From Streptomonospora nanhaiensis (lineage in GTDB: Bacteria; Actinomycetota; Actinomycetes; Streptosporangiales; Streptosporangiaceae), in NCBI RefSeq assembly GCF_013410565.1, contig NZ_JACCFO010000001.1, positions 1,550,001-1,614,000 of the forward strand: a stretch of DNA of 64,000 nt. The letters run 5' to 3'. Positions 1 to 64,000 of this stretch are shown piece after piece; position 1 is the first letter of the stretch, and each line of letters opens with the position of its first letter. The translations under genes and the position numbers were made by a program. The notes beneath the pieces are model-generated. The model did not search any database, had not been told where the DNA came from, and worked only from the letters and a program-made list of their open reading frames with translations.

Positions 1-202
1 CGCGCAGGCAGGGAAGACCAACTCCGCCGGGGTTGCGTACTCGGTGATCAGGACTCACTCCCGCGCAGGCGGGGAAAACCCCGCCTCGGGACGGCGCCTT
101 TACGACAGCGCGGACTCACCCCCGCGCAGGCGGGGAAGACCCGGTCGCGGGCCGCCCGGGCGGTTTCCACGAGGACTCACCCCCGCGCAGGCGGGGAGGA
201 CC
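1..202 (+). CRISPR. 3' end of a type I-E-like CRISPR array
   Basis: Four repeats with a fixed period of 61 bases are visible: a partial one at 1-19 and full ones at about 51-80, 112-141 and 173-202. The 29-30 base repeat begins GGACTCACCCCCGCGCAGG and ends GGCGGGGAAGACC. It contains the CCCCGC/GCGGGG inverted repeat and resembles type I-E repeats, which usually pair 29-base repeats with 32-base spacers. The three spacers differ from one another. Repeat orientation puts the leader to the left, outside the window. The last copy has AGGACC in place of AAGACC, as expected for a degenerate terminal repeat. No cas gene is present in the window. Confidence 0.93.
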
Positions 203-328
203 CTTCACGAACTGCACAAACGCGGGCCGTTATCAAAAATACACCTACAGGCTTCGATCACATCAACCATACGCCGCACATCCCTCACCAAAACCTGCGC
301 CCGCAACCCGCCTACGACAGCCCCTCCT

Positions 329-682
329 CTATCGCCCCAGACTGAGGGGCGCGAAACTCGGACAGGCATGGATCACCCGCGACCACAACGTCGGGTCGGC
401 CACCGCCACGTTCGCGGCCAGCGACGCCGCGCTGCCCACCACCAGCAGCGCCCAGGGCAGCACTCCCCCGCGCCGCCCCTGACGGGCGTCGGCCAGCAGC
501 GCCATCGACGCCGCGACGATCATGCCGTCCACCGACAGCGGGAACAACCCCGCACGCCAAGCCGGCTCACCATGACGCAGGGCCAACTCGAACATGTGGG
601 CGTAGGACACCACGGCCGCGATCACGGTCAGCAGGCACACGGCCGCCACGGAGGTCCACCGCGGCCAAGAGGACAGAAGCAT
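329..682 (-). pseudogene. truncated DUF2637 membrane protein
   Basis: A 117-residue reading frame holds the hydrophobic N-terminal part of a DUF2637 protein, with the family-typical stretch SYAHMFELALRHGEPAW and further membrane segments. It is nearly identical in DNA and protein to the first part of the full-length gene at 26057-26764. The match stops abruptly after the residues WSRVIHA and PSFA, where the full copy continues with the cytoplasmic half. The break lies near base 350 and the frame then ends in about six unrelated residues. DUF2637 genes are usually carried on actinomycete integrative elements and plasmids. I read this as a truncated duplicate, probably not functional. Confidence 0.7.
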
Positions 683-869
683 GGCGGGTCACTCACCCTT
701 TCCCTGGCGAGAGGAACGGCGAGGGAGCCGAAACGCGGCCGCGTCGCTGTGCGTGATGGCGGCACAAGCGCTGGAAACCGACTGGGAGACGGCACCCAGC
801 GCCCGCCACCGTGGGAGACGGGTGGGAGATCCCAACCTCTCGGGTCAGTACACCGATAGCTTCTCCCCC

Positions 870-1077
870 AGCGCGCCGCTCGTCCAGCGGCCGCCGGGTG
901 AGGTCGGCCTCCTCAACGCCCATCAGGTCGAACACGAAGTAGTGGCAAGGCTCGGTGCGGGGCCACAGGCGTCGGGTAGTGGCGCCCCGGCGCGGCCGCG
1001 CCGCTGCACGCCTGCGAACCAGTCGCCTCCGCCGGCGACCAGCACACGATGTCGTCGTCTACCACGGTGCCAGGCGG
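870..1077 (-). pseudogene. remnant of an ATP-dependent DNA ligase
   Basis: Fragments in two frames on the minus strand read like the adenylation domain of an ATP-dependent DNA ligase. PPGTVVDDDIVCW at about 1039-1077 resembles the usual PPGT-x-LDGELV motif. It is followed by DWFAGVQRR, like the usual DF-x-x-LQRR, and then by FVFDLMGVEEADLTRRPLDERR at about 870-940. The pieces are in order but need frame changes to join, and both ends of the protein are missing. I treat it as a gene fragment. The match is from memory of the family pattern and should be considered tentative. Confidence 0.42.
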
Positions 1078-1142
1078 CGTGGCGCGCAGCCCAAAGGCGA
1101 CACCCAGTGCCGGTGGTGCAGCCGAGCGCTGACGCGCGCAGA

Positions 1143-1856
1143 TCAGCTCCGGGGGGAGAGGAGGCCATCCACCAGATTGACCCCCTCGACCCCCTCAAGC
1201 GACTCCAGGACGATGGATGCTCCGGCTGCGGCGAGGTCCCCTGCGGATCCGATCCCTGAGGCCACGGCGACCGCGCGGACACCGGCGGCATGGGCCGCGT
1301 GCACGTCGCGCGGAGTGTCCCCGATCACCACGGTGTCGTCGCGGCGGAACTGGGTCTGGTACTTGTGCTCGGCTCTGCGGCGGGCGATGTCGACGAGCAG
1401 CGGCCGGTGGGCGTCGTCATCGCCGTAGGCACCGATGCGCAGGTCAAGGTACTGATCGAGCCCGAAGGTGCCCAGTTTGATGGCGGCCGCAGCACGGGTG
1501 TTGCCGGTCAGCACGGTCTGGACGATCCGGGGATCGGCGTCGAGATCGCGCAGCAGCCTCGACACCCCGGGCAGGATCCGGCCCTGCTCGCGCAGCTCCA
1601 CGATGCGGGAGGTGTAGCTGGCGGCCTGGGCCTGTGCGAACCGCCGGAACAGGCCCTCGTCGTCGGGGAGACCGTGCATGGCGAGGGTCTCGGCGAACAG
1701 CACCGGCTCAGTGTGGCCCTGGGCCTTTGCCATGCCGGCGCTCATGGGACGGCCCGTGGCACGCTCGAAAGCCTCCGCGAACACTATTGCGCCGACCCCG
1801 GCGGTCTCGATCAGGGTGTGGTCGACATCCCAGAGCAGCAGCAGGCGTGCAGGCAT
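1143..1856 (-). CDS. HAD-superfamily phosphatase
   Basis: A 237-residue haloacid-dehalogenase hydrolase, closest in pattern to phosphoglycolate phosphatase-like enzymes. Motif I is LLWDVDHTLIET near the N-terminus (nucleophile and acid/base Asp), motif II is the Thr in TVLTGNT, and motif III/IV includes VVIGDTPRDVHAA, supplying the Mg-binding acids. A helical cap lies between motifs I and II. The ATG at 1856 is preferred because GGAG lies eight bases upstream and motif I then starts within ten residues; a longer frame begins at 1943 without such support. The substrate cannot be told from sequence. It is the only intact gene in the first 3.5 kb. Confidence 0.82.
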   Translation of the reverse strand: MPARLLLLWDVDHTLIETAGVGAIVFAEAFERATGRPMSAGMAKAQGHTEPVLFAETLAMHGLPDDEGLFRRFAQAQAASYTSRIVELREQGRILPGVSRLLRDLDADPRIVQTVLTGNTRAAAAIKLGTFGLDQYLDLRIGAYGDDDAHRPLLVDIARRRAEHKYQTQFRRDDTVVIGDTPRDVHAAHAAGVRAVAVASGIGSAGDLAAAGASIVLESLEGVEGVNLVDGLLSPRS

Positions 1857-2154
1857 CACGTCTCCGGTTGGTATGGGCTCGCAGTTGAGGCCGGCCAGCC
1901 TTGCGAGCACAGGCTGAATTTGCCGTGCCGCCGGCGATGGCACCGTATCCGGCGCGCGACGGTCACCTCCAGCGTCATTTTCCCGTGCGAGGTCGACGCC
2001 GCGAGTTCCGCGTGCGTTTGGACCGCGCGAGGGAGCTCTGGCTGGGTCAGCCCAGCCACTACAGCCGCATGGCCCCGTTCATCTGCGACTTGGTCGGCGA
2101 CTTGGTGGAGCTGAGCAGTGCACAACGTCGGCCCGGGACCTCGCCAACCGGCCT

Positions 2155-2370
2155 TTGGAGCCGGGACGCAGTGAACTAGGCGCCTACGGCCACGGTCCCG
2201 CCGCTGAGGAACTGTGCGCACGCCTGGTCGCCACGGTGCAGGCCTGGAGCTCCGACCGCGGTGAAGACCTCCATATCACCGCCGCCCCGCGCGAAGCCGC
2301 CGACAGCGGCCAAACGGAAGCCTTAGGCCGCACGGTGACCAAGCGCCACATCACCATGGTCCTCACCTGA
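2155..2370 (+). pseudogene. C-terminal remnant of an isoaspartate-type methyltransferase
   Basis: A 71-residue frame whose sequence (ELGAYGHGPAAEEL, then VQAWSSDR, then TKRHITMVLT at the end) follows the C-terminal pattern of protein-L-isoaspartate-like O-methyltransferases, such as those beside FxLD-type lantipeptide precursors: a GHGP segment, an aWDrDR segment and a terminal KRHtrm. The SAM-binding N-terminal part is missing; upstream DNA back to 1950 does not supply it in any frame. I read it as a fragment. It could be a small unrelated protein, but no ribosome binding site is evident. Confidence 0.38.
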
Positions 2371-3503
2371 AGCGCCTGAGCCGAGCGTGATCAACGAAGG
2401 GCGGCGCCCCGGGCGGGGTCGCTGGAGCAAGCGCACAAACTTGACTCACTTGACCGACGAAGACCGGCCGGAAAGCAGGGCCCCCGGCTCTAGCTCGAAA
2501 GGACGAAGCGACCGCTACGGGTCCCTCCACGAGTACGTCTGGATCCTCCCCATAAGGCCTTGCACCCCGGGACCGGCATGGCAGAGGCAACCGCTACCTC
2601 CGCATGGGCTGGTGGCGGAAGGAGACCGACATCACTGACATAGCCTGCAGCGGAGCCGATCAACTTTCAGCGGCACCCGAGGATTGCGGACACCAGATCA
2701 CGGTATGTGGTGTCGGGGACGTCGAGGTTCGTTCAACAATGCGCGGCTCCCAAGCACCGCAGCCCGGCGTCACAGGTTTTCCCCTCACCTTCGAACTCCC
2801 GCCGAGCAGCGAGCGTCACGGCGACTCGCGGGGAGCCTGAACGACCTGGTCAATCCATTCCCGGGGAATAAGTTTCTCGCCGTGGCGCCAGTTGTGGACC
2901 ACAGAGTCCTGGAACCAGTCCTCGGCTGCCAGGGAGGACAAAAATCAGCACACCGGGGATTATGTACTTAATGACCTATTTGGCACGGTTCCAGACTCAC
3001 ATCCTCCGGATCGGAGCATGTTCATTGCATCTAGGCCGCTTTATGCTGTCGACACGCCTGGAGGGATCGCAAGGATGTCCGTGCACGCATATCGGCACAC
3101 TTATCAGCCCTATGAGGGATAGACCGGACATCCGGTTCGATATTTGACGCCTGCCATGCGCGCCCAGAACCGCCACGGCAGTCCCGGGGGCGGCGACACC
3201 TCCAGACGCACATGGACACCGCAAAGCGCTCGCGGCCGGACTGCGCCCGGCCGCGAGCCTCATCATGGACTGGCCGCCATCCTCTACGACCTCTCCCAAG
3301 CTGAGGGAGATATGGTATTTCTCAGCCAAAAATAGGAGCACATGCAGAAATCATGATTCCTGCGCCAAAAAAGCCACCAAAGGCACATTTCCCCAAAAAC
3401 CATCACCGGGCTTTCAGTATGTCGAACTTGTCGTGCAGATACCTGACGCGGCGTCACTCCAGCAAACCCGGAACCTCTCTCATGTTAAGCGGCTTCAGCG
3501 TCG
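2371..3503. other. gene-poor interval with remnants
   Basis: No complete gene can be supported in these 1.1 kb, which are less GC-rich than the surroundings. On the minus strand 2816-2941 encodes about 40 residues with a natural look ([20 protein letters not shown], then [11 protein letters not shown] and a stop), bounded upstream by a stop codon: probably the tail of a lost gene that I cannot name. An inverted repeat ACCGGA-CA-TCCGGT sits at 3123-3136 and a 12-bp perfect hairpin at 3228-3258. A shorter stem TCTCCC/GGGAGA lies at 3292-3310, next to an A+T-rich stretch up to the adjacent dehydrogenase gene. Confidence 0.5.
3228..3258. terminator. 12-bp GC-rich hairpin
   Basis: GCTCGCGGCCGG (3228-3239) pairs perfectly with CCGGCCGCGAGC (3247-3258) across a seven-base loop. 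No T-tract follows. It lies in DNA without a recognisable gene and may be the terminator of a decayed gene. Confidence 0.4.
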
Positions 3504-4544
3504 TCAGCGGGTCATGACCACCTTGAGCGCTCCCGTTTCAGCGGAGCGTTCGAAGGCGTCGTAGGCTGCAACCACCTCTTCAAGCGCGAACCTGTGGGTC
3601 ACGAATTCCTCCGGCGTAAGACGCCCGGCCGCGATCAGCCGTAGGAGGGTCGGAGTAGAGTACGTGTCGACCAGCCCCGTCGTAATCGTGACGTCCTTGA
3701 TCCAGAGGTCCTCCAGGTGGAGGTCCGCAGGGCGCCCGTGCACCCCCACGTTGGCCACGTGGCCGCCCGGCCGCACCAATCGGGTGCACAGTTCGAAGGT
3801 CTCGGGAACGCCGACCGCCTCGATCACGACCTCGGCCCCCAACCCCTCCGTCGCCTCCAGAACGGATGAGACGGCCGCGTCGGCGCGGCCTCCGACCGTG
3901 ACGTCGGCGCCGAATCTCTGGGCGGCTTCCCGACGGCTTGACACCGGTTCCACGGCGATCACCTGGCTGGGCGACAGCAGCGTGGCGGTCAGTATCGCGG
4001 CCAGGCCGATCGGGCCCGCGCCGACGACGGCCACCGTGTCGCCTGGGCGCACAACACCGTTGAGGACCCCCACCTCGTACCCGGTGGGTAGGATGTCAGC
4101 GAGCATGAGCACCGCTTCGTCGGCCGCGCCTGCCGGCACCAGGTGGGTGGAGTGGTCGACGAACGGAACCCGTGTGTACTCCGCCTGGGTTCCGTCGATG
4201 AGGTGCCCGAGGATCCAGCCGCCCCCTCCCCTGCACTGCCCGTACCGCCCCGCACGGCAATAGCCGCACCGGCCGCAGGCACTGATGCAGGAGACCAGGA
4301 CCCGGTCGCCCGGACGGCGGTTCTTCACCCCGCCGCCGACCGCGGTAACGGTGCCCACCGCTTCATGACCGAGTACGCACCCCGGCTCGGTCTCGGGGAC
4401 GTCACCGCCAAGGATGTGCAGGTCGGTGCCGCAGATGGTGGTGGCGTCGATGCGCACCACGGCGTCGGTGTCCTGCACGATTCCGGGATCGGGTACCTCG
4501 TCCCAGCCCTTCGTCTTCGGCCCGTGGTAGACCAGTGCTCGCAT
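3504..4544 (-). CDS. zinc-dependent alcohol dehydrogenase
   Basis: A 346-residue medium-chain dehydrogenase/reductase. The catalytic zinc site is built from CGTDLHILGG and LGHEAVG; four cysteines in CGRCGYCRAGRYGQC form the structural zinc lobe; the NAD(P)-binding Rossmann fold is marked by VAVVGAGPIGLAAI. It should oxidise or reduce an alcohol/aldehyde pair in the cytoplasm; the substrate is not evident. The ATG at 4544 follows GGAGGAGA at good spacing and matches the family N-terminus (MRALVYHGP). A near-match to the DosR box core lies about 100 bases upstream at 4644-4657, so it may belong to the dormancy regulon to its right. Confidence 0.92.
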   Translation of the reverse strand: MRALVYHGPKTKGWDEVPDPGIVQDTDAVVRIDATTICGTDLHILGGDVPETEPGCVLGHEAVGTVTAVGGGVKNRRPGDRVLVSCISACGRCGYCRAGRYGQCRGGGGWILGHLIDGTQAEYTRVPFVDHSTHLVPAGAADEAVLMLADILPTGYEVGVLNGVVRPGDTVAVVGAGPIGLAAILTATLLSPSQVIAVEPVSSRREAAQRFGADVTVGGRADAAVSSVLEATEGLGAEVVIEAVGVPETFELCTRLVRPGGHVANVGVHGRPADLHLEDLWIKDVTITTGLVDTYSTPTLLRLIAAGRLTPEEFVTHRFALEEVVAAYDAFERSAETGALKVVMTR

Positions 4545-4643
4545 TGGTCTCTCCTCCCGCTTGTCCTCGTCGTTGACGGAGCACGCCTTCCCGGCCGCTT
4601 CCCCTCGCCCGCCCGCGTCCGCGGGACCGAGGGCGCGAGGTGA

Positions 4644-4657
4644 GGTACGAAAGTCCC
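4644..4657. promoter_or_regulatory. candidate DosR-type box (9/10)
   Basis: GGTAC-GAAA-GTCCC. It matches nine of ten positions of GGGAC-N4-GTCCC, the core of the mycobacterial DosR box, and lies 100 bases upstream of the alcohol dehydrogenase start. The assignment is by eye. Confidence 0.4.
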
Positions 4658-4748
4658 GCATAGCGCGGCACGGCTTCGAGCTCACGCCCCCGCGGGCCGT
4701 CCACCGTAGAGCCCCGGCCGGTACGCCTCCGTTCGTGGCGCCGTCTCC

Positions 4749-5639
4749 TCAGGCGGGCTGCTGCGGCTCCGGAGGGACGGCGGCCCCGCGTCGGACGACT
4801 GTGAGCGGGCACAGGGCGTGGTGCAGCAGGCCGTGGGTGACCGATCCCAGTGCCAGGTAAGGCAGGCCGCGACGCCCCCTGGCGCCGACAACCACGAGCT
4901 GGGCGTCTCTCGACGCGGTGGCGAGCGCGTGGACGGGGTCGTCCCATTCGACGTTCCGGGAGACCGCTACGTCGGGATAGGCACGCTTCCATGGGGCCAA
5001 GATCCCGTCCACCGTGCGCTCGGTCTCGGCGCCCCACGGACCCAGGTAAGCGGGCTCCGATGGGAGATAACCCACCATCGGATCGGTGAACAGGCGCTCC
5101 GCGTGGATCGCGTGAAGGCGCGCGTTCCGCATCGCGCAGACCTCGAACGCCTCGGCCAGTGCGGCGCTCCCGCCGGGCGACCCGTCGACTCCGACGACCA
5201 CAGCCCCTCCCCGGGGCGGGGTGGGACGTTCGGGCCCCACCACGGTCACCGGAACGTCGGCGTGTGACGCCACCTTGTAGGCGACCGACCCGATCTTCAG
5301 TCCGGGAAAACCGCCCCTGCCGCGGAGGCCGACAACGATTCGGGCTACCTCCGGGCGCGGCGCGACCAGCGCGTGTTCAGGCGGGTCGTACACGACCTCC
5401 GAGGTGACCGGTATCGAGGCTTCGCACGCCTTGGCGTGCTCTTCGGCGGTGCGCAGCAAGCGGTCGTAGTACTCCTCGTATCCTCGTTGCCGCTCCAAGG
5501 GCTGCCGGGCCGCGGGCAGTGGACTGCCGTAGAGCAGCAACAGGCGCAGTCCGCGGGCGGCCGCGTCGCAGGCGGCCCATTCGACGGCGAGGAGACTGGC
5601 CGCGGAGCCGTCGACTCCGACGAGCATGGTGTTCGCCAT
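4749..5639 (-). CDS. universal stress protein, two UspA domains
   Basis: A 296-residue protein with two tandem UspA domains. Each starts with a VGVDGS strand (residues 7-12 and again after about residue 145). Each ends with an ATP-binding loop of the G-x2-G-x9-G-S type: GLRGRGGFPGLKIGS and GARGRRGLPYLALGS. Tandem Usps of this length are typical of the actinobacterial DosR regulon (Rv1996/Rv2005c type in M. tuberculosis, from memory). The ATG at 5639 has GGAGGA upstream; the frame extends further but without a family match. It is transcribed divergently from the CBS gene at 6091, and two DosR-type palindromes lie in the shared 450-base gap. Confidence 0.93.
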   Translation of the reverse strand: MANTMLVGVDGSAASLLAVEWAACDAAARGLRLLLLYGSPLPAARQPLERQRGYEEYYDRLLRTAEEHAKACEASIPVTSEVVYDPPEHALVAPRPEVARIVVGLRGRGGFPGLKIGSVAYKVASHADVPVTVVGPERPTPPRGGAVVVGVDGSPGGSAALAEAFEVCAMRNARLHAIHAERLFTDPMVGYLPSEPAYLGPWGAETERTVDGILAPWKRAYPDVAVSRNVEWDDPVHALATASRDAQLVVVGARGRRGLPYLALGSVTHGLLHHALCPLTVVRRGAAVPPEPQQPA

Positions 5640-5831
5640 GGGATGCTTCCTCCGGTGTGGCTGAACGGCAGAGCGGCGGCACGGGAGCCCGTGCCCGCTC
5701 GGGGAACGTGACGGCATTCCGGAGGGCACGGCCGCGCTGTGTCGCTCGCAGGGTCGACCGGCACGCCGGCCCTCACCCTGAGCCTGACCGAACGCCGTCA
5801 CCCCGGACACATGCGGACGTCCTGCTCTCCG

Positions 5832-5845
5832 GGGACGTCTGCCCC
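5832..5845. promoter_or_regulatory. candidate DosR-type box (9/10)
   Basis: GGGAC-GTCT-GCCCC, one mismatch to GGGAC-N4-GTCCC. It lies about 195 bases upstream of the leftward universal stress protein gene. Confidence 0.35.
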
Positions 5846-5957
5846 GATCGCGGCCTGCGATTTAGGACCGTAAGCGCCGAGGGCGCGGCGGCGTCGCGGC
5901 CGCGTCGACCCTCTGACGTGGCGGCCTCGCCGGATCCGCCTGTGGACACCCCCCGGA

Positions 5958-5971
5958 GGGACCAACGTCCT
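5958..5971. promoter_or_regulatory. candidate DosR-type box (9/10)
   Basis: GGGAC-CAAC-GTCCT, one mismatch to GGGAC-N4-GTCCC. It lies 120 bases upstream of the rightward CBS-domain gene and about 320 bases upstream of the leftward stress protein gene. Confidence 0.45.
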
Positions 5972-6090
5972 CCCAGGCCGCGCCGTGCGGTCCTTCCCCC
6001 AAGGCGCCATGACGCCTGCAATGGGAGGGGAGAGAGCGCGGGCACGCCCCGCAGGCGCGGACCGCGTAGCCGAGAGGGAAGGGAGACGCT

Positions 6091-6534
6091 ATGAGGACGC
6101 GCGACCTGATGACCACGCCCGTGGACACCATCCCGCCGGTGGCCTCTGTCGCCGAGGCCGCGCAGGAGATGCAGCGCACCGGCGTCGGTTGCCTTGTCGT
6201 CGCCGACCCGCAGGTCAGGGGCATCCTCACCGACCGCGACACGGTGCTGCGCTGCGTCGCCGCGAACTGCTCACCGGAATCGACCCTGGTGCGCGACGTG
6301 ATGACGGACGAGGTGGTGACGCTCGGACCCGATGACGAGGTGGACGCCGTCTTCGCGTGCTTTTCCGACCATGCGTTTCGCCGCATTCCCATCGTCGACG
6401 AGCGCGGCGTCGCCGTGGGCATCGTGGCGCTCGACGACGTGATGCTGCGCGGCCAGTCACTGCTCGCCGACATGCTCCGCCCTGTGTCACGCGAGGCCAC
6501 CATTCCGCGGACCCGGACGTCCTACGCCGGTTAG
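6091..6534 (+). CDS. CBS-domain pair protein (Hrp1-like)
   Basis: A 147-residue protein made of two CBS domains. The first begins RDLMTTPVDTIPP and carries GILTDRD; the second begins RDVMTDEVVTLGPDDE and carries RRIPIVDERGVAVGIV. Such stand-alone CBS pairs bind adenosyl nucleotides; the size matches hypoxic response protein 1 (Rv2626c), a strongly DosR-induced protein of M. tuberculosis. The C-terminal tail of about 25 residues is unconserved. The ATG at 6091 has GGGAAGGGAG upstream. The function is a sensor or regulatory role rather than a known reaction. Confidence 0.88.
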   Translation: MRTRDLMTTPVDTIPPVASVAEAAQEMQRTGVGCLVVADPQVRGILTDRDTVLRCVAANCSPESTLVRDVMTDEVVTLGPDDEVDAVFACFSDHAFRRIPIVDERGVAVGIVALDDVMLRGQSLLADMLRPVSREATIPRTRTSYAG

Positions 6535-6673
6535 CGCGGGCTCCGGTGGCGCGATCGCCGCGGCGGTCCGCAGGGAATGGCGCCATCCACGGCCCGGGCC
6601 CGGTGGCAACCGCTGGCCGCCAGGGCGCCCGCGAGGAAGGGCCGCGGCGACGCCGCGGCCGGAAGGCCGACTC

Positions 6674-8079
6674 ATGCACATGCACGGAAGCACTCCACAG
6701 ACAACGCCCTACGCGGACGTGCGGGAGACCCACGCGGGCGTGGTCTTGCTTCTCGGAGACCACGCCTACAAGCTCAAGAAGCCCGAGGACCTGGGGTTTC
6801 TGGACTACAGCACGCCTGAACTCCGGCTGGCCGCGTGCCAACGGGAGGTGGACCTGAACCGGCGGCTGTCGCCGGACGTCTACCTCGGGGTCCTCGACGT
6901 TGTCGACGCTGAATGCGACGCATGCCGGATTCGCGGCGGCTGGCCACCCTGGTCCGCAGCGGTTCCTCCGTACACGGCGAACTCCACCGCCTCGCGCGCC
7001 TGCTCGCCGCGTTCCACGCGCGGGCTCTGCGCGGACCCGAGGTGTCGGCGCAGGGGTCGGCCGCCGCCCTACTGGGGCGCTGGGCCGACAACCTCGCGCA
7101 GGTCTACCGATTCCGTTCGCGCGTCCTGACCGAGGCGACGGCGGAGACGGAGCGACTGGCGCTGCGGTTCGTCGAGGGGCGCGGCGAACTGTTCGACTCG
7201 CGTGTCGGCCAGGGGCGTGTCGTCGACGGACACGGAGACCTCCTCGCGGAGGACGTCTTCTGCCTTGACGACGGCCCGCGCGTACTGGACTGCCTGGAGT
7301 TCGACGACGACCTGCGCCGGGTCGACGGTCTGGACGACGCCTCCTTCCTGGCCATGGATTTGGAGCGGCTGGGCGTCCCCCTACTGGGCGACGCGTTCCT
7401 GCGGTCCTACGCCGCCTTCGCCAACGATCCCGCCCCGGAGGCGCTGCACCACCACTATGTGGCCTACCGCGCGTTCGTCCGCGCCAAAGTGGCCTGCCAC
7501 CGCTACGCCCAGGGAGACGGAGACGCGGCGTTCGAGGCCCGGCTGCTCGAACGGATCGCGCTGGACCATCTGCGCAGCGGAGCGGTACGCCTCGTGATCG
7601 TCGGCGGACCGCCCGGTACGGGGAAGACCACGGTCGCCGGTCTCCTGGCGGATCGGTTGGGCATGGCCCTCATCGCGGATGGCGGCCTCTACGGACCCGC
7701 CGACGGAGGCTCCGTGGATCCGCTCGACCATGCGGGCCGACTGCTGCGCATGGGCGAATCGGTGGTGATGGACGCCCCTTGGGCCCGCGAGGCACACCGG
7801 CGGGCCGCTCGGCGGACGGCGGACGCCTCCCGCGCCGACATCATCGAACTCAGGTGCGCCGCACCCGACGACCTTGTCATGCGCCGATTGGGCCTGCGAC
7901 CGACCGATGACGGGCCCGCGGTCACGCAGGGGGCGGCTTTCCAGCCCTGGCCCGAGGCCACGACCATCGACACCTCGCGGACGCGGGAGGACGCCCTGGC
8001 GCGCGCCGCGGCCGCTGCGGATCCCCGCCCGCCGCTCCCGGAGTGGATCCCGCACCATCCGCTGATGCCACCGGACTGA
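6674..8079 (+). pseudogene. broken phosphotransferase/ATPase (Rv2004c-like)
   Basis: This is a paralogue of the intact gene at 20446-22017. It starts at ATG 6674 (GGAAGG upstream) with THAGVVLLLGDHAYKLKKPE and runs in frame to about 6911. There 28 bases are missing relative to the intact copy, at the place encoding GGRPVEHLVA. The frame shifts and the rest (MRRMPDSRRLATLV onward) continues in another frame to 8079. A second, in-frame deletion after the Walker A motif (GGPPGTGKTT) removes the SSDRLRK segment and about 20 further residues, which include a likely kinase substrate-site motif. Both lesions suggest a non-functional copy, unless the 28-base gap is an assembly error. It sits between CBS and Usp genes of the dormancy island. 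Confidence 0.82.
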
Positions 8080-8405
8080 CGAGCACGGCCGCGGGTGCGT
8101 GCCGCGCGGGCCACAAGGCCGGTGTCCGTACAGGTCCGATGCCGCGCTCCCGGCCTCCGCGCCGGGACCAAGGTCCCTCCTGTCCGGGAAGCACGGCGCT
8201 TACGCACCGCATCCGCCGGGACAAGACTGGAACGGCAGCCGGCCACCTAGGCCGCCGAAACCGCGAGCCGACACGGGCGCACCCTCGGTGCGCGCGACCG
8301 CGGCGGACACGACGCCCGCCGAGTGCGGGCCCGCCGCTCCCGTACACCGGTGCTGCCGCGGTGCGCCGCAGCGACAGGCCACCGGGTCTGAAGAAGGGAC
8401 ACGCC
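8080..8405. promoter_or_regulatory. upstream region of the second stress protein
   Basis: A 326-base gap without a supported gene. It contains the perfect DosR-type palindrome at 8164-8177. Confidence 0.5.
8164..8177. promoter_or_regulatory. candidate DosR-type box (10/10)
   Basis: GGGAC-CAAG-GTCCC, an exact match to the core of the mycobacterial DosR box with the same four-base spacer. It lies about 230 bases upstream of the universal stress protein gene at 8406. It is the best copy in the window. Confidence 0.6.
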
Positions 8406-9356
8406 ATGACCACACACCACAACACGCCCTCGACCGAGAACACCGACCGCTTCACCGGGGTTGTCGTGGGAGTGGACGGCTCGGCGGCGAGCCGCGCGGC
8501 GCTCGACTGGGCGGCCCGCGCGGCCGAGGACGCCGGTCTCGAACTCCTGGTCGTGCACGCCCTCAGCATGCCGCTGATATCCGTGCCCTTCTCGGCCCCG
8601 ATGCGCATGACCCCGCCTCCGGAATACGCCCAGCGGGCCTCGATCCTGCTCTCCGAGGCCGCCGACCACGTCGCCCGTACGCGGCCGCGCCTCGACGTGC
8701 GGTCCCGCGTGTCCGCCGCCGAAGGGGCTCCGGCCCTGCTCAAAGCCGCCAAGGACGCCTCCTTGCTCGTTGTCGGCTCGCGCGGGCTCGGCGACGTCGG
8801 AGCCGTCTTCCTCGGCTCGGTCAGCACGCGGGTCAGCGCCCACGCGTCCTGCCCCGTGGTCGTCGTGCCGGCACCCGACCAGGAGGCGGTTCACCGCCCG
8901 AGGCGCCGTGTGGTGGTCGGCGTCGACGGTTCGGCCGCGGCCGAGGCGGCACTCGACCGCGCGCTCACCGAGACGGTCCGGTTGGAGGCCGAACTGGTCG
9001 TGGTTCACGCCTGGTCGGTGCCCGTACCCATCGACGCGCTGGCGTTGGAGGCCCGCTCCTACCAGGCCGATCGAGAGTACTTCGGCATCCGCGCCGACAA
9101 GTACGTGCAGGGAATCGTGGAGGACGCTCGCTCCGGCCTCGCCTCGGACCTCACCGTGCGGGTGGCGGTGCGCGAGGATCACGCGGCCCATGCCCTCCTG
9201 GTGGAAGGCGAGGGCGCGGATCTGATCGTCGTCGGCTCGCGCGGCCGCGGCGGTTTCACCGGCCTGCTGCTGGGCTCGGTGAGCCAGACGGTCCTCCACC
9301 ACGCCAAGGTCCCCGTCATGGTGGTGCGCTCCCTGCCCGAGGGCGGGCGGGGATAG
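8406..9356 (+). CDS. universal stress protein, two UspA domains
   Basis: A 316-residue tandem Usp. The domains open with VVVGVDGSAASRAALDWA and VVVGVDGSAAAEAAL, and close with ATP-binding loops GSRGLGDVGAVFLGS and GSRGRGGFTGLLLGS. The N-terminal 18 residues are polar and unconserved. The ATG at 8406 has GAAGAAGG upstream. An exact DosR-type palindrome lies upstream, consistent with oxygen- or NO-responsive control. The P-type ATPase gene follows after 93 bases in the same direction and may be co-transcribed. Confidence 0.94.
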   Translation: MTTHHNTPSTENTDRFTGVVVGVDGSAASRAALDWAARAAEDAGLELLVVHALSMPLISVPFSAPMRMTPPPEYAQRASILLSEAADHVARTRPRLDVRSRVSAAEGAPALLKAAKDASLLVVGSRGLGDVGAVFLGSVSTRVSAHASCPVVVVPAPDQEAVHRPRRRVVVGVDGSAAAEAALDRALTETVRLEAELVVVHAWSVPVPIDALALEARSYQADREYFGIRADKYVQGIVEDARSGLASDLTVRVAVREDHAAHALLVEGEGADLIVVGSRGRGGFTGLLLGSVSQTVLHHAKVPVMVVRSLPEGGRG

Positions 9357-9449
9357 GCACGGGTCGGTGCCGGACAGTGCGCCGGACGGGGCGCCGGCGT
9401 ATTCGTCGGTGACCGCCGAACTCGCCTGCGGAGTGGGGGGAGATACGCC

Positions 9450-11885
9450 GTGGAACGGAGGATGAGCGCGCCGCGACCGCGCACGGTCCTGACCGGAGCG
9501 TCGGCGGCCGGGTTGGCGGCGGGTGCCCTGCTGCATGTGGCGGGCGCATCGGCGGAGGGCGACGCCGTGTGGGTCGCTGTCGCGGCGGCCGGCGCGGTGG
9601 CGGCCGCGTGGTGGGTCGTCGAGGGGCTTCGCCGCGGGCGGTTCGGTACGGATGTCATCGCACTCTTCGCCTTGGCGGGCACGATCGCGGTGGGCGAGGC
9701 GCTCGCCGGTGCGGTTATCGCCGTGATGCTCACCGGCGGCCGCCTCCTGGAGGACCGCGCCTCGCGCCGGGCCCACGCCGACCTGGGGGCCCTGCTCGAA
9801 CGCGCGCCCACGACCGCCCGTGTGGAACGCGGCGGCTCCCTTGTCACCGTCGCGGCTGAGGAGGTCCGGGTGGGCGACCTCGTGGTGGTCGCCAACGGTG
9901 AGACCGTGCCCGTCGACGGCCGCCTGGAGGACGGTTCCGCGGTGCTGGACGAAGCGGCCGTCACCGGCGAGCCGCTTCCGGTGGAGCGGCATACCGACGA
10001 CGCCCTTGCCAGCGGCGTGGTCAACGCCGGCCCCGCCTTCCGCCTGCGGGCCACGACCGAGGCGCGGGACAGCACGTACGCGGCGATCATCGCGCTGGTC
10101 CGGGAGGCCGAAGCGGGCAGTGCGCCGTTCGTCCGGATGGCCGACCGCTACGCGGCGGTGTTCCTTCCGATCACCGTGGTTCTGGCCGCGGCGTCCTGGC
10201 TTCTGTCGGGCGACCCCGTCCGGGCGGTCGCCGTCCTGGTGGTGGCCACGCCCTGCCCCCTCATTCTGGCCGCGCCGATCGCGTTCACCTCGGGCATGTC
10301 GCGCAGCGCGCGCCGCGGAGTCATCGTCAAGGGCGGGGACGCTCTGGAACGCCTGGCGCGCGCCCGTACGCTGCTGTTCGACAAGACCGGCACGGTGACC
10401 GCGGGCAGCCCCCGCCTGACCGGTATCGCCACCGTTGAAGGGGTCGGGGTCGAAGAAGCCCTGACCGCCGCGGCGTCGCTGGACCAGTTCTCTCCGCACA
10501 CGCTCGCCGCGGCGATCGTCCGCGCGGCCCGGGAACGGGGGTTGTCGCCCGCCATGCCCGCGGACGTGGTCGAGGTCCCCGGCTCGGGGATCGCGGGACG
10601 GGTCGGCGAGGTCCGGGTACGGGTGGGCAAGGCCGCGTGGGCGGCCCCCGATCCCCCGAGGGAGTGGGTGGCGCACGTCCGAGCGCGAGCTCAACACGAG
10701 GACGCCGTCACCGTGTTCGTCGGCCTGGGCGGGCGTATGGCGGGGGCTCTGCTGCTGCACGACCCGCTGCGCCCTGACGCCCCGCGCACCTTCCGCCTGC
10801 TCCGCCAGGCCGGCATCGATCGCATGGTGATGGCGACCGGTGACCGGGCACCGGCCGCGGCGGTGATCGGCGACTACGTCGGCGCCGACCAGGTGCACGC
10901 CGAGCAGTCACCCCAGGCCAAGGCGGAGTTGGCGCGCGCGGAGAACAGCCGGGCACCGACCGTGATGGTGGGCGACGGGGTCAACGACGCCCCCGCCCTT
11001 GCGTGCGCGGGTGTCGGCGTGGCCCTCGGCGCGCGCGGCGCCACCGCCTCCTCCCAGGCGGCCGACATCGTGATCGCCGTCGACCGGCTGGCGCGGCTGG
11101 CCGATGTGCTGGCCATCGCCCGGCGCACGCGCTTGATCGCCCGCCAGAGCGCCTTCGCCGGCATGGGACTGTCGTTGGCAGCCATGGTCGCGGCGGCGCT
11201 GGGGTACCTGCCTCCGGTCGCCGGGGCCGTCTTCCAGGAGGTGGTCGACGTCGCGGTGATCCTCAACGCCCTGCGTGCCCTCGCTTCCGGCGGGTGGCGC
11301 CGACCGCCGGCCCTGCGCCGCGAGGAGGCTGACCTGGTGCGCCGTCTCGACGCGGAGCACCGTGCGCTGTGGCCCCGGATCGAGCGGCTGCCCCAGGCGG
11401 CCGACTCCGTTGTCCGGCTCCCGCCTGGGCGCCTGGGACCGGTGGCGGAGGAACTCGCCGACTTCCTCGACGACCTCGTGCGCCATGAGCGCACCGACGA
11501 GCGCAAGCTGTATCCAGCGGTGGACCGGGCACTGCGCACGTCTGAGGCGACGGCGACGATGAGCCGAGCGCACGCGGAGATCAACGCCGCGGCGCGCCGT
11601 GTCCAGGAACTGCTGCCGCGCCTCGCCGACACCGGCACCGACGAGGAGCGGCACCGGGCCGCCGAACTCCTACTGGGCCTTCACGCGCTCCTGCGCCTGC
11701 ACTTCGCCCAGGAGGAGGAGAACTACCACGCCCTGGCCACCGCCCTGGAGAGCGGAGGGGACGCAGGTGAGGACGGTACCGGCCCCCCGGAAGGCCCTGG
11801 TGGCGGCGTTCCACGGCCCCGGCGGGGTCCGGGCGGGCCAAGCCGCTTGCGTCATCGCCGTCGGATGGAGGCCGGCGGCGGGTAG
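9450..11885 (+). CDS. P1B-5-type metal ATPase with hemerythrin domain
   Basis: An 811-residue heavy-metal P-type ATPase without an N-terminal metal-binding domain. Visible motifs are TGEPLPVE (actuator), T267-P-C-P in the metal-binding transmembrane helix, DKTGTVT with phospho-acceptor Asp311, and GDGVNDAPAL near the end of the catalytic core. The C-terminal 190 residues form a hemerythrin-like four-helix domain with iron ligands EHRALW, HERTDE, SRAHAE and the LH-x5-HFAQEEE region. The TPCP motif plus hemerythrin defines the P1B-5 group, for which Ni/Fe transport has been reported. GTG 9450 is preferred because GGGGGGAG precedes it; an ATG at 9462 is too close to GGAGG. It may export metal, with the hemerythrin domain sensing oxygen or iron. 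Confidence 0.9.
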   Translation: MERRMSAPRPRTVLTGASAAGLAAGALLHVAGASAEGDAVWVAVAAAGAVAAAWWVVEGLRRGRFGTDVIALFALAGTIAVGEALAGAVIAVMLTGGRLLEDRASRRAHADLGALLERAPTTARVERGGSLVTVAAEEVRVGDLVVVANGETVPVDGRLEDGSAVLDEAAVTGEPLPVERHTDDALASGVVNAGPAFRLRATTEARDSTYAAIIALVREAEAGSAPFVRMADRYAAVFLPITVVLAAASWLLSGDPVRAVAVLVVATPCPLILAAPIAFTSGMSRSARRGVIVKGGDALERLARARTLLFDKTGTVTAGSPRLTGIATVEGVGVEEALTAAASLDQFSPHTLAAAIVRAARERGLSPAMPADVVEVPGSGIAGRVGEVRVRVGKAAWAAPDPPREWVAHVRARAQHEDAVTVFVGLGGRMAGALLLHDPLRPDAPRTFRLLRQAGIDRMVMATGDRAPAAAVIGDYVGADQVHAEQSPQAKAELARAENSRAPTVMVGDGVNDAPALACAGVGVALGARGATASSQAADIVIAVDRLARLADVLAIARRTRLIARQSAFAGMGLSLAAMVAAALGYLPPVAGAVFQEVVDVAVILNALRALASGGWRRPPALRREEADLVRRLDAEHRALWPRIERLPQAADSVVRLPPGRLGPVAEELADFLDDLVRHERTDERKLYPAVDRALRTSEATATMSRAHAEINAAARRVQELLPRLADTGTDEERHRAAELLLGLHALLRLHFAQEEENYHALATALESGGDAGEDGTGPPEGPGGGVPRPRRGPGGPSRLRHRRRMEAGGG

Positions 11886-11968
11886 CGGTGCGTCACGGAC
11901 CCATCGAAAGCGCCGGCGGCGGACGCACGGCGGAACGCTACGGCAGTGGCGGGAAAGGCGGTCCTCCG

Positions 11969-12736
11969 ATGGCAGCGACCCGTGCCGCCATCGCCCTCGA
12001 CGAGGTGGGGGGCGTGGCCTTCGACATGGACGGTGTGGTGACCGACACCGCTCCAGTGCACGCCGCCGCGTGGAAAGAGGCGCTCGACCCGTTCCTGCGC
12101 GACTACGCCAGATCGGCCGGGGAGCGTATCCCCCCGTTCGACGTCCACGGCGATTACCTGCGCTACCTGGACGGCCGCACCCGGGCCGAGGGTGCCCGCG
12201 CCTTCCTCGCCTCACGGGGCATGGCGTCGGCCGAGGGCACGGACCGGCAGGCGCCGGACGCGGCGGCCGTGGCACTGGTCTGCGAGCGCAAGGACGCCGC
12301 CTTCCTCGACCGCGTACGCCGCTTCGGCGTCGCGGGGTTCGCCTCCACCGTGGCGCTGGTGGGCGAGCTTCGGCGGGCGGGAGCGGCGACGGCGCTCGTC
12401 TCGGCGAGCCGCAACTGCACCGCCGTAATGGAGGCGGCGGGACTCGCCGACCTGTTCGGCGTCCGGGTCGACGGGGGTGACGCCGCTCGGCTGCACCTGC
12501 CGGGCAAACCCGACCCCGCGTTGTTCGTGGAGGCCGCGCGGCGCATGCGCGTCCCCGTCGCCCGGACGGCGGTGGTCGAGGACGCGGTGGCGGGAGTCGA
12601 GGCGGGCGCCCGCGGTGGCTTCGCCCTGGTGATCGGTGTGGACCGCACCGGCCAGGAGCGCGAACTCTACCGGCACGGGGCCCACGTCGTGGTGTCGGAC
12701 CTGTCTCAGGTGACCGTGGTCGGGAGGTCGGCGTGA
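11969..12736 (+). CDS. beta-phosphoglucomutase-family HAD enzyme
   Basis: A 255-residue HAD phosphatase/mutase of the beta-phosphoglucomutase type. Motif I FDMDGVVTDTAPVH has the nucleophile Asp19 and acid/base Asp21. The cap domain follows. The motif-II Ser is in LVSASRN, the motif-III Lys is in GKPDPALF and the motif-IV acids are in VVEDAVAGVEAG. It is expected to convert beta-glucose 1-phosphate to glucose 6-phosphate. The stop codon overlaps the start of the GH65 phosphorylase by four bases (GTGA), so the two are translationally coupled and probably consecutive in one pathway. The ATG at 11969 fits the family N-terminus; a GTG at 11888 is possible. Confidence 0.88.
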   Translation: MAATRAAIALDEVGGVAFDMDGVVTDTAPVHAAAWKEALDPFLRDYARSAGERIPPFDVHGDYLRYLDGRTRAEGARAFLASRGMASAEGTDRQAPDAAAVALVCERKDAAFLDRVRRFGVAGFASTVALVGELRRAGAATALVSASRNCTAVMEAAGLADLFGVRVDGGDAARLHLPGKPDPALFVEAARRMRVPVARTAVVEDAVAGVEAGARGGFALVIGVDRTGQERELYRHGAHVVVSDLSQVTVVGRSA

Positions 12737-15117
12737 ACCCGTGGCGGCTCGTCTACCGGTCTCCCCGCCCCGAGGACGAAGGGCTTCGCGAGGCGCTGTG
12801 CACCCTTGGAAACGGCTACTTCGCGACCCGCGGGGCCGCCGCGGAGGCGGTCGCCGACGGCGTGCGCTACCCGGGCAGCTACATCTCCGGCTGCTACGAC
12901 CGGGCGGCCTCGTCGGTCGGGGGGCACCCGGTCGACAACGAGGACCTGGTCAACGTACCGAACTGGCTCCCGCTGACCTTCCGGGCCGGGCGGGAGGACT
13001 GGCTCGCCGGCGGCGACCCCCGGCTGACCGAGGAGCGCGTCGAACTCGACATGCTCCGCGGCGTCCTCGAACGCGTGTTCCGGGTCCGCCACCACGGCGG
13101 CGCCACCACTCTGGTCCGCCAGCGCCGCCTGGTCTCGATGAGCGATCCGCACCTCGCGGCCCTGGAGGTCAGCCTTCTGCCCGAGAACTGGGACGGCGAA
13201 CTGACGGTGCTCTCGGCCCTGGACGGTGGGGTGGCCAACTCCGGGGTCGCACGCTACCGGACCTTGCCGGGCCGTCACCTGCGGTCGTTGGGCTCGGGGG
13301 GCCGTACGCCCGAGGAGCTGTGGCTGCGGACCGCGACCCGCGCCTCAGACGTCGGCATAGCGCTCGCCGCCCGCACCCGGGTGTCGCGGGGTGCCGCACC
13401 CGGCTCGGCGGCGGTGCGGGCGCGCGGGGACTGGATCGGGTGCGAGTTGAGGCTCCCCGCCGTCCTGGGGCAGGCGGTGACACTGGAGAAGACCGTCGCT
13501 CTCCACACCTCCCGCGACCACGCCGCGGGCTCCCCACTTTCCGCAGCGCGGACGAGCCTGGCGCGGGCGGACTCCTTCGACACGCTGCTGCGGTGCCACG
13601 CCGCCGCGTGGCGCCGCCTGTGGCAGCGCTGCTCCGTCGACATCGACGACCAGGAGGACCAGCGGATCCTGCGCCTCCACCTGTTCCACATCCTCCAGAC
13701 CCTGTCGCCGCACACCGCCGACCTCGACGTGGGAGTACCCGCCCGCGGCCTGCACGGTGAGGCGTACAGGGGCCATGTGTTCTGGGACGAACTGTTCGTC
13801 CTCCCCTTCCTCAACCTCCGTTTCCCGGAGACGGCCCGCGGCCTGCTGCGCTACCGCTGGCGCCGGCTGCCGGAGGCGCGGGCCGCCGCGCGGGCCCAAG
13901 GGCTGCGCGGTGCCGCGTTCCCGTGGCAGAGCGCGACCACCGGACGCGAGGAGACGCAGCGATGGCACCTCAACCCGCGATCGGGGCGCTGGCTCGTCGA
14001 CAACTCCCGGCTGCAACGCCACGTCAACATCGCGGTGGCCTACAACGTGTGGCAGCACTACCAGGCGACCGGGGACACGCGGTTCCTCACCGACTTCGGC
14101 GCCGAACTCCTCCTGGAGGCCGCCCGGACGCTGGCCGACCTCGCCGTGTACGACCACCGCCTGCGCCGCTACGTCATCCGCGGTGTCATGGGCCCCGACG
14201 AGTACCACGACGCCTACCCCGGCCGGGACCTTCCCGGCGTGGACGACAACGCCTACACCAACGTCATGACGGTGTGGGTGCTGCGCCGGGTCCCGGAGGT
14301 CCTGGACGCCCTGCCGGGGCCGGCCCGCCGCGACCTGCGCGAGCGCCTGGATCTGAGCCGGGCCGAAACCGACCGGTTCGCCCGGATGACCCGTCGGATG
14401 CGCGTCCCCTTCCACGACGGCGTGATCAGCCAGTTCGCGGGGTACGAGAACCTGGCCGAACTCGACTGGGCCGGCTACCGCGCCGCCTACGGCGACATCC
14501 GCCGCCTCGACCGCATCCTTGAGGCCGAAGGGGACACGTGCAACCGCTACCGCGCGGGCAAGCAGGCCGATGTGCTGATGCTGATGTACCTGCTCTCCGA
14601 GGAAGAGTTGACGGCGACCCTGCACGGCCTCGGCTACGAGTCGGACTCCGCTCTCCTCGCCCGAACCGTCGACTACTACCTCGCACGTACCGCTCACGGT
14701 TCGACCCTCAGCTCCGTCGTCCACGCCTGGGTCCTCGCGCGTGCCGACCGCAGGGCCTCGTGGCGGTTCCTGCGCGACGCCCTGCGGTCCGACATCGACG
14801 ATGTCCAGAGGGGTACCACGGCCGAGGGGATCCACCTCGGGGCCATGGCCGGCACCGTCGACCTTGTGACCCGCTGCTACACGGGGCTGACCATACGGGA
14901 CGGGCGCCTCTGCCTGGATCCCGTGCTCCCCGAGGAGTTCGGCTTCCTGGCGTTTCCGCTGCGGTTCCGCGGCCACTGGAACGTCCGGCTCCGCTTCCGC
15001 GCCGGGGGAACCGAGATCGGGGTTCCGCCTTCGCGGCTTCCGCCCGTCCCTGTGCGTGTCCGCGGACAAACCGTCGAGGCGGTTCCGGGGATGCCCGTCC
15101 GGCTGGCCGCCCGATGA
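12733..15117 (+). CDS. glycoside hydrolase family 65 disaccharide phosphorylase
   Basis: A 794-residue GH65 protein. The catalytic acid region GVMGPDEYHDAYPG places the general acid at Glu490, and the phosphate-binding region has ARTAHGSTLSSVVHAW. Family members phosphorolyse trehalose, maltose, kojibiose or nigerose to beta-glucose 1-phosphate and glucose. The upstream beta-phosphoglucomutase is the expected next step, feeding glucose 6-phosphate to glycolysis. In mycobacteria a similar pair is Rv3400/Rv3401, and the DosR-regulated Rv2006 contains HAD and GH65 parts in one chain (from memory). The exact disaccharide cannot be read from the sequence; mobilisation of trehalose during dormancy is a plausible inference. 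Confidence 0.92.
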   Translation: MNPWRLVYRSPRPEDEGLREALCTLGNGYFATRGAAAEAVADGVRYPGSYISGCYDRAASSVGGHPVDNEDLVNVPNWLPLTFRAGREDWLAGGDPRLTEERVELDMLRGVLERVFRVRHHGGATTLVRQRRLVSMSDPHLAALEVSLLPENWDGELTVLSALDGGVANSGVARYRTLPGRHLRSLGSGGRTPEELWLRTATRASDVGIALAARTRVSRGAAPGSAAVRARGDWIGCELRLPAVLGQAVTLEKTVALHTSRDHAAGSPLSAARTSLARADSFDTLLRCHAAAWRRLWQRCSVDIDDQEDQRILRLHLFHILQTLSPHTADLDVGVPARGLHGEAYRGHVFWDELFVLPFLNLRFPETARGLLRYRWRRLPEARAAARAQGLRGAAFPWQSATTGREETQRWHLNPRSGRWLVDNSRLQRHVNIAVAYNVWQHYQATGDTRFLTDFGAELLLEAARTLADLAVYDHRLRRYVIRGVMGPDEYHDAYPGRDLPGVDDNAYTNVMTVWVLRRVPEVLDALPGPARRDLRERLDLSRAETDRFARMTRRMRVPFHDGVISQFAGYENLAELDWAGYRAAYGDIRRLDRILEAEGDTCNRYRAGKQADVLMLMYLLSEEELTATLHGLGYESDSALLARTVDYYLARTAHGSTLSSVVHAWVLARADRRASWRFLRDALRSDIDDVQRGTTAEGIHLGAMAGTVDLVTRCYTGLTIRDGRLCLDPVLPEEFGFLAFPLRFRGHWNVRLRFRAGGTEIGVPPSRLPPVPVRVRGQTVEAVPGMPVRLAAR

Positions 15118-15273
15118 CAACGGGCCGGAGCCGCTCAGCGGGCCGCTGCTCGCCCCGTGCCGTTGGGCCCGGAGCATCCCCGCTAACGGCCGTGGTCCCG
15201 AGGCCGGGCGCGAACGGAAGATGGAGAGAGGCGACCGCGTGCAGGAGCGCGGAGAGACAACGCAGGGGGACAC

Positions 15274-15948
15274 ATGGGTCAGACGCACGGATTCGACGGC
15301 GGCGATCTGGGACGCCGTTCGGCACGGCGCCGACGGGAACTGGGACTGACCCGCGAGGAGGTCGCCGAGCGCGCCGGGATGGCGCCCGGCTACGTGGCCT
15401 ACATGGAGGAGAACCCCGCCCAGGTCACGCGTGGATCGCTGTACCGACTCGCCGAAGCGCTGCAAACCACTCCGGACCACCTCCTGGGCACCGACACCGG
15501 CATTCCGCCAGGAAGCACCGCCACGGCGGTACCCGCCCCCCTCCTGACCGCGCTGGACTCCCAGGAGTGCATGGAACTGATCGCGCGCGGGGGGATAGGG
15601 CGCATCGCCTTCACCTCCGCGGGCACCGCCGTTCCCACCGTTCTTCCGGTCAACTTCGCGCTGGCCGGTGGTTCGGTGGTGCTGAGAACGCGGGAGGGCG
15701 GCGTCATCGCCGAGCACGCACCCGGCCCGGTGGCGTTCGAGGTCGACCGCATCGACGACGCCATGAGCCAGGGCTGGAGCGTCCTGGTAAGAGGTGTCGC
15801 CCACCGTGTGCGCGACGCCGCCGAACGCGCCGCGCTGGAGGCCGACACCGACGTCCGCCCGTGGGCGGGCGGGGAACGGGAGGTCTGGATCCGCGTCGTC
15901 CCCGAGGCCGTGAGCGGCCGGCGGGTGGCCGACGCCCGCCGGCCCTGA
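15274..15948 (+). CDS. XRE-type HTH fused to a PNPOx-like flavin domain
   Basis: A 224-residue two-domain protein. Residues 10-70 form a helix-turn-helix of the XRE type (RRRRELGLTREEVAERAGM, then GYVAYMEENP). Residues 85-215 form a pyridoxamine 5'-phosphate oxidase-like split-barrel (ELIARGGIGRIAFTSAGTAV, then VLPVNFALAGGSVVLRT). Such fusions occur in actinobacteria, often near stress genes; the barrel may bind FMN, F420 or heme, making the protein a redox-linked regulator. AGGGGGA precedes the ATG at 15274. It stands 156 bases after the phosphorylase gene and before the DevR-like regulator. Confidence 0.85.
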   Translation: MGQTHGFDGGDLGRRSARRRRELGLTREEVAERAGMAPGYVAYMEENPAQVTRGSLYRLAEALQTTPDHLLGTDTGIPPGSTATAVPAPLLTALDSQECMELIARGGIGRIAFTSAGTAVPTVLPVNFALAGGSVVLRTREGGVIAEHAPGPVAFEVDRIDDAMSQGWSVLVRGVAHRVRDAAERAALEADTDVRPWAGGEREVWIRVVPEAVSGRRVADARRP

Positions 15949-16177
15949 CACCCGCGGCTGCGGGGCCGGGAAGAGCCGCCGACCGCCGACGCTCAGCCGC
16001 GCACCTCTGCCCGTCCGCGCCCCCGGCGGCACCGGTCCGGTTCCCTTCCGATCCCCCTGGCACGCGGCTTCGAGTCCGCGCCGGCTGAACACGCGGCGGG
16101 GCGGGTACTCGACAATGGGACCGGGCCGCGCGAGCACCGGGTGCGGCCGGCGTCCCGTACCGAGATGAGGAGTCCCC

Positions 16178-16849
16178 ATGCCCGACACCTCCGGCCCCAT
16201 CCAGGTGTTCCTCGTCGACGACCACGACGTCGTGCGCCGCGGTGTCGGCGCACTGCTCGGCGACGAGGACGACATCGAGGTGGTGGGCGAGGCCGGCACC
16301 GCGGCCGAGGCCATCGCACGCATCCCTGCGGTGCGCCCGGACGTGGCGCTGCTGGACGTGCGCCTGCCCGACGGCACCGGGGTGGAGGTCTGCCGAGAGG
16401 TCCGCTCCCACCTGCCGAGCCTGGCCTGCCTGATGCTGACCTCCTACGCCGACGACGACGCACTCTACGAGGCGGTCATGGCCGGCGCCTCCGGGTACGT
16501 GCTCAAGCAGATCCACGGCTCAGACCTGGTGGGCGCCATCCGCACCGTCGCCGCCGGGGAGTCCCTGTTGGACCCTCGCAGCACGGCCCGGATGCTGCGC
16601 CGAATCCGCGAGGACGCCCAGCGCGAGGATCCCCTGGCGGCCCTGTCGGAGCAGGAGCGGCGCGTCTTCGAACTGATCGGCGAGGGCCTGACCAACCGGC
16701 AGATCGGCGAGCGCGTCTTCCTGGCCGAGAAGACCGTGAAGAACTACGTCTCAAGCGTGCTGGCCAAACTGGAGATGCAGCGCCGCACGCAGGCCGCGGC
16801 CTACGCGGCCCGCCTGAAGTCCCGGCCCCCGCGCGGCGCGTCCGAGTAG
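16178..16849 (+). CDS. DevR/DosR-like NarL-family response regulator
   Basis: A 223-residue regulator. The receiver domain has VFLVDDHDVVRRG with the acidic pocket, phospho-acceptor Asp60 in LLDVRLPDGTG, a Thr/Ser in LTSYADDD and the conserved Lys in GYVLKQI. The C-terminal LuxR-type helix-turn-helix contains LTNRQIGERVFLAEKTVKNYV, the DNA-recognition region, nearly the same as that of M. tuberculosis DevR. Phosphorylation should come from the DevS-like kinase at 23098, about 6 kb away. Several neighbouring genes carry GGGAC-N4-GTCCC palindromes like DevR targets. The gene could have a DosR-type role in hypoxia or NO adaptation. Confidence 0.92.
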   Translation: MPDTSGPIQVFLVDDHDVVRRGVGALLGDEDDIEVVGEAGTAAEAIARIPAVRPDVALLDVRLPDGTGVEVCREVRSHLPSLACLMLTSYADDDALYEAVMAGASGYVLKQIHGSDLVGAIRTVAAGESLLDPRSTARMLRRIREDAQREDPLAALSEQERRVFELIGEGLTNRQIGERVFLAEKTVKNYVSSVLAKLEMQRRTQAAAYAARLKSRPPRGASE

Positions 16850-16862
16850 GGACGTTCGACCC
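16849..16862. promoter_or_regulatory. candidate DosR-type box (9/10)
   Basis: GGGAC-GTTC-GACCC, one mismatch to GGGAC-N4-GTCCC. It begins at the last base of the response regulator stop codon and lies 133 bases upstream of the stress protein gene at 16995. Confidence 0.35.
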
Positions 16863-16994
16863 GCGCGCGGACGCGCAACGTCCCGCCATCGGCCGCGCAA
16901 CGGCCCGGCCGCCGAGGACGTTCGCGAACGCCGCAGGGGGGTCACGCCGTCTAGCGTCGTAGACGTCAGCGACGGCGAACCCCTGGAGGACACG

Positions 16995-17891
16995 ATGGCC
17001 GCCACGAACACCGCTCCGGTCCTGGCCGCGGTCGACGAGACGGACGCCAGTCTGCGCGCGCTGGACTGGGCCGCCGACGAGGCGGTGCGGCGGCGCCGGC
17101 CGCTGCGCATCCACCACGTCTTCGACTGGCCGATGCGCCACTCCGATCCCCGCGGACTCCCGGGTTTCAACCAGGACGAGTACGCGCTGCGCGTCATCGA
17201 CCCCGCCGAGCGCCGTGCCCGCGAGCGCGCGCCCGGCCTCGCGGTAACGGCCAACTTCCACGTGGGCGATGTCGCGCCGCGGCTCCTGCTGGAAGCCGCC
17301 AGAGCCGATCTGGTCGTGGTGGGGTCGCGCGGCCTTTCCTCGGTCGGCGCCGCCGCGCTCGGCTCGGTCGGCCAGGAACTCGCGGCCTCTGCCCGCTGCC
17401 CCGTGGTAGTGGTGCCCGACCGCGATCCCAAGCCCCCGACGGGCCGGATCGTGGTCGGAGTGGACGGCTCCGCCCCCGCGCGGGCGGCGGCCGCATGGGC
17501 GTTCGCCGCCGCTGAGGAGCGCGGGGCGGCGGTGCGCGCCGTGGCCGTCCACGGGCGTGTCTCCCACGGGCCGTGGAGCCCTCTGGACCTGCCGGCGGCC
17601 CTTCGCCTGGGGCCGGCCGACGAAGCCGCCGCCCGCGAAGAGGCGGGTCGGCTGCTGTCGGAGTCGGTCGCCGGGGAGCGGGAGCGCCACCCCGGCGTGG
17701 CGGTGGAGGAGGTGGTCGCCGCCGGGCACGCCGCCCAACTCCTCGTCGACGAGGCCGAGAACGCCGACCTGCTCGTCGTCGGCTCCCGGGGGCGCGGCGG
17801 GTTCGCGGGGATGCTGCTCGGCTCGGTCAGCCGCACCGTGCTCTCCCACGCGGCGAGCCCGGTGGCGGTCCTGCACGCCGCGGACGTCTGA
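16995..17891 (+). CDS. universal stress protein, two UspA domains
   Basis: A 298-residue tandem Usp. Domain 1 starts PVLAAVDETDASLRALDWA, lacking the usual GVDGS, and ends with the ATP loop GSRGLSSVGAAALGS. Domain 2 starts RIVVGVDGSAPARAAA and ends with GSRGRGGFAGMLLGS. GGAGGA stands four bases before the ATG. It probably leads an operon with the two CBS-BON genes that follow after 82 and 52 bases. Confidence 0.93.
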   Translation: MAATNTAPVLAAVDETDASLRALDWAADEAVRRRRPLRIHHVFDWPMRHSDPRGLPGFNQDEYALRVIDPAERRARERAPGLAVTANFHVGDVAPRLLLEAARADLVVVGSRGLSSVGAAALGSVGQELAASARCPVVVVPDRDPKPPTGRIVVGVDGSAPARAAAAWAFAAAEERGAAVRAVAVHGRVSHGPWSPLDLPAALRLGPADEAAAREEAGRLLSESVAGERERHPGVAVEEVVAAGHAAQLLVDEAENADLLVVGSRGRGGFAGMLLGSVSRTVLSHAASPVAVLHAADV

Positions 17892-17973
17892 CCGCCGCCA
17901 CCGGCCCCTGCCGCACGCTCGGACGAAGGGCGCCACGGGCAACCTTCCGCTGAACCATGTGAACGGAGAAACC

Positions 17974-18603
17974 ATGCTGGTACGCGAGATGATGTCGCCG
18001 CCCGAAGTGGTCCTGACGGAGGACACCACCGTGCGGGAGGCGGCGCGCCTGCTGTTCGAGTACCGCTGCGAAGGGGCGCCCGTGGCCTCGGCTGAGGGCG
18101 CGCTTGTCGGCATCGTGACCGAGAACGACCTGCTCGGCAGCCACCTCGCCGCCGCGCCGGACGTTTTCGCCCGCAACGTGGACTGTCAGCCCGGACGCCG
18201 GGCGCACTTGGTCGGCGAGGTCATGACAAGAGCTGTGGTGACCGCCGCCGAGGACGATGACGCCTGCGCACTGAGCCGGCGCATGTTCGAAAACCGGATC
18301 CGTGCCGTGCCGGTGCTGCGCGGGGACCACGTCGTGGGGCTGGTACGGCGGCGCGACATCCTGCGCCTGCACCTGCGCCCCGACGCCGAGGTGCGCCGCG
18401 ATGTGCGGGCGGCGATCGCCGAGGTCATCCCGGGCCACCAGGACGTTGCGGTGTCGGTCGTGGACGGCGCGGTGGAGGTCGCCGGAGCCGACGACCACAC
18501 GACCCGGCGCGCGGTGTCGGACCTGGCGCTCACCGTTCCCGGCATTCGTTCCATCGAGTTCGCCGCCCCCTCGGGCACGGGACGGTCCGGCGGCTGCCGA
18601 TGA
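17974..18603 (+). CDS. CBS pair plus BON domain protein
   Basis: A 209-residue protein. Two CBS domains (REMMSPPEVVLTEDTTV with GIVTENDLL, and GEVMTRAVVTAAEDD with GLVRRRDIL) are followed by a BON domain (about residues 140-200: VRAAIAEVIPGHQDVAVSV, then GAVEVAGADDHTTRRAV). CBS domains bind adenosyl ligands and BON domains bind phospholipid or other partners; the combination is common in actinobacterial stress loci. The ATG at 17974 follows GGAGAAACC. A second protein of the same architecture is encoded directly downstream. Confidence 0.88.
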   Translation: MLVREMMSPPEVVLTEDTTVREAARLLFEYRCEGAPVASAEGALVGIVTENDLLGSHLAAAPDVFARNVDCQPGRRAHLVGEVMTRAVVTAAEDDDACALSRRMFENRIRAVPVLRGDHVVGLVRRRDILRLHLRPDAEVRRDVRAAIAEVIPGHQDVAVSVVDGAVEVAGADDHTTRRAVSDLALTVPGIRSIEFAAPSGTGRSGGCR

Positions 18604-18611
18604 GGCCGTGA

Positions 18612-18631
18612 GCCGGGGCTGCCGCCCCGGC
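18612..18631. terminator. 8-bp hairpin between CBS-BON genes
   Basis: GCCGGGGC (18612-18619) pairs with GCCCCGGC (18624-18631) across TGCC. There is no T-tract. It could reduce read-through between the two CBS-BON genes or stabilise the upstream message. Confidence 0.4.
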
Positions 18632-18655
18632 CGTCCACAATAACCAGGAGGAAGC

Positions 18656-19369
18656 ATGAGAAGCACGGTCGCCGACGTCATGACCACCGAGGTCGCCTCC
18701 GTTGGCGAGGACGCCGGCTACAAGGAGATCGTCAGCACGCTGCTGGAACGAGGGGTGAGCGCCCTGCCCGTGCTCGACGGCGAGAACCGCGTTGTGGGGG
18801 TCGTGTCCGAGGAGGACCTGCTGCACAAGGTGGAGTTCGAGAACGACACCTCCGCCCGCGCCTACTGGCCGCCCATGCGCGCCCGCCTGCGCGCCCGCCT
18901 CAGCGGGGCCGGCGCACTGGCCGAGCGCGCCGACGAGAAGGCGGCCGGGCGCACCGCCGCACACCTGATGAGCACGCCCGCGGTGACCGTCGCCCCGGCG
19001 GCCCTGGTGATCGAGGCGGCGCGCTTGATGGAGCGCCGGGGGGTCAAACGCCTCCCGGTGGTCGACGGCACCGGAGCGCTGGTCGGAGTGGTGTCCCGCC
19101 GCGACCTGCTGCGGGTGTTCTCCCGCAGCGACAGCGACATCGCGGCGGCCGTGGAGGACCAGGTGGCGGAGGTGTCCCGATGGGACCGGGGCGAAATCAA
19201 CGCCGTGGTCGAGGACGGCGTCGTGACGCTGTCCGGGCCGGTCCGCCGCCGCAGCGTCGCCCACGCCCTGGCGGGCGCCGTCTGCGGTGTCGAGGGGGTG
19301 GTGGCGGTGACCAACAACCTCGACTGGGAGATCGACGACGTCGCGCCCTACCCCCAGATGGGCGTCTGA
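18656..19369 (+). CDS. CBS pair plus BON domain protein
   Basis: A 237-residue paralogue of the preceding gene product. CBS 1 starts VADVMTTEVASVGEDA and carries GVVSEEDLL. A charged linker (RARLRARLSGAGALAERADE) leads to CBS 2 (AHLMSTPAVTVAPAA, with GVVSRRDLLRVF). A BON domain closes the protein (AEVSRWDRGEINAVVEDGVV, then VEGVVAVTNNLDWEIDD). AGGAGGAAGC precedes the ATG. The BON end is better conserved than in the neighbour. Confidence 0.9.
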   Translation: MRSTVADVMTTEVASVGEDAGYKEIVSTLLERGVSALPVLDGENRVVGVVSEEDLLHKVEFENDTSARAYWPPMRARLRARLSGAGALAERADEKAAGRTAAHLMSTPAVTVAPAALVIEAARLMERRGVKRLPVVDGTGALVGVVSRRDLLRVFSRSDSDIAAAVEDQVAEVSRWDRGEINAVVEDGVVTLSGPVRRRSVAHALAGAVCGVEGVVAVTNNLDWEIDDVAPYPQMGV

Positions 19370-19425
19370 TACCGGGAAGGTCCTGACCACTCGGTTCGAA
19401 CCTCCCCGGGCACGATCGGAGGGCG

Positions 19426-20202
19426 GTGAGCACGGTGGGCGACGCCGGTGCGGCGCGGGGTGCGCTCCGGCTCGCCGCGGCCGTCCTCCGATTGGACGGA
19501 GTGGTGGCCGACACCGCCGGCGTTCACGCGGCCGCCTGGAAACTCACCATGGACGACCTCCTGCGCCGGCGGGCCCGGCGCCGCGGCGACCGGTTCCGCC
19601 CCTTCGATCTGCGCGACGACTACCTGGAGTTCTTCGACGGCCGCGGTTGGCGCGACGGCGTCCAGGCGTTCCTCGCCTCGCGCGCGGTCCGCCTGTCCCC
19701 GGAGGACGCCGGTGCGGGACACGGCCCCGATCTCACCGCCCTCGGGGAGCGTGCGGAGTACTACGTCCGCGACCACGTGGGCGTCTTCGGGATCACCGCC
19801 GCGCGCTCCTCGGTGCGGCTGCTGCGCGACCTGCACGAGGCCGGACTGCGCGTCGCCGCCGTCTCGGCCCAGTGCGGGGCCCGTTCGGTGGTGGCCGCCG
19901 CGGGAGTGGCGCGCTGGGTGGACCTGGTGGTGGACGGGCGCGACTCCGACCGCCTGGCGTGGGAAAAGGGCGATTCCGGCCGAGTGCTCCGCGCCGAGGC
20001 GGTGCGCCGTTCGGGTGTGCCCCCGCAGCGGGCCGCAGCGGTCGAATGCGCTCTGGAGGACGTTGCGGCCGCCTCGGCCGATGGTTTCGGACGCGTAATC
20101 GGAGTGGATTGGACCCGGCGTTCCGCTGCGGCTTTTCACACCTGCGGGGCCGACGTGGTGGTGTCGGACCTGGCCGAGTTGGGTGCCGGGGACTTCGTCT
20201 GA
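19426..20202 (+). CDS. HAD-fold protein lacking the catalytic aspartate
   Basis: A 258-residue protein clearly related in fold and length to the beta-phosphoglucomutase-type enzyme at 11969 (GVVADTAGVHAAAWKLTMDD; DLRDDYLEFFDGRGWRDGVQ). Motif I, however, reads LRLDGVVADT, so Arg22 replaces the nucleophilic Asp. The motif-IV pair reads VECALEDV in place of VVEDA, losing a metal ligand. The motif-III region reads WEKGDSG instead of GKPDP. It is probably a catalytically dead relative with a binding or regulatory role, or a decaying gene. A GTG at 19426 is used, with GGAGGG just upstream; a GTG at 19435 is equally possible. Confidence 0.8.
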   Translation: MSTVGDAGAARGALRLAAAVLRLDGVVADTAGVHAAAWKLTMDDLLRRRARRRGDRFRPFDLRDDYLEFFDGRGWRDGVQAFLASRAVRLSPEDAGAGHGPDLTALGERAEYYVRDHVGVFGITAARSSVRLLRDLHEAGLRVAAVSAQCGARSVVAAAGVARWVDLVVDGRDSDRLAWEKGDSGRVLRAEAVRRSGVPPQRAAAVECALEDVAAASADGFGRVIGVDWTRRSAAAFHTCGADVVVSDLAELGAGDFV

Positions 20203-20279
20203 CGCGGGCGCTTTGGGGCCCGCCCCGGCCGCAGGCACCGTACCGAGCTCCGGCTCCCTGTCTCACGCGCCGCCGGGAG

Positions 20280-20299
20280 GGTCCCGGATCCACGGGACC
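20280..20299. promoter_or_regulatory. inverted repeat upstream of ATPase gene
   Basis: GGTCCC-GGATCCAC-GGGACC, six-base perfect arms around an eight-base centre, about 150 bases upstream of the gene at 20446. The half-sites are those of the DosR-type box but point outwards. It may be a variant operator or chance. Confidence 0.3.
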
Positions 20300-20445
20300 T
20301 TCGCCCCCGCCCGGCCCGACCAACGACGCCTGTACCACATGCCCAAGCGGCGATGGACTGGTACCGAGGCGGGGGCGGCACCGGCGAGGCCGCGCGCGGT
20401 CTTCCCGGCCTCACACATCAGCCGACCGAAGCGAGGACGCCGACC

Positions 20446-22017
20446 ATGCCGACACAGCACAGTCCCACCACCCCCTACGCCGCCGTTCACGAGACCCACG
20501 CCGGTGTGGTCTTCCTGGTGGGCGAGCGCGCCTACAAGCTGAAGAAACCGGAGGACTTCGGGTTCCTCGACTACAGCACACGGGAGCTGCGGCGGGCGGC
20601 GTGCCTGCGCGAGACGGAGCTGAACAGGCGGCTGGCCCCCGACGTGTACGACGGTGTGCTCGACGTGGTCGACGCCGGCGGCCGACCCGTGGAGCATCTG
20701 GTCGCCATGCGCCGCATGCCCGAGGACCGCCGGCTGTCCACCCTGGTGCGCCGCGGCGCCGACATCGGCGGCTGCCTGCGCCAGATCGCCCACCTGCTCG
20801 CCGCCTTCCACAGCCGCGCCGCGCGGGATTCCCGCGTCGCGGCCGAGGGTGCCGCCGAGGCGCTGCGCGGGCGCTGGACGTCGGGCTTCGCCCAGGTCCG
20901 CTCGCTTCCGGGCGACATCACCGGAGGTCGCGTCGACGAAATCGAACGCCTGGTCCTGCGCTTCATCGACGGCCGGCGGGCGCTGTTCTCCGCGCGCATC
21001 GCCGAGGGCCGCGTCGTGGACGGCCACGGCGATCTACTGGCCGACGACGTGTTCTGCCTGGACGATGGTCCGCGCGTCCTGGACTGCCTGGAGTTCGACG
21101 ACCGGCTGCGCTTTGTCGACGGCCTGGACGACGCCGCGTTCCTGGCCATGGACCTGGAGCGCCTCGGCGCCCCCGAAGCGGCGCGCGACTTCCTGCGCCG
21201 CTACGCCGACCTGGCAGGTGATCCCGCTCCGAGCGCGCTGCACCACCACTACGTCGCCTACCGGGCGTTCGTCCGCGCCAAGGTGGCCGGGCTGCGCCAC
21301 GGGCAAGGGGACCCCGGCTCCGGGGAGCAGGCGCGCGCCCTCTCCGCTCTCGCCCTGAAGCACCTGCGCGCCGGCGCGGTGCGACTCATCCTTGTCGGCG
21401 GAACCCCCGCGACCGGCAAGTCCACCCTCGCCGGTGAACTGGCCGACCACACCGGCGCGGTGCGGCTCAGCAGCGACCGCCTGCGCAAGGAGACGGCCGG
21501 CATCGCACCCACGGCCTCCGCAGCGGCCGCCTACCGGTCGGGGCTCTACGCCCCCGAGGCCACCGACCGCGTCTACGCCGACCTGCTGGGACGTGCCCGG
21601 CGCCTGCTCGGCCTGGGCGAGTCGGTGGTGCTGGACGCCTCATGGTCCAGCGCCGCCCACCGCGCCGCCGCGCGGGCCCTCGCCGCGGAGACGGCCGCCG
21701 ACCTCGTCGAACTGCGCTGCACCGCCGACGACGACGTCGTGACCAGCCGCATCGCCGAACGGGCCCGCACGGGAAGCGAGTCCGACGCCGACGTGGCCGT
21801 GGCCCGGGCCATGGCCGCGGCCTTCGACCCCTGGCCCCAGGCCCACCGCGTGGACACCTCCCGCACCTCAAGCCGCCGTTCGGCCCGGGAGGCGGCGGCG
21901 GTGGTCGACCGTCGCACTTCTGAGCCGGCGTCCGAACCCGACCGCGGTGTTCCCGCGGGCGCGGATCCGGCGCGCGCTTCCGCCGGGACCACTGCGGTAC
22001 CCCGCCGGACACTCTGA
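20446..22017 (+). CDS. phosphotransferase-like protein with P-loop kinase domain
   Basis: A 523-residue two-part protein. The N-terminal 330 residues resemble aminoglycoside/choline kinase folds (VVDGHGDLLADDVFCLDDGP, then VLDCLEFDDRLRFVDG, with the catalytic-loop HGD). The C-terminal 190 residues are a P-loop kinase with Walker A GGTPATGKSTLAG, a segment SSDRLRKETAG and a lid region. The same architecture occurs in the DosR-regulated Rv2004c of M. tuberculosis (from memory). The substrate is unknown. GAGGA lies eight bases before ATG 20446. The broken paralogue at 6674 shows that this family has been duplicated inside the island. The nitroreductase gene follows after 15 bases. Confidence 0.88.
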   Translation: MPTQHSPTTPYAAVHETHAGVVFLVGERAYKLKKPEDFGFLDYSTRELRRAACLRETELNRRLAPDVYDGVLDVVDAGGRPVEHLVAMRRMPEDRRLSTLVRRGADIGGCLRQIAHLLAAFHSRAARDSRVAAEGAAEALRGRWTSGFAQVRSLPGDITGGRVDEIERLVLRFIDGRRALFSARIAEGRVVDGHGDLLADDVFCLDDGPRVLDCLEFDDRLRFVDGLDDAAFLAMDLERLGAPEAARDFLRRYADLAGDPAPSALHHHYVAYRAFVRAKVAGLRHGQGDPGSGEQARALSALALKHLRAGAVRLILVGGTPATGKSTLAGELADHTGAVRLSSDRLRKETAGIAPTASAAAAYRSGLYAPEATDRVYADLLGRARRLLGLGESVVLDASWSSAAHRAAARALAAETAADLVELRCTADDDVVTSRIAERARTGSESDADVAVARAMAAAFDPWPQAHRVDTSRTSSRRSAREAAAVVDRRTSEPASEPDRGVPAGADPARASAGTTAVPRRTL

Positions 22018-22032
22018 GAAAGGCCAGTGGCA

Positions 22033-22980
22033 ATGGACACCCGCGACACCGGAACCACCCGCGACGAGGCGTTCTCGGCCGCGGCCCGCGCCGCCGAGCA
22101 CGCGCCGTCGGTCTGCAACACCCGTCCCTGGGCCATCAGCGTGGAGGCGGGGCGGATCGTGCTCGGCGCCGATCCCGAGCGCGGCCTGGACGTGGCCGAC
22201 CCGCTATCCCGCGAGCTCGTCCTGAGCTGCGGCGCGGCCCTGTACACGATCCGGGTCGCCCTCCGCGCCCACGGCGTCGCACCGGCGCTCACCGTGCTGC
22301 CCGACCCGGACCTTCCCGGCCGCCTGGCCGAGGTCACAGCCGAGGGCCGCCTGGAGCCCGACGGCGCCGCCCAAGCGCAGTGGGCGGCCGTCACCCGGCG
22401 CCGCACCCACCGCGGCCTCTTCGCCTCCGACGTGGACGACGTGCGGCTCGTCCGCGCGCTGCTGCGGGCGGCCGCCGACGAGGGCGCGGAACTGCGCCCG
22501 CTGACCGACGAACCCCTGATCCGGTCGCTGGCCGGCCTGGTGAGCGCCGCCGAGCACCTCCAGCGGCACGACAGGGAGCGGTCGCTGGAGCTGGCCCGCT
22601 GGGTACGTCCTCCCGGCGACCGCGCCCCCGAGGGCGTGCACGCCGAGGACTTCCCCGACACTTCCGACGCGGACTCCCTGTTCCCCGGACGGGACTACGG
22701 GCAGGGACGCGTCCGGGGAATGCTGGCCGTCCGGGGCATGGCCACCGGAACGGTCGCGCTGCTCACCACCGCCACCGACACCCGCGCTGCCTGGCTGGCC
22801 GCCGGGCAGGCGCTCCAGCGTGTCCTGCTGACCGCGGCGGCAGCGGGTGTCGCCGCGGCCTTCCACACTCAGCCGCTGGAGGAGCCCCCGCTGCGCGCGT
22901 TCCTCGCCGAGCGGTTCTGCGAGGGAGCCCACCCGCAGATGGTCATGCGGTTGGGCCGCACCGCGGCAGGCGCCGCCTGA
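22033..22980 (+). CDS. Acg-family nitroreductase-like protein
   Basis: A 315-residue protein of the Acg (Rv2032) type, a divergent nitroreductase family. It begins with AARAAEHAPSVCNTRPWAISV, the FMN-proximal N-terminal motif. LVLSCGAALYTIRVALRAHG forms the core helix, and a C-terminal segment has AAFHTQPLEEPPLRAFL. In mycobacteria Acg is strongly DosR-induced and may sequester flavin rather than reduce nitro compounds. The start at ATG 22033 has AAAGG nine bases upstream; GTG 22027 is possible. It follows the P-loop protein closely and precedes the DevS-like kinase, so all three may share a transcript. Confidence 0.88.
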   Translation: MDTRDTGTTRDEAFSAAARAAEHAPSVCNTRPWAISVEAGRIVLGADPERGLDVADPLSRELVLSCGAALYTIRVALRAHGVAPALTVLPDPDLPGRLAEVTAEGRLEPDGAAQAQWAAVTRRRTHRGLFASDVDDVRLVRALLRAAADEGAELRPLTDEPLIRSLAGLVSAAEHLQRHDRERSLELARWVRPPGDRAPEGVHAEDFPDTSDADSLFPGRDYGQGRVRGMLAVRGMATGTVALLTTATDTRAAWLAAGQALQRVLLTAAAAGVAAAFHTQPLEEPPLRAFLAERFCEGAHPQMVMRLGRTAAGAA

Positions 22981-23097
22981 AGCCGCTTCGGAACAGCCGA
23001 CCTGGCAGAGGCGTTCCGGTCGCAAGCCGATCCGTCGCCGCCCCCGCCTCCTAGACTCGTGGCAGGAGCACGATCACCGGGCGTAAGGGGGTGGCAC

Positions 23098-24822
23098 GTG
23101 ACGGACGACCGTACGCACGAGGCCGAGCGCACCAGCATGCTGCTCCCGGACATGGGCCTCGACCAACTGCTCGCCGAACTCCAGGGGCGCCTGGGCGCGG
23201 TGATGGTGGCCCGCGACCGCGTGCACTCCCTGCTCAACGCGGTCGTGATGATCGGCACGGGGCTGGACCTCGAAACCCTGCTGCGGCGGATCGTCGAGGC
23301 CGCCATGGACCTGGTGGAGGCCCGCTACGGCGCCCTGGGCGTCATCGGCGACGACGGCGAACTCGAACGGTTCATTCCCGTGGGGCTCTCGGCGGAGGAG
23401 ATCGCGGGCATCGAGCACTGGCCCGAAGGCCGGGGGATCCTCGGACTGCTCATCAAGGACCCGCGTCCGCTGCGGCTGCGCGAGTTGGGCGACCACCCGG
23501 AGTCCCGGGGCTTTCCCTCCGGGCACCCGCCGATGCGCGGTTTCCTCGGCGTGCCCGTGCGGGTGCGCGACCGCGTCTTCGGCAACCTCTACCTCACGGA
23601 AAAAACCCGCGGCGGCGACTTCGACGAGGACGACGAGGCCATTGTCATCGCCCTGGCCACCGCCGCCGGCGTGGCCATCGAAAACGCCCGCCTCTACGAC
23701 GAGACCCGACGCCGCGAGACGTGGCTGGCGGCCTCCGACGAGATCACCACCCGGCTGCTGTCCGGCGCCGACCCCGACGACGTGCTGCACCTGATCGCCC
23801 AGCGCGCACGGCAGATGTCGGGCGCCGACCTGGTGGCCATCGCCACCCCCGAGGCCGGCGCCGACCACCTGACCGTCCGGGCGGCCGACGGCCCCGGAGC
23901 CGACGGCGTCGCGGGCCGCAGCTCCGCGGTGGCGGATACCCTGGCCGGGGCCGTTCTGAGCAGCGGCGAACCGCTCATCACCGACATCACCCGCCCCGGC
24001 ACCGCTCCCACCCCGCTGCTCGAAGGGCTGGGACTCGGGCCCGCCCTGATGGTCCCGCTGGGTTCGGGAACCGACTCCCGCGGGGTCCTCGTCCTGGGCC
24101 GGGGGGTCGGCGCGCCGCCCTTCACCCCCGCGGTCCAGCGCCTGCTGCACACGTTCGTCGGCCACGCGGCCGTGGCCCTGCGCCTGGCCGAGGCACGCAG
24201 CGACGCCGAGCGGCTGAGCGTCCTGGAAGACCGCGACCGCATCGCCAAGGACCTCCACGATGTCATCATCCAGCGGATGTTCGCCATCGCCATGTCGCTG
24301 ATGGGCTGCGTCAAGCGGATCGACAACCCCGGTCCCGCCCAGCGGGTCCAGCAGGCGGTCGACGACCTCGACGACACCATCCGCCAGACCCGCTCCACCA
24401 TCTTCGCGCTCCAGAACACCGACGACCGGCCGTGGCTGCGCAACCAGATCCTCGACGTGGTCAACGCCGCCACCGGGCCGCTCGGCTTCTCCGCCAACCT
24501 CCGCCTGGAGGGCCCCATCGACAGCCGGGTACCCGACCACGTCTCCGACCACGTCCTGGCCGTACTGCGGGAGGCGCTGTCCAACATCGCCCGCCACGCC
24601 CGCGCGTCGCGGGCCGACATCCGCATCGAGGTCCACGACGAGGTGGCGGTGGTGGTCGAGGACGACGGCGTCGGCCTTCCCGAGGGCGGACGCCGGAGCG
24701 GGCTGCGCAACCTCCGGGAGCGCGCCGAATCCCTGGGCGGGACCTTCGACGCGCGGCAGCGCCCGGGGGGCGGGGGGACCGTCCTGGAGTGGCGGGTGCC
24801 GGTCGACGACGATCCGGACTGA
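23098..24822 (+). CDS. DevS/DosT-like sensor histidine kinase
   Basis: A 574-residue cytoplasmic kinase. Two GAF domains lie at about 60-200 and 225-375. The first includes LPEGRG-like HWPEGRGILGLLIKDPRPLRL and GHPPMRGFLGVPVRVRDRVFGN; the HPPM histidine is at the place where DevS and DosT bind heme (from memory). A HisKA_3 dimerisation domain has the phospho-acceptor in DRIAKDLHDVIIQRMFAIAM, and an HATPase domain has DDGVGLPEGGRRSGLRNL. GTG 23098 is chosen because AAGGGGG lies eight bases upstream. The partner is expected to be the DevR-like regulator at 16178. The gas-sensing role is inferred from homology. Confidence 0.9.
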   Translation: MTDDRTHEAERTSMLLPDMGLDQLLAELQGRLGAVMVARDRVHSLLNAVVMIGTGLDLETLLRRIVEAAMDLVEARYGALGVIGDDGELERFIPVGLSAEEIAGIEHWPEGRGILGLLIKDPRPLRLRELGDHPESRGFPSGHPPMRGFLGVPVRVRDRVFGNLYLTEKTRGGDFDEDDEAIVIALATAAGVAIENARLYDETRRRETWLAASDEITTRLLSGADPDDVLHLIAQRARQMSGADLVAIATPEAGADHLTVRAADGPGADGVAGRSSAVADTLAGAVLSSGEPLITDITRPGTAPTPLLEGLGLGPALMVPLGSGTDSRGVLVLGRGVGAPPFTPAVQRLLHTFVGHAAVALRLAEARSDAERLSVLEDRDRIAKDLHDVIIQRMFAIAMSLMGCVKRIDNPGPAQRVQQAVDDLDDTIRQTRSTIFALQNTDDRPWLRNQILDVVNAATGPLGFSANLRLEGPIDSRVPDHVSDHVLAVLREALSNIARHARASRADIRIEVHDEVAVVVEDDGVGLPEGGRRSGLRNLRERAESLGGTFDARQRPGGGGTVLEWRVPVDDDPD

Positions 24823-24937
24823 GGCGCCTCACCGCCACAGCACGGCCCGGGCGCCACAGCGGAGCCGCCAGTACGCCGAGGCGGTGCCCTCGCCACGACC
24901 CCCGCGATTGCGGCGGACCGGAGGTCCCGGCGACGGG

Positions 24938-24951
24938 GGGACGTCGGTCAC
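24938..24951. promoter_or_regulatory. candidate DosR-type box (9/10)
   Basis: GGGAC-GTCG-GTCAC, one mismatch to GGGAC-N4-GTCCC, about 100 bases upstream of the DoxX gene. Confidence 0.38.
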
Positions 24952-25050
24952 CCCGAGGCGGTCCGGACGCCCCTGCCGCGGCTCGACCCATCGCGGTTGT
25001 CTGGGAGAGGCGCCGGGAACCGGTGCCCATGCCCCCGGAAGGACACCGCC

Positions 25051-25626
25051 ATGACGCACGACGACCTGCACGTCTCCGCCACCCCCGGCCACGCGGTCGG
25101 CGGCCGACCCGCGACCGGCACAGCCCAGGACACCACCCACCCCTCGGCGGCGGACAAGGTCTTCGCGGCCGCACGCCTGGCGATCGGCTGTACGTTCCTG
25201 TGGGCCTTCACCGACAAACTCCTGGGACTGGGCTACGCCACCCCGGCGGAGGGCGCCTGGCTCAACGGCGGCAGCCCCACTCAGGGCTTCCTCGCCCACG
25301 CCACCACCGGGCCGCTGGCCGGGTTCTACAGGTCCATCGCCGGTGCCGCGTGGGCCGACACCCTGTTCATGGTCGGGCTGCTCGGTATCGGGCTGGCCTT
25401 CACTCTGGGGATCGGCATGCGCGTCGGTGCCGCTTCGGGTGCTCTGCTGCTCGTCCTGATGTGGTCGGCCGCCCTCCCGCCGGAGAACAACCCGATCCTG
25501 GACGACCACCTCGTCATGGCCGTGACGATGGTCGGTCTCGCGCTCATCGACTCCGGTACCACCTGGGGCCTCGGCCGCCCATGGGCCGCTCTGCCCCTCA
25601 TCCGCCGCTTCCCCGCCCTCCGCTAA
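25051..25626 (+). CDS. DoxX-family membrane protein
   Basis: A 191-residue membrane protein with about four hydrophobic segments after a polar 30-residue N-terminus. The first runs VFAAARLAIGCTFLWAFTDK and is followed by a loop with LNGGSPTQGFL. Later segments are TLFMVGLLGIGLAFTLGIG, ASGALLLVLMWSAALPPENN and HLVMAVTMVGLALIDSG. This is the pattern of actinobacterial DoxX/thiosulfate:quinone oxidoreductase-like proteins. GGAAGGA precedes ATG 25051. A candidate DosR-type box lies upstream and a very strong hairpin follows, so it appears to be the last gene of the dormancy island. Its biochemical role is unknown. Confidence 0.82.
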   Translation: MTHDDLHVSATPGHAVGGRPATGTAQDTTHPSAADKVFAAARLAIGCTFLWAFTDKLLGLGYATPAEGAWLNGGSPTQGFLAHATTGPLAGFYRSIAGAAWADTLFMVGLLGIGLAFTLGIGMRVGAASGALLLVLMWSAALPPENNPILDDHLVMAVTMVGLALIDSGTTWGLGRPWAALPLIRRFPALR

Positions 25627-25630
25627 CCCG

Positions 25631-25671
25631 GGGTCCACGGCTGGGCCGCCGCGCCGCCCAGCCGTGGACCC
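25631..25671 (+). terminator. 16-bp perfect hairpin after doxX-like gene
   Basis: GGGTCCACGGCTGGGC (25631-25646) pairs perfectly with GCCCAGCCGTGGACCC (25656-25671) across a nine-base loop, starting five bases after the stop codon. There is no T-tract, as is common for terminators in high-GC actinobacteria. Confidence 0.7.
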
Positions 25672-25770
25672 GGTACGCATGATCCGACGGGGCGGCAGGA
25701 GGGCGCCTGGCGAGGTCTTGCTAGTGAAGGGCCGGCAGGACGGGCCGCTGCCCGGGGATCCTCAAGTCAC

Positions 25771-25923
25771 ATGGTCCGCCGCCTGAACTCACCCGGCGCC
25801 GAGTGGGACCTGCTCGCCCGCCAGCGTAGGGGGCTTTACCAGCCCATGGAGCACTCGAATGCTTCCCGGCTTGATATGCGCGCATGGGTCAACGCAGTGG
25901 TCACAACACCGGGCAAGAAGTAG
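25771..25923 (+). CDS. small ORF, possible element remnant
   Basis: An open frame of 50 codons with ATG and TAG (MVRRLNSPGAEWDLLARQRR at the start, DMRAWVNAVVTTPGKK at the end). The residue composition looks protein-like rather than random for this GC content, but there is no clear ribosome binding site and I do not recognise the family. It lies beside a DUF2637 gene and a tRNA scar, so it is probably the tail of a gene of the integrated element. The rest of 25672-26056 shows no other gene. Confidence 0.3.
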   Translation: MVRRLNSPGAEWDLLARQRRGLYQPMEHSNASRLDMRAWVNAVVTTPGKK

Positions 25924-26056
25924 CCAAGCCCGCAGCCTGCGGCTTCCCGGCCACCAGCACAAATCCGCAGGCCAGGGGCAACGACCGGCGAGGTTCTGCG
26001 CTCCCCCATGCTGGGCGTACCGATCGACGGCCGCATTCGCAGTCTTTCAACGGGTG

Positions 26057-26764
26057 TCACGCTGCTGACGGCTCCAGCAGCCCCTGCCGGCCCCGCTGCT
26101 TGACCAGCCTCCCCCACCGCGGCTTGCGACCAAAGGCCGCGGCGATCTCCTCCCCACTCGGCAACGACCCATCAGGCCTGCGATGCTCCAGCGCCCACCG
26201 CCACGCTTCGACCTGGACCCGAGGAAGCGTTGATGCTGCGTGGCAAGAGGTGCCGTCCGAACCAACGACATGGAGAGAAGCGGTTGCCTCGCCGCCGCGC
26301 TGCCGCGTACCAGGAAAAACCAGGTGCTCGCTCTCGTCCCCTCCGCTGTGCTCACCGGGTGCGTTCGCCGCTTCTTCGCGGCCGGCGGCGACGCGGAAAT
26401 GGCGCATCAGCAACTCATAGGCACCCATCAACGCGAAACTCGGCCAGGCATGGATCACCCGCGACCACAGCGTCGGGTCGGCCACCGCCACGTTCGCGGC
26501 CAGCGACGCCGCGCTGCCCACCACCAGCAGCGCCCACGGCAGCACTCCCCCGCGCCGACCCTGACGGGCGTCGGCCGGCAGCGCCATCGACGCCGCGACG
26601 ATCATGCCGTCCACCGACAGCGGGAACAACCCCGCACGCCAGGCCGGCTCGCCATGACGCAGGGCCAACTCGAACATGTGGGCGTAGGACACCACGGCCG
26701 CGATCGCGGCCAGAAGCAGGACGGTGGTCGTGGTGATCCAGCGGGACCACGCCGGACTCGACAT
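26057..26764 (-). CDS. DUF2637 protein of an integrative element
   Basis: A 235-residue protein. The N-terminal half has about four membrane segments typical of DUF2637 (TTVLLLAAIAAVVSYAHMFE, LFPLSVDGMIVAASMA, LPWALLVVGSAASLAANVAV). The C-terminal half is cytoplasmic and ends with a helix-turn-helix-like part (DGSLPSGEEIAAAFGRKPRW, then GRLVKQRGRQGLLEPSA). DUF2637 proteins with such a tail (SpdB-like context) are encoded on actinomycete integrative elements and plasmids, where they assist transfer or spread. The start at 26764 matches the family; ATG 26791 is an alternative. The truncated copy at 329-682 is nearly identical over some 300 bases. Confidence 0.85.
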   Translation of the reverse strand: MSSPAWSRWITTTTVLLLAAIAAVVSYAHMFELALRHGEPAWRAGLFPLSVDGMIVAASMALPADARQGRRGGVLPWALLVVGSAASLAANVAVADPTLWSRVIHAWPSFALMGAYELLMRHFRVAAGREEAANAPGEHSGGDESEHLVFPGTRQRGGEATASLHVVGSDGTSCHAASTLPRVQVEAWRWALEHRRPDGSLPSGEEIAAAFGRKPRWGRLVKQRGRQGLLEPSAA

Positions 26765-27000
26765 GGGGACTCGCACTCCCTCGCAGGTCATCAGCCATAC
26801 ACGGGAGCCGTTCGCCGGTGAGCACTACCCAGGACGCATGCCGCGGCCGGTCGTGGAGACGGCCTTCCTCCGCCGGGGGCATGGAGACGAAATGGAGACG
26901 CCAACTCGTCCCAAGGGTGCTGAACGGCGTCGAACGGCTCCCAATGGCGGCCTCTGACCTGCGCTTTCACACGGAGGGCCAGGTCAGCGGATGACCCGAA

Positions 27001-27050
27001 CTACCTTGACACGGTAGAGGTCACAGGTTCGAATCCTGTATCGCCCACCA
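27001..27050 (+). other. 3' half of tRNA-Val(GAC), attachment-site scar
   Basis: The sequence starts with an anticodon arm (CTACC, loop TTGACAC, GGTAG) whose anticodon GAC (27008-27010) is for valine. It continues with variable loop, T-arm (ACAGG-TTCGAAT-CCTGT), acceptor strand ATCGCCC and an encoded ACCA end at 27050. The 5' half is missing: no GGGCGAT or D-arm stands at the right distance upstream. The downstream terminator at 27066 is intact. Integrases of actinomycete elements recombine within the anticodon-to-3' end of tRNA genes and leave just such a fragment at one end. Confidence 0.75.
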
Positions 27051-27065
27051 GCATCACCCCAGGTC

Positions 27066-27089
27066 AAAGGCTGCTTCGGCGGCCTTTTT
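27066..27089 (+). terminator. tRNA terminator with UUCG tetraloop
   Basis: AAAGGCTGC (27066-27074) pairs with GCGGCCTTT (27079-27087) through a TTCG tetraloop, with one G-U pair, followed by more T residues. It is a classical intrinsic terminator, 16 bases after the tRNA end. Confidence 0.8.
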
Positions 27090-27316
27090 CCATGTCCGGC
27101 ACCGGGTCGTGGAGCCGGCATGGAGCCGGTCTTGTCTCCACCCGCCTGCGCAGCCCTTCCTTTCAGCGCACGCGGTAGTGCTCACAAAGCCGCCAAACCA
27201 CCTCCCTGGGCCGTTCCCGCCCGCTCCTGCGCATGCAGCGCGCCCAGGCACCGCAGCCGGCGCGCGGGAACTCTGCCTCAGTGCCGGAGGGAGCGGGGCC
27301 GCGGGGGAGCCGCGCG

Positions 27317-27973
27317 CTACGGTCCGTCCGCGTGGGCCGCACCGCTCGACCGCGGTCTGGAGGCGCCTTGCAGGACCAGTTCGGTGGTGCACTCCAGGAA
27401 GTCGTCGGTCAGTTCGCGGCCGAAGAAGAGCCAGCGGAAGTACAGCGGCCCGGCAGCGGCTTCGACAAGGAAGTCCGGGTCGGCGGATCGGGGCAGGTCG
27501 CCACGCTCGACAGCTCTCGTGAAGATCGCGCGGGACAGGGCGAAGCGCGCGGGCCAGATCTGGTCCAGGACCTCGTGGATCTCGTCGTTCCTCACCGAGC
27601 GAGGGCCGGTCTCCCGGATGAGGGCCGCGATCCACGGGCTTTCGAAGGCTCGCCGCACCTCGCGCAGGAAGGACAGGAGGTCGGTGCGGAGGTCGCCGGT
27701 GTCCACAGGAGGCGACACCTCACCTTGGCGCTCGATGAAAGCGGCGGCGACCAGACCCGCCTTGCTCCCCCAACGCCGGTAGATCGTGGTCTTGTTGACG
27801 CCGGCGCGCTCGGCGACGGACTCGATGCGCAGGGCGGCGTAGCCCACCTCACTGAGCTCGGCGATGGTCGCGTCCATCACCGCCTTTCCGGTGCGGGCGG
27901 TACGCCCCCCGGGGCGGGCGCACGCGGAGTCGTAACGCAGACCCTCGACCTGGCCGGACGTTTCATGCGGCAT
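27317..27973 (-). CDS. TetR-family repressor
   Basis: A 218-residue TetR regulator. The DNA-binding domain is clear: AELSEVGYAALRIESVAERA, then GVNKTTIYRRWGSKAGLVAAAF. The ligand domain (about 90-210) ends in a C-terminal TetR fold of the type with FLVEAAAGPLYFRWLFFGREL. It is divergent from the monooxygenase pseudogene at 28107 and probably represses that promoter. The start at 27973 is the first ATG before the domain; an RBS is not obvious. The 27090-27316 stretch downstream of it contains nothing I can identify. Confidence 0.88.
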   Translation of the reverse strand: MPHETSGQVEGLRYDSACARPGGRTARTGKAVMDATIAELSEVGYAALRIESVAERAGVNKTTIYRRWGSKAGLVAAAFIERQGEVSPPVDTGDLRTDLLSFLREVRRAFESPWIAALIRETGPRSVRNDEIHEVLDQIWPARFALSRAIFTRAVERGDLPRSADPDFLVEAAAGPLYFRWLFFGRELTDDFLECTTELVLQGASRPRSSGAAHADGP

Positions 27974-28002
27974 GCCGCAACCCTAACAAACGCACCGGAC
28001 CG

Positions 28003-28031
28003 TTGCAGTTGGCGGTGGGCGGTGTTACTAT
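28003..28031 (+). promoter_or_regulatory. promoter of the monooxygenase locus
   Basis: TTGCAG (28003-28008) and TACTAT (28026-28031) are separated by 17 bases and face the monooxygenase pseudogene. A partly palindromic block around it (AACG-N8-CGTT at 27989-28004, and GCAA-N13-TTGC just downstream of the -10) is a reasonable place for the divergent TetR protein to bind. Confidence 0.45.
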
Positions 28032-28106
28032 CGCAAACGCACCTAGTAGTTGCATAAGACCGGCCGGGCGACGCCCACTGCGATTCCGTTTTTGGAGAAC
28101 CCGACC

Positions 28107-29481
<1,375 letters not shown>

Positions 29482-29864
29482 GCGCTGCCCACCGCACCGG
29501 TCAACCCCCGTGGCGGCCGCGATCGCCGCCCCGGCCGACCCGCGCCGCAGGAGGAGTACGCCGGCGGTCCCGGCGCGGGCCTCCTCGTCCGCTTCGCGTA
29601 CTCAGCCGGCTCACCACCGGGATCCTCCTCGGGCCGTCCCTCTTCCCCACTCCTCCAGCCCTCGTCCAGGCCGCTGGACTCGCCGACGCCTTCACCCGGA
29701 CCGGACCGCGACGGCGGCCGGCGCCGCGTTCACCGCACTCGCCCCTGCCGAGTGCCGCCCGCAGGGCGTCGATCGCACCGTCGGACGAGGAACCGGCGCG
29801 GCCCCTCTGCGGCACCCGCACCCCGCACCACGATGGAAGCCCGCCCCCGAAAGGAAGCGCTCCG
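29482..29864. other. non-coding or decayed interval
   Basis: No gene can be supported here. Several frames stay open only because of base composition. One has a hydrophobic patch (TTGILLGPSLFPTPPALVQA at about 29610-29680) that could be a transporter remnant, but this is too weak to call. Confidence 0.4.
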
Positions 29865-30281
29865 ATGATCCACCACTGCGTCCGTCTGACCGTCAAGCCC
29901 GGTGTCGATGCCGCGAGGCTCGACGAGGCCCTGGAGAGCCTGCGCCGCCAAGGCGAGGTCATCCCGTCCGTACTGTCTTACCTCGTCGGCCGCGACTTCG
30001 GCGGTGAGTACGAGTGGGGCGGCACCTATGTGATCGAGGACCTCAAGGGCTACTGGGAGTACCTCGTCCACCCCGCCCACCGCCGCACCGACGAACTCGG
30101 GCTGCCTCTGGTCGACAAGTTCGTGTCATACGACATCACCGACGACCCGGACCCCGACATGGGCGAGAAGATCGCCGCGCTGCACCGGCGCCGCTACGCG
30201 CAGGACCCCGAGTTGGCCAGGCTCGTCGGCGGCCTCGGCGGCTATGAGGGCAGCGCCGCACCAGGCCCGCACGGCGGCTGA
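29865..30281 (+). CDS. Dabb-family (stress-response A/B barrel) protein
   Basis: A 138-residue protein starting MIHHCVRLTVKPGVDAARLD, with SYLVGRDFGGEYEWGGTYVI and a conserved YLVHPAHRRTDELGLPLVDK. This is the pattern of the dimeric alpha-beta barrel (Dabb) fold, used by olivetolic acid cyclase-like enzymes, monooxygenases and stress proteins. AAAGGAAG precedes ATG 29865. Between an aromatic monooxygenase remnant and an FAD oxidase it may have served in oxidation or cyclisation of a phenolic compound; the exact reaction cannot be given. Confidence 0.82.
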   Translation: MIHHCVRLTVKPGVDAARLDEALESLRRQGEVIPSVLSYLVGRDFGGEYEWGGTYVIEDLKGYWEYLVHPAHRRTDELGLPLVDKFVSYDITDDPDPDMGEKIAALHRRRYAQDPELARLVGGLGGYEGSAAPGPHGG

Positions 30282-30610
30282 CCGCCGACCGCGGCCCACG
30301 CCTCGGGCGGGAAGGCACCGTCGTCGGCCTGGTCCGCCTCAGCGAAGGGGCCGCGCGCCGCGATTTCGTCCACTCCAGCCCCGGTGCCCGGCTCACGCCG
30401 GTCTCCGCTGCCGCGCTCTTCGTCGGCGGTCTCGGACCCTCCGTCACCGGTGGCGGCGGATACGCGGTCGCCACCGCCCCCGCGTACGCCGCCGCCTGCC
30501 GCCCTTCGGCCATCGGCGTGGGCACCATTCGCCCACGCGGTCGGCGCTCCCCGCAGCGCCGCCACTCCGTTCACCGCCCTGCGGACCACTCGACACCTCG
30601 TGGAGAAGCC
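30282..30610. other. intergenic interval without a supported gene
   Basis: A 329-base stretch between the Dabb gene and the FAD oxidase gene. Open frames exist, but none has recognisable protein features. A short Gly-rich frame (LGPSVTGGGGYAVATA) is probably composition. A promoter for the oxidase is likely in the last 100 bases but I cannot place it. Confidence 0.4.
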
Positions 30611-31996
30611 ATGACCACACCGACGAACGACCTGATCGACCGCGCCGCCGGCGCGCTTCGCGCCGCCCTCTCCCCGGACCACGTGGTGACCTCGGGCCCC
30701 GCCTTCGATGCCGCACGCGCCCTGTGGAACGGTGCGGTGGCCCACCGGCCCGGGGTGGTCGTGCGCGCCCAGAAGCGCGCCGACGTCGCCATTGCGGTGC
30801 GTACCGCCGTCGACCTCGGCGTTCCGCTGACCGTGCGCGGCGGCGGCCACGACTGGGCCGGACGGGCCTTGGCGGACCGGGGCATCACCGTCGACCTCAC
30901 CGGGATGCGGCGGGTGAGCGTGGATCCCGTGGCCCAGGTGGCACGGGTGGAAGGCGGGGCCACCTCGGCGGACCTCGTCTGCGCCGCGGAGCGGAACGGG
31001 TTGACCGCGGTCACCGGTACCTCGGGCGCTGTCGGGCTGGCCGGGCTGTCCCTGGGAGGTGGTTACGGTCCGCTTAGCGGCAGGTTCGGCCTGGCCGCGG
31101 ACAACATCCTGTCCGCCACCCTCGTGCTGGCCGACGGCTCCACCGTGACCGCAAGCGACACCGACGAGCCCGAACTGTTCTGGGCGGTACGCGGCGGAGG
31201 CGGCAACTTCGGTGTAGTCACCAGTATGGACGTCCGGTTGCATCGCGTGCCCGGACTCCTCTCCGGAATGAGCGTGTACCCGTGGCGGCAGGCGCCGTCG
31301 GTGCTCCACACACTGAAGGACGTCCTCCTCGGCGGACCGGACGAACTGACCGTGCAGGTCGGCGTTGTCGCCGGCCCTGACGGCAACCCGGCCCTGTTCC
31401 TCGCACCGACCTGGAGCGGCGGCGGCGACAAGAGCCGCGCGGAAGGTGAGAAGGTACTGGCCCGCCTCGGCGCTCTGGGGCAACCGCTCCTCGCGCAGGC
31501 CGGACCGGCCCGGATGTCCGACGTTCTCGCGGGCACCGACGCCCTCTTCCCTTCCGGGCGCCACGTCGGCATTCGCACACGCACCCTGCCGGGCCTCACC
31601 TCTGGGGTGCGCTCCGCCCTGCTCGCCCAGGGCGAGGCACTGCCCACCCGGGCGTCCGCCATCGCCCTGCACGCCTTGCACGGTGCCGCCGCCCGGGTTC
31701 CAGCCGCCGACACCGCGTTCGGCAACCGAAAGCCGCATCTGATGGCCGAGATCATCGCGGTCTGGGAACCCGGCGACGAGGCCGCTCCCGGGCACCGCGC
31801 CTGGGCCGACGCCCTCCACTCCGCGCTCGCTCCGGAGGCGGTCCCGGGTGGCTATCCCAACCTGCTGGGCCCCGACGACTCCGCCGAGATCGCCCACGCC
31901 TACGGTCCGAACACCCGCCGCCTGCTCGACGCCAAGCAGCGCTATGACCCCGGCCGTGTATTCACCGCGACCTCTCTCCCGCCCGCGGACCGGTGA
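30611..31996 (+). CDS. FAD-linked oxidase, berberine-bridge type
   Basis: A 461-residue PCMH-type FAD oxidoreductase. The FAD domain has VPLTVRGGGHDWAGRAL, in which the His is the usual 8-alpha covalent FAD attachment site. It continues with GGATSADLVCAAERNGL and GLAGLSLGGGYGPLSGRFGL. The second covalent attachment Cys seen in bicovalent members is not evident. The C-terminus carries the berberine-bridge tail (LLDAKQRYDPGRVF). The enzyme oxidises phenols, sugars or polyketide intermediates with oxygen. The start at ATG 30611 has GGAGAAG upstream. It belongs with the TetR/monooxygenase/Dabb locus. Confidence 0.9.
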   Translation: MTTPTNDLIDRAAGALRAALSPDHVVTSGPAFDAARALWNGAVAHRPGVVVRAQKRADVAIAVRTAVDLGVPLTVRGGGHDWAGRALADRGITVDLTGMRRVSVDPVAQVARVEGGATSADLVCAAERNGLTAVTGTSGAVGLAGLSLGGGYGPLSGRFGLAADNILSATLVLADGSTVTASDTDEPELFWAVRGGGGNFGVVTSMDVRLHRVPGLLSGMSVYPWRQAPSVLHTLKDVLLGGPDELTVQVGVVAGPDGNPALFLAPTWSGGGDKSRAEGEKVLARLGALGQPLLAQAGPARMSDVLAGTDALFPSGRHVGIRTRTLPGLTSGVRSALLAQGEALPTRASAIALHALHGAAARVPAADTAFGNRKPHLMAEIIAVWEPGDEAAPGHRAWADALHSALAPEAVPGGYPNLLGPDDSAEIAHAYGPNTRRLLDAKQRYDPGRVFTATSLPPADR

Positions 31997-32047
31997 TGGG
32001 GGGAGCCAGTCGGGAGGCCGGGGCGGGCGGCCCGCCGCGCGTGCCGC

Positions 32048-32952
32048 TCATCCGCGGGATCGGCGCGGGGCCTGACGGTCGGTGCGGTAGAGCTCGACGG
32101 CGAGGGCGACGGCGGCGCGGGTCGCGGGGTGGGGGTCCTGGCGGCGCCAGATGAGGTGGACGGGGACGGGCTCGGCGTCACGCAGGGGGCGGTAGGTGAT
32201 GCCGGAGGGGCGGTACTGGGCCGCGGTGGCTTGGGGCGTGACGCCGACGCAGCGGCCGGAGGCGATGGCTGCGAGCCAGTCGTCGATGTCGTGGACGTGT
32301 TCGGCGGCGGGCCGCTCCGTCTCGGGCCACAGGTTCAAGGCGGTGGTCCCGGTTCGGCGATCGAGGGCGAGGGTGCGGGTGGCGACCTCGGCCAGGCGGA
32401 TACCGCGGCGGCGGGCCCAGGGGTCGTCGGAGGCGAGGGCCAGGTAGCGGTCCTCGTGTCCGACGAAGGCGTGCGACCAGGGTTTGAGGTCGAGGGCGCT
32501 GCGGACGACCGCGAGGTCGCACAGTCCTTCGGCGAGCCCTCCGGTGGAGGAGTTGTGGCGGACCAGCCGCAGCTCGACGTCGGGGTGGTCGCGGCGCCAG
32601 CGGCGCTGGAACTCGGTGGTGTGGGTCCGAAGGCCGACCAGGCGTGCCCGATGTTCAGGCGGCTGCGGCCCGAGGCGGCCTCGGCGACGAGTTCGTCCGC
32701 GCCGGCCAGCAGCGGTCGGGCGCGGGTGAGGACCCGCGCACCCGCCGCGGTGGGCTCCACCGTGCGGCTGGTGCGGTGCAGCAGCCGCACCCCCAAGGTC
32801 TTCTCCAGGGCGCGCAGGGTGCGGGAGACCGCGGCCTGGGAGACGCCCAGCTCCAGGGCCGCGTCCGTGAAGCCGCCGGTGTCGACGATGGCGACCAGGC
32901 AGCGCAGGTGCTTCAGCTCAAGCCCCGGCCCGCCTTTCCCGCGTGCGTCCAT
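32048..32952 (-). pseudogene. LysR-family regulator with a frameshift
   Basis: The N-terminal part, from ATG 32952, is a typical LysR helix-turn-helix ([20 protein letters not shown], then LGVSQAAVSRTLRALEKTLG and VRLLHRTSRTVEPTAAG). At about 32632-32640 one base seems missing: the frame runs into Ser/Pro-rich nonsense, while the next frame continues with HTTEFQRRWRRDHPDVELRL and onward to a normal effector-domain end at 32048. Restoring one base gives a full-length protein of about 300 residues. It may be a true pseudogene or a sequencing error. It is divergent from the EamA transporter at 33021, which it may control. Confidence 0.82.
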
Positions 32953-33020
32953 GCGTTCAGCGTATCGATGGGTGGCCGGATGCATTTTGCGTATGGCGCT
33001 CGGGGGCCCACGGTGAGGAG

Positions 33021-34019
33021 ATGACGACCTCGCGGAAACACGCCGTCGGCGCGGAGGCGCCGGGCCGGGGCAGGAGCCGGCCGCTGCCCGCCTTGCCCCC
33101 GGTACGGCGCGGGTTCGCCTTCCTCGCCTTCGCCGGGATCGCCTGGGGCACCACCGGCGCGGCGGTGGCGGTCGTCTACCGGAGCAGCGACCTGGGGCCC
33201 ATGGCCGTCTCGTTCTGGCGCTTCCTGGCCGGAGCGGTGCTGCTGCTGCCGGTCTGGGCCCTGAGTCCGGCCCGCACGGCCCCCCGAGCGCCGCAGCCCG
33301 CCGGGCGGCGCGTGCTGCTGCCGGTGGGCACGGGAATCGGGCTGGCCGTCTTCCAGACCGCCTACTTCGCCGCTGTGCGGGACACCGGCCTGGCGGTGGG
33401 CACCATCGTCGCGCTCGGCGCCGCACCGGTGTTCACGGCCGCCGGCGGGCGCCTGTTTCTGGGCGAGCGCCTCGGCCGCGCCGGAGTGCCGGCCGTCGCC
33501 GGCGCGCTGGCCGGACTGGCCGTGCTCGTACTGGGCAACGAGCCCGGCGCCGTCCACCCCGCGGGCGTGGCCATGGCACTGCTGTCCGCCGCCGGGTACG
33601 CCGTCTCCAACCTGCTGGGCCGGTGGACCGGACGGCACGGAACCGGCGCGGACCCGTTGACGCTCACCCTGTGGTCCTTCCTCGTCGGCGCGGCCGTGCT
33701 GCTGGTGCCGGCCTGCCACGAGGGCCTCCTCCCGCAGGGCGGGGACCCCACTGAGGCGGCGCTGCTGATGCTCTACATCGCCGCCGTCACCACGGCGCTC
33801 GCCTATCCGCTGTACTTCGCCGGCGTCGCCGTGCTCAGGGCCGCCACCGCGTCGGTGATGATGCTGCTCGAACCGGTCAGCGCCGCCGCCCTGGCCGTGC
33901 TGCTCCTTGGCGAACGCCTCACGGGGGCCACCGTCGCGGGGACGGTGGTCCTGCTCGGGGCCATCGCCGCCCTCGCCCTCGCCGAGTCCCGGCCGCGGGC
34001 CGAACCCGAGAATCCGTGA
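33021..34019 (+). CDS. EamA/DMT-family transporter
   Basis: A 332-residue drug/metabolite transporter with about ten membrane helices in two EamA repeats ([20 protein letters not shown], and [18 protein letters not shown]). Each repeat closes with the typical glutamate region ([19 protein letters not shown]). Members export amino acids, nucleosides or small metabolites; the substrate is not predictable. ATG 33021 directly follows GAGGAG, an unusually short spacing, so the start is not certain. The 240 bases after the gene hold no gene. Confidence 0.88.
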
Positions 34020-34260
34020 GGTGCCGCAACGCCCGTTCCCGCGGGGCGGATCCGGTGGAAGCCGGTGACCGGGGAGCCGGTATCGCCGCGCCCCGGCGAC
34101 CGCCTTCACTCCGCGCGGTCTCCTGGACCGGGGTGCGGCCGCCCACGCCCGCACCCCGCCGATCCGTGGGGGGTCAGACCGGGTCGAGCAGGGACGCGAC
34201 GGCCGCGGTGATCCCCTTCTTGTCGTAGAGCCGTCTGCGGCCGTTCCGCTTCGAACGGCG

Positions 34261-35952
34261 TCAGTGGACGTGGGCTTCCGGGGCGCGGCCGGCGGGTGCG
34301 GCGATGTCGATGACGCGTCCGCAGCGTGCGAGGGTCTCGGCGCGGTGCGAGGCGATGAGGACCGTGCCGTCGAAGTCGGCGATGACGGTGGAGATCGCCC
34401 GTTCGGTGTCCGGGTCGAGGCTGGCGGTGACCTCGTCGACGAGCAGCACGCGGGGGCGCCGGACCAGGGCGCGGGCCAGGCAGAGGCGGGCCCGCTGTCC
34501 GCCGGAGAGCCGTACCCCGTCCTCGCCGAGGTCGTCGTCGAGGCCGATCCAGCCGGCGGCGCCCACGCGCTGGAGCACGGCGGCCAGTTCGCCGTCGGAG
34601 CGCGGTCCGGTTCCGCGGAGCAGGTTGTCGCGCACGGTGCCGTGGAACAGCGTCGCGTCCTGGTCGACCAGGGCGACCGCGCCGCGCAGCGCCGCGTCGT
34701 CGAGTTCGGTGAGGGGGACGCCCGCACCCTCCGCGGTGACGAGTTCGACGGTGCCCGCCGAGGGGTCCCAGAGGCGGGCGGCGAGCGCGATGACGGTGCT
34801 CTTGCCGGCCCCGGAGGGTCCGGCCAGTCCGACGTGCTCGCCGGGTGCCACCTCGGTGGACCAGGACGTGAGGGTCGGCGGCCGGGCGTCGTAGGCGAAG
34901 GACACGTCGCGGAACCGGAGCCCGAGCGGCCCCTCGGGCAGCCGACGCGGCGCGCGCGGGGCGGCCACGACCGGGGGGCGGTTGATGCCGGCGGCGACCC
35001 GGTCGGCGCCGGCGACGAGGGGGTGGAGCTGGGTGAGCGTCGTGGTGGCGTCCGTGATCGCCCCGACCCCGGCCACGGCCAGCGCCACGAGGGCGGGCAG
35101 GAGCGCCGGGGACAGCCGCGCGTCGGTGCCCCCGGTCAGCACCCCCGCGGCGGCGGCGCTGACGGCGATGACGCCGATGACCACGGCGGTGACGATGAGT
35201 TCCCGCACGGCCGTGACGAGCTGCGCCAAAAGTTCCCGGCGGCGCGTGATCGCGGTGGCGCGCCTGGTGGCGGTGTCGGTGTCGGCGATCACGCGGGGGG
35301 CGAGCCGGTAGGCGAGCACCTCGCGGAGGGCGCCGAGCGCGTCGACGGTCCGCGCGGACAGGGCCGACCGCTCGTGCTGCTCCCGCTCCCCCAGCCGCCG
35401 CGCCGTCCGCGCCCAGTACAGGGCGGTCGTCGCCACGGCCGCGCCGCCGGCGAGCATGACGGCCCCGGCCTCCGGCAGCAGGACGGCCGCGGTGGCCAGG
35501 GCGGCGAGGAACACGGTGATCGAGGCGCCGAGCTGGGCGACGGTGTGGGCGTAGAAGAACTCGAGCTTCTCGATGTCGCCCATGGCGACGGTGGCCGCGC
35601 GTCCGGAGTGCTCGCGCCGGCGTCCGGGGACGCTGCGCGCGTAGGCGTCGAACAGCGCCATCCGCAGCCGGGCCAGGACGCGGTAGGCCAGGGCGTGGGA
35701 GACGTCCATCTCCTGCCAGGTCAGGACGGTGCGCAGCAGCACGAGCCCGATGACCGGGACCCACCAGGCCGGTCCGGGCGGTGTCCGGTCGACGACGGCG
35801 TGGCCCACCGCCCACGCCGTGAGCACGGTGAGGGCGGCCAGGGCGAGCGCGCTCACCGTGCCGACCAGGTAGCTCCACAGCATCCCGCGCCACTCGGGGC
35901 GCAGGGCGGGCAGCAGGCGGCGGAGGGTCCGGAGCGCGGAGGCGGTGTTCAC
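34261..35952 (-). CDS. ABC transporter, fused permease-ATPase (subunit B)
   Basis: A 563-residue type IV ABC half-transporter. About six membrane helices (from WSYLVGTVSALALAALTVLT onward) precede an ATPase domain with Walker A GPSGAGKST, signature LSGGQRARL, Walker B VLLVDEVTASLD and the His switch in IASHRAETL. It starts at a GTG that overlaps the stop of the upstream gene by four bases, so it is the last gene of the precursor-led operon. With the product of 35949-37634 it should form a heterodimer of the CydDC/IrtAB shape. Export of the modified peptide is likely; import is possible because IrtAB-type proteins import. Confidence 0.92.
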   Translation of the reverse strand: MNTASALRTLRRLLPALRPEWRGMLWSYLVGTVSALALAALTVLTAWAVGHAVVDRTPPGPAWWVPVIGLVLLRTVLTWQEMDVSHALAYRVLARLRMALFDAYARSVPGRRREHSGRAATVAMGDIEKLEFFYAHTVAQLGASITVFLAALATAAVLLPEAGAVMLAGGAAVATTALYWARTARRLGEREQHERSALSARTVDALGALREVLAYRLAPRVIADTDTATRRATAITRRRELLAQLVTAVRELIVTAVVIGVIAVSAAAAGVLTGGTDARLSPALLPALVALAVAGVGAITDATTTLTQLHPLVAGADRVAAGINRPPVVAAPRAPRRLPEGPLGLRFRDVSFAYDARPPTLTSWSTEVAPGEHVGLAGPSGAGKSTVIALAARLWDPSAGTVELVTAEGAGVPLTELDDAALRGAVALVDQDATLFHGTVRDNLLRGTGPRSDGELAAVLQRVGAAGWIGLDDDLGEDGVRLSGGQRARLCLARALVRRPRVLLVDEVTASLDPDTERAISTVIADFDGTVLIASHRAETLARCGRVIDIAAPAGRAPEAHVH

Positions 35953-37634
35953 CGGGTACTCATCTCCAGGTGTCCGGCGTCCAGGCGCAGCACGGTGGCG
36001 ACGCCGGCGAGTGCCTCGGGACGGTGGCTGATCATGATGACGATGCGGTCGCGGGCGACGCGGTGGAGTGTCTCGACGACCTCTGCGGCGCGGTCGGCGT
36101 CCAGCGCGCTGGTGGGCTCGTCGACGAGGAGGACCGGGCGGCGCGCGAGGAGGGCCCGGGCGAGGGCGAGGCGCTGGCGCTGCCCGCCCGACAGGTTCGC
36201 GCCCGCTTCGGCGACCTCGGTGTCGAACCCGCGGGGAAGGCCGCGGATCTCGTCGAGGACTCCGGCCGCCCGGCACGCGGCGGCGAGGTCGGACTCCTCC
36301 GGCGTGCCGGTGACGGCGAGGTTGTCCCGGACGGTTCCGGCGAAGAGCACCGGGCGCTGGGAGACCACCGCGATGTCGTCGGGGCGCACGGGCCGGCCGT
36401 CGAGGGTGATGCGGCCGGAGTCGGGGGTGAGGAAGCCGAGGAGCAGGTCGAACAGGGTGGACTTCCCCGCTCCGGACTCTCCGACGATCGCGGTGAGCGA
36501 TCCGCGCCGGGCGGTCAGACTGAGGTGGCGCAGGACGTCGTCGCGGGCGCCGGGATAGCGGAAGCTCAGGTCTGCGACGTGCAGCACCTCCGCACGGCCG
36601 TCCGCGGCCGCCGTGCCGGGCACGGCGCCTCCGGAGGGGTGGGACGCCGGCCCGCCCTGGGCGGCGCGCCGCGCCGTGTCGTGGTCCGGGGTGAAGGCGC
36701 CGAGCTCGGCCAGGCCGGGGACGGCGGTGAGCCCGAGGAATCCGGCGTGCCAGTGCCGTGAGAGGTCGCGGATCGGGCGGAACGCCTCGGAGGCGAGCAG
36801 GAGGACCAGGTAGGTCTCGACGGCGGGGGCCTGCCCGGTGGCGGCGTGGCCGAGGGCCGCGGCCGCCGCGGCGACGACGCCCGCCTGCACCGCGAAGTCG
36901 ATCACGGCGGTCTCGGCCAGCGAGACCCGCATGACGCGTTCGGTGGCGCGGCGCAGCGCCTCGGAGCGGGCGTCCAGCCGCTGCCGGGTGCCGGGCACGT
37001 CGCCGAGTGCGCGCAGGGTCGCCATGCCGCGCAGGGATTCGAGCAGGTCGGCGCTGAGGGCCTCGTAGCTGTCCCAGTGGTCGAGCCCCCGCCGGGCCAT
37101 CATCCGCTTCCACGCCATGGGCCCCAGCAGCGCCAGCACGATCCCCGCCGCCACGCACAGCCCCGCCGCCGGCGAGATCAGGAGCAGCGCGGCCACCACG
37201 AGGGGGCAGGCGAGGAGCACCTGCGCGACGGCGGGGATGTACTTCGAGACGTAGGCGTCGGTGCCGTCGACGCCGTCGCCCAGGCCGGCCCGCACCGCCC
37301 CGGCCCGGGCGGCGGTGTCGTGCAGCCGTTCGGGCACCAGCGCGGCCCGCATCGCGCGGCGGCGCAGGCGCTGCCGGACGCGGCCGCCCAGCCCGGCGGC
37401 GGCGGAGGTCTGGCCGAGGGAGAGCAGCGTGCGCGCCAGCGCGATCCCGACGATCAGCGCCAGCGCGGCGGACACGTCCCCGGGGTTTCCGCTTAGCACC
37501 GCGGACATCGCCCAGGCGACGGCAACGGCCTGGGCGAGGTGGGTGAGGAGGACGAGCACCAGCAGCGCGGTACTGCGCGTCAGCGCCGCGGGGAACCGGG
37601 CCGCCTCCCGCCAGAGTTCGGCGACGATCATCAT
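35949..37634 (-). CDS. ABC transporter, fused permease-ATPase (subunit A)
   Basis: A 561-residue half-transporter. About six membrane helices (TALLVLVLLTHLAQAVAVAW; VLLACPLVVAALLLISPAAG) are followed by an ATPase domain with Walker A GESGAGKST, signature LSGGQRQRLALARALL and Walker B PVLLVDEPTSALD. The ATG at 37634 overlaps the stop of the SagB-type gene by four bases. It has no N-terminal C39 peptidase, so leader removal must be done by another enzyme in the cluster. Together with subunit B it forms the transporter encoded in the precursor operon. Confidence 0.92.
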   Translation of the reverse strand: MMIVAELWREAARFPAALTRSTALLVLVLLTHLAQAVAVAWAMSAVLSGNPGDVSAALALIVGIALARTLLSLGQTSAAAGLGGRVRQRLRRRAMRAALVPERLHDTAARAGAVRAGLGDGVDGTDAYVSKYIPAVAQVLLACPLVVAALLLISPAAGLCVAAGIVLALLGPMAWKRMMARRGLDHWDSYEALSADLLESLRGMATLRALGDVPGTRQRLDARSEALRRATERVMRVSLAETAVIDFAVQAGVVAAAAAALGHAATGQAPAVETYLVLLLASEAFRPIRDLSRHWHAGFLGLTAVPGLAELGAFTPDHDTARRAAQGGPASHPSGGAVPGTAAADGRAEVLHVADLSFRYPGARDDVLRHLSLTARRGSLTAIVGESGAGKSTLFDLLLGFLTPDSGRITLDGRPVRPDDIAVVSQRPVLFAGTVRDNLAVTGTPEESDLAAACRAAGVLDEIRGLPRGFDTEVAEAGANLSGGQRQRLALARALLARRPVLLVDEPTSALDADRAAEVVETLHRVARDRIVIMISHRPEALAGVATVLRLDAGHLEMSTR

Positions 37635-38731
37635 GGCGCGGCCTCCCCGTCCGCGCCCGGGCCGCCGGGAAGCATCGCCAGGGCGTGCACGGTCCAGCGG
37701 CCGCGGGTGGCGGTGAAGCCGGACACCGGACGGCAGCGCCACCGCCCCGACGCGGCGCCCGCGTAGCACAGGGCGGCCGCGGCCCGGTGGGCCCGCCACA
37801 GGACGCCGGCGACGGCGGCGGCCGGGGCGGCGGTCGCGACCGACCACGTTTCGAGGCGGTGGGCGCCCAGGATCCACGCCTGCCCGCACGCCGCCGCGGC
37901 GCGTTCGGCTCCGGCCGCGCGCGGCCGGTGCCGCGCCGCGCGGGTGAACTCGCTGATCGCCGGCGACCGGCGGCCGGCCAGGGCGGCACGGCGCCCGGGG
38001 TCCGGAGCCCAGGCGGCCGGCAGCTCCACGGCCGCGAGGGGGATCTCCGGGGCGAGTCCCTGGGCGAGCCACCGCTCGTGCTCGGCGGCGCGGGGCACGC
38101 CGAGCAGCCCGCGCAGCGCCGCGCTCGGGCCGAGCAGCACCCGGGCGGGCTCCGCGCGGACGAGGAACTCCACGGCGGCGAGCGCGTAGGCGGTGTCGGC
38201 GATCCACAGCGGCCAGGCGCGATGGCGGTAGCGGCCGAAGCTGCGGCCCGGCTGGACGGTCAGGACCACGTGCGTCCCCGCCGGCGGGTGGCCGGCGGGG
38301 TCGGTGCGGCGGCCGACCGCGCGCTCGGCGCGGTCGTCACGTCGCAGCAGCGTGTCGTGCTCGTGGTCGTAGACGTACCGGCCCGCCTCCAGGGTGCCGC
38401 CGGCGGTGCCGACGACCAGGTGGGTCTGCACCGGGTAGGCCCCTCCGGCCGAGGGCACCGGGCGCCTGCGGACCCCGGTGAGGGTGCCGTCGGGCAGCCG
38501 GTGGAACCCCTCACCGGACCACAGCCCGGTGAGCAGGTCCCGTTCGCGGCCGCAGACCGCCACCGGGACGGCGCCGACCCGGTGCCAGGGGTTGACGCGC
38601 GGCCCGGGCGGGGCCGCCGGGCCCGGGGGGTCGGCGGCGAACGCGCGCGCGAGGACGGCGGGAAGGCGGGGCGGTTTCGTCGGGCGGGGCGCGCGGCGTG
38701 CCCGGCCGGGCGGATGGTCGGTGGAGAACAC
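37631..38731 (-). CDS. SagB-type azoline dehydrogenase
   Basis: A 366-residue protein of the SagB/McbC flavin oxidoreductase family, recognised by PSAGGAYPVQTHLVV (the SAGGLYP motif) and GRYVYDHEHDTLLRR. Further conserved regions are WIADTAYALAAVEFLVRAEP and a C-terminal FMN-fold part. These enzymes oxidise azolines, made by YcaO proteins from Ser, Thr or Cys, to aromatic azoles using FMN. The GTG start at 38731 lies seven bases after the YcaO stop, with AAGG inside that junction. Its presence predicts oxazoles in the product, since the precursor's candidate core has Ser but no Cys. The divergent C-terminal half makes substrate details uncertain. Confidence 0.82.
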   Translation of the reverse strand: MFSTDHPPGRARRAPRPTKPPRLPAVLARAFAADPPGPAAPPGPRVNPWHRVGAVPVAVCGRERDLLTGLWSGEGFHRLPDGTLTGVRRRPVPSAGGAYPVQTHLVVGTAGGTLEAGRYVYDHEHDTLLRRDDRAERAVGRRTDPAGHPPAGTHVVLTVQPGRSFGRYRHRAWPLWIADTAYALAAVEFLVRAEPARVLLGPSAALRGLLGVPRAAEHERWLAQGLAPEIPLAAVELPAAWAPDPGRRAALAGRRSPAISEFTRAARHRPRAAGAERAAAACGQAWILGAHRLETWSVATAAPAAAVAGVLWRAHRAAAALCYAGAASGRWRCRPVSGFTATRGRWTVHALAMLPGGPGADGEAAP

Positions 38732-38738
38732 GGGGGCC

Positions 38739-40178
38739 TTACATGTGCGGGGGCGGGACGAGGGTGAAGTCCTTTGGGCCGCCGCTCCACGTCGTGCGCC
38801 ACCGGCGTTCCGCGGCCGCGTCCGCGAAGCGGGGCATGCCGAGATAGGCGAAGGCGGCGGGGGCGTTGGGGACGAGCCCGGTGATGAAGGTCCGCACCAC
38901 GCGCAGCGGCGTCCGGCGGATGTCGGTCGTGGTCAGGTCGCGCGTGAGGATCCGGTGGCCGCGGCGGGCCAGCCGCCGGTAGACCTCGTCCATCGTGACC
39001 GGCTCCAGGGCGGTGATCGGGCGGGTGCCCAGGACCGGCGCGGTGAAGCGCCGGGCCTCCTCGTGGACGCGCGGGTCGAGCCAGAGCTGGACGTGGGCGC
39101 CGAGGTCGATGATGTTCTCGCACTGCTCGCCGGCGGCGTCGCGGTAGGCGGCGTCGTCGCGGAAGTCCAGGTAGAGGCCGCGGGCGAGCAGGCCGTGCTC
39201 GACGGCGCGGAACACCCAGCCGTCGGCGGTGGTGCACCCCTGGGTGTAGACCCAGGTGTGGATGGCTTCGAGGACCGCCTTGCGGGCGGCCCGGACCGGG
39301 TCGCAGGAGGCGGAGAAGCCCGCCGCGTACAGGCCGCGCTCCTCGTCGTGCACGAGTGCCGCCACAGCGGGGGCGAACTCCGAGGGCATGGCCACCAGGA
39401 AGACGCGCAGGGAGCCGCCGCCGAGGTCCGCCTGGAGGCCGGGGACGCTGGCGGGGTCGATGCCGAAGGCGGGGCCGTCGAGGTGCCACCACAGTTCGAG
39501 GGCGTCGCGTTCGACGATCTCCAGGACCCCGCGGTCGCGGGCGTCGTCGGCGCCCTGGCCGGTGGCGATACCGGCGTAGTTGAGGTGGTGGGTGCGGGGC
39601 AGGCTCCGGAAGCGCGCCTGCCGCCAGTTGAGGTGGATCAGCGAGGCGGGCACCCACACCGGGGCGCCGTCAAGGCCGGCGCACCGCGCCCACAGGGTCG
39701 GCGTGGCCTCGGTGAGCGGCCGGTAGGGGAACCCCTCGCGGGCGTACTGCCACGGGGCGAACACCGGCAGGTCCGCCAACGCGATCGGGTCGGCGCCCGC
39801 GGCCACCAGGTCCGCGCGGGAGGCGACGCGCAGGTCGTCGTCGGGGAGTTCGGCGGGGAGCCAGTTGCCGCAGTAGCGTTCGACCCCTTCGGCGATCGCG
39901 GCGATCCGGGCCTGGGCGGGGTCGCCGAAGGAGGTGCCCAGCGAGACGCGGTCGGCGGGCCACTCGCCGAGCCGCCGCGCGTCGGAGACGGCAGCGGTCA
40001 TCGCCACGTAGGACGCCGGTGCCCCGGCGGGGTGCGGCACCGCCCGGACGGACCGGATGATCCCGCACTCGGGGTCGACCAGTGCCTCGACGGGCAGGGG
40101 GCGCTCGTCGGCGTGCGGGGTGGGGGCGGTCCCGCCGGCCTCCCGCGGTGCGTGGCCGGCGGCTGCGGTCAGGGTCAC
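38739..40178 (-). CDS. YcaO cyclodehydratase
   Basis: A 479-residue YcaO-domain protein. ATP-binding signatures include TSFGDPAQARIAAIAEGVER, then YCGNWLP, GVLEIVERDALELWWH and KAVLEAIHTWVY. The C-terminus ends in a proline-rich tail (TLVPPPHM), a feature of azole-forming YcaO proteins that places the terminus in the active site. YcaO enzymes use ATP to cyclise Ser, Thr or Cys side chains on to the backbone, giving azolines. It lies between the S15-like hydrolase and the SagB-type gene. The GTG start at 40178 overlaps the preceding stop by four bases and has AAAGGA upstream. Confidence 0.93.
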   Translation of the reverse strand: MTLTAAAGHAPREAGGTAPTPHADERPLPVEALVDPECGIIRSVRAVPHPAGAPASYVAMTAAVSDARRLGEWPADRVSLGTSFGDPAQARIAAIAEGVERYCGNWLPAELPDDDLRVASRADLVAAGADPIALADLPVFAPWQYAREGFPYRPLTEATPTLWARCAGLDGAPVWVPASLIHLNWRQARFRSLPRTHHLNYAGIATGQGADDARDRGVLEIVERDALELWWHLDGPAFGIDPASVPGLQADLGGGSLRVFLVAMPSEFAPAVAALVHDEERGLYAAGFSASCDPVRAARKAVLEAIHTWVYTQGCTTADGWVFRAVEHGLLARGLYLDFRDDAAYRDAAGEQCENIIDLGAHVQLWLDPRVHEEARRFTAPVLGTRPITALEPVTMDEVYRRLARRGHRILTRDLTTTDIRRTPLRVVRTFITGLVPNAPAAFAYLGMPRFADAAAERRWRTTWSGGPKDFTLVPPPHM

Positions 40179-41185
40179 GGTGGGGTCCTTTCGTGGCGCC
40201 AGGTCCCTGACGCGGGGTCGAGGAGCGACCGCGTGCGCGGCGCGGCCGTGGGCGCGAGGACGCCGGTCCACGCCGCCGCGGTACCGGGCAGCCCGTGCGC
40301 CGACAGCCACGGGTCGATGATGTGGGCCAGTCCGCCCGCCGCGGTGATGCGGGCCCGCTGGGCGGTGTCGGCGACTCCCCCGACGAGGCCGTGCCCCCAG
40401 GGGCCGCTGGCGAAGTGGCTCGCGGCGTTCCAGGAGCGTGCGAGGCGCTGGGCGTCAGCGTGGAAGAAGTCGTCGTCGCCGCTGATCACCAGGAGCGGCG
40501 CGGCGACGCGGCCGTAGCGCGACGGCAGGTCGAGCCGCTGGGCGGTCCACAGCCGCCTCCAGCCCGCGCGCGCCCGCGGCGACCAGCCCCAGTCGGCGGC
40601 GGCCTCGATGACGCCGCGCTCGCGCGCGTGCGCGACGCGCCGGTCCAGCTCGGCGGGCGGCAGCGGGGGTTCGGAGCGGGGGGTCCGCCCGTGCTCGTGC
40701 CACCAGCCGATCCGGTGCCGGATCTGCGGGGTGCCGTCGGGGCCCCACGCGGTCTCGGCCGGCCCGAGCGCGGGGACGAGCACGATGACCGCCGCGACGG
40801 GGCCCAAAGGGCCGCCGCCGGCCGCCTCGGCGGCGGCGCGTGCGGCCTCCAGAGCGGTGTGGGCGGCGTAGGAGGCTCCGAAGAGGACCACCGGGAGCCC
40901 GGGGCGCTCCGCCGCCAGCCGCGCCAGGACCGCGCCGCCGTCGTCGTGCTCGTGCGTGTAGGGGGACCAGTGCCCCTCGGACCGGTACCGTCCGCGCACG
41001 TCCTGCACGAGGCAGTGGTAGCCGCGCTCGTTCCACGAGCGCGCGATCGGCGCGTGCCGGTCCGCGTCGTAGGGGGTGCGGATCAGCACGATGCCTTCGG
41101 CGTGCGCGCACTCCCACCACCGTCCGCGCAGGACGGTGCCGTCGTGGGACGGGCAGTGGTGGTCGCGCGCGGCGGCGGCGGTCAT
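40175..41185 (-). CDS. S15/CocE-type alpha-beta hydrolase
   Basis: A 336-residue hydrolase of the X-Pro dipeptidyl-peptidase/CocE group. Family features are GYHCLVQDVRGRYRSEG, GASYAAHTALEAA (nucleophile Ser in G-x-S-x-A), the acid in ISGDDDFFHADAQ, and a late HGLVGG supplying the His. No signal peptide is seen, so it acts in the cytoplasm or on the exporting complex. It is inside the RiPP operon with 4-base overlaps on both sides, so it probably acts on the peptide: leader removal, trimming near a proline, or release of an ester. The cocaine esterase-like alternative cannot be excluded. Confidence 0.85.
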   Translation of the reverse strand: MTAAAARDHHCPSHDGTVLRGRWWECAHAEGIVLIRTPYDADRHAPIARSWNERGYHCLVQDVRGRYRSEGHWSPYTHEHDDGGAVLARLAAERPGLPVVLFGASYAAHTALEAARAAAEAAGGGPLGPVAAVIVLVPALGPAETAWGPDGTPQIRHRIGWWHEHGRTPRSEPPLPPAELDRRVAHARERGVIEAAADWGWSPRARAGWRRLWTAQRLDLPSRYGRVAAPLLVISGDDDFFHADAQRLARSWNAASHFASGPWGHGLVGGVADTAQRARITAAGGLAHIIDPWLSAHGLPGTAAAWTGVLAPTAAPRTRSLLDPASGTWRHERTPP

Positions 41186-42021
41186 GACGGCCGGGCCGCC
41201 GCGCCGTCGAGGGCCGGCGGCGGGTCGTAGGCCAGGACCGGGTGCTCGCTGAGCGTGCCGGTGGACGCGACGAGTCTCCACAGCGTGTTGCGGTAGCCCT
41301 CCAGCGTGTCCGCCTGCTGCGCCCAGGCGAGGGCGACGGTGAGGATCCGGCCGGCCAGCAGCGTGCGCGCGGCGGGCGGGAGTTCGTCGCGGGGGCCGGC
41401 GGCGGCGCGCTGCCAGGCGTCGAGTTGGCGGGGCACGGGGCTCGCCGCCAGGCGGCGGCGCCGGACCTGATCGGCGGTGGGGTCGCCGGGGGTGAGGCTG
41501 ATCGGGTCGACGAAGCAGACCCCGCCCTCACGGTAGGCGCGCAGCCACGCGACGCCCTCGCCGGGCAGCGTGTCGAGCAGGTCCCACCGGGCGCGTTCGG
41601 CGGGTGAGTCGGCGTAGGCGATCACGAGGTCCCAGGGCCGGCCGGGCCGTCCGCGGCCACTCGCCGCCGCGTCGGCGGACAGGCGGGCGGGGGACACGCC
41701 CCATCCGGTGAGGGCGTCGGCCAGCGCCTCGACCGGCGCGCCGTGTCCGACCAGCCCGACGCCGCGCCGCGCGCTCGGCCAGCGGCGCTCGGCGTCGGCG
41801 TCCTCGCGGGCGGCCATCTGCGCGGCCAGCTTCTCGGCGTAGGCGCCGGCCTCCGGGTCGTCGGCGGGCGCGCCGGACAAGGCGCCGACGAGGCCGGCCG
41901 GCGGGTGCCGCAGGCGGAGGAAGGTCCCCGAGGACGTGCGCACGACGCCGGTGCCGTCGTGGTCGACGAGCACGTCGGCACCGCTCCCCGGTACGCGGGC
42001 GACAACGGGTTCTGGGGTCAT
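41182..42021 (-). CDS. E1-like leader-binding protein of azole RiPP cluster
   Basis: A 279-residue protein of the TOMM 'cyclodehydratase C protein' type (ThiF/E1-like). The N-terminal part (TSSGTFLRLRHPPAGLVGALSG) matches the leader-binding winged helix. The middle has VGLVGHGAPVEALADALTGW and WDLVIAYADSPAERARWDLL, the Rossmann-like segment. The end carries GEGVAWLRAYREGGVCFVDP and a helical tail. It is shorter than catalytic E1 enzymes and has no clear zinc-binding cysteines. Its expected role is to hold the leader and activate the YcaO enzyme. It follows the precursor gene by 83 bases that contain a hairpin; GAGAGG precedes ATG 42021. Confidence 0.82.
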   Translation of the reverse strand: MTPEPVVARVPGSGADVLVDHDGTGVVRTSSGTFLRLRHPPAGLVGALSGAPADDPEAGAYAEKLAAQMAAREDADAERRWPSARRGVGLVGHGAPVEALADALTGWGVSPARLSADAAASGRGRPGRPWDLVIAYADSPAERARWDLLDTLPGEGVAWLRAYREGGVCFVDPISLTPGDPTADQVRRRRLAASPVPRQLDAWQRAAAGPRDELPPAARTLLAGRILTVALAWAQQADTLEGYRNTLWRLVASTGTLSEHPVLAYDPPPALDGAAARPS

Positions 42022-42038
42022 CTGCGCCTCTCGAACGG

Positions 42039-42070
42039 CCCGGCCGGGCGGCGCAGGCCGCCCGACCGGG
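42039..42070 (-). terminator. hairpin between precursor and E1-like gene
   Basis: In the operon's own RNA a 14-bp stem with one G-U pair forms between CCCGGTCGGGCGGC (42070-42057) and GCCGCCCGGCCGGG (42052-42039), with a four-base loop. In RNA of the other strand the same position would be a C-A mismatch, so the stem is better in the sense direction. It stands between the precursor gene and the enzyme genes and could act as a partial terminator. Confidence 0.55.
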
Positions 42071-42104
42071 TTTCATATCCGCCTGACAGCGTCGCGGACG
42101 ATGA

Positions 42105-42215
42105 CTAGTCGAAGGGGTTCTCGACGAGGGCGTTGGAGTGCGAGGCGGACAGGTGCGCCAGCTGCTCGGGCTCCTCGATCTCGGCGACGATCTGCTGGTC
42201 CGTCTGCTGGTCCAT
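42105..42215 (-). CDS. azole RiPP precursor peptide, 36 residues
   Basis: A short frame from ATG 42215 to TAG at 42105. GAGGA stands seven bases before the ATG. The N-terminal part MDQQTDQQIVAEIEEPEQL is acidic and hydrophilic, as for leader peptides; the C-terminal part reads AHLSASHSNALVENPFD. It has three Ser at 23, 25 and 27, spaced by one residue, His at 21 and 26, and neither Cys nor Thr in the likely core. The gene heads the operon encoding the E1-like, YcaO and SagB-type proteins, so it is very probably their substrate. Pro16 and Pro34 flank the candidate core. I do not recognise the peptide as a named family. Confidence 0.88.
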   Translation of the reverse strand: MDQQTDQQIVAEIEEPEQLAHLSASHSNALVENPFD

Positions 42216-42287
42216 GGCGATGTCCTCTCTGTGCGACTGACGTACCGGCGCGTGTGCGTCGGCACGTGCTCTCGGGGAGCACAGCGC

Positions 42288-42323
42288 ACTCTACTTGATA
42301 ACGGTTTTCATTACCAATATTGT
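42288..42323. promoter_or_regulatory. divergent promoters overlapping a Zur-type box
   Basis: The 15-base element TGATAACGGTTTTCA (42296-42310) matches the actinobacterial Zur box TGAAAATGATTTTCA at 12 of 15 positions. Rightward: -35 TTGATA (42295-42300), a 17-base spacer and -10 TATTGT (42318-42323). This predicts initiation at or next to the ATG at 42332, that is, a leaderless message. Leftward: -35 TTGGTA (complement of 42312-42317), an 18-base spacer and -10 TAGAGT (complement of 42288-42293), about 70 bases before the precursor ATG. The operator would block both promoters in zinc-replete cells. Confidence 0.72.
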
Positions 42324-42331
42324 CTTTTTTC

Positions 42332-43534
42332 ATGACCGTGGACCAGCTCTTCGTGGCCGACTACCGCGCGGGCCGCACCTACGCCGTCGACGGCGGTGGC
42401 GCCCGCGTGCTCGGCCGCGGGGTGCTCGCCGAGCACGCCGGGGTCCTGGCGCTGCCGCGCGGCGGTGCGACCGACGCGCAGTGGGCGTTCGTCGACGACC
42501 GGTCCGGCGCGCTCGTGGCGCTCGGCCCCGGCGGTGAGCGGCGCGTTCCCGTGGCCATCCCCGGTGAGCACCTCGCCTGCGACCCCTCGGGGCGCTACGT
42601 GGTGGTGACCACCGGTCTCGGCGCCAACGCGTCGGCGTGGAGCGACGTCGTCACCGTTGTCGACCTGCCGGCCGGCGAGTCCGTGCGGTTCCGCTCGCGG
42701 ACGGGCGAGCCCGGGGCGCTGGTGGTCCCCGACCAGGCCGGCGGCGAGCCGGTGGCCGTGCTGCGCCACCGCGAGCCCGGAGCCGTCGAGGCGCTCCCCC
42801 TCACCCGGTGCCTCGACGCCGGCGCCCATGTGCCCGCGCTCGCCGGCGCCGTCCTCGACGGGATCGCCGACGACGGCCACGGCGATGTCGTGGACCAGCG
42901 CACCGGCGTCGCGGCGACCGCGACGAGCAGGGGCCTGGAGCGGTTCGTCGTCGACGACGGCGTGCCGCGGACGATCGGCGTCGTCCCCTGGCCGGTGCCC
43001 GGACGCGCCTTCTACCTGCGCTTCGACCCGGCCACCGGCCGCGCCGTGGGCGTGGTGCGCGGCGGGCCGGCCGCACCGGCCGCGTGGACCCGCTGGACCA
43101 ACCACCTGGTCGACATCGACCTGTCCACCGGCGACACGCGCTGCCTGGAACTTCCACCGGGACTGGCGTTCCGGTTCGCGCTCGGCGGCGGGCGGGCCGC
43201 GGTGGCCACGATCCACCCCGAGCAGGACGAACTGACCCTCGTCGAGCGCGCCGGGCCGGAACTGCGCGTCCTGTACCGCAGGCCGCTTCCCGCGATGTCG
43301 CGTCCGCCGGCCGCCGGGCGCCTGCCGTGGGACCCGGTGGGCGACGCTCCCGCGCAGCGCCGCGCCGTCGCCCTCGACCCCTCCGGCACGACCGCCGCGG
43401 TGACCCGCGGCGGCGACGCCGAACTCCACCTGGTCCGCGAGGACCGCCTCGACACCGTCGGCATGCCGAGCCCGCTGGACGAGGGCGGGCACCTGCACTG
43501 GTCCGGCGGCGGCTTCGACCCCGTTGGCCGGTAA
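42332..43534 (+). CDS. beta-propeller-like protein of unknown role
   Basis: A 400-residue soluble protein with repeated blade-like units: strands such as QLFVADYRAGRTYAVDGGGA, AQWAFVDDRSGALVALGPGG, GRYVVVTTGLGANASAWSDV, THLVDIDLSTGD-like NHLVDIDLSTGDTRCLELPP, and RAVALDPSGTTAAVTRGGDA. It lacks a hydrolase domain and a signal peptide. The blade pattern resembles the propeller part of S9 peptidases, and the next gene encodes such an enzyme; the start of that gene overlaps this stop (TAATG). ATG 42332 has no ribosome binding site and lies where transcription should begin, hence probably leaderless. Function is unknown; a substrate-presenting or metal-complex-binding role is possible. Confidence 0.75.
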   Translation: MTVDQLFVADYRAGRTYAVDGGGARVLGRGVLAEHAGVLALPRGGATDAQWAFVDDRSGALVALGPGGERRVPVAIPGEHLACDPSGRYVVVTTGLGANASAWSDVVTVVDLPAGESVRFRSRTGEPGALVVPDQAGGEPVAVLRHREPGAVEALPLTRCLDAGAHVPALAGAVLDGIADDGHGDVVDQRTGVAATATSRGLERFVVDDGVPRTIGVVPWPVPGRAFYLRFDPATGRAVGVVRGGPAAPAAWTRWTNHLVDIDLSTGDTRCLELPPGLAFRFALGGGRAAVATIHPEQDELTLVERAGPELRVLYRRPLPAMSRPPAAGRLPWDPVGDAPAQRRAVALDPSGTTAAVTRGGDAELHLVREDRLDTVGMPSPLDEGGHLHWSGGGFDPVGR

Positions 43535-45303
43535 TGCCGAACACCTCTCGCACCCCCTCGCCGATGACCGTGCCCGCCCTCGACGCCGCGTTGGCCTCGT
43601 GGGAGCGCCACGGGCGCCCCGGCCTTCCCGACCGCGGATTCGCTCTCAGCAGGCTTCCGGGCCGCCGGCGGCGGGGGATCTACCGGGTCGGCGGCACCGC
43701 ACCGGTCTTCGAGCCTGACGGGCACATCCTGCGCATGGCGCCCTCGCCCGACGGGCGCTCCATCGCCGTTCAGCTGGCCGACCGCGCCGACGAGGACGCC
43801 GCCTTGGCGGTGGTCGACACCGCGACGGGCGCCCTGCGCACCTACCCGGAGGTCCGCTGCCGCTACGACCCCATGCTCTGGAGCGCGGACTCCGCCCTGG
43901 TCGAACTCGCCGCGGGCGGGTCGCGCCGGTTCGTCGGCCTCGACGCGGCCACCGGCCGGCTCCGGACCTGGGCGGTGCCGCCGGACGTACGGCTCCGGCT
44001 GTTTCCCGGCGGGGCCCGCGGGGTGCTCGCCGAAAGCCGCCCCGGCCGGCCCACCGTCCTCACCGACCGCGCCACCGGCACCCGGCTCGGCGCGTTCAGC
44101 GCCGTCATGCGGGTGCTGGCCGCCGGAGACGACGTCCTGGTCCACGACGGAGCACGCCTCCACGCCGTCGACCCGCGCAGCGGCACCCCGCGATGGTCCT
44201 GGGCGGACCCGTCCCTGCGGATCACCTCGATCGCCGCCCGCGGCACCGACGTGCTCGTGGCCGGCGTGCGCGCGGGCCGCAGTGTGCTACTGCGGGTCGC
44301 CCAGGGGGCGGTCACCGCCGACCGGGCGGTGGCCTACCGGGGCGGTCCGGCCGTCGCGACCGAGGTGGGCGCCGACGCCGACGGGTTCCACGTCCTCGTC
44401 GAGGGCCCGGTCCTTCCCCCGCGGGTCGTCGCGGCCGACCGGCTCCTGGCCCAACGGCCCGCCGCGACCGCGCCGCCCGCCTTCGCGCGCACCGACCGGC
44501 ACGCGGTCACCGCCGACGACGGCGCCCGCGTGCCGGTCGTGGTCACCTCGCCCGCGGGCGCGACCGGCCCCACCCCGCTGATCCTGACCTGCTACGGCGG
44601 CTTCGGGGTCCCGAGCCTGCCCACGTTCGAACCGACGGTGCCGGCGTGGATCGCGCACGGCGGACGGTACGCGATCGCGCAGATCCGGGGCGGCGGCGAG
44701 CACGGGGCGGCGTGGCGCGAGGCCGGGCGGGGCAGTGCCAAGGCCCGCGGCATCGGCGATCTGGCCGCCGCGGCACGCGGGCTCGTCAGCGCCGGACTCA
44801 CCCGCCCCGACCTGCTCGTCCTGGCCGGCGCGTCCCACGGCGGCGTCGTCGCGGCCGGCTGCGCGTTCGAGTCCCCCGGCCTGTGCGCCGGGGTCGTCAG
44901 CACCGCCGCGCCGCTCGACCTGCTCAACCTCGGCGCCCATCCGCTCGGGAGGCACTGGATCGGCGAGTTCGGCGGTCCGGACGACGGCGGGCGGGCCGAG
45001 CGCCTCCGCCGGATCTCGCCCCTGCACCGCGCCAGAGAGCTCCCCGCCGGCACCGCCCTGCCCCGCTTCCTCGGCATCGTCTTGGACGAGGACTCCCGCG
45101 TGGTCGCCGACGACACCCAGGCGGTCGTCGACACGCTGCGCCGGGCCGGCGGCGACGCGGCCCTGTGGCGCGCGCCTGGAACCGGCCACGGCGGCAACCA
45201 CCTCGACAGCCTCCACCGCCTGGGCGCCACCGTCCTCAGCTTCGCCGCGATCGCGACGCGATCGACGCCGACCACCCCGTCAACGGCCGGAAAGGGCTTC
45301 TGA
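43534..45303 (+). CDS. prolyl oligopeptidase-like S9 family enzyme
   Basis: A 589-residue S9 hydrolase. The N-terminal 320 residues form a propeller (RMAPSPDGRSIAVQLADRAD; YDPMLWSADSALVELAAGGS). The C-terminal alpha-beta hydrolase domain contains LILTCYGGFGVPSLPTFEPT, AQIRGGGEHGAAWREAGRG and the nucleophile Ser434 in GASHGG. Asp520 is the likely acid in DEDSRV, and His552 lies in GTGHGGN. There is no signal peptide, so it acts inside the cell. In this cluster it could cut the modified peptide after Pro16 or Pro34, or degrade an imported metal complex to free zinc. The first residues are uncertain; ATG 43546 is also in frame nearby. Confidence 0.9.
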   Translation: MPNTSRTPSPMTVPALDAALASWERHGRPGLPDRGFALSRLPGRRRRGIYRVGGTAPVFEPDGHILRMAPSPDGRSIAVQLADRADEDAALAVVDTATGALRTYPEVRCRYDPMLWSADSALVELAAGGSRRFVGLDAATGRLRTWAVPPDVRLRLFPGGARGVLAESRPGRPTVLTDRATGTRLGAFSAVMRVLAAGDDVLVHDGARLHAVDPRSGTPRWSWADPSLRITSIAARGTDVLVAGVRAGRSVLLRVAQGAVTADRAVAYRGGPAVATEVGADADGFHVLVEGPVLPPRVVAADRLLAQRPAATAPPAFARTDRHAVTADDGARVPVVVTSPAGATGPTPLILTCYGGFGVPSLPTFEPTVPAWIAHGGRYAIAQIRGGGEHGAAWREAGRGSAKARGIGDLAAAARGLVSAGLTRPDLLVLAGASHGGVVAAGCAFESPGLCAGVVSTAAPLDLLNLGAHPLGRHWIGEFGGPDDGGRAERLRRISPLHRARELPAGTALPRFLGIVLDEDSRVVADDTQAVVDTLRRAGGDAALWRAPGTGHGGNHLDSLHRLGATVLSFAAIATRSTPTTPSTAGKGF

Positions 45304-45307
45304 CTCC

Positions 45308-46480
45308 ATGCCCGAAACAACGAGCGGACACCCCGGGGCGACGACGCCGGACCGCTCCCCCACCGCCTCGCGCGCAGCGCACGACACCCCCCGCGGCGTC
45401 CCGCCCGCCCCCGCCGCGGCCGCGCCCCGCCGGCGCGGCGCGCTCGCGGTGCGCGTCCTCGTCCCCGCCCTGACGCTCGCGCTGGCGGCGCTGCTGCTGC
45501 TGTCAACGAGCATCGGCACCATCGGGGTGTCGCCGGCCGACGCCTTCCGGATCATCCTCGGGCACCTCGTGCCCGGGATGCCGTGGATGTCGGACGGGTC
45601 GCTGACCACGGTGCAGGACAACGCCGTCTGGCAGTTCCGGCTGCCCCGCGTCCTGCTGGCCGCCCTCACCGGTGCCTCGCTCGCCCTGGCGGGCGCGCTG
45701 ATCCAGGCGGTGGTCCACAACTCGCTCGCCGAGCCCTACATCCTCGGCGTCTCGGCCGGGGCGGGCGTGGGCGCGGTGTCGTTCATCGTCCTGGGGATCG
45801 GGATCAGCTCGCTGGGGATCGGCGCCTCCGCCTTCGTCGGCGCGCTGCTGGCGACCGGCGCGGTGTACTTCCTCGCCCGCAAGAACGGGCGCATCGCGCC
45901 GCAGCGGCTCATCCTGGCGGGCGTCGCGCTGGGCTCCCTGTTCAGCGCGGTGACCAGCTACCTCACCATCACCACCGACGCGCAGAACGTGTTCAGCATC
46001 ATGTTCTTCCTGCTCGGCTCGGTCTCGGCCGCCACCATGGGGCACCTCGCCCTCCCGGCCTCGGCGCTGCTCGCCGTCGGCGTGCTCACGGCCTTCCGCG
46101 CACGCGCCCTCAACGCCCTCCTCGTCGGCGACGACGCGGCGGCGTCCCTCGGCGTGAACGTGAACCGCCTGCGGACGGCGGTCCTCGTGGCCGCGGCGCT
46201 GCTGACCGGTTCGGTCGTCGCCGTCTCGGGCGGGATCGGGTTCGTCGGGCTGGTCATCCCGCACATCGCGCGGATCGTGGTGGGGTCCGACCACCGGAAG
46301 ATGCTGCCGGTCGCCGTGCTCGCCGGAGCGGTGTTCCTCGCCGGTTCGGACCTTCTGGCGCGGACGCTCGCGGCGCCGTCGGAGATCCCGCTGGGCGTGC
46401 TGACCGCCCTGGTCGGTGCGCCGTTCTTCCTGTGGCTGCTGCGGCGCGACCGCGCGGAGAGCGTGGGGATGAGCCGATGA
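45308..46480 (+). CDS. FecCD-family metallophore permease
   Basis: A 390-residue permease of the FecCD/BtuC family, with about ten membrane helices after a 45-residue polar N-terminus. Recognisable parts are FRLPRVLLAALTGASLALAG, NSLAEPYILGVSAGAGVGA, GDDAAASLGVNVNRLRTAVL and GFVGLVIPHIARIVVGSDHR. These permeases take up siderophores, heme, cobalamin or zinc chelates as a homodimer with an ATPase. It lies four bases after the S9 gene and overlaps the ATPase gene by four bases. Its place under a Zur-type box suggests a zinc-chelate substrate rather than an iron siderophore. Confidence 0.92.
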   Translation: MPETTSGHPGATTPDRSPTASRAAHDTPRGVPPAPAAAAPRRRGALAVRVLVPALTLALAALLLLSTSIGTIGVSPADAFRIILGHLVPGMPWMSDGSLTTVQDNAVWQFRLPRVLLAALTGASLALAGALIQAVVHNSLAEPYILGVSAGAGVGAVSFIVLGIGISSLGIGASAFVGALLATGAVYFLARKNGRIAPQRLILAGVALGSLFSAVTSYLTITTDAQNVFSIMFFLLGSVSAATMGHLALPASALLAVGVLTAFRARALNALLVGDDAAASLGVNVNRLRTAVLVAAALLTGSVVAVSGGIGFVGLVIPHIARIVVGSDHRKMLPVAVLAGAVFLAGSDLLARTLAAPSEIPLGVLTALVGAPFFLWLLRRDRAESVGMSR

Positions 46481-47313
46481 GAGTCGACATCGAGAACCTC
46501 TCCGCGCACCGGGGCGGCCGGCCGGTCGTGGCCGACGTGACCGTCTCCGTGCCCTCGGGCACGGTCCTCGGGCTGCTGGGGCCCAACGGCAGCGGCAAGT
46601 CCACGCTGCTGCGCGCCGTGTCGGGCATCGCGGCCCCGTCGTCGGGGCGGGTGCGCCTCGACGGCGCCGACGTCGCGTCGCTGAGCCGCAAGGAGGTCGC
46701 CCTGCGGGTGGCGGTCATGGCGCAGGAGCACAGCGAGGAGTTCGAGATCCCCGTCCTGGACATGGTCCTGCTCGGGCGCATCCCGCACGGGCACGGCTTC
46801 GGCCGCGACTCCGACCGCGACATCGCCGTCGCCCTGGACGCCCTGGACCGTGTCGGCGCCGCGCACCTGCACCACCGCTCGTTCTCGGCGCTCTCGGGCG
46901 GCGAGCGGCAGCGGGTGCTGTTCGCCCGCGCGCTCGCCCAGGACACCCCCGTGCTCGTCCTCGACGAGCCCACCAACCACCTCGACATCGCCCACCAGCT
47001 TGAGCTGCTCGACCTCGTCCAGGCCGCCGGCAGGACCGTTGTCGTGGCCCTCCACGACCTCAACCTCGCCGCGCGCTTCTGCGACACCGTCGGCGTCCTC
47101 GTCGGCGGGCGGCTGACCGCGCTGGGAGCCCCGGAGGAGGTCCTGGACACCGACCTGATCCGTTCGGCGTTCGACGTCGACTCCACCGCGGTCGTCCACC
47201 CGCGTTCGGGCCGGCGGCACTTCATCTTCGACGCCCGCAGCACCCCGCGGCGCGCCGAAGGCCCGGCCCACGACCCGTCCGTTTCAGCCCCGGAAGGAAT
47301 CACCCTCCCATGA
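46477..47313 (+). CDS. FecE-type ABC ATPase for metallophore uptake
   Basis: A 278-residue ABC ATPase: Walker A GPNGSGKSTLLRAV, Q-loop VMAQEHSEEFE, signature LSGGERQRVLFARAL, Walker B VLVLDEPTNHLD and the His switch in VVALHDLNLAARF. The order and length fit FecE/BtuD proteins that power FecCD permeases. ATG 46477 overlaps the permease stop by four bases and its own stop overlaps the binding-protein start by four bases, so the three parts are translated together. Confidence 0.94.
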   Translation: MRVDIENLSAHRGGRPVVADVTVSVPSGTVLGLLGPNGSGKSTLLRAVSGIAAPSSGRVRLDGADVASLSRKEVALRVAVMAQEHSEEFEIPVLDMVLLGRIPHGHGFGRDSDRDIAVALDALDRVGAAHLHHRSFSALSGGERQRVLFARALAQDTPVLVLDEPTNHLDIAHQLELLDLVQAAGRTVVVALHDLNLAARFCDTVGVLVGGRLTALGAPEEVLDTDLIRSAFDVDSTAVVHPRSGRRHFIFDARSTPRRAEGPAHDPSVSAPEGITLP

Positions 47314-48353
47314 TCCGCTCTGCGTCCCCCGCCGCCGCGGCGAGCCGTGCCCGCCGCCGCACCCCCCTGCCCGCGCTCGCCGCCGCCGCGGCCCTGCCGC
47401 TGGTGCTGTCCGCCTGCGGGACAGGGGTCACCAGCGGCTCCGATGCGGCCGACGGCTCGGGCGAGGCGGTGACGATCACCAACTGCGGCCGCGAGCTCTC
47501 CTTTGACTCAACCCCCACCAGCGTCGTCGGCATGATGCCCTCGCAGACCGAACTGCTGATCCGCCTCGGCGCCCTGGACTCCCTCGTCGGCCAGGCCCAG
47601 ACCGACGTCTCACCGCTGCCGGACGACATCGCCGACCAGGCCGCCGACATCCCGGTGCTCAGCACCGACGTACCCCCGGCGCGCGAGGACCTCCTCGCCG
47701 CCGCCCCCGACCTGGTGGTCTCCCCCACGGAGTACGAGTTCACCGCCGAGCAGGGCTTCGCCAGCATCGAACAGCTGAAGCAGAACGGCGCCCAGGCCTA
47801 CGTCGCGACCGGCGGCTGCCTCGACCGCCGCAACACCGCGGAGGTCACCGACGTGCTGACCGACATCGAGAACCTCGGTGCGATCCTGCGCGTGCCCGAT
47901 GTCGCCGAGGAGCTCTCCCAGGACGCCGAGGCGCGGCTGTCCGACGTCGAGGCCGCGATCGGCGACGTGCCCCGCCGCACGGTCGCCCAGGTCTACGTCG
48001 AGGGCAACTCGCTCCAGGCGATCGGCGCCGGAATCGAGGCGGACATCATCGCCACCGCCGGCGGGGAGAACGTCTTCGACCCCGACGCACCCGAGTTCGC
48101 CGACTTCTTCGCCGCCGAGATCACCCCCGAGGAGATCATCAGCCGCGACCCCGACGCCATCGTCTTCAGCGTGTCGAGCCCCGAGTCCGAGGAGAACACC
48201 CGCGACTACCTTGAGCGGACCTTCCCCGACGTGGCCGCCGTGAAGAACGACCGCCTCATCGCCGTCCCCAAGAGCGACCTGTTCCCCGGCACCCTCGGAA
48301 ACATCGACGCCGTCGAACTCATCGCCCAGGAGCTGTACCCGGACGCGTTCTAG
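47310..48353 (+). CDS. metallophore-binding lipoprotein (FecB/BtuF type)
   Basis: A 347-residue periplasmic-binding-protein-like lipoprotein. The signal sequence ends in the lipobox LSAC (about residues 33-36). The two lobes carry the family pattern: TSVVGMMPSQTELLIRLGAL, AREDLLAAAPDLVVSPTEYE, then IGAGIEADIIATAGGENVFD, and RDPDAIVFSVSSPE near the end. It should capture a metal chelate outside the membrane and deliver it to the FecCD permease. It ends the Zur-controlled uptake operon, and a strong hairpin follows. No His-rich loop typical of direct zinc-binding ZnuA proteins is present, which fits a chelate rather than free zinc. Confidence 0.92.
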   Translation: MIRSASPAAAASRARRRTPLPALAAAAALPLVLSACGTGVTSGSDAADGSGEAVTITNCGRELSFDSTPTSVVGMMPSQTELLIRLGALDSLVGQAQTDVSPLPDDIADQAADIPVLSTDVPPAREDLLAAAPDLVVSPTEYEFTAEQGFASIEQLKQNGAQAYVATGGCLDRRNTAEVTDVLTDIENLGAILRVPDVAEELSQDAEARLSDVEAAIGDVPRRTVAQVYVEGNSLQAIGAGIEADIIATAGGENVFDPDAPEFADFFAAEITPEEIISRDPDAIVFSVSSPESEENTRDYLERTFPDVAAVKNDRLIAVPKSDLFPGTLGNIDAVELIAQELYPDAF

Positions 48354-48371
48354 GCCCGCGGGCGCGGGAGA

Positions 48372-48404
48372 CGCCCCGGCGGCGGGCCGCCCCCGCCGCC
48401 GGGG
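48372..48404. terminator. 13-bp hairpin between convergent genes
   Basis: GCCCCGGCGGCGG (48372-48384) pairs perfectly with CCGCCGCCGGGGC (48392-48404). It lies between two converging genes and probably serves both. Confidence 0.72.
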
Positions 48405-48452
48405 CCCGGAGCGGCCTCGCGGCGGCGGCCGGGCCGCGGGGGCCGTTCGGTG

Positions 48453-49574
48453 TCACTGCGTGCCGAGCGTCTGGTCGAAGGGGTCCTCCTGGAACGCCGG
48501 CCAGGTCTCGCCGGGGGCCAGCAGGCAGGAGTCGAGGAGCGCGGTCAGGCGTTCGGTGTCCAGGTCCAGACCGGTGAAGGCCAGGTGCTGGCGGCGGTCG
48601 CCCACGGCCGGGTCCCAGTCCAGCCGGGCCGAGAGGCGGCGGGCCGGCGGTACCAGCTCCGCGGCCGCCTCGGGCAGCGAGGCCAGCCACGGCCCCGCGC
48701 TCTCGATGGCGAGCAGGTCGCTGTGGGAGTCCCACACCAGGAGCGTGTCGGGCCGGCTGGCCAGCCAGATGCGGCCGCGGCCGCGCAGGCAGCCGGCGAC
48801 GATCTCGGCCAGGGCGTCGTGCAGCCGCTCGGGATGCAGCGGCCGCGTGCGCGTCCAGGTGAAGGTGGCCACCCGCCCACCGGAGCACGGCGTGTACTGC
48901 GCCCAGGCCGGGTTCGCCCGCGCGGCCGCGGCGTCCGGGTCGAACGCGCCGCGGGCGATGTCGGCGATTCCCGGTCCGAGCGGTATCACGGCGGCGGCCG
49001 GGTTGAGCTGCTCCAGGAGAGGGACCGCGTCCTCGGGACGCCGGTCGCCGGCGACCACGAGCGCGCTCGGGTACTCGATCTGGCGGGTGAGCACCTCGGC
49101 CACGGTGCGGTCGTCGTCCTGGGCGATGTCCAGCCCGCGGTCCACCAGGTCGTCGTGGCCGCTCAGGTCCGCGACCAGGCGCCCGGTGTCCACGGCCGTG
49201 ACGACGGCGGCCAGGGCCAGCGACTCCTCGGCCGCCACGGCCGTGGACACGGCGCGGGGGTCGACCGACTCCCAGCCCTCGACCACGCACAGCTCGTAGG
49301 CGTTCTGGCCGGCCAGCCGCCGCAGGAGCGGGACGAGGTCCTCGCGCAGCGCGCAGGACGCGCACGCGTGCACCAGCTCGATGGGGCGCTCGTCGTGTGT
49401 TCCCCACCGGTCCCGGATGGAGCGCCGCACGACGCCCTCGCCGACCTCCTCGAAGCCGTGGTGCACCGCGACGGACCTCGGCACGGCGGCGAGCAGCGCC
49501 TCGACCGCCTGCCGCCGAGCCGCGCGGTGCAGGCCCGTGGCGACCACCACACGCAAGGGGGCGCGTTCCTCCAT
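48453..49574 (-). CDS. COG0523 family protein, MRF-like, Zur-box controlled
   Basis: A 373-residue COG0523 (CobW-like) protein of the actinobacterial MRF subgroup. It starts RVVVATGLHRAARRQAVEALL and so lacks the usual Walker A GKT of CobW GTPases. The metal motif reads HACASCALREDL, with C-x-x-C instead of CXCC. The C-terminal CobW domain (TFTWTRTRPLHPERLHDALA, then GRGRIWLASRPDTLLVWDS) is present. In Mycobacterium smegmatis MRF is induced by zinc starvation and recruits a ribosome hibernation factor (from memory). ATG 49574 has GGAG close upstream, and a Zur box lies 18 bases above it. Confidence 0.85.
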   Translation of the reverse strand: MEERAPLRVVVATGLHRAARRQAVEALLAAVPRSVAVHHGFEEVGEGVVRRSIRDRWGTHDERPIELVHACASCALREDLVPLLRRLAGQNAYELCVVEGWESVDPRAVSTAVAAEESLALAAVVTAVDTGRLVADLSGHDDLVDRGLDIAQDDDRTVAEVLTRQIEYPSALVVAGDRRPEDAVPLLEQLNPAAAVIPLGPGIADIARGAFDPDAAAARANPAWAQYTPCSGGRVATFTWTRTRPLHPERLHDALAEIVAGCLRGRGRIWLASRPDTLLVWDSHSDLLAIESAGPWLASLPEAAAELVPPARRLSARLDWDPAVGDRRQHLAFTGLDLDTERLTALLDSCLLAPGETWPAFQEDPFDQTLGTQ

Positions 49575-49591
49575 AAGCACTCCAATGAAAA

Positions 49592-49606
49592 TGAAAATCA
49601 TTATCA
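49592..49606. promoter_or_regulatory. Zur box (14/15)
   Basis: Read leftward the element is TGATAATGATTTTCA, differing from the actinobacterial consensus TGAAAATGATTTTCA at one position. It lies 18 bases upstream of the MRF-like gene's ATG. A second TTTTCATT block adjoins it. Confidence 0.82.
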
Positions 49607-49790
49607 AACTGACCGCATGCTACCCCAGTGCCCGCGCACGCGCGGTGCGGCCCCACCGACCTGCTGCGGCGCCGGTCCCTGCCCGGACCGGCCGAGGCCC
49701 TGCTGCGGCGGCTCGTCTACGGCCGCCGGGCGTGAGTGGAAGGCCCTGCCCCCTCACCGGCAGGGAGCGGGGCCGCAGCACCGTACGGGG

Positions 49791-49826
49791 CCCCGGCGGC
49801 CCGGCCGCGGGGCCGGGCCGCCGGGG
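49791..49826 (-). terminator. 16-bp hairpin after secreted-protein gene
   Basis: CCCCGGCGGCCCGGCC (49791-49806) pairs perfectly with GGCCGGGCCGCCGGGG (49811-49826), directly after the stop codon at 49831 in the leftward sense. Confidence 0.7.
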
Positions 49827-49830
49827 CGGG

Positions 49831-50400
49831 TCAGGCGGGGGTGATCGCGGAGACCGTGGAGGCGCCGAGGTCGGGGTTGGCGCAGACGCGGTCGAGGCCG
49901 CCGGTGGGGACGTACTCGGCGCCCTCGTCGTTCTGGAAGAACAGGGCGGCCCCGTCGACCTGGGTGGGCCGGCACTCGGCGGGGTCGTAGTCGTCCGGGT
50001 TGGGCCGGGCCACGGTCACGGTGGCGGTGTCGCCGGGGAACAGCGCGAAGACGCTGCCGCCCTGGCCTTCGCGGATCGCGTGCGCGCCGATGGGGTTGCC
50101 CTCGGAGTCGCCCCAGTACATGTCGGCGACGGAGGGGTACATGGTGCACGCCTCGTCGTCCCAGGGGCTGAGCGGGTCCCGCTTGGTCAGCTCGAACTCG
50201 ATGTAGACGGTGCCGGCCGCGGCCTCGCGCCCGGTCTCGGCGACCTCCAGGTCCACCGCCGTGCAGTCGCGGACGCTCAGGGCGCCCGCGCCGGCGGTGT
50301 CGTCGGCGGCGGCCGCGGGCGCGCCGAGCACGAGGGCGGGCAGGGCCAGCGCTCCCAGGGCCGCTGCTCGGACCGAACCGGCTCCACGTGCGCGTGTCAT
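49831..50400 (-). CDS. secreted DUF4232-like protein
   Basis: A 189-residue exported protein. An N-terminal signal peptide (RAAALGALALPALVLGAPAA, then AAADD) precedes a beta-rich domain with four cysteines (VRDCTAVDLEV; DEACTMYPSVADMYWGDSEG; PAECRPTQVDG; DRVCANP), the pattern of DUF4232 proteins common in actinomycetes. The function is unknown. ATG 50400 is chosen because GAGGAG lies ten bases upstream; an ATG at 50409 would be only one base from that site. It lies between two short non-coding gaps and has no visible link with the zinc cluster. Confidence 0.78.
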   Translation of the reverse strand: MTRARGAGSVRAAALGALALPALVLGAPAAAADDTAGAGALSVRDCTAVDLEVAETGREAAAGTVYIEFELTKRDPLSPWDDEACTMYPSVADMYWGDSEGNPIGAHAIREGQGGSVFALFPGDTATVTVARPNPDDYDPAECRPTQVDGAALFFQNDEGAEYVPTGGLDRVCANPDLGASTVSAITPA

Positions 50401-50609
50401 TGCGAACATGCTCCTCAATTCCGGGGGGGTGCCGATCCGTCGAACACGGTCGGCTACTGCGCATGTGACGCCGGGAGCGACACGATGGTTTGCACCGGTA
50501 ACCGGTGGATCACCCGGATTCCGAGGTACCGCCGGAAACGGGACCGCCGCCCCGGCGGGCGCCCCCTCCCCAGCGCGGCCCGCCCGGAGCCCCCGGCCGC
50601 CCGGCGGGC

Positions 50610-51062
50610 TCAGCCCACCGCCCGCTTCACCAGCGCGGCGATCCGCTCCTCCACCTCCGGGGTCATCTCGCTCAGGGCGAACCCGGTCGCCCACATCGGC
50701 CCCTCGTCTAGCCGCGCGTGGTCGCTGAACCCGAGGGTGGCGTAGCGCGTGTTGAACTTGGCCCGGGCCTGGAAGTGGCAGACCAGTTTGCCGTTCAGCG
50801 CGTAGGCGGGCATGCCGTACCAGAGCCTGGGCTCCAGCCCGGGCGCGCCGGCGGTGACGACGGCGTGGACGCGCTCGGCCATGCTCCGGTCCGGCTCGTC
50901 CATCGCCGCGATCTTGTCGAGCACGTCGCGCAGGGCCTCCGCCGCCTTCTCGGCCTTGGTGGCGCGGCGCGCCGCCTTCTTCCGCTCCGTGGCGCGGTCC
51001 TTCATCGCGGCCCGCTCCTCGGCCGTGAACCCCTGGTCGGTGCTGTGGTCGGTGCTGCTCAT
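50610..51062 (-). CDS. DUF1801-family (YdhG-like) protein
   Basis: A 150-residue protein with a charged N-terminal helix ([20 protein letters not shown]) and a DUF1801 domain: [40 protein letters not shown] and [17 protein letters not shown]. The domain is related to bacterial frataxin-like or 'iron chaperone' annotations, though the true function is not established. GGGAG stands seven bases before ATG 51062. The divergent TetR gene at 51217 may control it through the palindrome at 51125. Confidence 0.8.
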
Positions 51063-51124
51063 GGTGGACTCCCGATTCAGGGTGTCGGCGCCCCGGAACG
51101 GCCGGCGGCGCCGCGTCATGCGTA

Positions 51125-51138
51125 ACGGAACGTTTCGT
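51125..51138. promoter_or_regulatory. palindromic operator, TetR/DUF1801 gap
   Basis: ACGGAACGTTTCGT is a 14-base near-perfect palindrome (12 of 14 positions), flanked by GTAACG on both sides. It lies between the divergent DUF1801 and TetR genes and is the likely TetR binding site. Confidence 0.5.
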
Positions 51139-51216
51139 AACGCGTCGGAAGCTACTGTGATCTGCGGTTTCCTGTCAAGGTAGAACGCGGCGTAACGTTG
51201 GGATAGGTTGGTCGCC

Positions 51217-51810
51217 GTGGCTGCCACCTCCGACTCCGCGCGCCCGGCCCGGCGCAGCGAGCGCTCCCGCCGCGCGACCCTGGACGCCGTCTTCGACCTG
51301 ACCGTGCGGCGGGGATACGCCGCGGTCACCGTCGAGGCCATCGCCGCCGCCGCCGGCGTGGGCAAACCCACCATCTACCGGTGGTGGCCCTCCAAGGGCG
51401 CGCTCGCCCTGGAGGCCATCAGCGACAGGGTCGGCGGCGTGCTCGACTTCCCCGACACCGGCGACATCGCCGCCGACCTCACCAGCCAGATCACCGCCCT
51501 GGTCACCCTGCTCAACAGCGGCTTCGGCACCGTCTACCGGGGCGTGATCGCCGAGGCGCAGGGCGACCCCGACCTCGCCGCCGCCCTGCGCGACACCGTC
51601 GTCGAGCCCCGTTCCCGCGTGTGCCAGGACCGGCTGGCCAAGGCCGTCGCCGAAGGACAGCTGCGCGGCGACGTCCCGGTCCGGGTGATGGTCGAACTGC
51701 TCTACGCGCCGGTCTACTACCGGTTCCTGCTGGGTACCGACCCCCTGAGCCCGCGCCAGGTCCCCGGCCAGGTCGAGGCCGTCCTGGCCGGACTCCGACC
51801 GCCGGCCTAG
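51217..51810 (+). CDS. TetR-family repressor
   Basis: A 197-residue TetR regulator. The DNA-binding part reads [20 protein letters not shown], then [20 protein letters not shown]. The C-terminal domain ([20 protein letters not shown], then [19 protein letters not shown]) is of the type TetR_C_11/16. The GTG at 51217 is preferred: a -10-like TAGGTT (51204-51209) lies seven bases before it, indicating a leaderless message; an in-frame TTG at 51208 is less likely. It ends one base before the convergent XRE gene. Confidence 0.87.
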
Positions 51811-51811
51811 G

Positions 51812-52666
51812 TCAGCGCCCGGCCGCGAAGTCCTCGTGGCCGAGGACCGCGAGCAGGCGGATCTTGTCCTCGGCCTCGCTGCCGGGGGCGGGGGTGAGGA
51901 CCAGCAGGGCCTGCGACTGGTCCTCGGTGAACAGCGCCTGGCAGTCCACCTCGATCCGGCCGACCCGCGGGTGGACGAGGGTCTTGTGGTCCTCGAAGCG
52001 GCGCGCGACCTCGTGCCGGTCCCACACGCGGCGGAACTCCTCCGACTCCGCGTGGAGCACCCGGACCAGCTCGGCCGCGCGCGAGCGCTCCCCCGCCGCG
52101 CCGTAGGCCGCGCGCAGGGCGGCGACCATGCTGCGCCCCTGCCGGTCGTGGTCCTCGGCCGGGTACACCGCGCGGGAGGCGGGATCGGTGAACCACCGGT
52201 AGGTGTCGCTGCGCTCCCAGCCGCGCAGCCGGGACCGGTCGCCGAAGACGGCGGTGGCCAGCCGGTTGGCCACCAGCACCTCGCTCAGCGACGACAGGAT
52301 CAGCGCCGGGCTGTCCTCCAGGCGGTCCAGGACCCGCAGCAGGGCCGGCGCCACGTGCGTGTCGTCCAGGGTGCGCCGGGGCACGTTGTGCCCGGCCAGC
52401 CGGTAGACGTAGTCGCGCTCGTCCGCCGTCAGCCGCAGGGCCCTGGCCAGCGCGGACAGCATCTGCTCGGAGGGCTGGGGGCCGCGCTGCTGCTCCAGGC
52501 GCACGTAGTAGTCGGTGGACATCCCGGTCAGCCCGGCGACCTCCTCGCGCCGCAGGCCGGGGGTGCGGCGGCGCGGCCCGGGCACCAGGCCCACGTCGGA
52601 GGGCCGCAGCGCCTGGCGGCGGCGGCGCAGGAAGTCGGCGAGAGCGGCGCGGTTCACGTCCTCCAT
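51812..52666 (-). CDS. XRE-family regulator with MmyB-like ligand domain
   Basis: A 284-residue regulator. Residues 8-80 are an XRE helix-turn-helix (LRREEVAGLTGMSTDYYVRL, then EQQRGPQPSEQMLSALARAL). The remainder is the MmyB/PAS-like ligand-binding domain (LVANRLATAVFGDRSRLRGW; RVWDRHEVARRFEDHKTLVH). Such regulators are numerous in actinomycetes and often control an adjacent oxidoreductase; here the divergent SDR gene is 93 bases away. The start at ATG 52666 fits the family; GTG 52657 is possible. Confidence 0.9.
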   Translation of the reverse strand: MEDVNRAALADFLRRRRQALRPSDVGLVPGPRRRTPGLRREEVAGLTGMSTDYYVRLEQQRGPQPSEQMLSALARALRLTADERDYVYRLAGHNVPRRTLDDTHVAPALLRVLDRLEDSPALILSSLSEVLVANRLATAVFGDRSRLRGWERSDTYRWFTDPASRAVYPAEDHDRQGRSMVAALRAAYGAAGERSRAAELVRVLHAESEEFRRVWDRHEVARRFEDHKTLVHPRVGRIEVDCQALFTEDQSQALLVLTPAPGSEAEDKIRLLAVLGHEDFAAGR

Positions 52667-52759
52667 GGTGGCCCATCGGGCCCCGCCCAGCCAGGGACCG
52701 CCGCTCCTACGATCGCCGGGTCTCTCCCGCCGCCGGCGCGCGGCGCCCAGGGTGGAGGC

Positions 52760-53518
52760 ATGGACATCACCGGAAACACCGTCTTCATCCCCGGCGCCAC
52801 CTCGGGGATCGGCCTCGCCCTGGCCCTGCGCCTGCGGGACCGGGGCAACACGGTCGTCATCGGCGGGCGCCGCGCCGAGGCCCTCAAGCTGCTGGCCGCC
52901 GAGCACGGTTTCGACACCGTCCTCGTCGACACCGCCGACCCGGCGTCGATCGCCTCGGCCGCGCGCGAGGTCGTGGACCGACACCCCGACCTCAACGTGC
53001 TGGTCGCCATGGCCGGGATCATGCGCGTCGAGGACTGGCGCACGGCCGGCTTCCTGGCCGACGCCGAGGAGGTCGTCACGACCAACCTGCTCGGCCCGAT
53101 CCGGCTGATCGCCGCCCTGGTGGAGCACCTGCGCACCCGGCCCGGCGCCGCGATCGTCACGGTCTCCTCGGGCCTGGCGCACGCCCCGCTGCGCGTGACC
53201 CCCACCTACAACGCGACCAAGGCCGCGATCCACATGCTCAGCGAGTCGCTGCGCCTGCAGCTGGCCGGCGCCGGCGTACAGGTGGTCGAACTGGTCCCGC
53301 CCTCGGTCCGCACCAAGCTCCTGCCCGGCCAGGAGACCTCCGACTTCGCCATGCCGCTCGACGCGTTCGCCGACGAGGCCATGGCCCTGCTGGAGGCCGA
53401 CCCCGACGCCCGCGAGGTGCTCGTGGAGCGGGTGCGGTTCCTCCGCTACGGCGAGGCGCGCGGCGACTACGACCAGGTCGTCGCCGCGCTCAACGCCGCC
53501 GACCCGCACTCCCGCTGA
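52760..53518 (+). CDS. short-chain dehydrogenase/reductase
   Basis: A 252-residue classical SDR. The cofactor motif is GATSGIGLALALRLRDRG, followed by a GGRR turn consistent with NADP binding. The NNAG-equivalent is MAGIM, the catalytic Ser lies in VTVSSGLAH, and the Tyr-Lys pair is in YNATKAAI. The sequence resembles DltE-like or YqjQ-type SDRs annotated as involved in D-alanine esterification; the actual substrate is unknown. GGAGG precedes ATG 52760. A tautomerase gene follows after 39 bases in the same direction, probably in one operon. Confidence 0.92.
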   Translation: MDITGNTVFIPGATSGIGLALALRLRDRGNTVVIGGRRAEALKLLAAEHGFDTVLVDTADPASIASAAREVVDRHPDLNVLVAMAGIMRVEDWRTAGFLADAEEVVTTNLLGPIRLIAALVEHLRTRPGAAIVTVSSGLAHAPLRVTPTYNATKAAIHMLSESLRLQLAGAGVQVVELVPPSVRTKLLPGQETSDFAMPLDAFADEAMALLEADPDAREVLVERVRFLRYGEARGDYDQVVAALNAADPHSR

Positions 53519-53557
53519 CCACCCGCCGACTCACCGCAGACCCAGCAAAGGACTCCC

Positions 53558-53764
53558 ATGCCGTTCGCCAATCTCAAGGTGCCCGCCGACACGCTGACCC
53601 CCGAGTCGAGGAAGAGGCTCCAGGACGCCGTCACCCAGGCGTTCGTGGACGTGTACGGGGAACGCGCCCGGCCCACCACGCTCGTCGTCCTGGAGGAGGT
53701 GGCCGACGGCGGGTGGTCCCTGGGCGGGACCGTCCTGAACGCGGACGTGCTCGGCCGCAGCTGA
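53558..53764 (+). CDS. 4-oxalocrotonate tautomerase-like protein
   Basis: A 68-residue tautomerase. The catalytic proline follows the initiator (MPFANLKVP), so it becomes the N-terminus after methionine removal. The rest matches the family: LTPESRKRLQDAVTQAFVDV, then RARPTTLVVLEEVADGGWSL. AAAGGA precedes ATG 53558. It may act in the same catabolic step as the SDR encoded upstream. Confidence 0.87.
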   Translation: MPFANLKVPADTLTPESRKRLQDAVTQAFVDVYGERARPTTLVVLEEVADGGWSLGGTVLNADVLGRS

Positions 53765-53800
53765 AGCAGGCGCGGCAATGCCCCGCCCCGCGGCGCCCTT

Positions 53801-54814
53801 TCAGGCGCGGCCGGCACCGGGGGCGCCGCCGTCCAGGCCGCTCAGCTCGTGCATGGCGGCGCGCTCCGTGCGCGCGAGGCGGGCGAGGAGGCTGCCCGCC
53901 CGGTCGAGGTGGCAGGCCTCTCCCGTCTCGCCCGCCCGGGCGATGAGCGCCGCGGCCTCCGTCCACCCGGCGGCGGCCTCGGCGTACAGCTCGTGGCCCG
54001 CGCGCAGGCGGGGGCTGTCCAGCAGGCGGGCGCACTCGCCGAGGAAGTCGCGGTAGAGGTTGCGGAACAGGGCCCCGCCGGTGCCCGCCGACTCCATCAG
54101 CAGCGCGGCCCGCGGCAGGTCCTGCCGCGGGTCTCCGCCGCGCTCGAGCCAGGTGCGCACCAGCCGGCCCGCCTTGTCGATGCCGCGGTGGCCGAGGTTG
54201 GCGATAGGCGGGTCGAGGAAGGCGCGGGCGCAGGCGGTGATCGCGGGGACGATCCGGTCTGCCGGCGCGGGGGCGTCCGGCGGGACGGTGAGGGTGAAGG
54301 ACCGGTGCCGGGCGGTCATCGGGCCGCGCGCGGCCCGGGCCCGGGCCAGCCCGGCCAGGCCGGTGGTGACCGCGCCGCCCTGCTGCCGGGTGTCGACGAG
54401 GTAGGCGCGGTGGTCGTCGTAGCCGTACATGGCGACGATGTGGCCGCCGAAGCGCGTCTGAGGGGTGAAGTAGTCCAGGTGGCGGCTGTCGAGCTGGAGC
54501 CCGACGGGGCGGCCGGCGTCGATCGCGGCGGCCGCGTTCTCCCAGCCCCGGCGCGGGGAGGCCGTCTCCTGGACCCGGAGGTCCAGGCCGAGCCGCGCGG
54601 CCAGGTTCCGGGTCAGCTCGAAGGGCCGCACCCGTCCCCCGAGGAAGGGGAACCCCATGTTCCGCGCGTCCCAGTACACGAACGACAGCCCCGAGCCCAG
54701 GCCGAAGAGCATGGGCTCGGACAGGTCGACGCCCTGGTGCCGCAGCAGCACGCCCAGGGCGGTCGTCTCGCAGTGCTGCCCGCCGCGGGCCTCCACGCCG
54801 ACCACCGTGCTCAC
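53801..54814 (-). CDS. BtrH-like acyltransferase/cysteine-hydrolase-fold protein
   Basis: A 337-residue protein with a BtrH N-terminal domain: GGQHCETTALGVLLRHQGVD has the conserved Cys, then FGLGSGLSFVYWDARNMGFP, and FGGHIVAMYGYDDHRAYLVD supplies the His and Asp. The C-terminal part is DUF4872-like and helical. BtrH transfers an acyl chain from a carrier protein to an aminoglycoside; most homologues have unknown acceptors. The GTG at 54814 overlaps the stop of the MerR gene by four bases, so it is co-translated with, and perhaps induced by, that regulator. Confidence 0.82.
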   Translation of the reverse strand: MSTVVGVEARGGQHCETTALGVLLRHQGVDLSEPMLFGLGSGLSFVYWDARNMGFPFLGGRVRPFELTRNLAARLGLDLRVQETASPRRGWENAAAAIDAGRPVGLQLDSRHLDYFTPQTRFGGHIVAMYGYDDHRAYLVDTRQQGGAVTTGLAGLARARAARGPMTARHRSFTLTVPPDAPAPADRIVPAITACARAFLDPPIANLGHRGIDKAGRLVRTWLERGGDPRQDLPRAALLMESAGTGGALFRNLYRDFLGECARLLDSPRLRAGHELYAEAAAGWTEAAALIARAGETGEACHLDRAGSLLARLARTERAAMHELSGLDGGAPGAGRA

Positions 54815-55617
54815 GCCGCGCCCTCCTCGACGGGGACGGCCACTCGGGTGACCAGCTCGTCGGGCGCCGCCTCCCGGGGCCCGACGAGGTAGGTCTCGCG
54901 GACCGGCGCCAGCGGGCGCAGCCCGCGCTCGTGGACGGCGGCGAAGAGGGCGTTGTAGGCCAGGGGCAGCTGGGCGTAGGGCCCGGTGTGGGTGGTCCGG
55001 ACGACGGGCCCGCCGGGCAGCGCCACCGTCTCCAGGCCGGGCGGGGCCTCCCCCGGCCGCGCGGCCGCGCCCGCGGCGACCTCCATCGGATCGGCCGGGT
55101 CCAGCGGGTACAGCCCCCACAGCGGCGGATCGCAGGCCGCGCCCGCGCCGCCGAGCGCGGCCAGCAGCCGGCCGGCGCACGCGCCGAACACCTCGCCGAT
55201 CCGCTCGGGCGCGCCCTCCGCCCGCACCACAGCCAGCCGCCGCTCGGGCTCGGCGGCCGTCTCCACCTCGTAGCCGGGCAGCCCGCCCTCGGCCAGCCGC
55301 TCCAGCAGCGCCAGCCGCGCCTGGTCGCGGCGGATCCGCTCGGCCAGGCGGTCGCGCTCGGCGCGCAGGATCCGCGCCCTGGGCTCCGGTGCGGCGGCCA
55401 GCGCCCGGGCGATCACGGGCAGGGGCAGGTCCATCTCGCGCAGCAGGGCGATGGTCAGCGCGTCGCGGGCCTGTCCGGGCGCGTAGTAGCGGTAGCCGGA
55501 GGCGGCGTCCACGCGGACCGGGGACAGCAGCCCCAGCTCGTCGTAGTGGCGCAGCCGCTTGACGCTGAGCCGGCACAGGCGCGCGAAGCGCCCGATGGTG
55601 AGGAGGTCGTCGTGCAT
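54811..55617 (-). CDS. MerR regulator with GyrI-like effector domain
   Basis: A 268-residue MerR protein. The DNA-binding domain is LLTIGRFARLCRLSVKRLRH, then YDELGLLSPVRVDAASGYRY. A coiled-coil linker follows (RILRAERDRLAERIRRDQAR). The C-terminal half is a GyrI-like small-molecule-binding domain (GLETVALPGGPVVRTTHTGP, then YAQLPLAYNALFAAVHERGL). It probably senses an amphipathic drug and activates its own operon with the BtrH-like gene. The start at 55617 lies just 12 bases from a 25-base palindrome. Confidence 0.9.
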   Translation of the reverse strand: MHDDLLTIGRFARLCRLSVKRLRHYDELGLLSPVRVDAASGYRYYAPGQARDALTIALLREMDLPLPVIARALAAAPEPRARILRAERDRLAERIRRDQARLALLERLAEGGLPGYEVETAAEPERRLAVVRAEGAPERIGEVFGACAGRLLAALGGAGAACDPPLWGLYPLDPADPMEVAAGAAARPGEAPPGLETVALPGGPVVRTTHTGPYAQLPLAYNALFAAVHERGLRPLAPVRETYLVGPREAAPDELVTRVAVPVEEGAA

Positions 55618-55628
55618 CCCCTCATGGT

Positions 55629-55653
55629 GGACCCTCCCACGGTGGGAGGGTCC
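55629..55653. promoter_or_regulatory. 25-base perfect palindrome, MerR operator
   Basis: Arms GGACCCTCCCAC and GTGGGAGGGTCC are separated by a single G. It lies 12 bases upstream of the merR-type start and is the probable binding site of that regulator; the ACCCTCCC/GGGAGGGT half-sites are typical of MerR-type operators. Confidence 0.72.
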
Positions 55654-55686
55654 AGCGCCGCCCGCGCCAGGCGCCTGAAACGGGGC

Positions 55687-55720
55687 GGGCGGCCCGGGGC
55701 GCCGAGGCCCCGGGCCGCCC
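55687..55720 (-). terminator. 14-bp hairpin after amino-acid permease
   Basis: GGGCGGCCCGGGGC (55687-55700) pairs with GCCCCGGGCCGCCC (55707-55720). It lies just after the permease stop codon in the leftward direction. Confidence 0.7.
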
Positions 55721-55740
55721 GCACGCGCGCGGTCGGCGCG

Positions 55741-57201
55741 CTACCGCTCCGCGCCGACGTCGGTCGGCGGCGGCGCGGTGTTCAGGTTGGACCTGCGGTA
55801 GGAGTAGGCGAAGTAGATCACCAGGCCGATGAGCAGCCACACCAGGAACCGCAGCCAGGTCTGCACGTCGAGGAAGGAGATCAGCCAGATGGAGAACACC
55901 ACCCCGACGAGCGGCACCACGGGCATGCCCGGCGTCTTGAACGTGCGGGGCAGGTCCGGGCGGCGGTAGCGGAGAACGATCACCGCGATGCAGACCACGA
56001 CGAACGCCGAGAGGATGCCGATGTTGGTGAGCGCGGCCGCCTCGCCGATCGGCAGGAGGCCCGCCAGGACCGCCGAGACCACGCCGGCGATCCAGGTCAC
56101 GCGCACCGGAACGTGGTGCTTGGGGTCGGTCTTGGCGAACCACCGGGGCAGCAGGCCGTCGCGGCTCATCGCCCACCACACGCGGGTGGCGCCGAGCATG
56201 AACGTGAACATCACGGTCAGGATCGAGATGACCGCGCCGATGGCGATGAGGTTGGCCAGCCAGCCCAGGCCGTTGGCCTCGAACGCCACCGCGAAGCCGG
56301 CCGTGGGGTCGATGTCGGTGTAGGACTGCATGCCGGTCAGCACCAGGCAGGCCAGCACGTAGAGCACCATCGAGATGACCAGCGACAGGATGATCGCCTT
56401 GGGCATGTGGCGCTGGGCGTCCTTGGACTCCTCGGCGGCGGTGCTCATCGCGTCGTAGCCGAACACCGCGAAGAACACCACGGCGGCCCCCGCCATCACC
56501 CCGCCGGCGCCGTAGGGCAGGAACGGCGAGTAGTTGGCGGTGTCGACGTAGAAGACGCCGACGAAGATGATCACCAGGACGATCGCGACCTTGAGGCCGA
56601 CGAAGAACGTCTCGAAGCGCGCCGCGTTCTTCACGCCGCGGGTCAGCAGGAACGCGATGAACAGGCACAGCAGCACCGCGAACAGGTTGATGCGGTAGGA
56701 GCCGTCGGGGACCCCCTCGGGCTCGGTGCCGGGCGCGCCCATCATCCACAGCGGGAGTTCCATGCCCAGTGAGGACAGGAAGAAGTTGAAGTAGCCCGAG
56801 ATGCCGATCGCGACCACCGCCACGATCGCGATGTACTCCAGCAGCAGGTCCCAGCCGATGAACCAGCCGACGATCTCGCCGAGCACGGCGTAGCCGTAGG
56901 TGTAGGCCGACCCCGCGCGCGGGATCAGGCCGGCGAACTCCGCGTAGGAGAACGCGGCCGCCGCGCTGGCGATGCCCGCGACGAGGAACGAGAAGAGGAC
57001 ACCGGGCCCGGCCGTGCCGTTGGCGACCTCTCCGGCCAGGGAGAACACGCCGGCGCCGATGATGGCGCCGACGCCGATCGCGGTCAGCTGCCACAGGCCC
57101 AGGGACCGCTGCAGCCCTCCGCTGCCCGTTTCCTCGATTTGGTCGATCGGTTTGCGGCGGAACACCCCTCGTGCGGGGCCCGCCTTCCCGGTGGATGCCA
57201 T
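55741..57201 (-). CDS. APC-family cationic amino-acid permease
   Basis: A 486-residue permease with about 12-14 membrane helices. The APC signature is LWQLTAIGVGAIIGAGVFSL (first helix with the glycine loop). Further typical parts are FSYAEFAGLIPRAGSAYTYG, FFAVFGYDAMSTAAEESKDA and a C-terminal YFAYSYRRSNLN. It resembles YfnA/CAT-type transporters for branched or cationic amino acids. It is flanked by a strong hairpin, and the epimerase gene lies 180 bases upstream with no clear link. Confidence 0.93.
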   Translation of the reverse strand: MASTGKAGPARGVFRRKPIDQIEETGSGGLQRSLGLWQLTAIGVGAIIGAGVFSLAGEVANGTAGPGVLFSFLVAGIASAAAAFSYAEFAGLIPRAGSAYTYGYAVLGEIVGWFIGWDLLLEYIAIVAVVAIGISGYFNFFLSSLGMELPLWMMGAPGTEPEGVPDGSYRINLFAVLLCLFIAFLLTRGVKNAARFETFFVGLKVAIVLVIIFVGVFYVDTANYSPFLPYGAGGVMAGAAVVFFAVFGYDAMSTAAEESKDAQRHMPKAIILSLVISMVLYVLACLVLTGMQSYTDIDPTAGFAVAFEANGLGWLANLIAIGAVISILTVMFTFMLGATRVWWAMSRDGLLPRWFAKTDPKHHVPVRVTWIAGVVSAVLAGLLPIGEAAALTNIGILSAFVVVCIAVIVLRYRRPDLPRTFKTPGMPVVPLVGVVFSIWLISFLDVQTWLRFLVWLLIGLVIYFAYSYRRSNLNTAPPPTDVGAER

Positions 57202-57381
57202 GGTCGCGTCCAGTTCTGCTCGTGACAGTGAAACGCCCCGCCCGCCCCCGTGTCGTCGGGCACAAGGCTGGACGAACCGTATTACGCGCCCCCAGGCCGG
57301 CGGGACAGGGGTTACGACACTGGATACGCCCCGTTGTTTGATCGAGAGGAAAGATCGGCACCGCGCGGGCTCGCGGGCGCG

Positions 57382-58335
57382 TCAGGACGGCCGGGACGCC
57401 TCCGCCGGGCCGGCGCCGAGCGCGCGGACGGTCTCGCGCACGGCCTCCTCCCACGGGGTCGGCTCGATCCCGAACTCCTCGGTGGTGGCGGCGCCGTCAA
57501 GGACGTAGGGGCGGTCCCACTGGTAGAGCAGGTCCCCCACCTCGCGCAGCAGGGGCGAGACCGGGAAGGCCAGCCGCAGCAGCGGCCGCGGGACGCGGAC
57601 CACCCGGGGCGGCCGCGCCCCCGCCTCGCGCGCCAGGTCGGCCACCATCGCGCGCACCGTGCGCGCGGGCGGCGAGGGTACGTGCCAGGCCCGCCCCCAG
57701 CCCCGCTCGCTCGCGGCGGCGGCGGCCAGCGTGCGCGCGACGTCGGGGACGTAGCTGACGCTGTGCGGCAGGTCGGGGTCGCCGAAGACGAAGGCCGGGC
57801 GGCCCCGCAGCGCCGGGGCGGCGTAGAGGAGCGGGACGCTGTTCGCCGGCCGCACCGCGCCGATGTAGTCGGCGGCGCGCACCTCGGTCACCCGCACCGC
57901 GCCCGCCTCGTGGCGCGCCAGGGCTTCGCGCCACATGCGCGCCCGCAGCCGGCCCTTGTGGTCGGTGGCCGCCAGGGGGAGGTCGCGGGTGATCGGGCCC
58001 TCGACCGGGCCGTAGCCGTAGAGGTTGCCGGTGATGGCCAGCACCGCGCCGGTGTCCTCGGCGGCCCGCAGGAGGGCCGCCGCCAGCGGGGGCCAGTGCT
58101 CGGCCCACTGGGTGTAGGGGCCGGGGTTGGCGCAGTTGTAGAGGACGGCGGCGCCGCGCGCGTGCCGGGTGAGCTCCGCCGCGTCGGAGGCGTCGGCCCG
58201 CACCCGGGTGACCCCGGCCCGCTCGGGGCCGCCGCCGGAGCGGGTGAGGACCCGCACCTCCTCACCGGAGTCGGCGAGCAGGTGCGCGAGCGCGGTGCCG
58301 ACCGGGCCGGCACCGACGATGACGTGGAGGGGCAT
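57382..58335 (-). CDS. NAD(P)-dependent epimerase/dehydratase-like protein
   Basis: A 317-residue atypical SDR. The Rossmann start is MPLHVIVGAGPVGTALAHLL, with the GxGxxG turn, followed by RVLTRSGGGPERAGVTRV. The canonical YxxxK pair is replaced by the pattern TGNLYGYGPVEGPITRDLPL with HKGRLRARMW, as in NmrA/epimerase-like proteins that bind NAD(P) and modify nucleotide sugars or lipids. The C-terminal part includes YVPDVARTLAAAAASERGW. The substrate is unknown. ATG 58335 has a good family fit. Confidence 0.87.
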   Translation of the reverse strand: MPLHVIVGAGPVGTALAHLLADSGEEVRVLTRSGGGPERAGVTRVRADASDAAELTRHARGAAVLYNCANPGPYTQWAEHWPPLAAALLRAAEDTGAVLAITGNLYGYGPVEGPITRDLPLAATDHKGRLRARMWREALARHEAGAVRVTEVRAADYIGAVRPANSVPLLYAAPALRGRPAFVFGDPDLPHSVSYVPDVARTLAAAAASERGWGRAWHVPSPPARTVRAMVADLAREAGARPPRVVRVPRPLLRLAFPVSPLLREVGDLLYQWDRPYVLDGAATTEEFGIEPTPWEEAVRETVRALGAGPAEASRPS

Positions 58336-58544
58336 GGCCGCCCTTTCGGGTGAACGCGGACTGGCGGTGGCGGGTGCGTGGGCGACCAGTCTTCCAGCTT
58401 CGGACGAGCGCCCGGACGCGAGCCGCCGTGGGGGCCTGCCCGGGTGCCGACCGGCGCCGCGGCGGGCCGCACGCGTGGGCGGCGCGCGTGGTCCGGCGCC
58501 CCCGAGGTCGCCGTCGGCGATCGGTCGGGGGCCCGCGGTCGCGG

Positions 58545-59435
58545 TCAGAGCAGGCCCAGCAGCACGGGGACGGCGTTCACCGCGCCGTGCACGGCCAGGA
58601 GCGGCCACATCATCCGGTACCGGCTCCACAGGTAGCCCAGGAACAATCCCTGCACCCCCTGGTTGGCGAAAGCCGAGGCCAGATCGGTGGGCAGGTGTCC
58701 CGTGCCCTGGATGGCGACGTGCCAGGACGCCCAGAGCAGCGAGGACAGCACGATGGCGGGCCAGGGTCCCAGGAGGCGCTCCCACCGGGACTGCAGCCAG
58801 CGCCGGTAGAAGACCTCTTCGAGCAGGCTGTTGACCGCGAACACGACGACCACGGTGACCAGCAGGGTGCCCACATCGACCTGGGCGGCGTAGTCGCTGG
58901 GCGGCACCGCCGACGGCCCGGTGTAGGTGAGGGCGAACCAGGCGGCCACCGGCACCAGCGGTCCGTAGCGGCGCCACGCCCCGGCCCGTTCGCGCGCCGG
59001 CCGGGGCACCCGGGGAGCCGGGCGCGTCAGCCGGAACAGCACCAGCGGCACGGCCAGCAGCAAAACGAGCTTGAGGACCGTGTGCGCCGGCTCCCCGCCG
59101 CCCAGCAGACCCAGCGCCACCGCGAACAGCAGGGCCGAGGCCGCCAGCACGGCCGCCTGGAGACGCGGCGCCCGATCCCCCGCGGACCCGATCGCCGGCG
59201 GCACCGCCCCGAGTCGAGGCGGCACCAGCCGCACCAGGAGCAGGCCGACCAGGGCGGGCACCCAGCGGTGCCACACGGGGACCGTGCCGCTGTGGTCGGC
59301 CGTGTAGCGGATCTCGGTGGCCCCGCTCAGGACCAGCCACGCGACGGAGGCGCCCAGCAGGAGCAGCCCGGCGACCAGCACGGCGGGGGAGGCCGCCCGG
59401 CGGCCCGGAGGACGGTGGTCTGTCGTCTTCGGCAC
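58545..59435 (-). CDS. CPBP-family intramembrane metalloprotease
   Basis: A 296-residue membrane protein with about eight helices and the CPBP (Abi) motifs: EEVFYR in FAVNSLLEEVFYRRWLQ, the WHV in SLLWASWHVAIQGTGHL, and HGAVNA in the last helix. The acidic pair and His residues form the zinc site of Rce1-like proteases. It may process lipidated or bacteriocin-type peptides, or contribute to immunity; no target is visible nearby. The 208-base gap to the epimerase contains nothing recognisable. Confidence 0.9.
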   Translation of the reverse strand: MPKTTDHRPPGRRAASPAVLVAGLLLLGASVAWLVLSGATEIRYTADHSGTVPVWHRWVPALVGLLLVRLVPPRLGAVPPAIGSAGDRAPRLQAAVLAASALLFAVALGLLGGGEPAHTVLKLVLLLAVPLVLFRLTRPAPRVPRPARERAGAWRRYGPLVPVAAWFALTYTGPSAVPPSDYAAQVDVGTLLVTVVVVFAVNSLLEEVFYRRWLQSRWERLLGPWPAIVLSSLLWASWHVAIQGTGHLPTDLASAFANQGVQGLFLGYLWSRYRMMWPLLAVHGAVNAVPVLLGLL

Positions 59436-59462
59436 GCCCGCACCCTAGTGGGTTGGCCACAC

Positions 59463-59499
59463 CCGGTGCCCGGGCGGCCTGCGGCCGCCCGGGCACCGG
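59463..59499 (-). terminator. 17-bp perfect hairpin after MMPL gene
   Basis: CCGGTGCCCGGGCGGCC (59463-59479) pairs perfectly with GGCCGCCCGGGCACCGG (59483-59499) across TGC. It lies 22 bases beyond the stop codon of the leftward MMPL gene. Confidence 0.78.
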
Positions 59500-59521
59500 C
59501 GTGAAAGCGGGCGCGAGTGCG

Positions 59522-62032
59522 CTAGTGCCGCTCGGAGGGCACCCGGTCCTGTGCGGGGCGGTCGGCCTCGGCGGTGGGCGCGGCCCGGGGCGGCTTTGGG
59601 CGCTGGTGGCGGCGCTCCAGGGCGGCGCCCTCCACGTCGATGTCGGGCAGGAGCCGGTCCAGCCGGCGGGGCAGCCACCACGCCGCGTCCCCGGCCAGGT
59701 GCATCAGGGCCGGCACCAGCACCATGCGCACCACGAACGCGTCGATGAGCACGCCGAAGGCGAGCGCGAACCCGATGGAGCTGATCATGACGGTCTCGGA
59801 GAAGACGAACCCGCCGAACACCGAGATCATGATGACCGCCGCGGCGGTGACCACCGCGCGGCCCGCCCGGAAGCCCTGCACCACCGCGGTCCGGGCCGGG
59901 GCGCCGTGCACGTAGGCCTCGCGCATGCCGGTGCCGATGAACAGCATGTAGTCCATCGCCAGGCCGAACAGGATCCCGACCAGGAGCGTGGGCAGGAAGT
60001 TCAGCACCGGTCCGGTGTTCTCGACGCCGATGAGGCCGCCGAGCCAGCCCCACTGGTAGACGGCCACCACGCCGCCCAGCGCGGCGAAGAAGGACAGGAT
60101 GAACCCGAGCGTGGCCACCACCGGCACGAACACCGACCGGAACACCAGCAGCAGGATGACCAGGGACAGGCCCACCACCACGGCGAGGTAGGTGGGCAGC
60201 GCCCCGCTCAGGGTCTCGGAGATGTCGATGTTGCCGCTGGCCACGCCCGCGACCCCCAGCGGGCCGGTGCCCTCGATCGGCTCCAGGTCGCGCAGGGAGT
60301 GCACCAGGTCCTCGGTGGACGCGCTGGCCGGGCCGTCGACGGGCACGACCTGGAAGATGGCCGTGGTGTGGTCGTCGGAGACCCCGATGGGGGCCACCGC
60401 CGCCACGTCGTCGAAGGAGTAGATCTCCTCGGCGATCTCGGCCTGCTCGCGCTGGGCGTTGCGCTCGGCGGCCTCCTCGGTGGGGCCGCCGGTGAGGCGC
60501 GCCGCCACCAGCAGGGTGCCGTTCTGCCCGGCGCCGAAGTTCTCCTCAACGGCGGTGTGGGCCTGGTACTGGGTGGAGTGGGTGGGCTCGGAGGAGCCGT
60601 CGGGCATGCCCAGCCGCAGGTCGAGGGCCGGCAGGGCGATCACGACCAGGGCCGCCACGGCCGCGCCGGCCTGGGCCAGGGCCCGGCCGGTCGGCATCGG
60701 GCGCGGCTGCCGCGCGGCCGCCTCCTCCTCCGCAGCGGCGGGGGTGCGCTCGGCGAGGCGGGCGCGCTCGCGGCGCGCCAGGACGCGGTGGCCAAGCAGC
60801 GCCAGCAGCGCGGGCACCAGCGTGACCGCGACGAGCACGGCGACGGCCAGGGCGAGCGCGCCGATGCTGCCCATGAGGCCCAGGAAGCCGATCCCGATGA
60901 GGTTGAGGCCCAGCAGCGCGATGAGGACGGTCGTGCCCGCGAACACCACGGCGTTGCCCGCGGTGCCGGCGGCCAGGCCGATGGACTCGGCGACCTCCAC
61001 CCCCTCCTTGAGCTGGCGGCGGTGCCGGTTGACGATGAACAGCGCGTAGTCGATGCCGATGGCCAGCCCGAGCATGAGGCCCAGGATCGGCGTCACCGAC
61101 GCCATCTCCACCACGCCCGACAGCGACATCGCGGTCAGGGTCGCGACGCCGACCCCCACCAGCGCGGTGACGATCGGCAGCGCGGCGCCCAGGAGGGTGC
61201 CCAGCATGACCACCAGCACCACGCCGGCCACGATCACGCCGATGACCTCGGCGGGGCTGACCAGGGTGGGCATGGTGCGGGCCAGGTCGCTGTTGAAGTC
61301 GACCTCGGTGCCCGGCACCGGGTTGCCGGAGAAGACCTCCATGACGGCGGCGCGGGTCTCCTGGGAGACCTCCATCTGGTCCTCGGTGAAGGAGACGTTG
61401 ACCAGCGCGGTGTCGCCGTCCTCGGAGACCGTGCGGATGCCCTCGGCCATCTCCATCATGGCCTCGCCCTGCTCCAGCCGGCCGTACTCGGCCTCCAGGG
61501 TCTCGCGGCCCTCGTCGATCTCGGCCTGCTCGGCGTCGAACTGGGCCTGGGCCTGGGCGAGCAGCCCGGCGGCCTCGGCCTGCTCGCGGGCCTGGTCCAG
61601 CTCCTCCTGGCCGGACTCCAGCTCCGCCATGGCCGCGTCGAGCTCCTCGCGGCCGTCGGCCAGCTCCTGGCGCTGGTCGGCGCGCTCGCTCTCGGCGGCG
61701 AACGGGTCGACCGCGTCCGCCACGCCGGAGACCTCGGCGGCCCGCTCGGCGCGCTCGGCGATCGCCTCGCGCTGGTCGTGGGTGAAGGCCGAGCCGTCCT
61801 CGGTCTGGTAGACGACGATGCCCGCGCCGCCGCCCATGTCGGAGAACTTCTCCGACAGCAGCCGGTTCACCTCGTCGGTGGGGGTGCCGGGGATGGAGAA
61901 GCTGTCCTCCAGTTCGCCCGCGTAGAGGACGTAGGCGGCGCCGGCCGCCGCGAGCAGAGCCAGCCAGACCGCGATGACGGTGCGGGCGCGGCGCGCGCAC
62001 GCGCGCCCGAGTCGGTAGAGAAGTTCAGCCAT
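59522..62032 (-). CDS. MMPL/RND-type membrane transporter
   Basis: An 836-residue transporter with about 12 membrane helices in two halves. The first half has a large extracellular loop after helix 1; the sensor-like helices include MLGLAIGIDYALFIVNRHRR, and the second half has LVGILFGLAMDYMLFIGTGM, both with the Asp-Tyr pair typical of MMPL proton relays. Loop 1 carries a coiled-coil insertion (about residues 115-215), rich in Glu, Gln and Ala heptads. MMPL proteins export lipids, glycolipids or drugs. The divergent TetR gene at 62751 is transcribed in the same leftward direction just upstream, so both are likely co-regulated. Confidence 0.93.
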   Translation of the reverse strand: MAELLYRLGRACARRARTVIAVWLALLAAAGAAYVLYAGELEDSFSIPGTPTDEVNRLLSEKFSDMGGGAGIVVYQTEDGSAFTHDQREAIAERAERAAEVSGVADAVDPFAAESERADQRQELADGREELDAAMAELESGQEELDQAREQAEAAGLLAQAQAQFDAEQAEIDEGRETLEAEYGRLEQGEAMMEMAEGIRTVSEDGDTALVNVSFTEDQMEVSQETRAAVMEVFSGNPVPGTEVDFNSDLARTMPTLVSPAEVIGVIVAGVVLVVMLGTLLGAALPIVTALVGVGVATLTAMSLSGVVEMASVTPILGLMLGLAIGIDYALFIVNRHRRQLKEGVEVAESIGLAAGTAGNAVVFAGTTVLIALLGLNLIGIGFLGLMGSIGALALAVAVLVAVTLVPALLALLGHRVLARRERARLAERTPAAAEEEAAARQPRPMPTGRALAQAGAAVAALVVIALPALDLRLGMPDGSSEPTHSTQYQAHTAVEENFGAGQNGTLLVAARLTGGPTEEAAERNAQREQAEIAEEIYSFDDVAAVAPIGVSDDHTTAIFQVVPVDGPASASTEDLVHSLRDLEPIEGTGPLGVAGVASGNIDISETLSGALPTYLAVVVGLSLVILLLVFRSVFVPVVATLGFILSFFAALGGVVAVYQWGWLGGLIGVENTGPVLNFLPTLLVGILFGLAMDYMLFIGTGMREAYVHGAPARTAVVQGFRAGRAVVTAAAVIMISVFGGFVFSETVMISSIGFALAFGVLIDAFVVRMVLVPALMHLAGDAAWWLPRRLDRLLPDIDVEGAALERRHQRPKPPRAAPTAEADRPAQDRVPSERH

Positions 62033-62076
62033 GAGTGGGGTGCCCAACGGAAGGTAGTGGGGGGAGCGCGCAGCGC

Positions 62077-62751
62077 TCAGGAAGAGGCGGGTCCGGGCGG
62101 GCCGTACCCGTTGCGGATGATCAGGATCATGCGGTCCAGCAGTTCCAGCCAGACCCGGCGGGAGTCCGCGTCGTCGACGCCGCCGGTGATCCGCTCCCAG
62201 TGCTGGACGGTGACCGCGCCGCCGCTGATGAGCGCGCCGCACATGAGGTCGACCTGGAGCGGGTCGGCGCCGGGGTGGCGGCGCAGCACGATCGCGGCCA
62301 GGCGGGCGCCCACGTCGTTGAGCGCCCGCTCGAACAGCGCCGCGCGGCTGGGTGAGGCGGGTTCGCGCCCCTCCGGCCCGAGCAGGTGCTTGAGCCGGGT
62401 GATGGGGGTGAGCAGGTCGGTGCGGCGGATCGCCGCGGCGAAGCCGTCGAACATGTCGTGCGGGCCCTCTCCGGCGGCCGCGGGGAGGTTGGCCTCGATG
62501 CTGTCGACGATCGCCGCCAGCATCGTGCCGAACGCCTCCAGGACGATGTCGTCCAGGGACCGGAAGTGGTTGAACACGGTGCGGCGGGAGACGTCGGCCC
62601 GCTCGGCGAGCTGGTCGACGGTGAAGCCGGTGTCCCCGCGCTCGGTCATGAGCGCGGCGGCGGCCTCGACGAGGGCGCGGCGGTGCCGCGACTTCAGCGC
62701 CTCGCGCCGGTCGGGCGCGGGCGGCCGCGCGGACGGTGGTGAGGAGTGCAC
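62077..62751 (-). CDS. TetR-family repressor of the MMPL gene
   Basis: A 224-residue TetR protein: LVEAAAALMTERGDTGFTVD, then QLAERADVSRRTVFNHFRSL is the helix-turn-helix. The C-terminal ligand domain contains PLQVDLMCGALISGGAVTVQ. The GTG at 62751 has no clear ribosome binding site, and the transcript may be leaderless. A 17-base perfect palindrome and a second weaker one lie 20-50 bases upstream, and the MMPL gene follows after 44 bases in the same direction, so it should repress its own operon. Confidence 0.9.
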   Translation of the reverse strand: MHSSPPSARPPAPDRREALKSRHRRALVEAAAALMTERGDTGFTVDQLAERADVSRRTVFNHFRSLDDIVLEAFGTMLAAIVDSIEANLPAAAGEGPHDMFDGFAAAIRRTDLLTPITRLKHLLGPEGREPASPSRAALFERALNDVGARLAAIVLRRHPGADPLQVDLMCGALISGGAVTVQHWERITGGVDDADSRRVWLELLDRMILIIRNGYGPPGPASS

Positions 62752-62771
62752 GTCATCACATTAGGGACGAG

Positions 62772-62802
62772 GTTGCACTCAGTGCAACGACGCACCGAGT
62801 GC
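62772..62802. promoter_or_regulatory. two TetR-type operators
   Basis: GTTGCACTCAGTGCAAC (62772-62788) is a perfect 8-base inverted repeat around one base. GCACCGAGTGC (62792-62802) is a weaker copy of the same half-site. Both lie upstream of the tetR-MMPL pair. Confidence 0.75.
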
Positions 62803-63058
62803 AGCCGGTCACATCCGCGGCGCGGCCGCCTCGGCCCGCGGGCGGCCGGGCGCGCCCGGGGCGGGGGCCACTCCGGCTCCGGCCGCGCGCCCGCCCACGC
62901 GCGGGCGGTGATGGCGGTCGTCCCTCAGCAGCGCCACGGCGTCCTCCCGGCCCCCGTTGCCGAGCGGGCGCGGTCACCGTGCAGGTCGTCCATCAGCGGT
63001 CCTCAACGGCAAAGGCGGTGCGGCGGCGCGGGCGGCAGCGGCCCGGCGGACGCGCGGG
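62803..63058. other. intergenic, nothing identified
   Basis: Apart from the two operators just to its left, I find no gene, RNA or repeat in this gap between the TetR gene and the lipoprotein gene. Confidence 0.5.
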
Positions 63059-63712
63059 CTACTCGACCGGGGACAGCCAGAACTCCTCGCCGCCGCCCTG
63101 CCCGGCGTGGGGGGTGGAGACCTCGATGCGGACGGTGCCCTCGCGGCCCTCGGTGCGCCAGCTGTCGCGGTCGCGCCCCCACGCGCAGGTGACCGGCTCA
63201 CCCTCGCCCGCTTCGGTGGGGATGACGTGGACCTCGTCCATGTCGCAGCGCACGGTCTCGGTGTCCATCTCGAAGCGCACCAGGTCCTCGGCGACGTCGC
63301 GCACCACCTGGCGGCCGAGGGGCCGCATCTGCGAGGAGGCGAAGTAGTCGCCGCCGTTGACGGTGACCTCCCATTCGGCCTCCGTGCCCCGGAAGACGAC
63401 CGTGCACACCAGTTCGGAGTCGGCGCCGGTGTCGAACTCCGGGCACTCGGCCGCGGCGTCGGGGTCGGCGACGCGGGCGAAGCGGCTGGCCGCCGCCACC
63501 AGGTCCCACTCGATCCTGTCGGCGAACGGCGCGTCCTCCCCCGGCTCGGGGGGCAGGTCGGCGTCGGCGAGCCGGGGCGCCTCGTCGGGAATGGGGGCCG
63601 AGCGCAGCGAACCCAGGTCGGGGCCGCAGGCCGTGAGCGCGAGGGGCAGCGCGGCCGCGAGGGCGGCGGGGCGCAGCAGGCGGGCGGGCGCGGCGGGGGC
63701 GGAAGGGGGCAT
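63059..63712 (-). CDS. hypothetical lipoprotein
   Basis: A 217-residue exported protein. The signal peptide RPAALAAALPLALTACGPDL has a lipobox LTAC with the lipidation Cys at about residue 29. The mature part has DUF-like features: GADSELVCTVVFRGTEAEWE, NGGDYFASSQMRPLGRQVVR, and CAWGRDRDSWRTEGREGTVR. The family is not recognised. The start at ATG 63712 puts a normal signal peptide directly at the N-terminus; a longer frame reaches 63841. From 63713 to the window end no gene is supported. Confidence 0.78.
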   Translation of the reverse strand: MPPSAPAAPARLLRPAALAAALPLALTACGPDLGSLRSAPIPDEAPRLADADLPPEPGEDAPFADRIEWDLVAAASRFARVADPDAAAECPEFDTGADSELVCTVVFRGTEAEWEVTVNGGDYFASSQMRPLGRQVVRDVAEDLVRFEMDTETVRCDMDEVHVIPTEAGEGEPVTCAWGRDRDSWRTEGREGTVRIEVSTPHAGQGGGEEFWLSPVE

Positions 63713-64000
63713 TCGCGGTCTCCGGGATTCAGGGCGGGCGCACGCGGACCAGGAGAGGTCGGGCGCTTCGTGGCAGACCAGACGCATTGTCGCGCACCCC
63801 GGACCAGCTCCTTGACCCCGCGCGAGCCGCCCGGGGCGCACCGGCCGCCGACCCGCCCGCCGGTGCGCGGCAACGGCCCTGGTCAGGGAATGGACCGCCG
63901 CCGCGCGCCGCCGCGCGCCCCTGGACGCGGCCGGAACCGGCCGCGCGGGCGGGAACCCGGCTACCGGCCGGTTGGAAACGGGGGCGGCACGGACGGTGGC

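What the first reader, a model, noticed from the sequence alone, without database searches (positions are those of the whole stretch)
34261..48353. Zinc-responsive azole RiPP cluster: candidate ribosomal zincophore
A precursor peptide, E1-like protein, YcaO cyclodehydratase and SagB-type dehydrogenase form a standard azole RiPP toolkit. They share one divergent control region, carrying a Zur-type box, with a complete FecB/FecCD/FecE uptake system. A heterodimeric ABC transporter closes the biosynthetic operon. Uptake systems of this type import metal chelates, and Zur represses genes in zinc-replete cells. The simplest reading is that zinc starvation triggers synthesis, export and reimport of an oxazole peptide that binds zinc. 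Non-ribosomal zincophores such as the predicted coelibactin are known; I know of no described azole RiPP in this role. Sequence shows gene order, motifs and operator; the product and its function are inferred.
Basis: partly seen in the sequence, partly recalled or inferred. Interest (0 to 1): 0.95.

Follow-up and report, generated by a model that had tools for sequence, protein, structure and literature searches.

The report
Zinc-regulated streptamidine-family peptide gene cluster
This is a member of a known but functionally unexplained family of small modified peptides (streptamidines), and its genes appear to sit behind the switch that bacteria use to respond to zinc starvation, which suggests that the peptide helps the cell collect zinc.

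Summary
The genes and the operator are real. The cluster is not an unknown azole cluster: its precursor meets NCBI's streptamidine model (66 bits, cut-off 40), and the gene set matches the published ami family (PMC8442711), whose characterised product carries an amidine ring. That paper suspected metal import, detected no metal binding and left the role unknown; its main text never mentions Zur.

The new result is the zinc link. A Zur-type box lies at the amiA and/or divergent promoter in 103 of 110 testable ami loci. It occurs somewhere in 98 of 101 ami loci of at least 16 kb, against 2 of 20 other YcaO loci. Of 70 boxes upstream of amiA, 66 abut a -10-like hexamer. In the window's genome the motif also precedes znuA, znuCB-zur and an S18 paralogue.

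Best reading: a Zur-repressed zinc-acquisition system with export, FecBCDE re-import and cytosolic breakdown. Regulation is strongly predicted, not measured. Zinc binding is inferred and runs against published assays on the hexapeptide, which may be a spent fragment; that would also explain why the importer genes are needed for its production.

The parts
42105..42215 (-). amiA precursor peptide, 36 aa, MDQQTDQQIVAEIEEPEQLAHLSASHSNALVENPFD; core HLSASH by analogy with streptamidine HLSATH
   Evidence: ORF; NCBIfam NF040714 'streptamidine family RiPP' 66 bits, cut-off 40
42296..42310 (.). Zur-type box TGATAACGGTTTTCA between amiA and the divergent operon
   Evidence: pattern equals the centre of the published actinobacterial znuA Zur box; conserved across ami loci
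41182..42021 (-). AmiB, E1-like partner protein (label from the literature)
   Evidence: no Pfam/NCBIfam match; orthologues in 99 of 101 ami loci of at least 16 kb; Phyre2 result in PMC8442711
40175..41185 (-). AmiC, CocE/S15-type hydrolase; leader removal proposed in the literature
   Evidence: Pfam PF02129 E=1.4e-15
38739..40178 (-). AmiD, YcaO protein (ring formation)
   Evidence: Pfam PF02624 E=1.9e-37; TIGR03604 190 bits, below cut-off
37631..38731 (-). AmiE, distant SagB-type dehydrogenase
   Evidence: TIGR03605 E=2e-7, below cut-off
35949..37634 (-). AmiT1, ABC half-transporter (export)
   Evidence: PF00005 and PF00664; best NCBIfam CydD, below cut-off
34261..35952 (-). AmiT2, ABC half-transporter (export)
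   Evidence: PF00005 and PF00664; best NCBIfam CydC, below cut-off
42332..43534 (+). 400-aa protein conserved in ami loci; perhaps the amiX of PMC8442711 by position, perhaps a beta-propeller; both unverified
   Evidence: no Pfam/NCBIfam match; found in 98 of 101 ami loci of at least 16 kb; weak YVTN-like hit E=0.012 among spurious ones
43534..45303 (+). S9 family peptidase, closest to prolyl oligopeptidases; possible cytosolic release step
   Evidence: PF00326 E=5.7e-26; 1yr2 prolyl oligopeptidase E=5.7e-34; found in 23 of 101 long ami loci
45308..46480 (+). FecCD/BtuC-type permease
   Evidence: NCBIfam TIGR03869, BtuC, FecD models, below cut-offs; start
46477..47313 (+). FecE-type ATPase
   Evidence: NCBIfam TIGR03873, FecE models, below cut-offs
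47310..48353 (+). FecB-type substrate-binding lipoprotein
   Evidence: PF01497 E=1.3e-21
48453..49574 (-). COG0523/CobW-type GTPase next to the cluster, zinc-starvation type
   Evidence: PF07683 E=2.3e-17; MRF and ZigA models, below cut-offs
49592..49606 (.). second perfect Zur-type box, upstream of the COG0523-type gene

Best explanation
A streptamidine-family (ami) RiPP cluster that is part of the Zur regulon and works as a zinc-acquisition system. Zinc-loaded Zur sits on one box between the divergent promoters. When zinc falls, AmiB/AmiC/AmiD/AmiE make an amidine peptide from the HLSASH region of AmiA, AmiT1-T2 export it, FecBCDE re-imports a zinc chelate, and cytosolic hydrolysis (by the S9 peptidase in this lineage) frees the metal. 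Shown here: gene content, family membership, operator position and its conservation, and that the same motif precedes the genome's znu genes. Inferred: Zur binding, the product, zinc binding, re-import and release. Separate odds: family membership 0.97, Zur control 0.93, zinc acquisition by a peptide chelator about 0.55-0.6.
For: Precursor meets NF040714; same gene order with an annotated streptamidine-family precursor on Rhodococcus plasmid pNit. Box in 103 of 110 testable ami loci, 98 of 101 loci of at least 16 kb against 2 of 20 other YcaO loci; 39 of 40 testable groups at 90% AmiD identity have it in at least one member. 66 of 70 amiA-side boxes abut a TANNNT hexamer, about 1% at other positions. 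The genome's 16 sites at up to one mismatch (5 for the backward pattern) include znuA, znuCB-zur, an S18 paralogue and a COG0523 gene. FecCD-type gene in 98 of 101 long loci. Published: amiF1-F4 deletion abolishes all pathway compounds.
Against: PMC8442711: no binding of Zn(II) or six other metal ions by the hexapeptide in LC-MS assays, none of iron in a CAS assay, and the YcaO mutant is like wild type under metal starvation. 7 of 110 testable loci have no box at up to one mismatch; on the amiA side alone 37 of 107 lack one. The S9 peptidase is in only 23 of 101 long loci, and the window's FecB finds a match in only 27 of 101 (the query may be too distant for Streptomyces). Of 83 boxes on the other promoter, 79 show neither promoter hexamer. 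Six of the 16 one-mismatch genome sites or more look accidental (my reading). Near-invariance of the whole precursor tail means invariant His residues are weak evidence for zinc ligands.
Confidence: 0.6

Rival explanations
1. Zur does control the cluster, but the peptide is not a zinc chelator: it is a signal, a zinc-sparing factor or an intracellular effector, or the Fec-type system imports another ligand.
For: Published hexapeptide bound no metal, and the mutant had no phenotype under metal starvation. The authors suggest signalling or development.
Against: Biosynthesis, export and a chelate-type importer lie together under one zinc box, the layout of a metallophore system; the importer is needed for the product.
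Confidence: 0.27
2. One reading: an oxazole-containing zincophore made by the usual azole pathway.
For: YcaO, E1-like and SagB-like proteins are the azole toolkit; AmiE is essential in the published system; minor oxazoline-type shunt products were seen in the amiE and amiX mutants.
Against: NMR of the family's product shows an amidine and unmodified Ser and Thr; precursor meets the streptamidine model; the dehydrogenase is a poor SagB match.
Confidence: 0.07
3. The box is not a working Zur site; the importer serves iron, cobalt or a corrinoid and the zinc link is accidental.
For: Fec-type families usually carry iron chelates or corrinoids (names); Zur binding was not measured.
Against: No IdeR-like site (up to 5 of 19 mismatches) in 86 kb of target regions and no perfect Nur-like site in the ami loci; the box is fixed within the amiA promoter across distant lineages; it is rare in the genome and shared with the znu genes.
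Confidence: 0.06

Closest known systems
Streptamidine (ami) RiPP family, Streptomyces albidoflavus J1074 (PMC8442711; NCBIfam NF040714)
   Same: Precursor model met; amiA-B-C-D-E-T1-T2 with FecBCDE-type genes; core HLSASH against HLSATH.
   Different: Here the importer operon is divergent, has one FecCD gene where the paper describes four Fec-type genes F1-F4, and adds an S9 peptidase. The paper does not mention Zur in its main text.
Coelibactin, predicted Zur-controlled zincophore of Streptomyces coelicolor
   Same: Biosynthesis repressed by zinc-bound Zur (PMC5472717 passages).
   Different: Non-ribosomal peptide (PMC3430247, abstract start in the listing); this cluster is ribosomal.
Bottromycin and klebsazolicin
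   Same: YcaO-dependent amidine rings (as told in PMC8442711).
   Different: The paper cites klebsazolicin as blocking translation, which streptamidine does not. That neither cluster is tied to Zur or a Fec-type importer is recalled, not tested.
Methanobactin (recalled, no call)
   Same: A ribosomal peptide metallophore that is exported and taken up again.
   Different: Copper, other enzymes and other regulation; analogy only.

Membership tests
Streptamidine (ami) RiPP family | Precursor meets the curated family model | tested here: met
   NF040714, 66 bits, cut-off 40
Streptamidine (ami) RiPP family | Gene set amiA-E, amiT1-T2 and FecBCDE-type genes | tested here: met
   Rhodococcus pNit has the same order
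Streptamidine (ami) RiPP family | Core with His1, Ser3 and His6 and the ALV motif | tested here: met
   HLSASHSNALVENPFD; Ser3 and His6 in 118 of 118 core copies, His1 in 116 of 118
Streptamidine (ami) RiPP family | Amidine-ring product | not testable with these tools
   Predicted [M+H]+ 633.3103 for dehydrated HLSASH; the same sum gives 647.3260 for HLSATH, as published
Linear azole-containing peptides | Precursor core rich in Ser, Thr or Cys | tested here: not met
   Three Ser and no Thr or Cys in the 16 residues HLSASHSNALVENPFD; the paper says the same of the family
Linear azole-containing peptides | Azole rings in the product | not testable with these tools
   The family's characterised product has none
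Zincophore system (Zur-controlled metallophore) | Zur operator at the biosynthetic and uptake promoters | tested here: met
   By sequence only; binding not tested
Zincophore system (Zur-controlled metallophore) | Exporter and chelate-type importer beside the biosynthetic genes | tested here: met
Zincophore system (Zur-controlled metallophore) | Product binds zinc and supports zinc uptake | not testable with these tools
   Published tests on the hexapeptide and the YcaO mutant were negative

The most novel reading that the evidence does not exclude
The ami family is a ribosomal zincophore family, and the published streptamidine hexapeptide is its spent form. The exported product is longer (it keeps some of the nearly invariant SNALV.NPF tail and may carry an AmiE-dependent oxidation), binds zinc, is re-imported by FecBCDE and is then cut in the cytosol to HLSATH, HLSAT and HLSA. 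This would explain four published puzzles at once: deleting the importer abolishes all pathway compounds, the dehydrogenase is essential although the product is not oxidised, the hexapeptide does not bind metals, and the tail is conserved.
Probability: 0.25. Interest if true: 0.9.

Novelty: new member of a known kind. Interest (0 to 1): 0.72.

Why it matters
The ami precursor family was reported in over 230 species with no known function. A Zur-type operator conserved inside its promoter ties it to zinc starvation and makes that open question directly testable in a laboratory Streptomyces; it also says in which growth condition the published experiments should be repeated. If the product is a zincophore, ribosomal synthesis of zinc chelators would be common in actinobacteria.

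Tried and rejected
Azole chemistry was set aside after the precursor met the streptamidine model and the paper's NMR passage was read. Iron (IdeR-like) and nickel (Nur-like) control: no site found in the target regions (consensus sequences recalled). 'Any YcaO locus has such a box' was rejected with 20 non-ami loci, chosen from 51 listed YcaO places. AmiB profile against solved structures: nothing convincing (2 hits up to E=10, the best E=0.0057 to an unrelated enzyme). The 400-aa protein: only a weak YVTN-propeller-like hit, E=0.012, beside clearly spurious ones, so 'propeller' is a guess. The S9 peptidase as a general release enzyme was rejected: found in 23 of 101 long loci. The S. albidoflavus J1074 locus was not among the fetched loci, so its own box was not inspected; 26 of 27 loci with the identical HLSATH core have a box. 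Literature searches whose listed titles and abstract starts showed nothing on Zur control of this family: 20 of 58 listed; 20 of 21; 12 of 12; 4 of 4; 15 of 32; 10 of 10; 2 of 2.
Full report
What is there. The ORF lists and family scans give a left-going set: precursor 42105-42215, AmiB 41182-42021, hydrolase AmiC 40175-41185, YcaO AmiD 38739-40178, SagB-like AmiE 37631-38731 and two ABC half-transporters, 35949-37634 and 34261-35952. The right-going set is a 400-aa protein 42332-43534, an S9 peptidase 43534-45303, a FecCD-type permease 45308-46480, a FecE-type ATPase 46477-47313 and a FecB-type binding protein 47310-48353. A COG0523-type GTPase follows on the other strand (48453-49574). The box stands at 42296-42310 as reported. 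A second perfect one, at 49592-49606, lies in front of the COG0523-type gene. At up to 2 mismatches the window holds 3 matches (two places, one of them on both strands) where shuffles give 0.06.

What it is. The precursor meets NCBI's streptamidine-family model with 66 bits against a cut-off of 40. A cluster with the same gene order on Rhodococcus rhodochrous plasmid pNit is annotated with a 'streptamidine family RiPP'; its YcaO is 72% identical to the window's, and it has a perfect box between the divergent operons. The paper on this family (PMC8442711; seen: abstract, parts 1 to 3 of 5 of the main text, and found passages; supplements and figures not seen) reports related precursors in over 230 species, a major architecture in over 90 clusters with amiA-E, T1-T2 and the FecBCDE-like F1-F4, and the product streptamidine, dehydrated HLSATH with a six-membered amidine.

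What the paper leaves open. The authors suspected metal import because of the Fec-type genes. They detected no binding of seven metal ions, zinc(II) included, and no difference of the YcaO mutant from wild type under metal starvation. Deleting amiF1-F4 abolished all pathway compounds, the dehydrogenase was essential although the product is not oxidised, and the role is called unknown. 'Zur' does not occur in the main text. In the open-access library 12 papers mention streptamidine, and two of them also mention zinc, this one and one on thiolutin (listing only). Searches combining YcaO, RiPP, Zur, zincophore, amidine and metallophore terms listed no title or abstract that reports Zur control of this family (some lists were cut, see Tried and rejected). 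Most subscription papers and supplements are not held, so this is no proof of absence.

The motif is this organism's Zur box. The pattern TGANAANNNTTNTCA equals the central part of the published actinobacterial znuA motif, and S. coelicolor Zur binds a 15-bp 7-1-7 palindrome, tGaNNatSatNNtCa (PMC5472717, passages only). The whole 6.28-Mb genome has 4 perfect sites: the ami promoter, the COG0523-type gene, znuA, and one with no clear gene. At up to one mismatch there are 16 sites, against 5 for the pattern read backwards; these include znuC-znuB-zur, a divergent ABC-3 permease/ATPase pair and a ribosomal protein S18 paralogue, identified by Pfam. Others of the 16 have no gene that would be expected under Zur and may be chance.

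Conservation. I collected ami loci through AmiB in 297 genomes of the order (26 with a match at E<=1e-8), AmiD in 394 genomes of the class (33 with a match at E<=1e-40, distant YcaO proteins included) and one scan of genome contigs (best 80 of 188 relatives kept: 79 Streptomyces, 1 Microtetraspora). Of 126 loci given to the count, 115 were kept. Allowing one mismatch in the ten fixed positions, a box lies within 450 bp upstream of the amiA core and/or within about 400 bp upstream of the 400-aa protein in 103 of 115. Five of the 12 others hold neither region, hence 103 of 110 testable. The amiA side has it in 70 of 107 and the other promoter in 83 of 104; in the divergent arrangement one box can count for both. 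The same 2.21 Mb hold 34 other boxes, and the backward pattern occurs twice, one of these in a target region. The 7 negatives are L039, L041, L051, L090, L143, L148 and L150; all show a two-mismatch site in the region, which is weak evidence. Counting a group as positive if any member has a box, 80 of 87 testable groups are positive at 95% AmiD identity, 39 of 40 at 90%, 22 of 23 at 85% and 10 of 11 at 80%.

Controls. Of 20 non-ami YcaO loci (up to 18.5 kb, chosen from 51 places listed, none of them among the AmiD matches) 2 have any box, both with one mismatch. Of 101 ami loci of at least 16 kb, 98 have one somewhere and 73 a perfect one. Random 450-bp windows away from amiA in the same loci have one in 48 of 1889, which still includes true boxes elsewhere in the clusters. 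IdeR-like sites: none in 86 kb of target regions, 2 elsewhere; no perfect Nur-like site. Of 7 more distant YcaO loci with Fec-type neighbours, 6 have at least one box, perfect in 2; their place relative to a precursor was not worked out.

Placement. The 70 amiA-side boxes lie 110-169 bp before the core motif. Of these, 66 are followed within 0-4 nt by TANNNT and 36 are preceded, 4-10 nt away, by TTG; other positions in the same upstream regions show these in about 1% and 2%. In the window the amiA strand reads TTGGTA, 18 nt holding the box, TAGAGT (my reading), and the opposite strand has a promoter-like TTGATA-17-TATTGT over the same box. A Zur dimer there would cover both promoters. On the other promoter this pattern is not general: 79 of 83 boxes show neither hexamer, so the simple blocking picture is supported for amiA only.

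Neighbours. In the 101 long loci the window's proteins find relatives as follows: AmiB 99, AmiC 101, AmiD 101, AmiE 91, AmiT1 101, AmiT2 99, the 400-aa protein 98, FecCD 98, FecE 101, FecB 27, S9 23, COG0523 27 (19 at 40% identity or more). FecE can cross-match the ABC half-transporters, so FecCD is the safer count. The low FecB count may reflect divergence in Streptomyces rather than absence; I did not test that.

Precursor. 118 core copies from 107 precursors: Ser3, His6 and the following Ser, Asn, Ala, Leu, Val, Pro14 and Phe15 are in 118 of 118, His1 in 116; positions 2, 5, 12 and 16 vary most. The two His residues could be zinc ligands, but the near-invariance of the whole segment weakens that argument.

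How it most likely works. Zur represses both sides when zinc is sufficient. Under starvation the peptide is made, exported by the ABC pair, re-imported with zinc by the Fec-type system and broken down inside. The S9 peptidase is closest to prolyl oligopeptidases and starts without an obvious signal sequence (my reading of the sequence), which fits a cytosolic release step in this lineage only. Gene content and operator are shown; the rest is inference.

The main objection and a way round it. The published hexapeptide does not bind zinc. If the hexapeptide and the shorter HLSAT and HLSA are breakdown products of a longer exported chelator, loss of the importer should abolish them, as was seen, and they need not bind metal. 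A polar or promoter effect of the amiF deletion is the plain alternative: in the Streptomyces loci the Fec-type genes lie upstream of amiA on the same strand. I put the spent-product reading at 0.25.

Limits.

Noticed in passing
window 48453-49606: A COG0523-type GTPase gene (MRF/ZigA-like, below model cut-offs) with its own perfect Zur-type box ends next to the FecB gene; a relative is found in 27 of 101 long ami loci, 19 of them at 40% identity or more.
   Followed up: partly
G000:C1:6132009, 6071946, 1920722 and 2175717 (L211, L210, L192, L191): Predicted Zur regulon of the genome: ribosomal S18 paralogue, divergent ABC-3 permease/ATPase pair, znuC-znuB-zur, znuA.
   Followed up: partly
G000:C1:6165065 (L206): One perfect Zur-type box without a clear gene beside it.
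   Followed up: no
window 45308-48353: The permease, ATPase and binding protein score best against the hypothetical 'F420-0 transporter' models TIGR03869, TIGR03873 and TIGR03868, all below cut-off; some proteins under these names might be metallophore importers.
   Followed up: no
L056, L102-L107: More distant YcaO loci (34-38% to AmiD) with Fec-type neighbours: 6 of 7 also carry a Zur-type box, perfect in 2, so the zinc link may reach beyond the ami clade.
   Followed up: partly
G000:C1:6014327 (L258): The genome has a second YcaO protein over the TIGR03604 cut-off; no Zur-type box in its 18.5-kb neighbourhood.
   Followed up: no
L035, L039-L043, L049, L051 and others: Some precursors carry the leader-core-follower unit twice in one ORF (11 of 107).
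   Followed up: no
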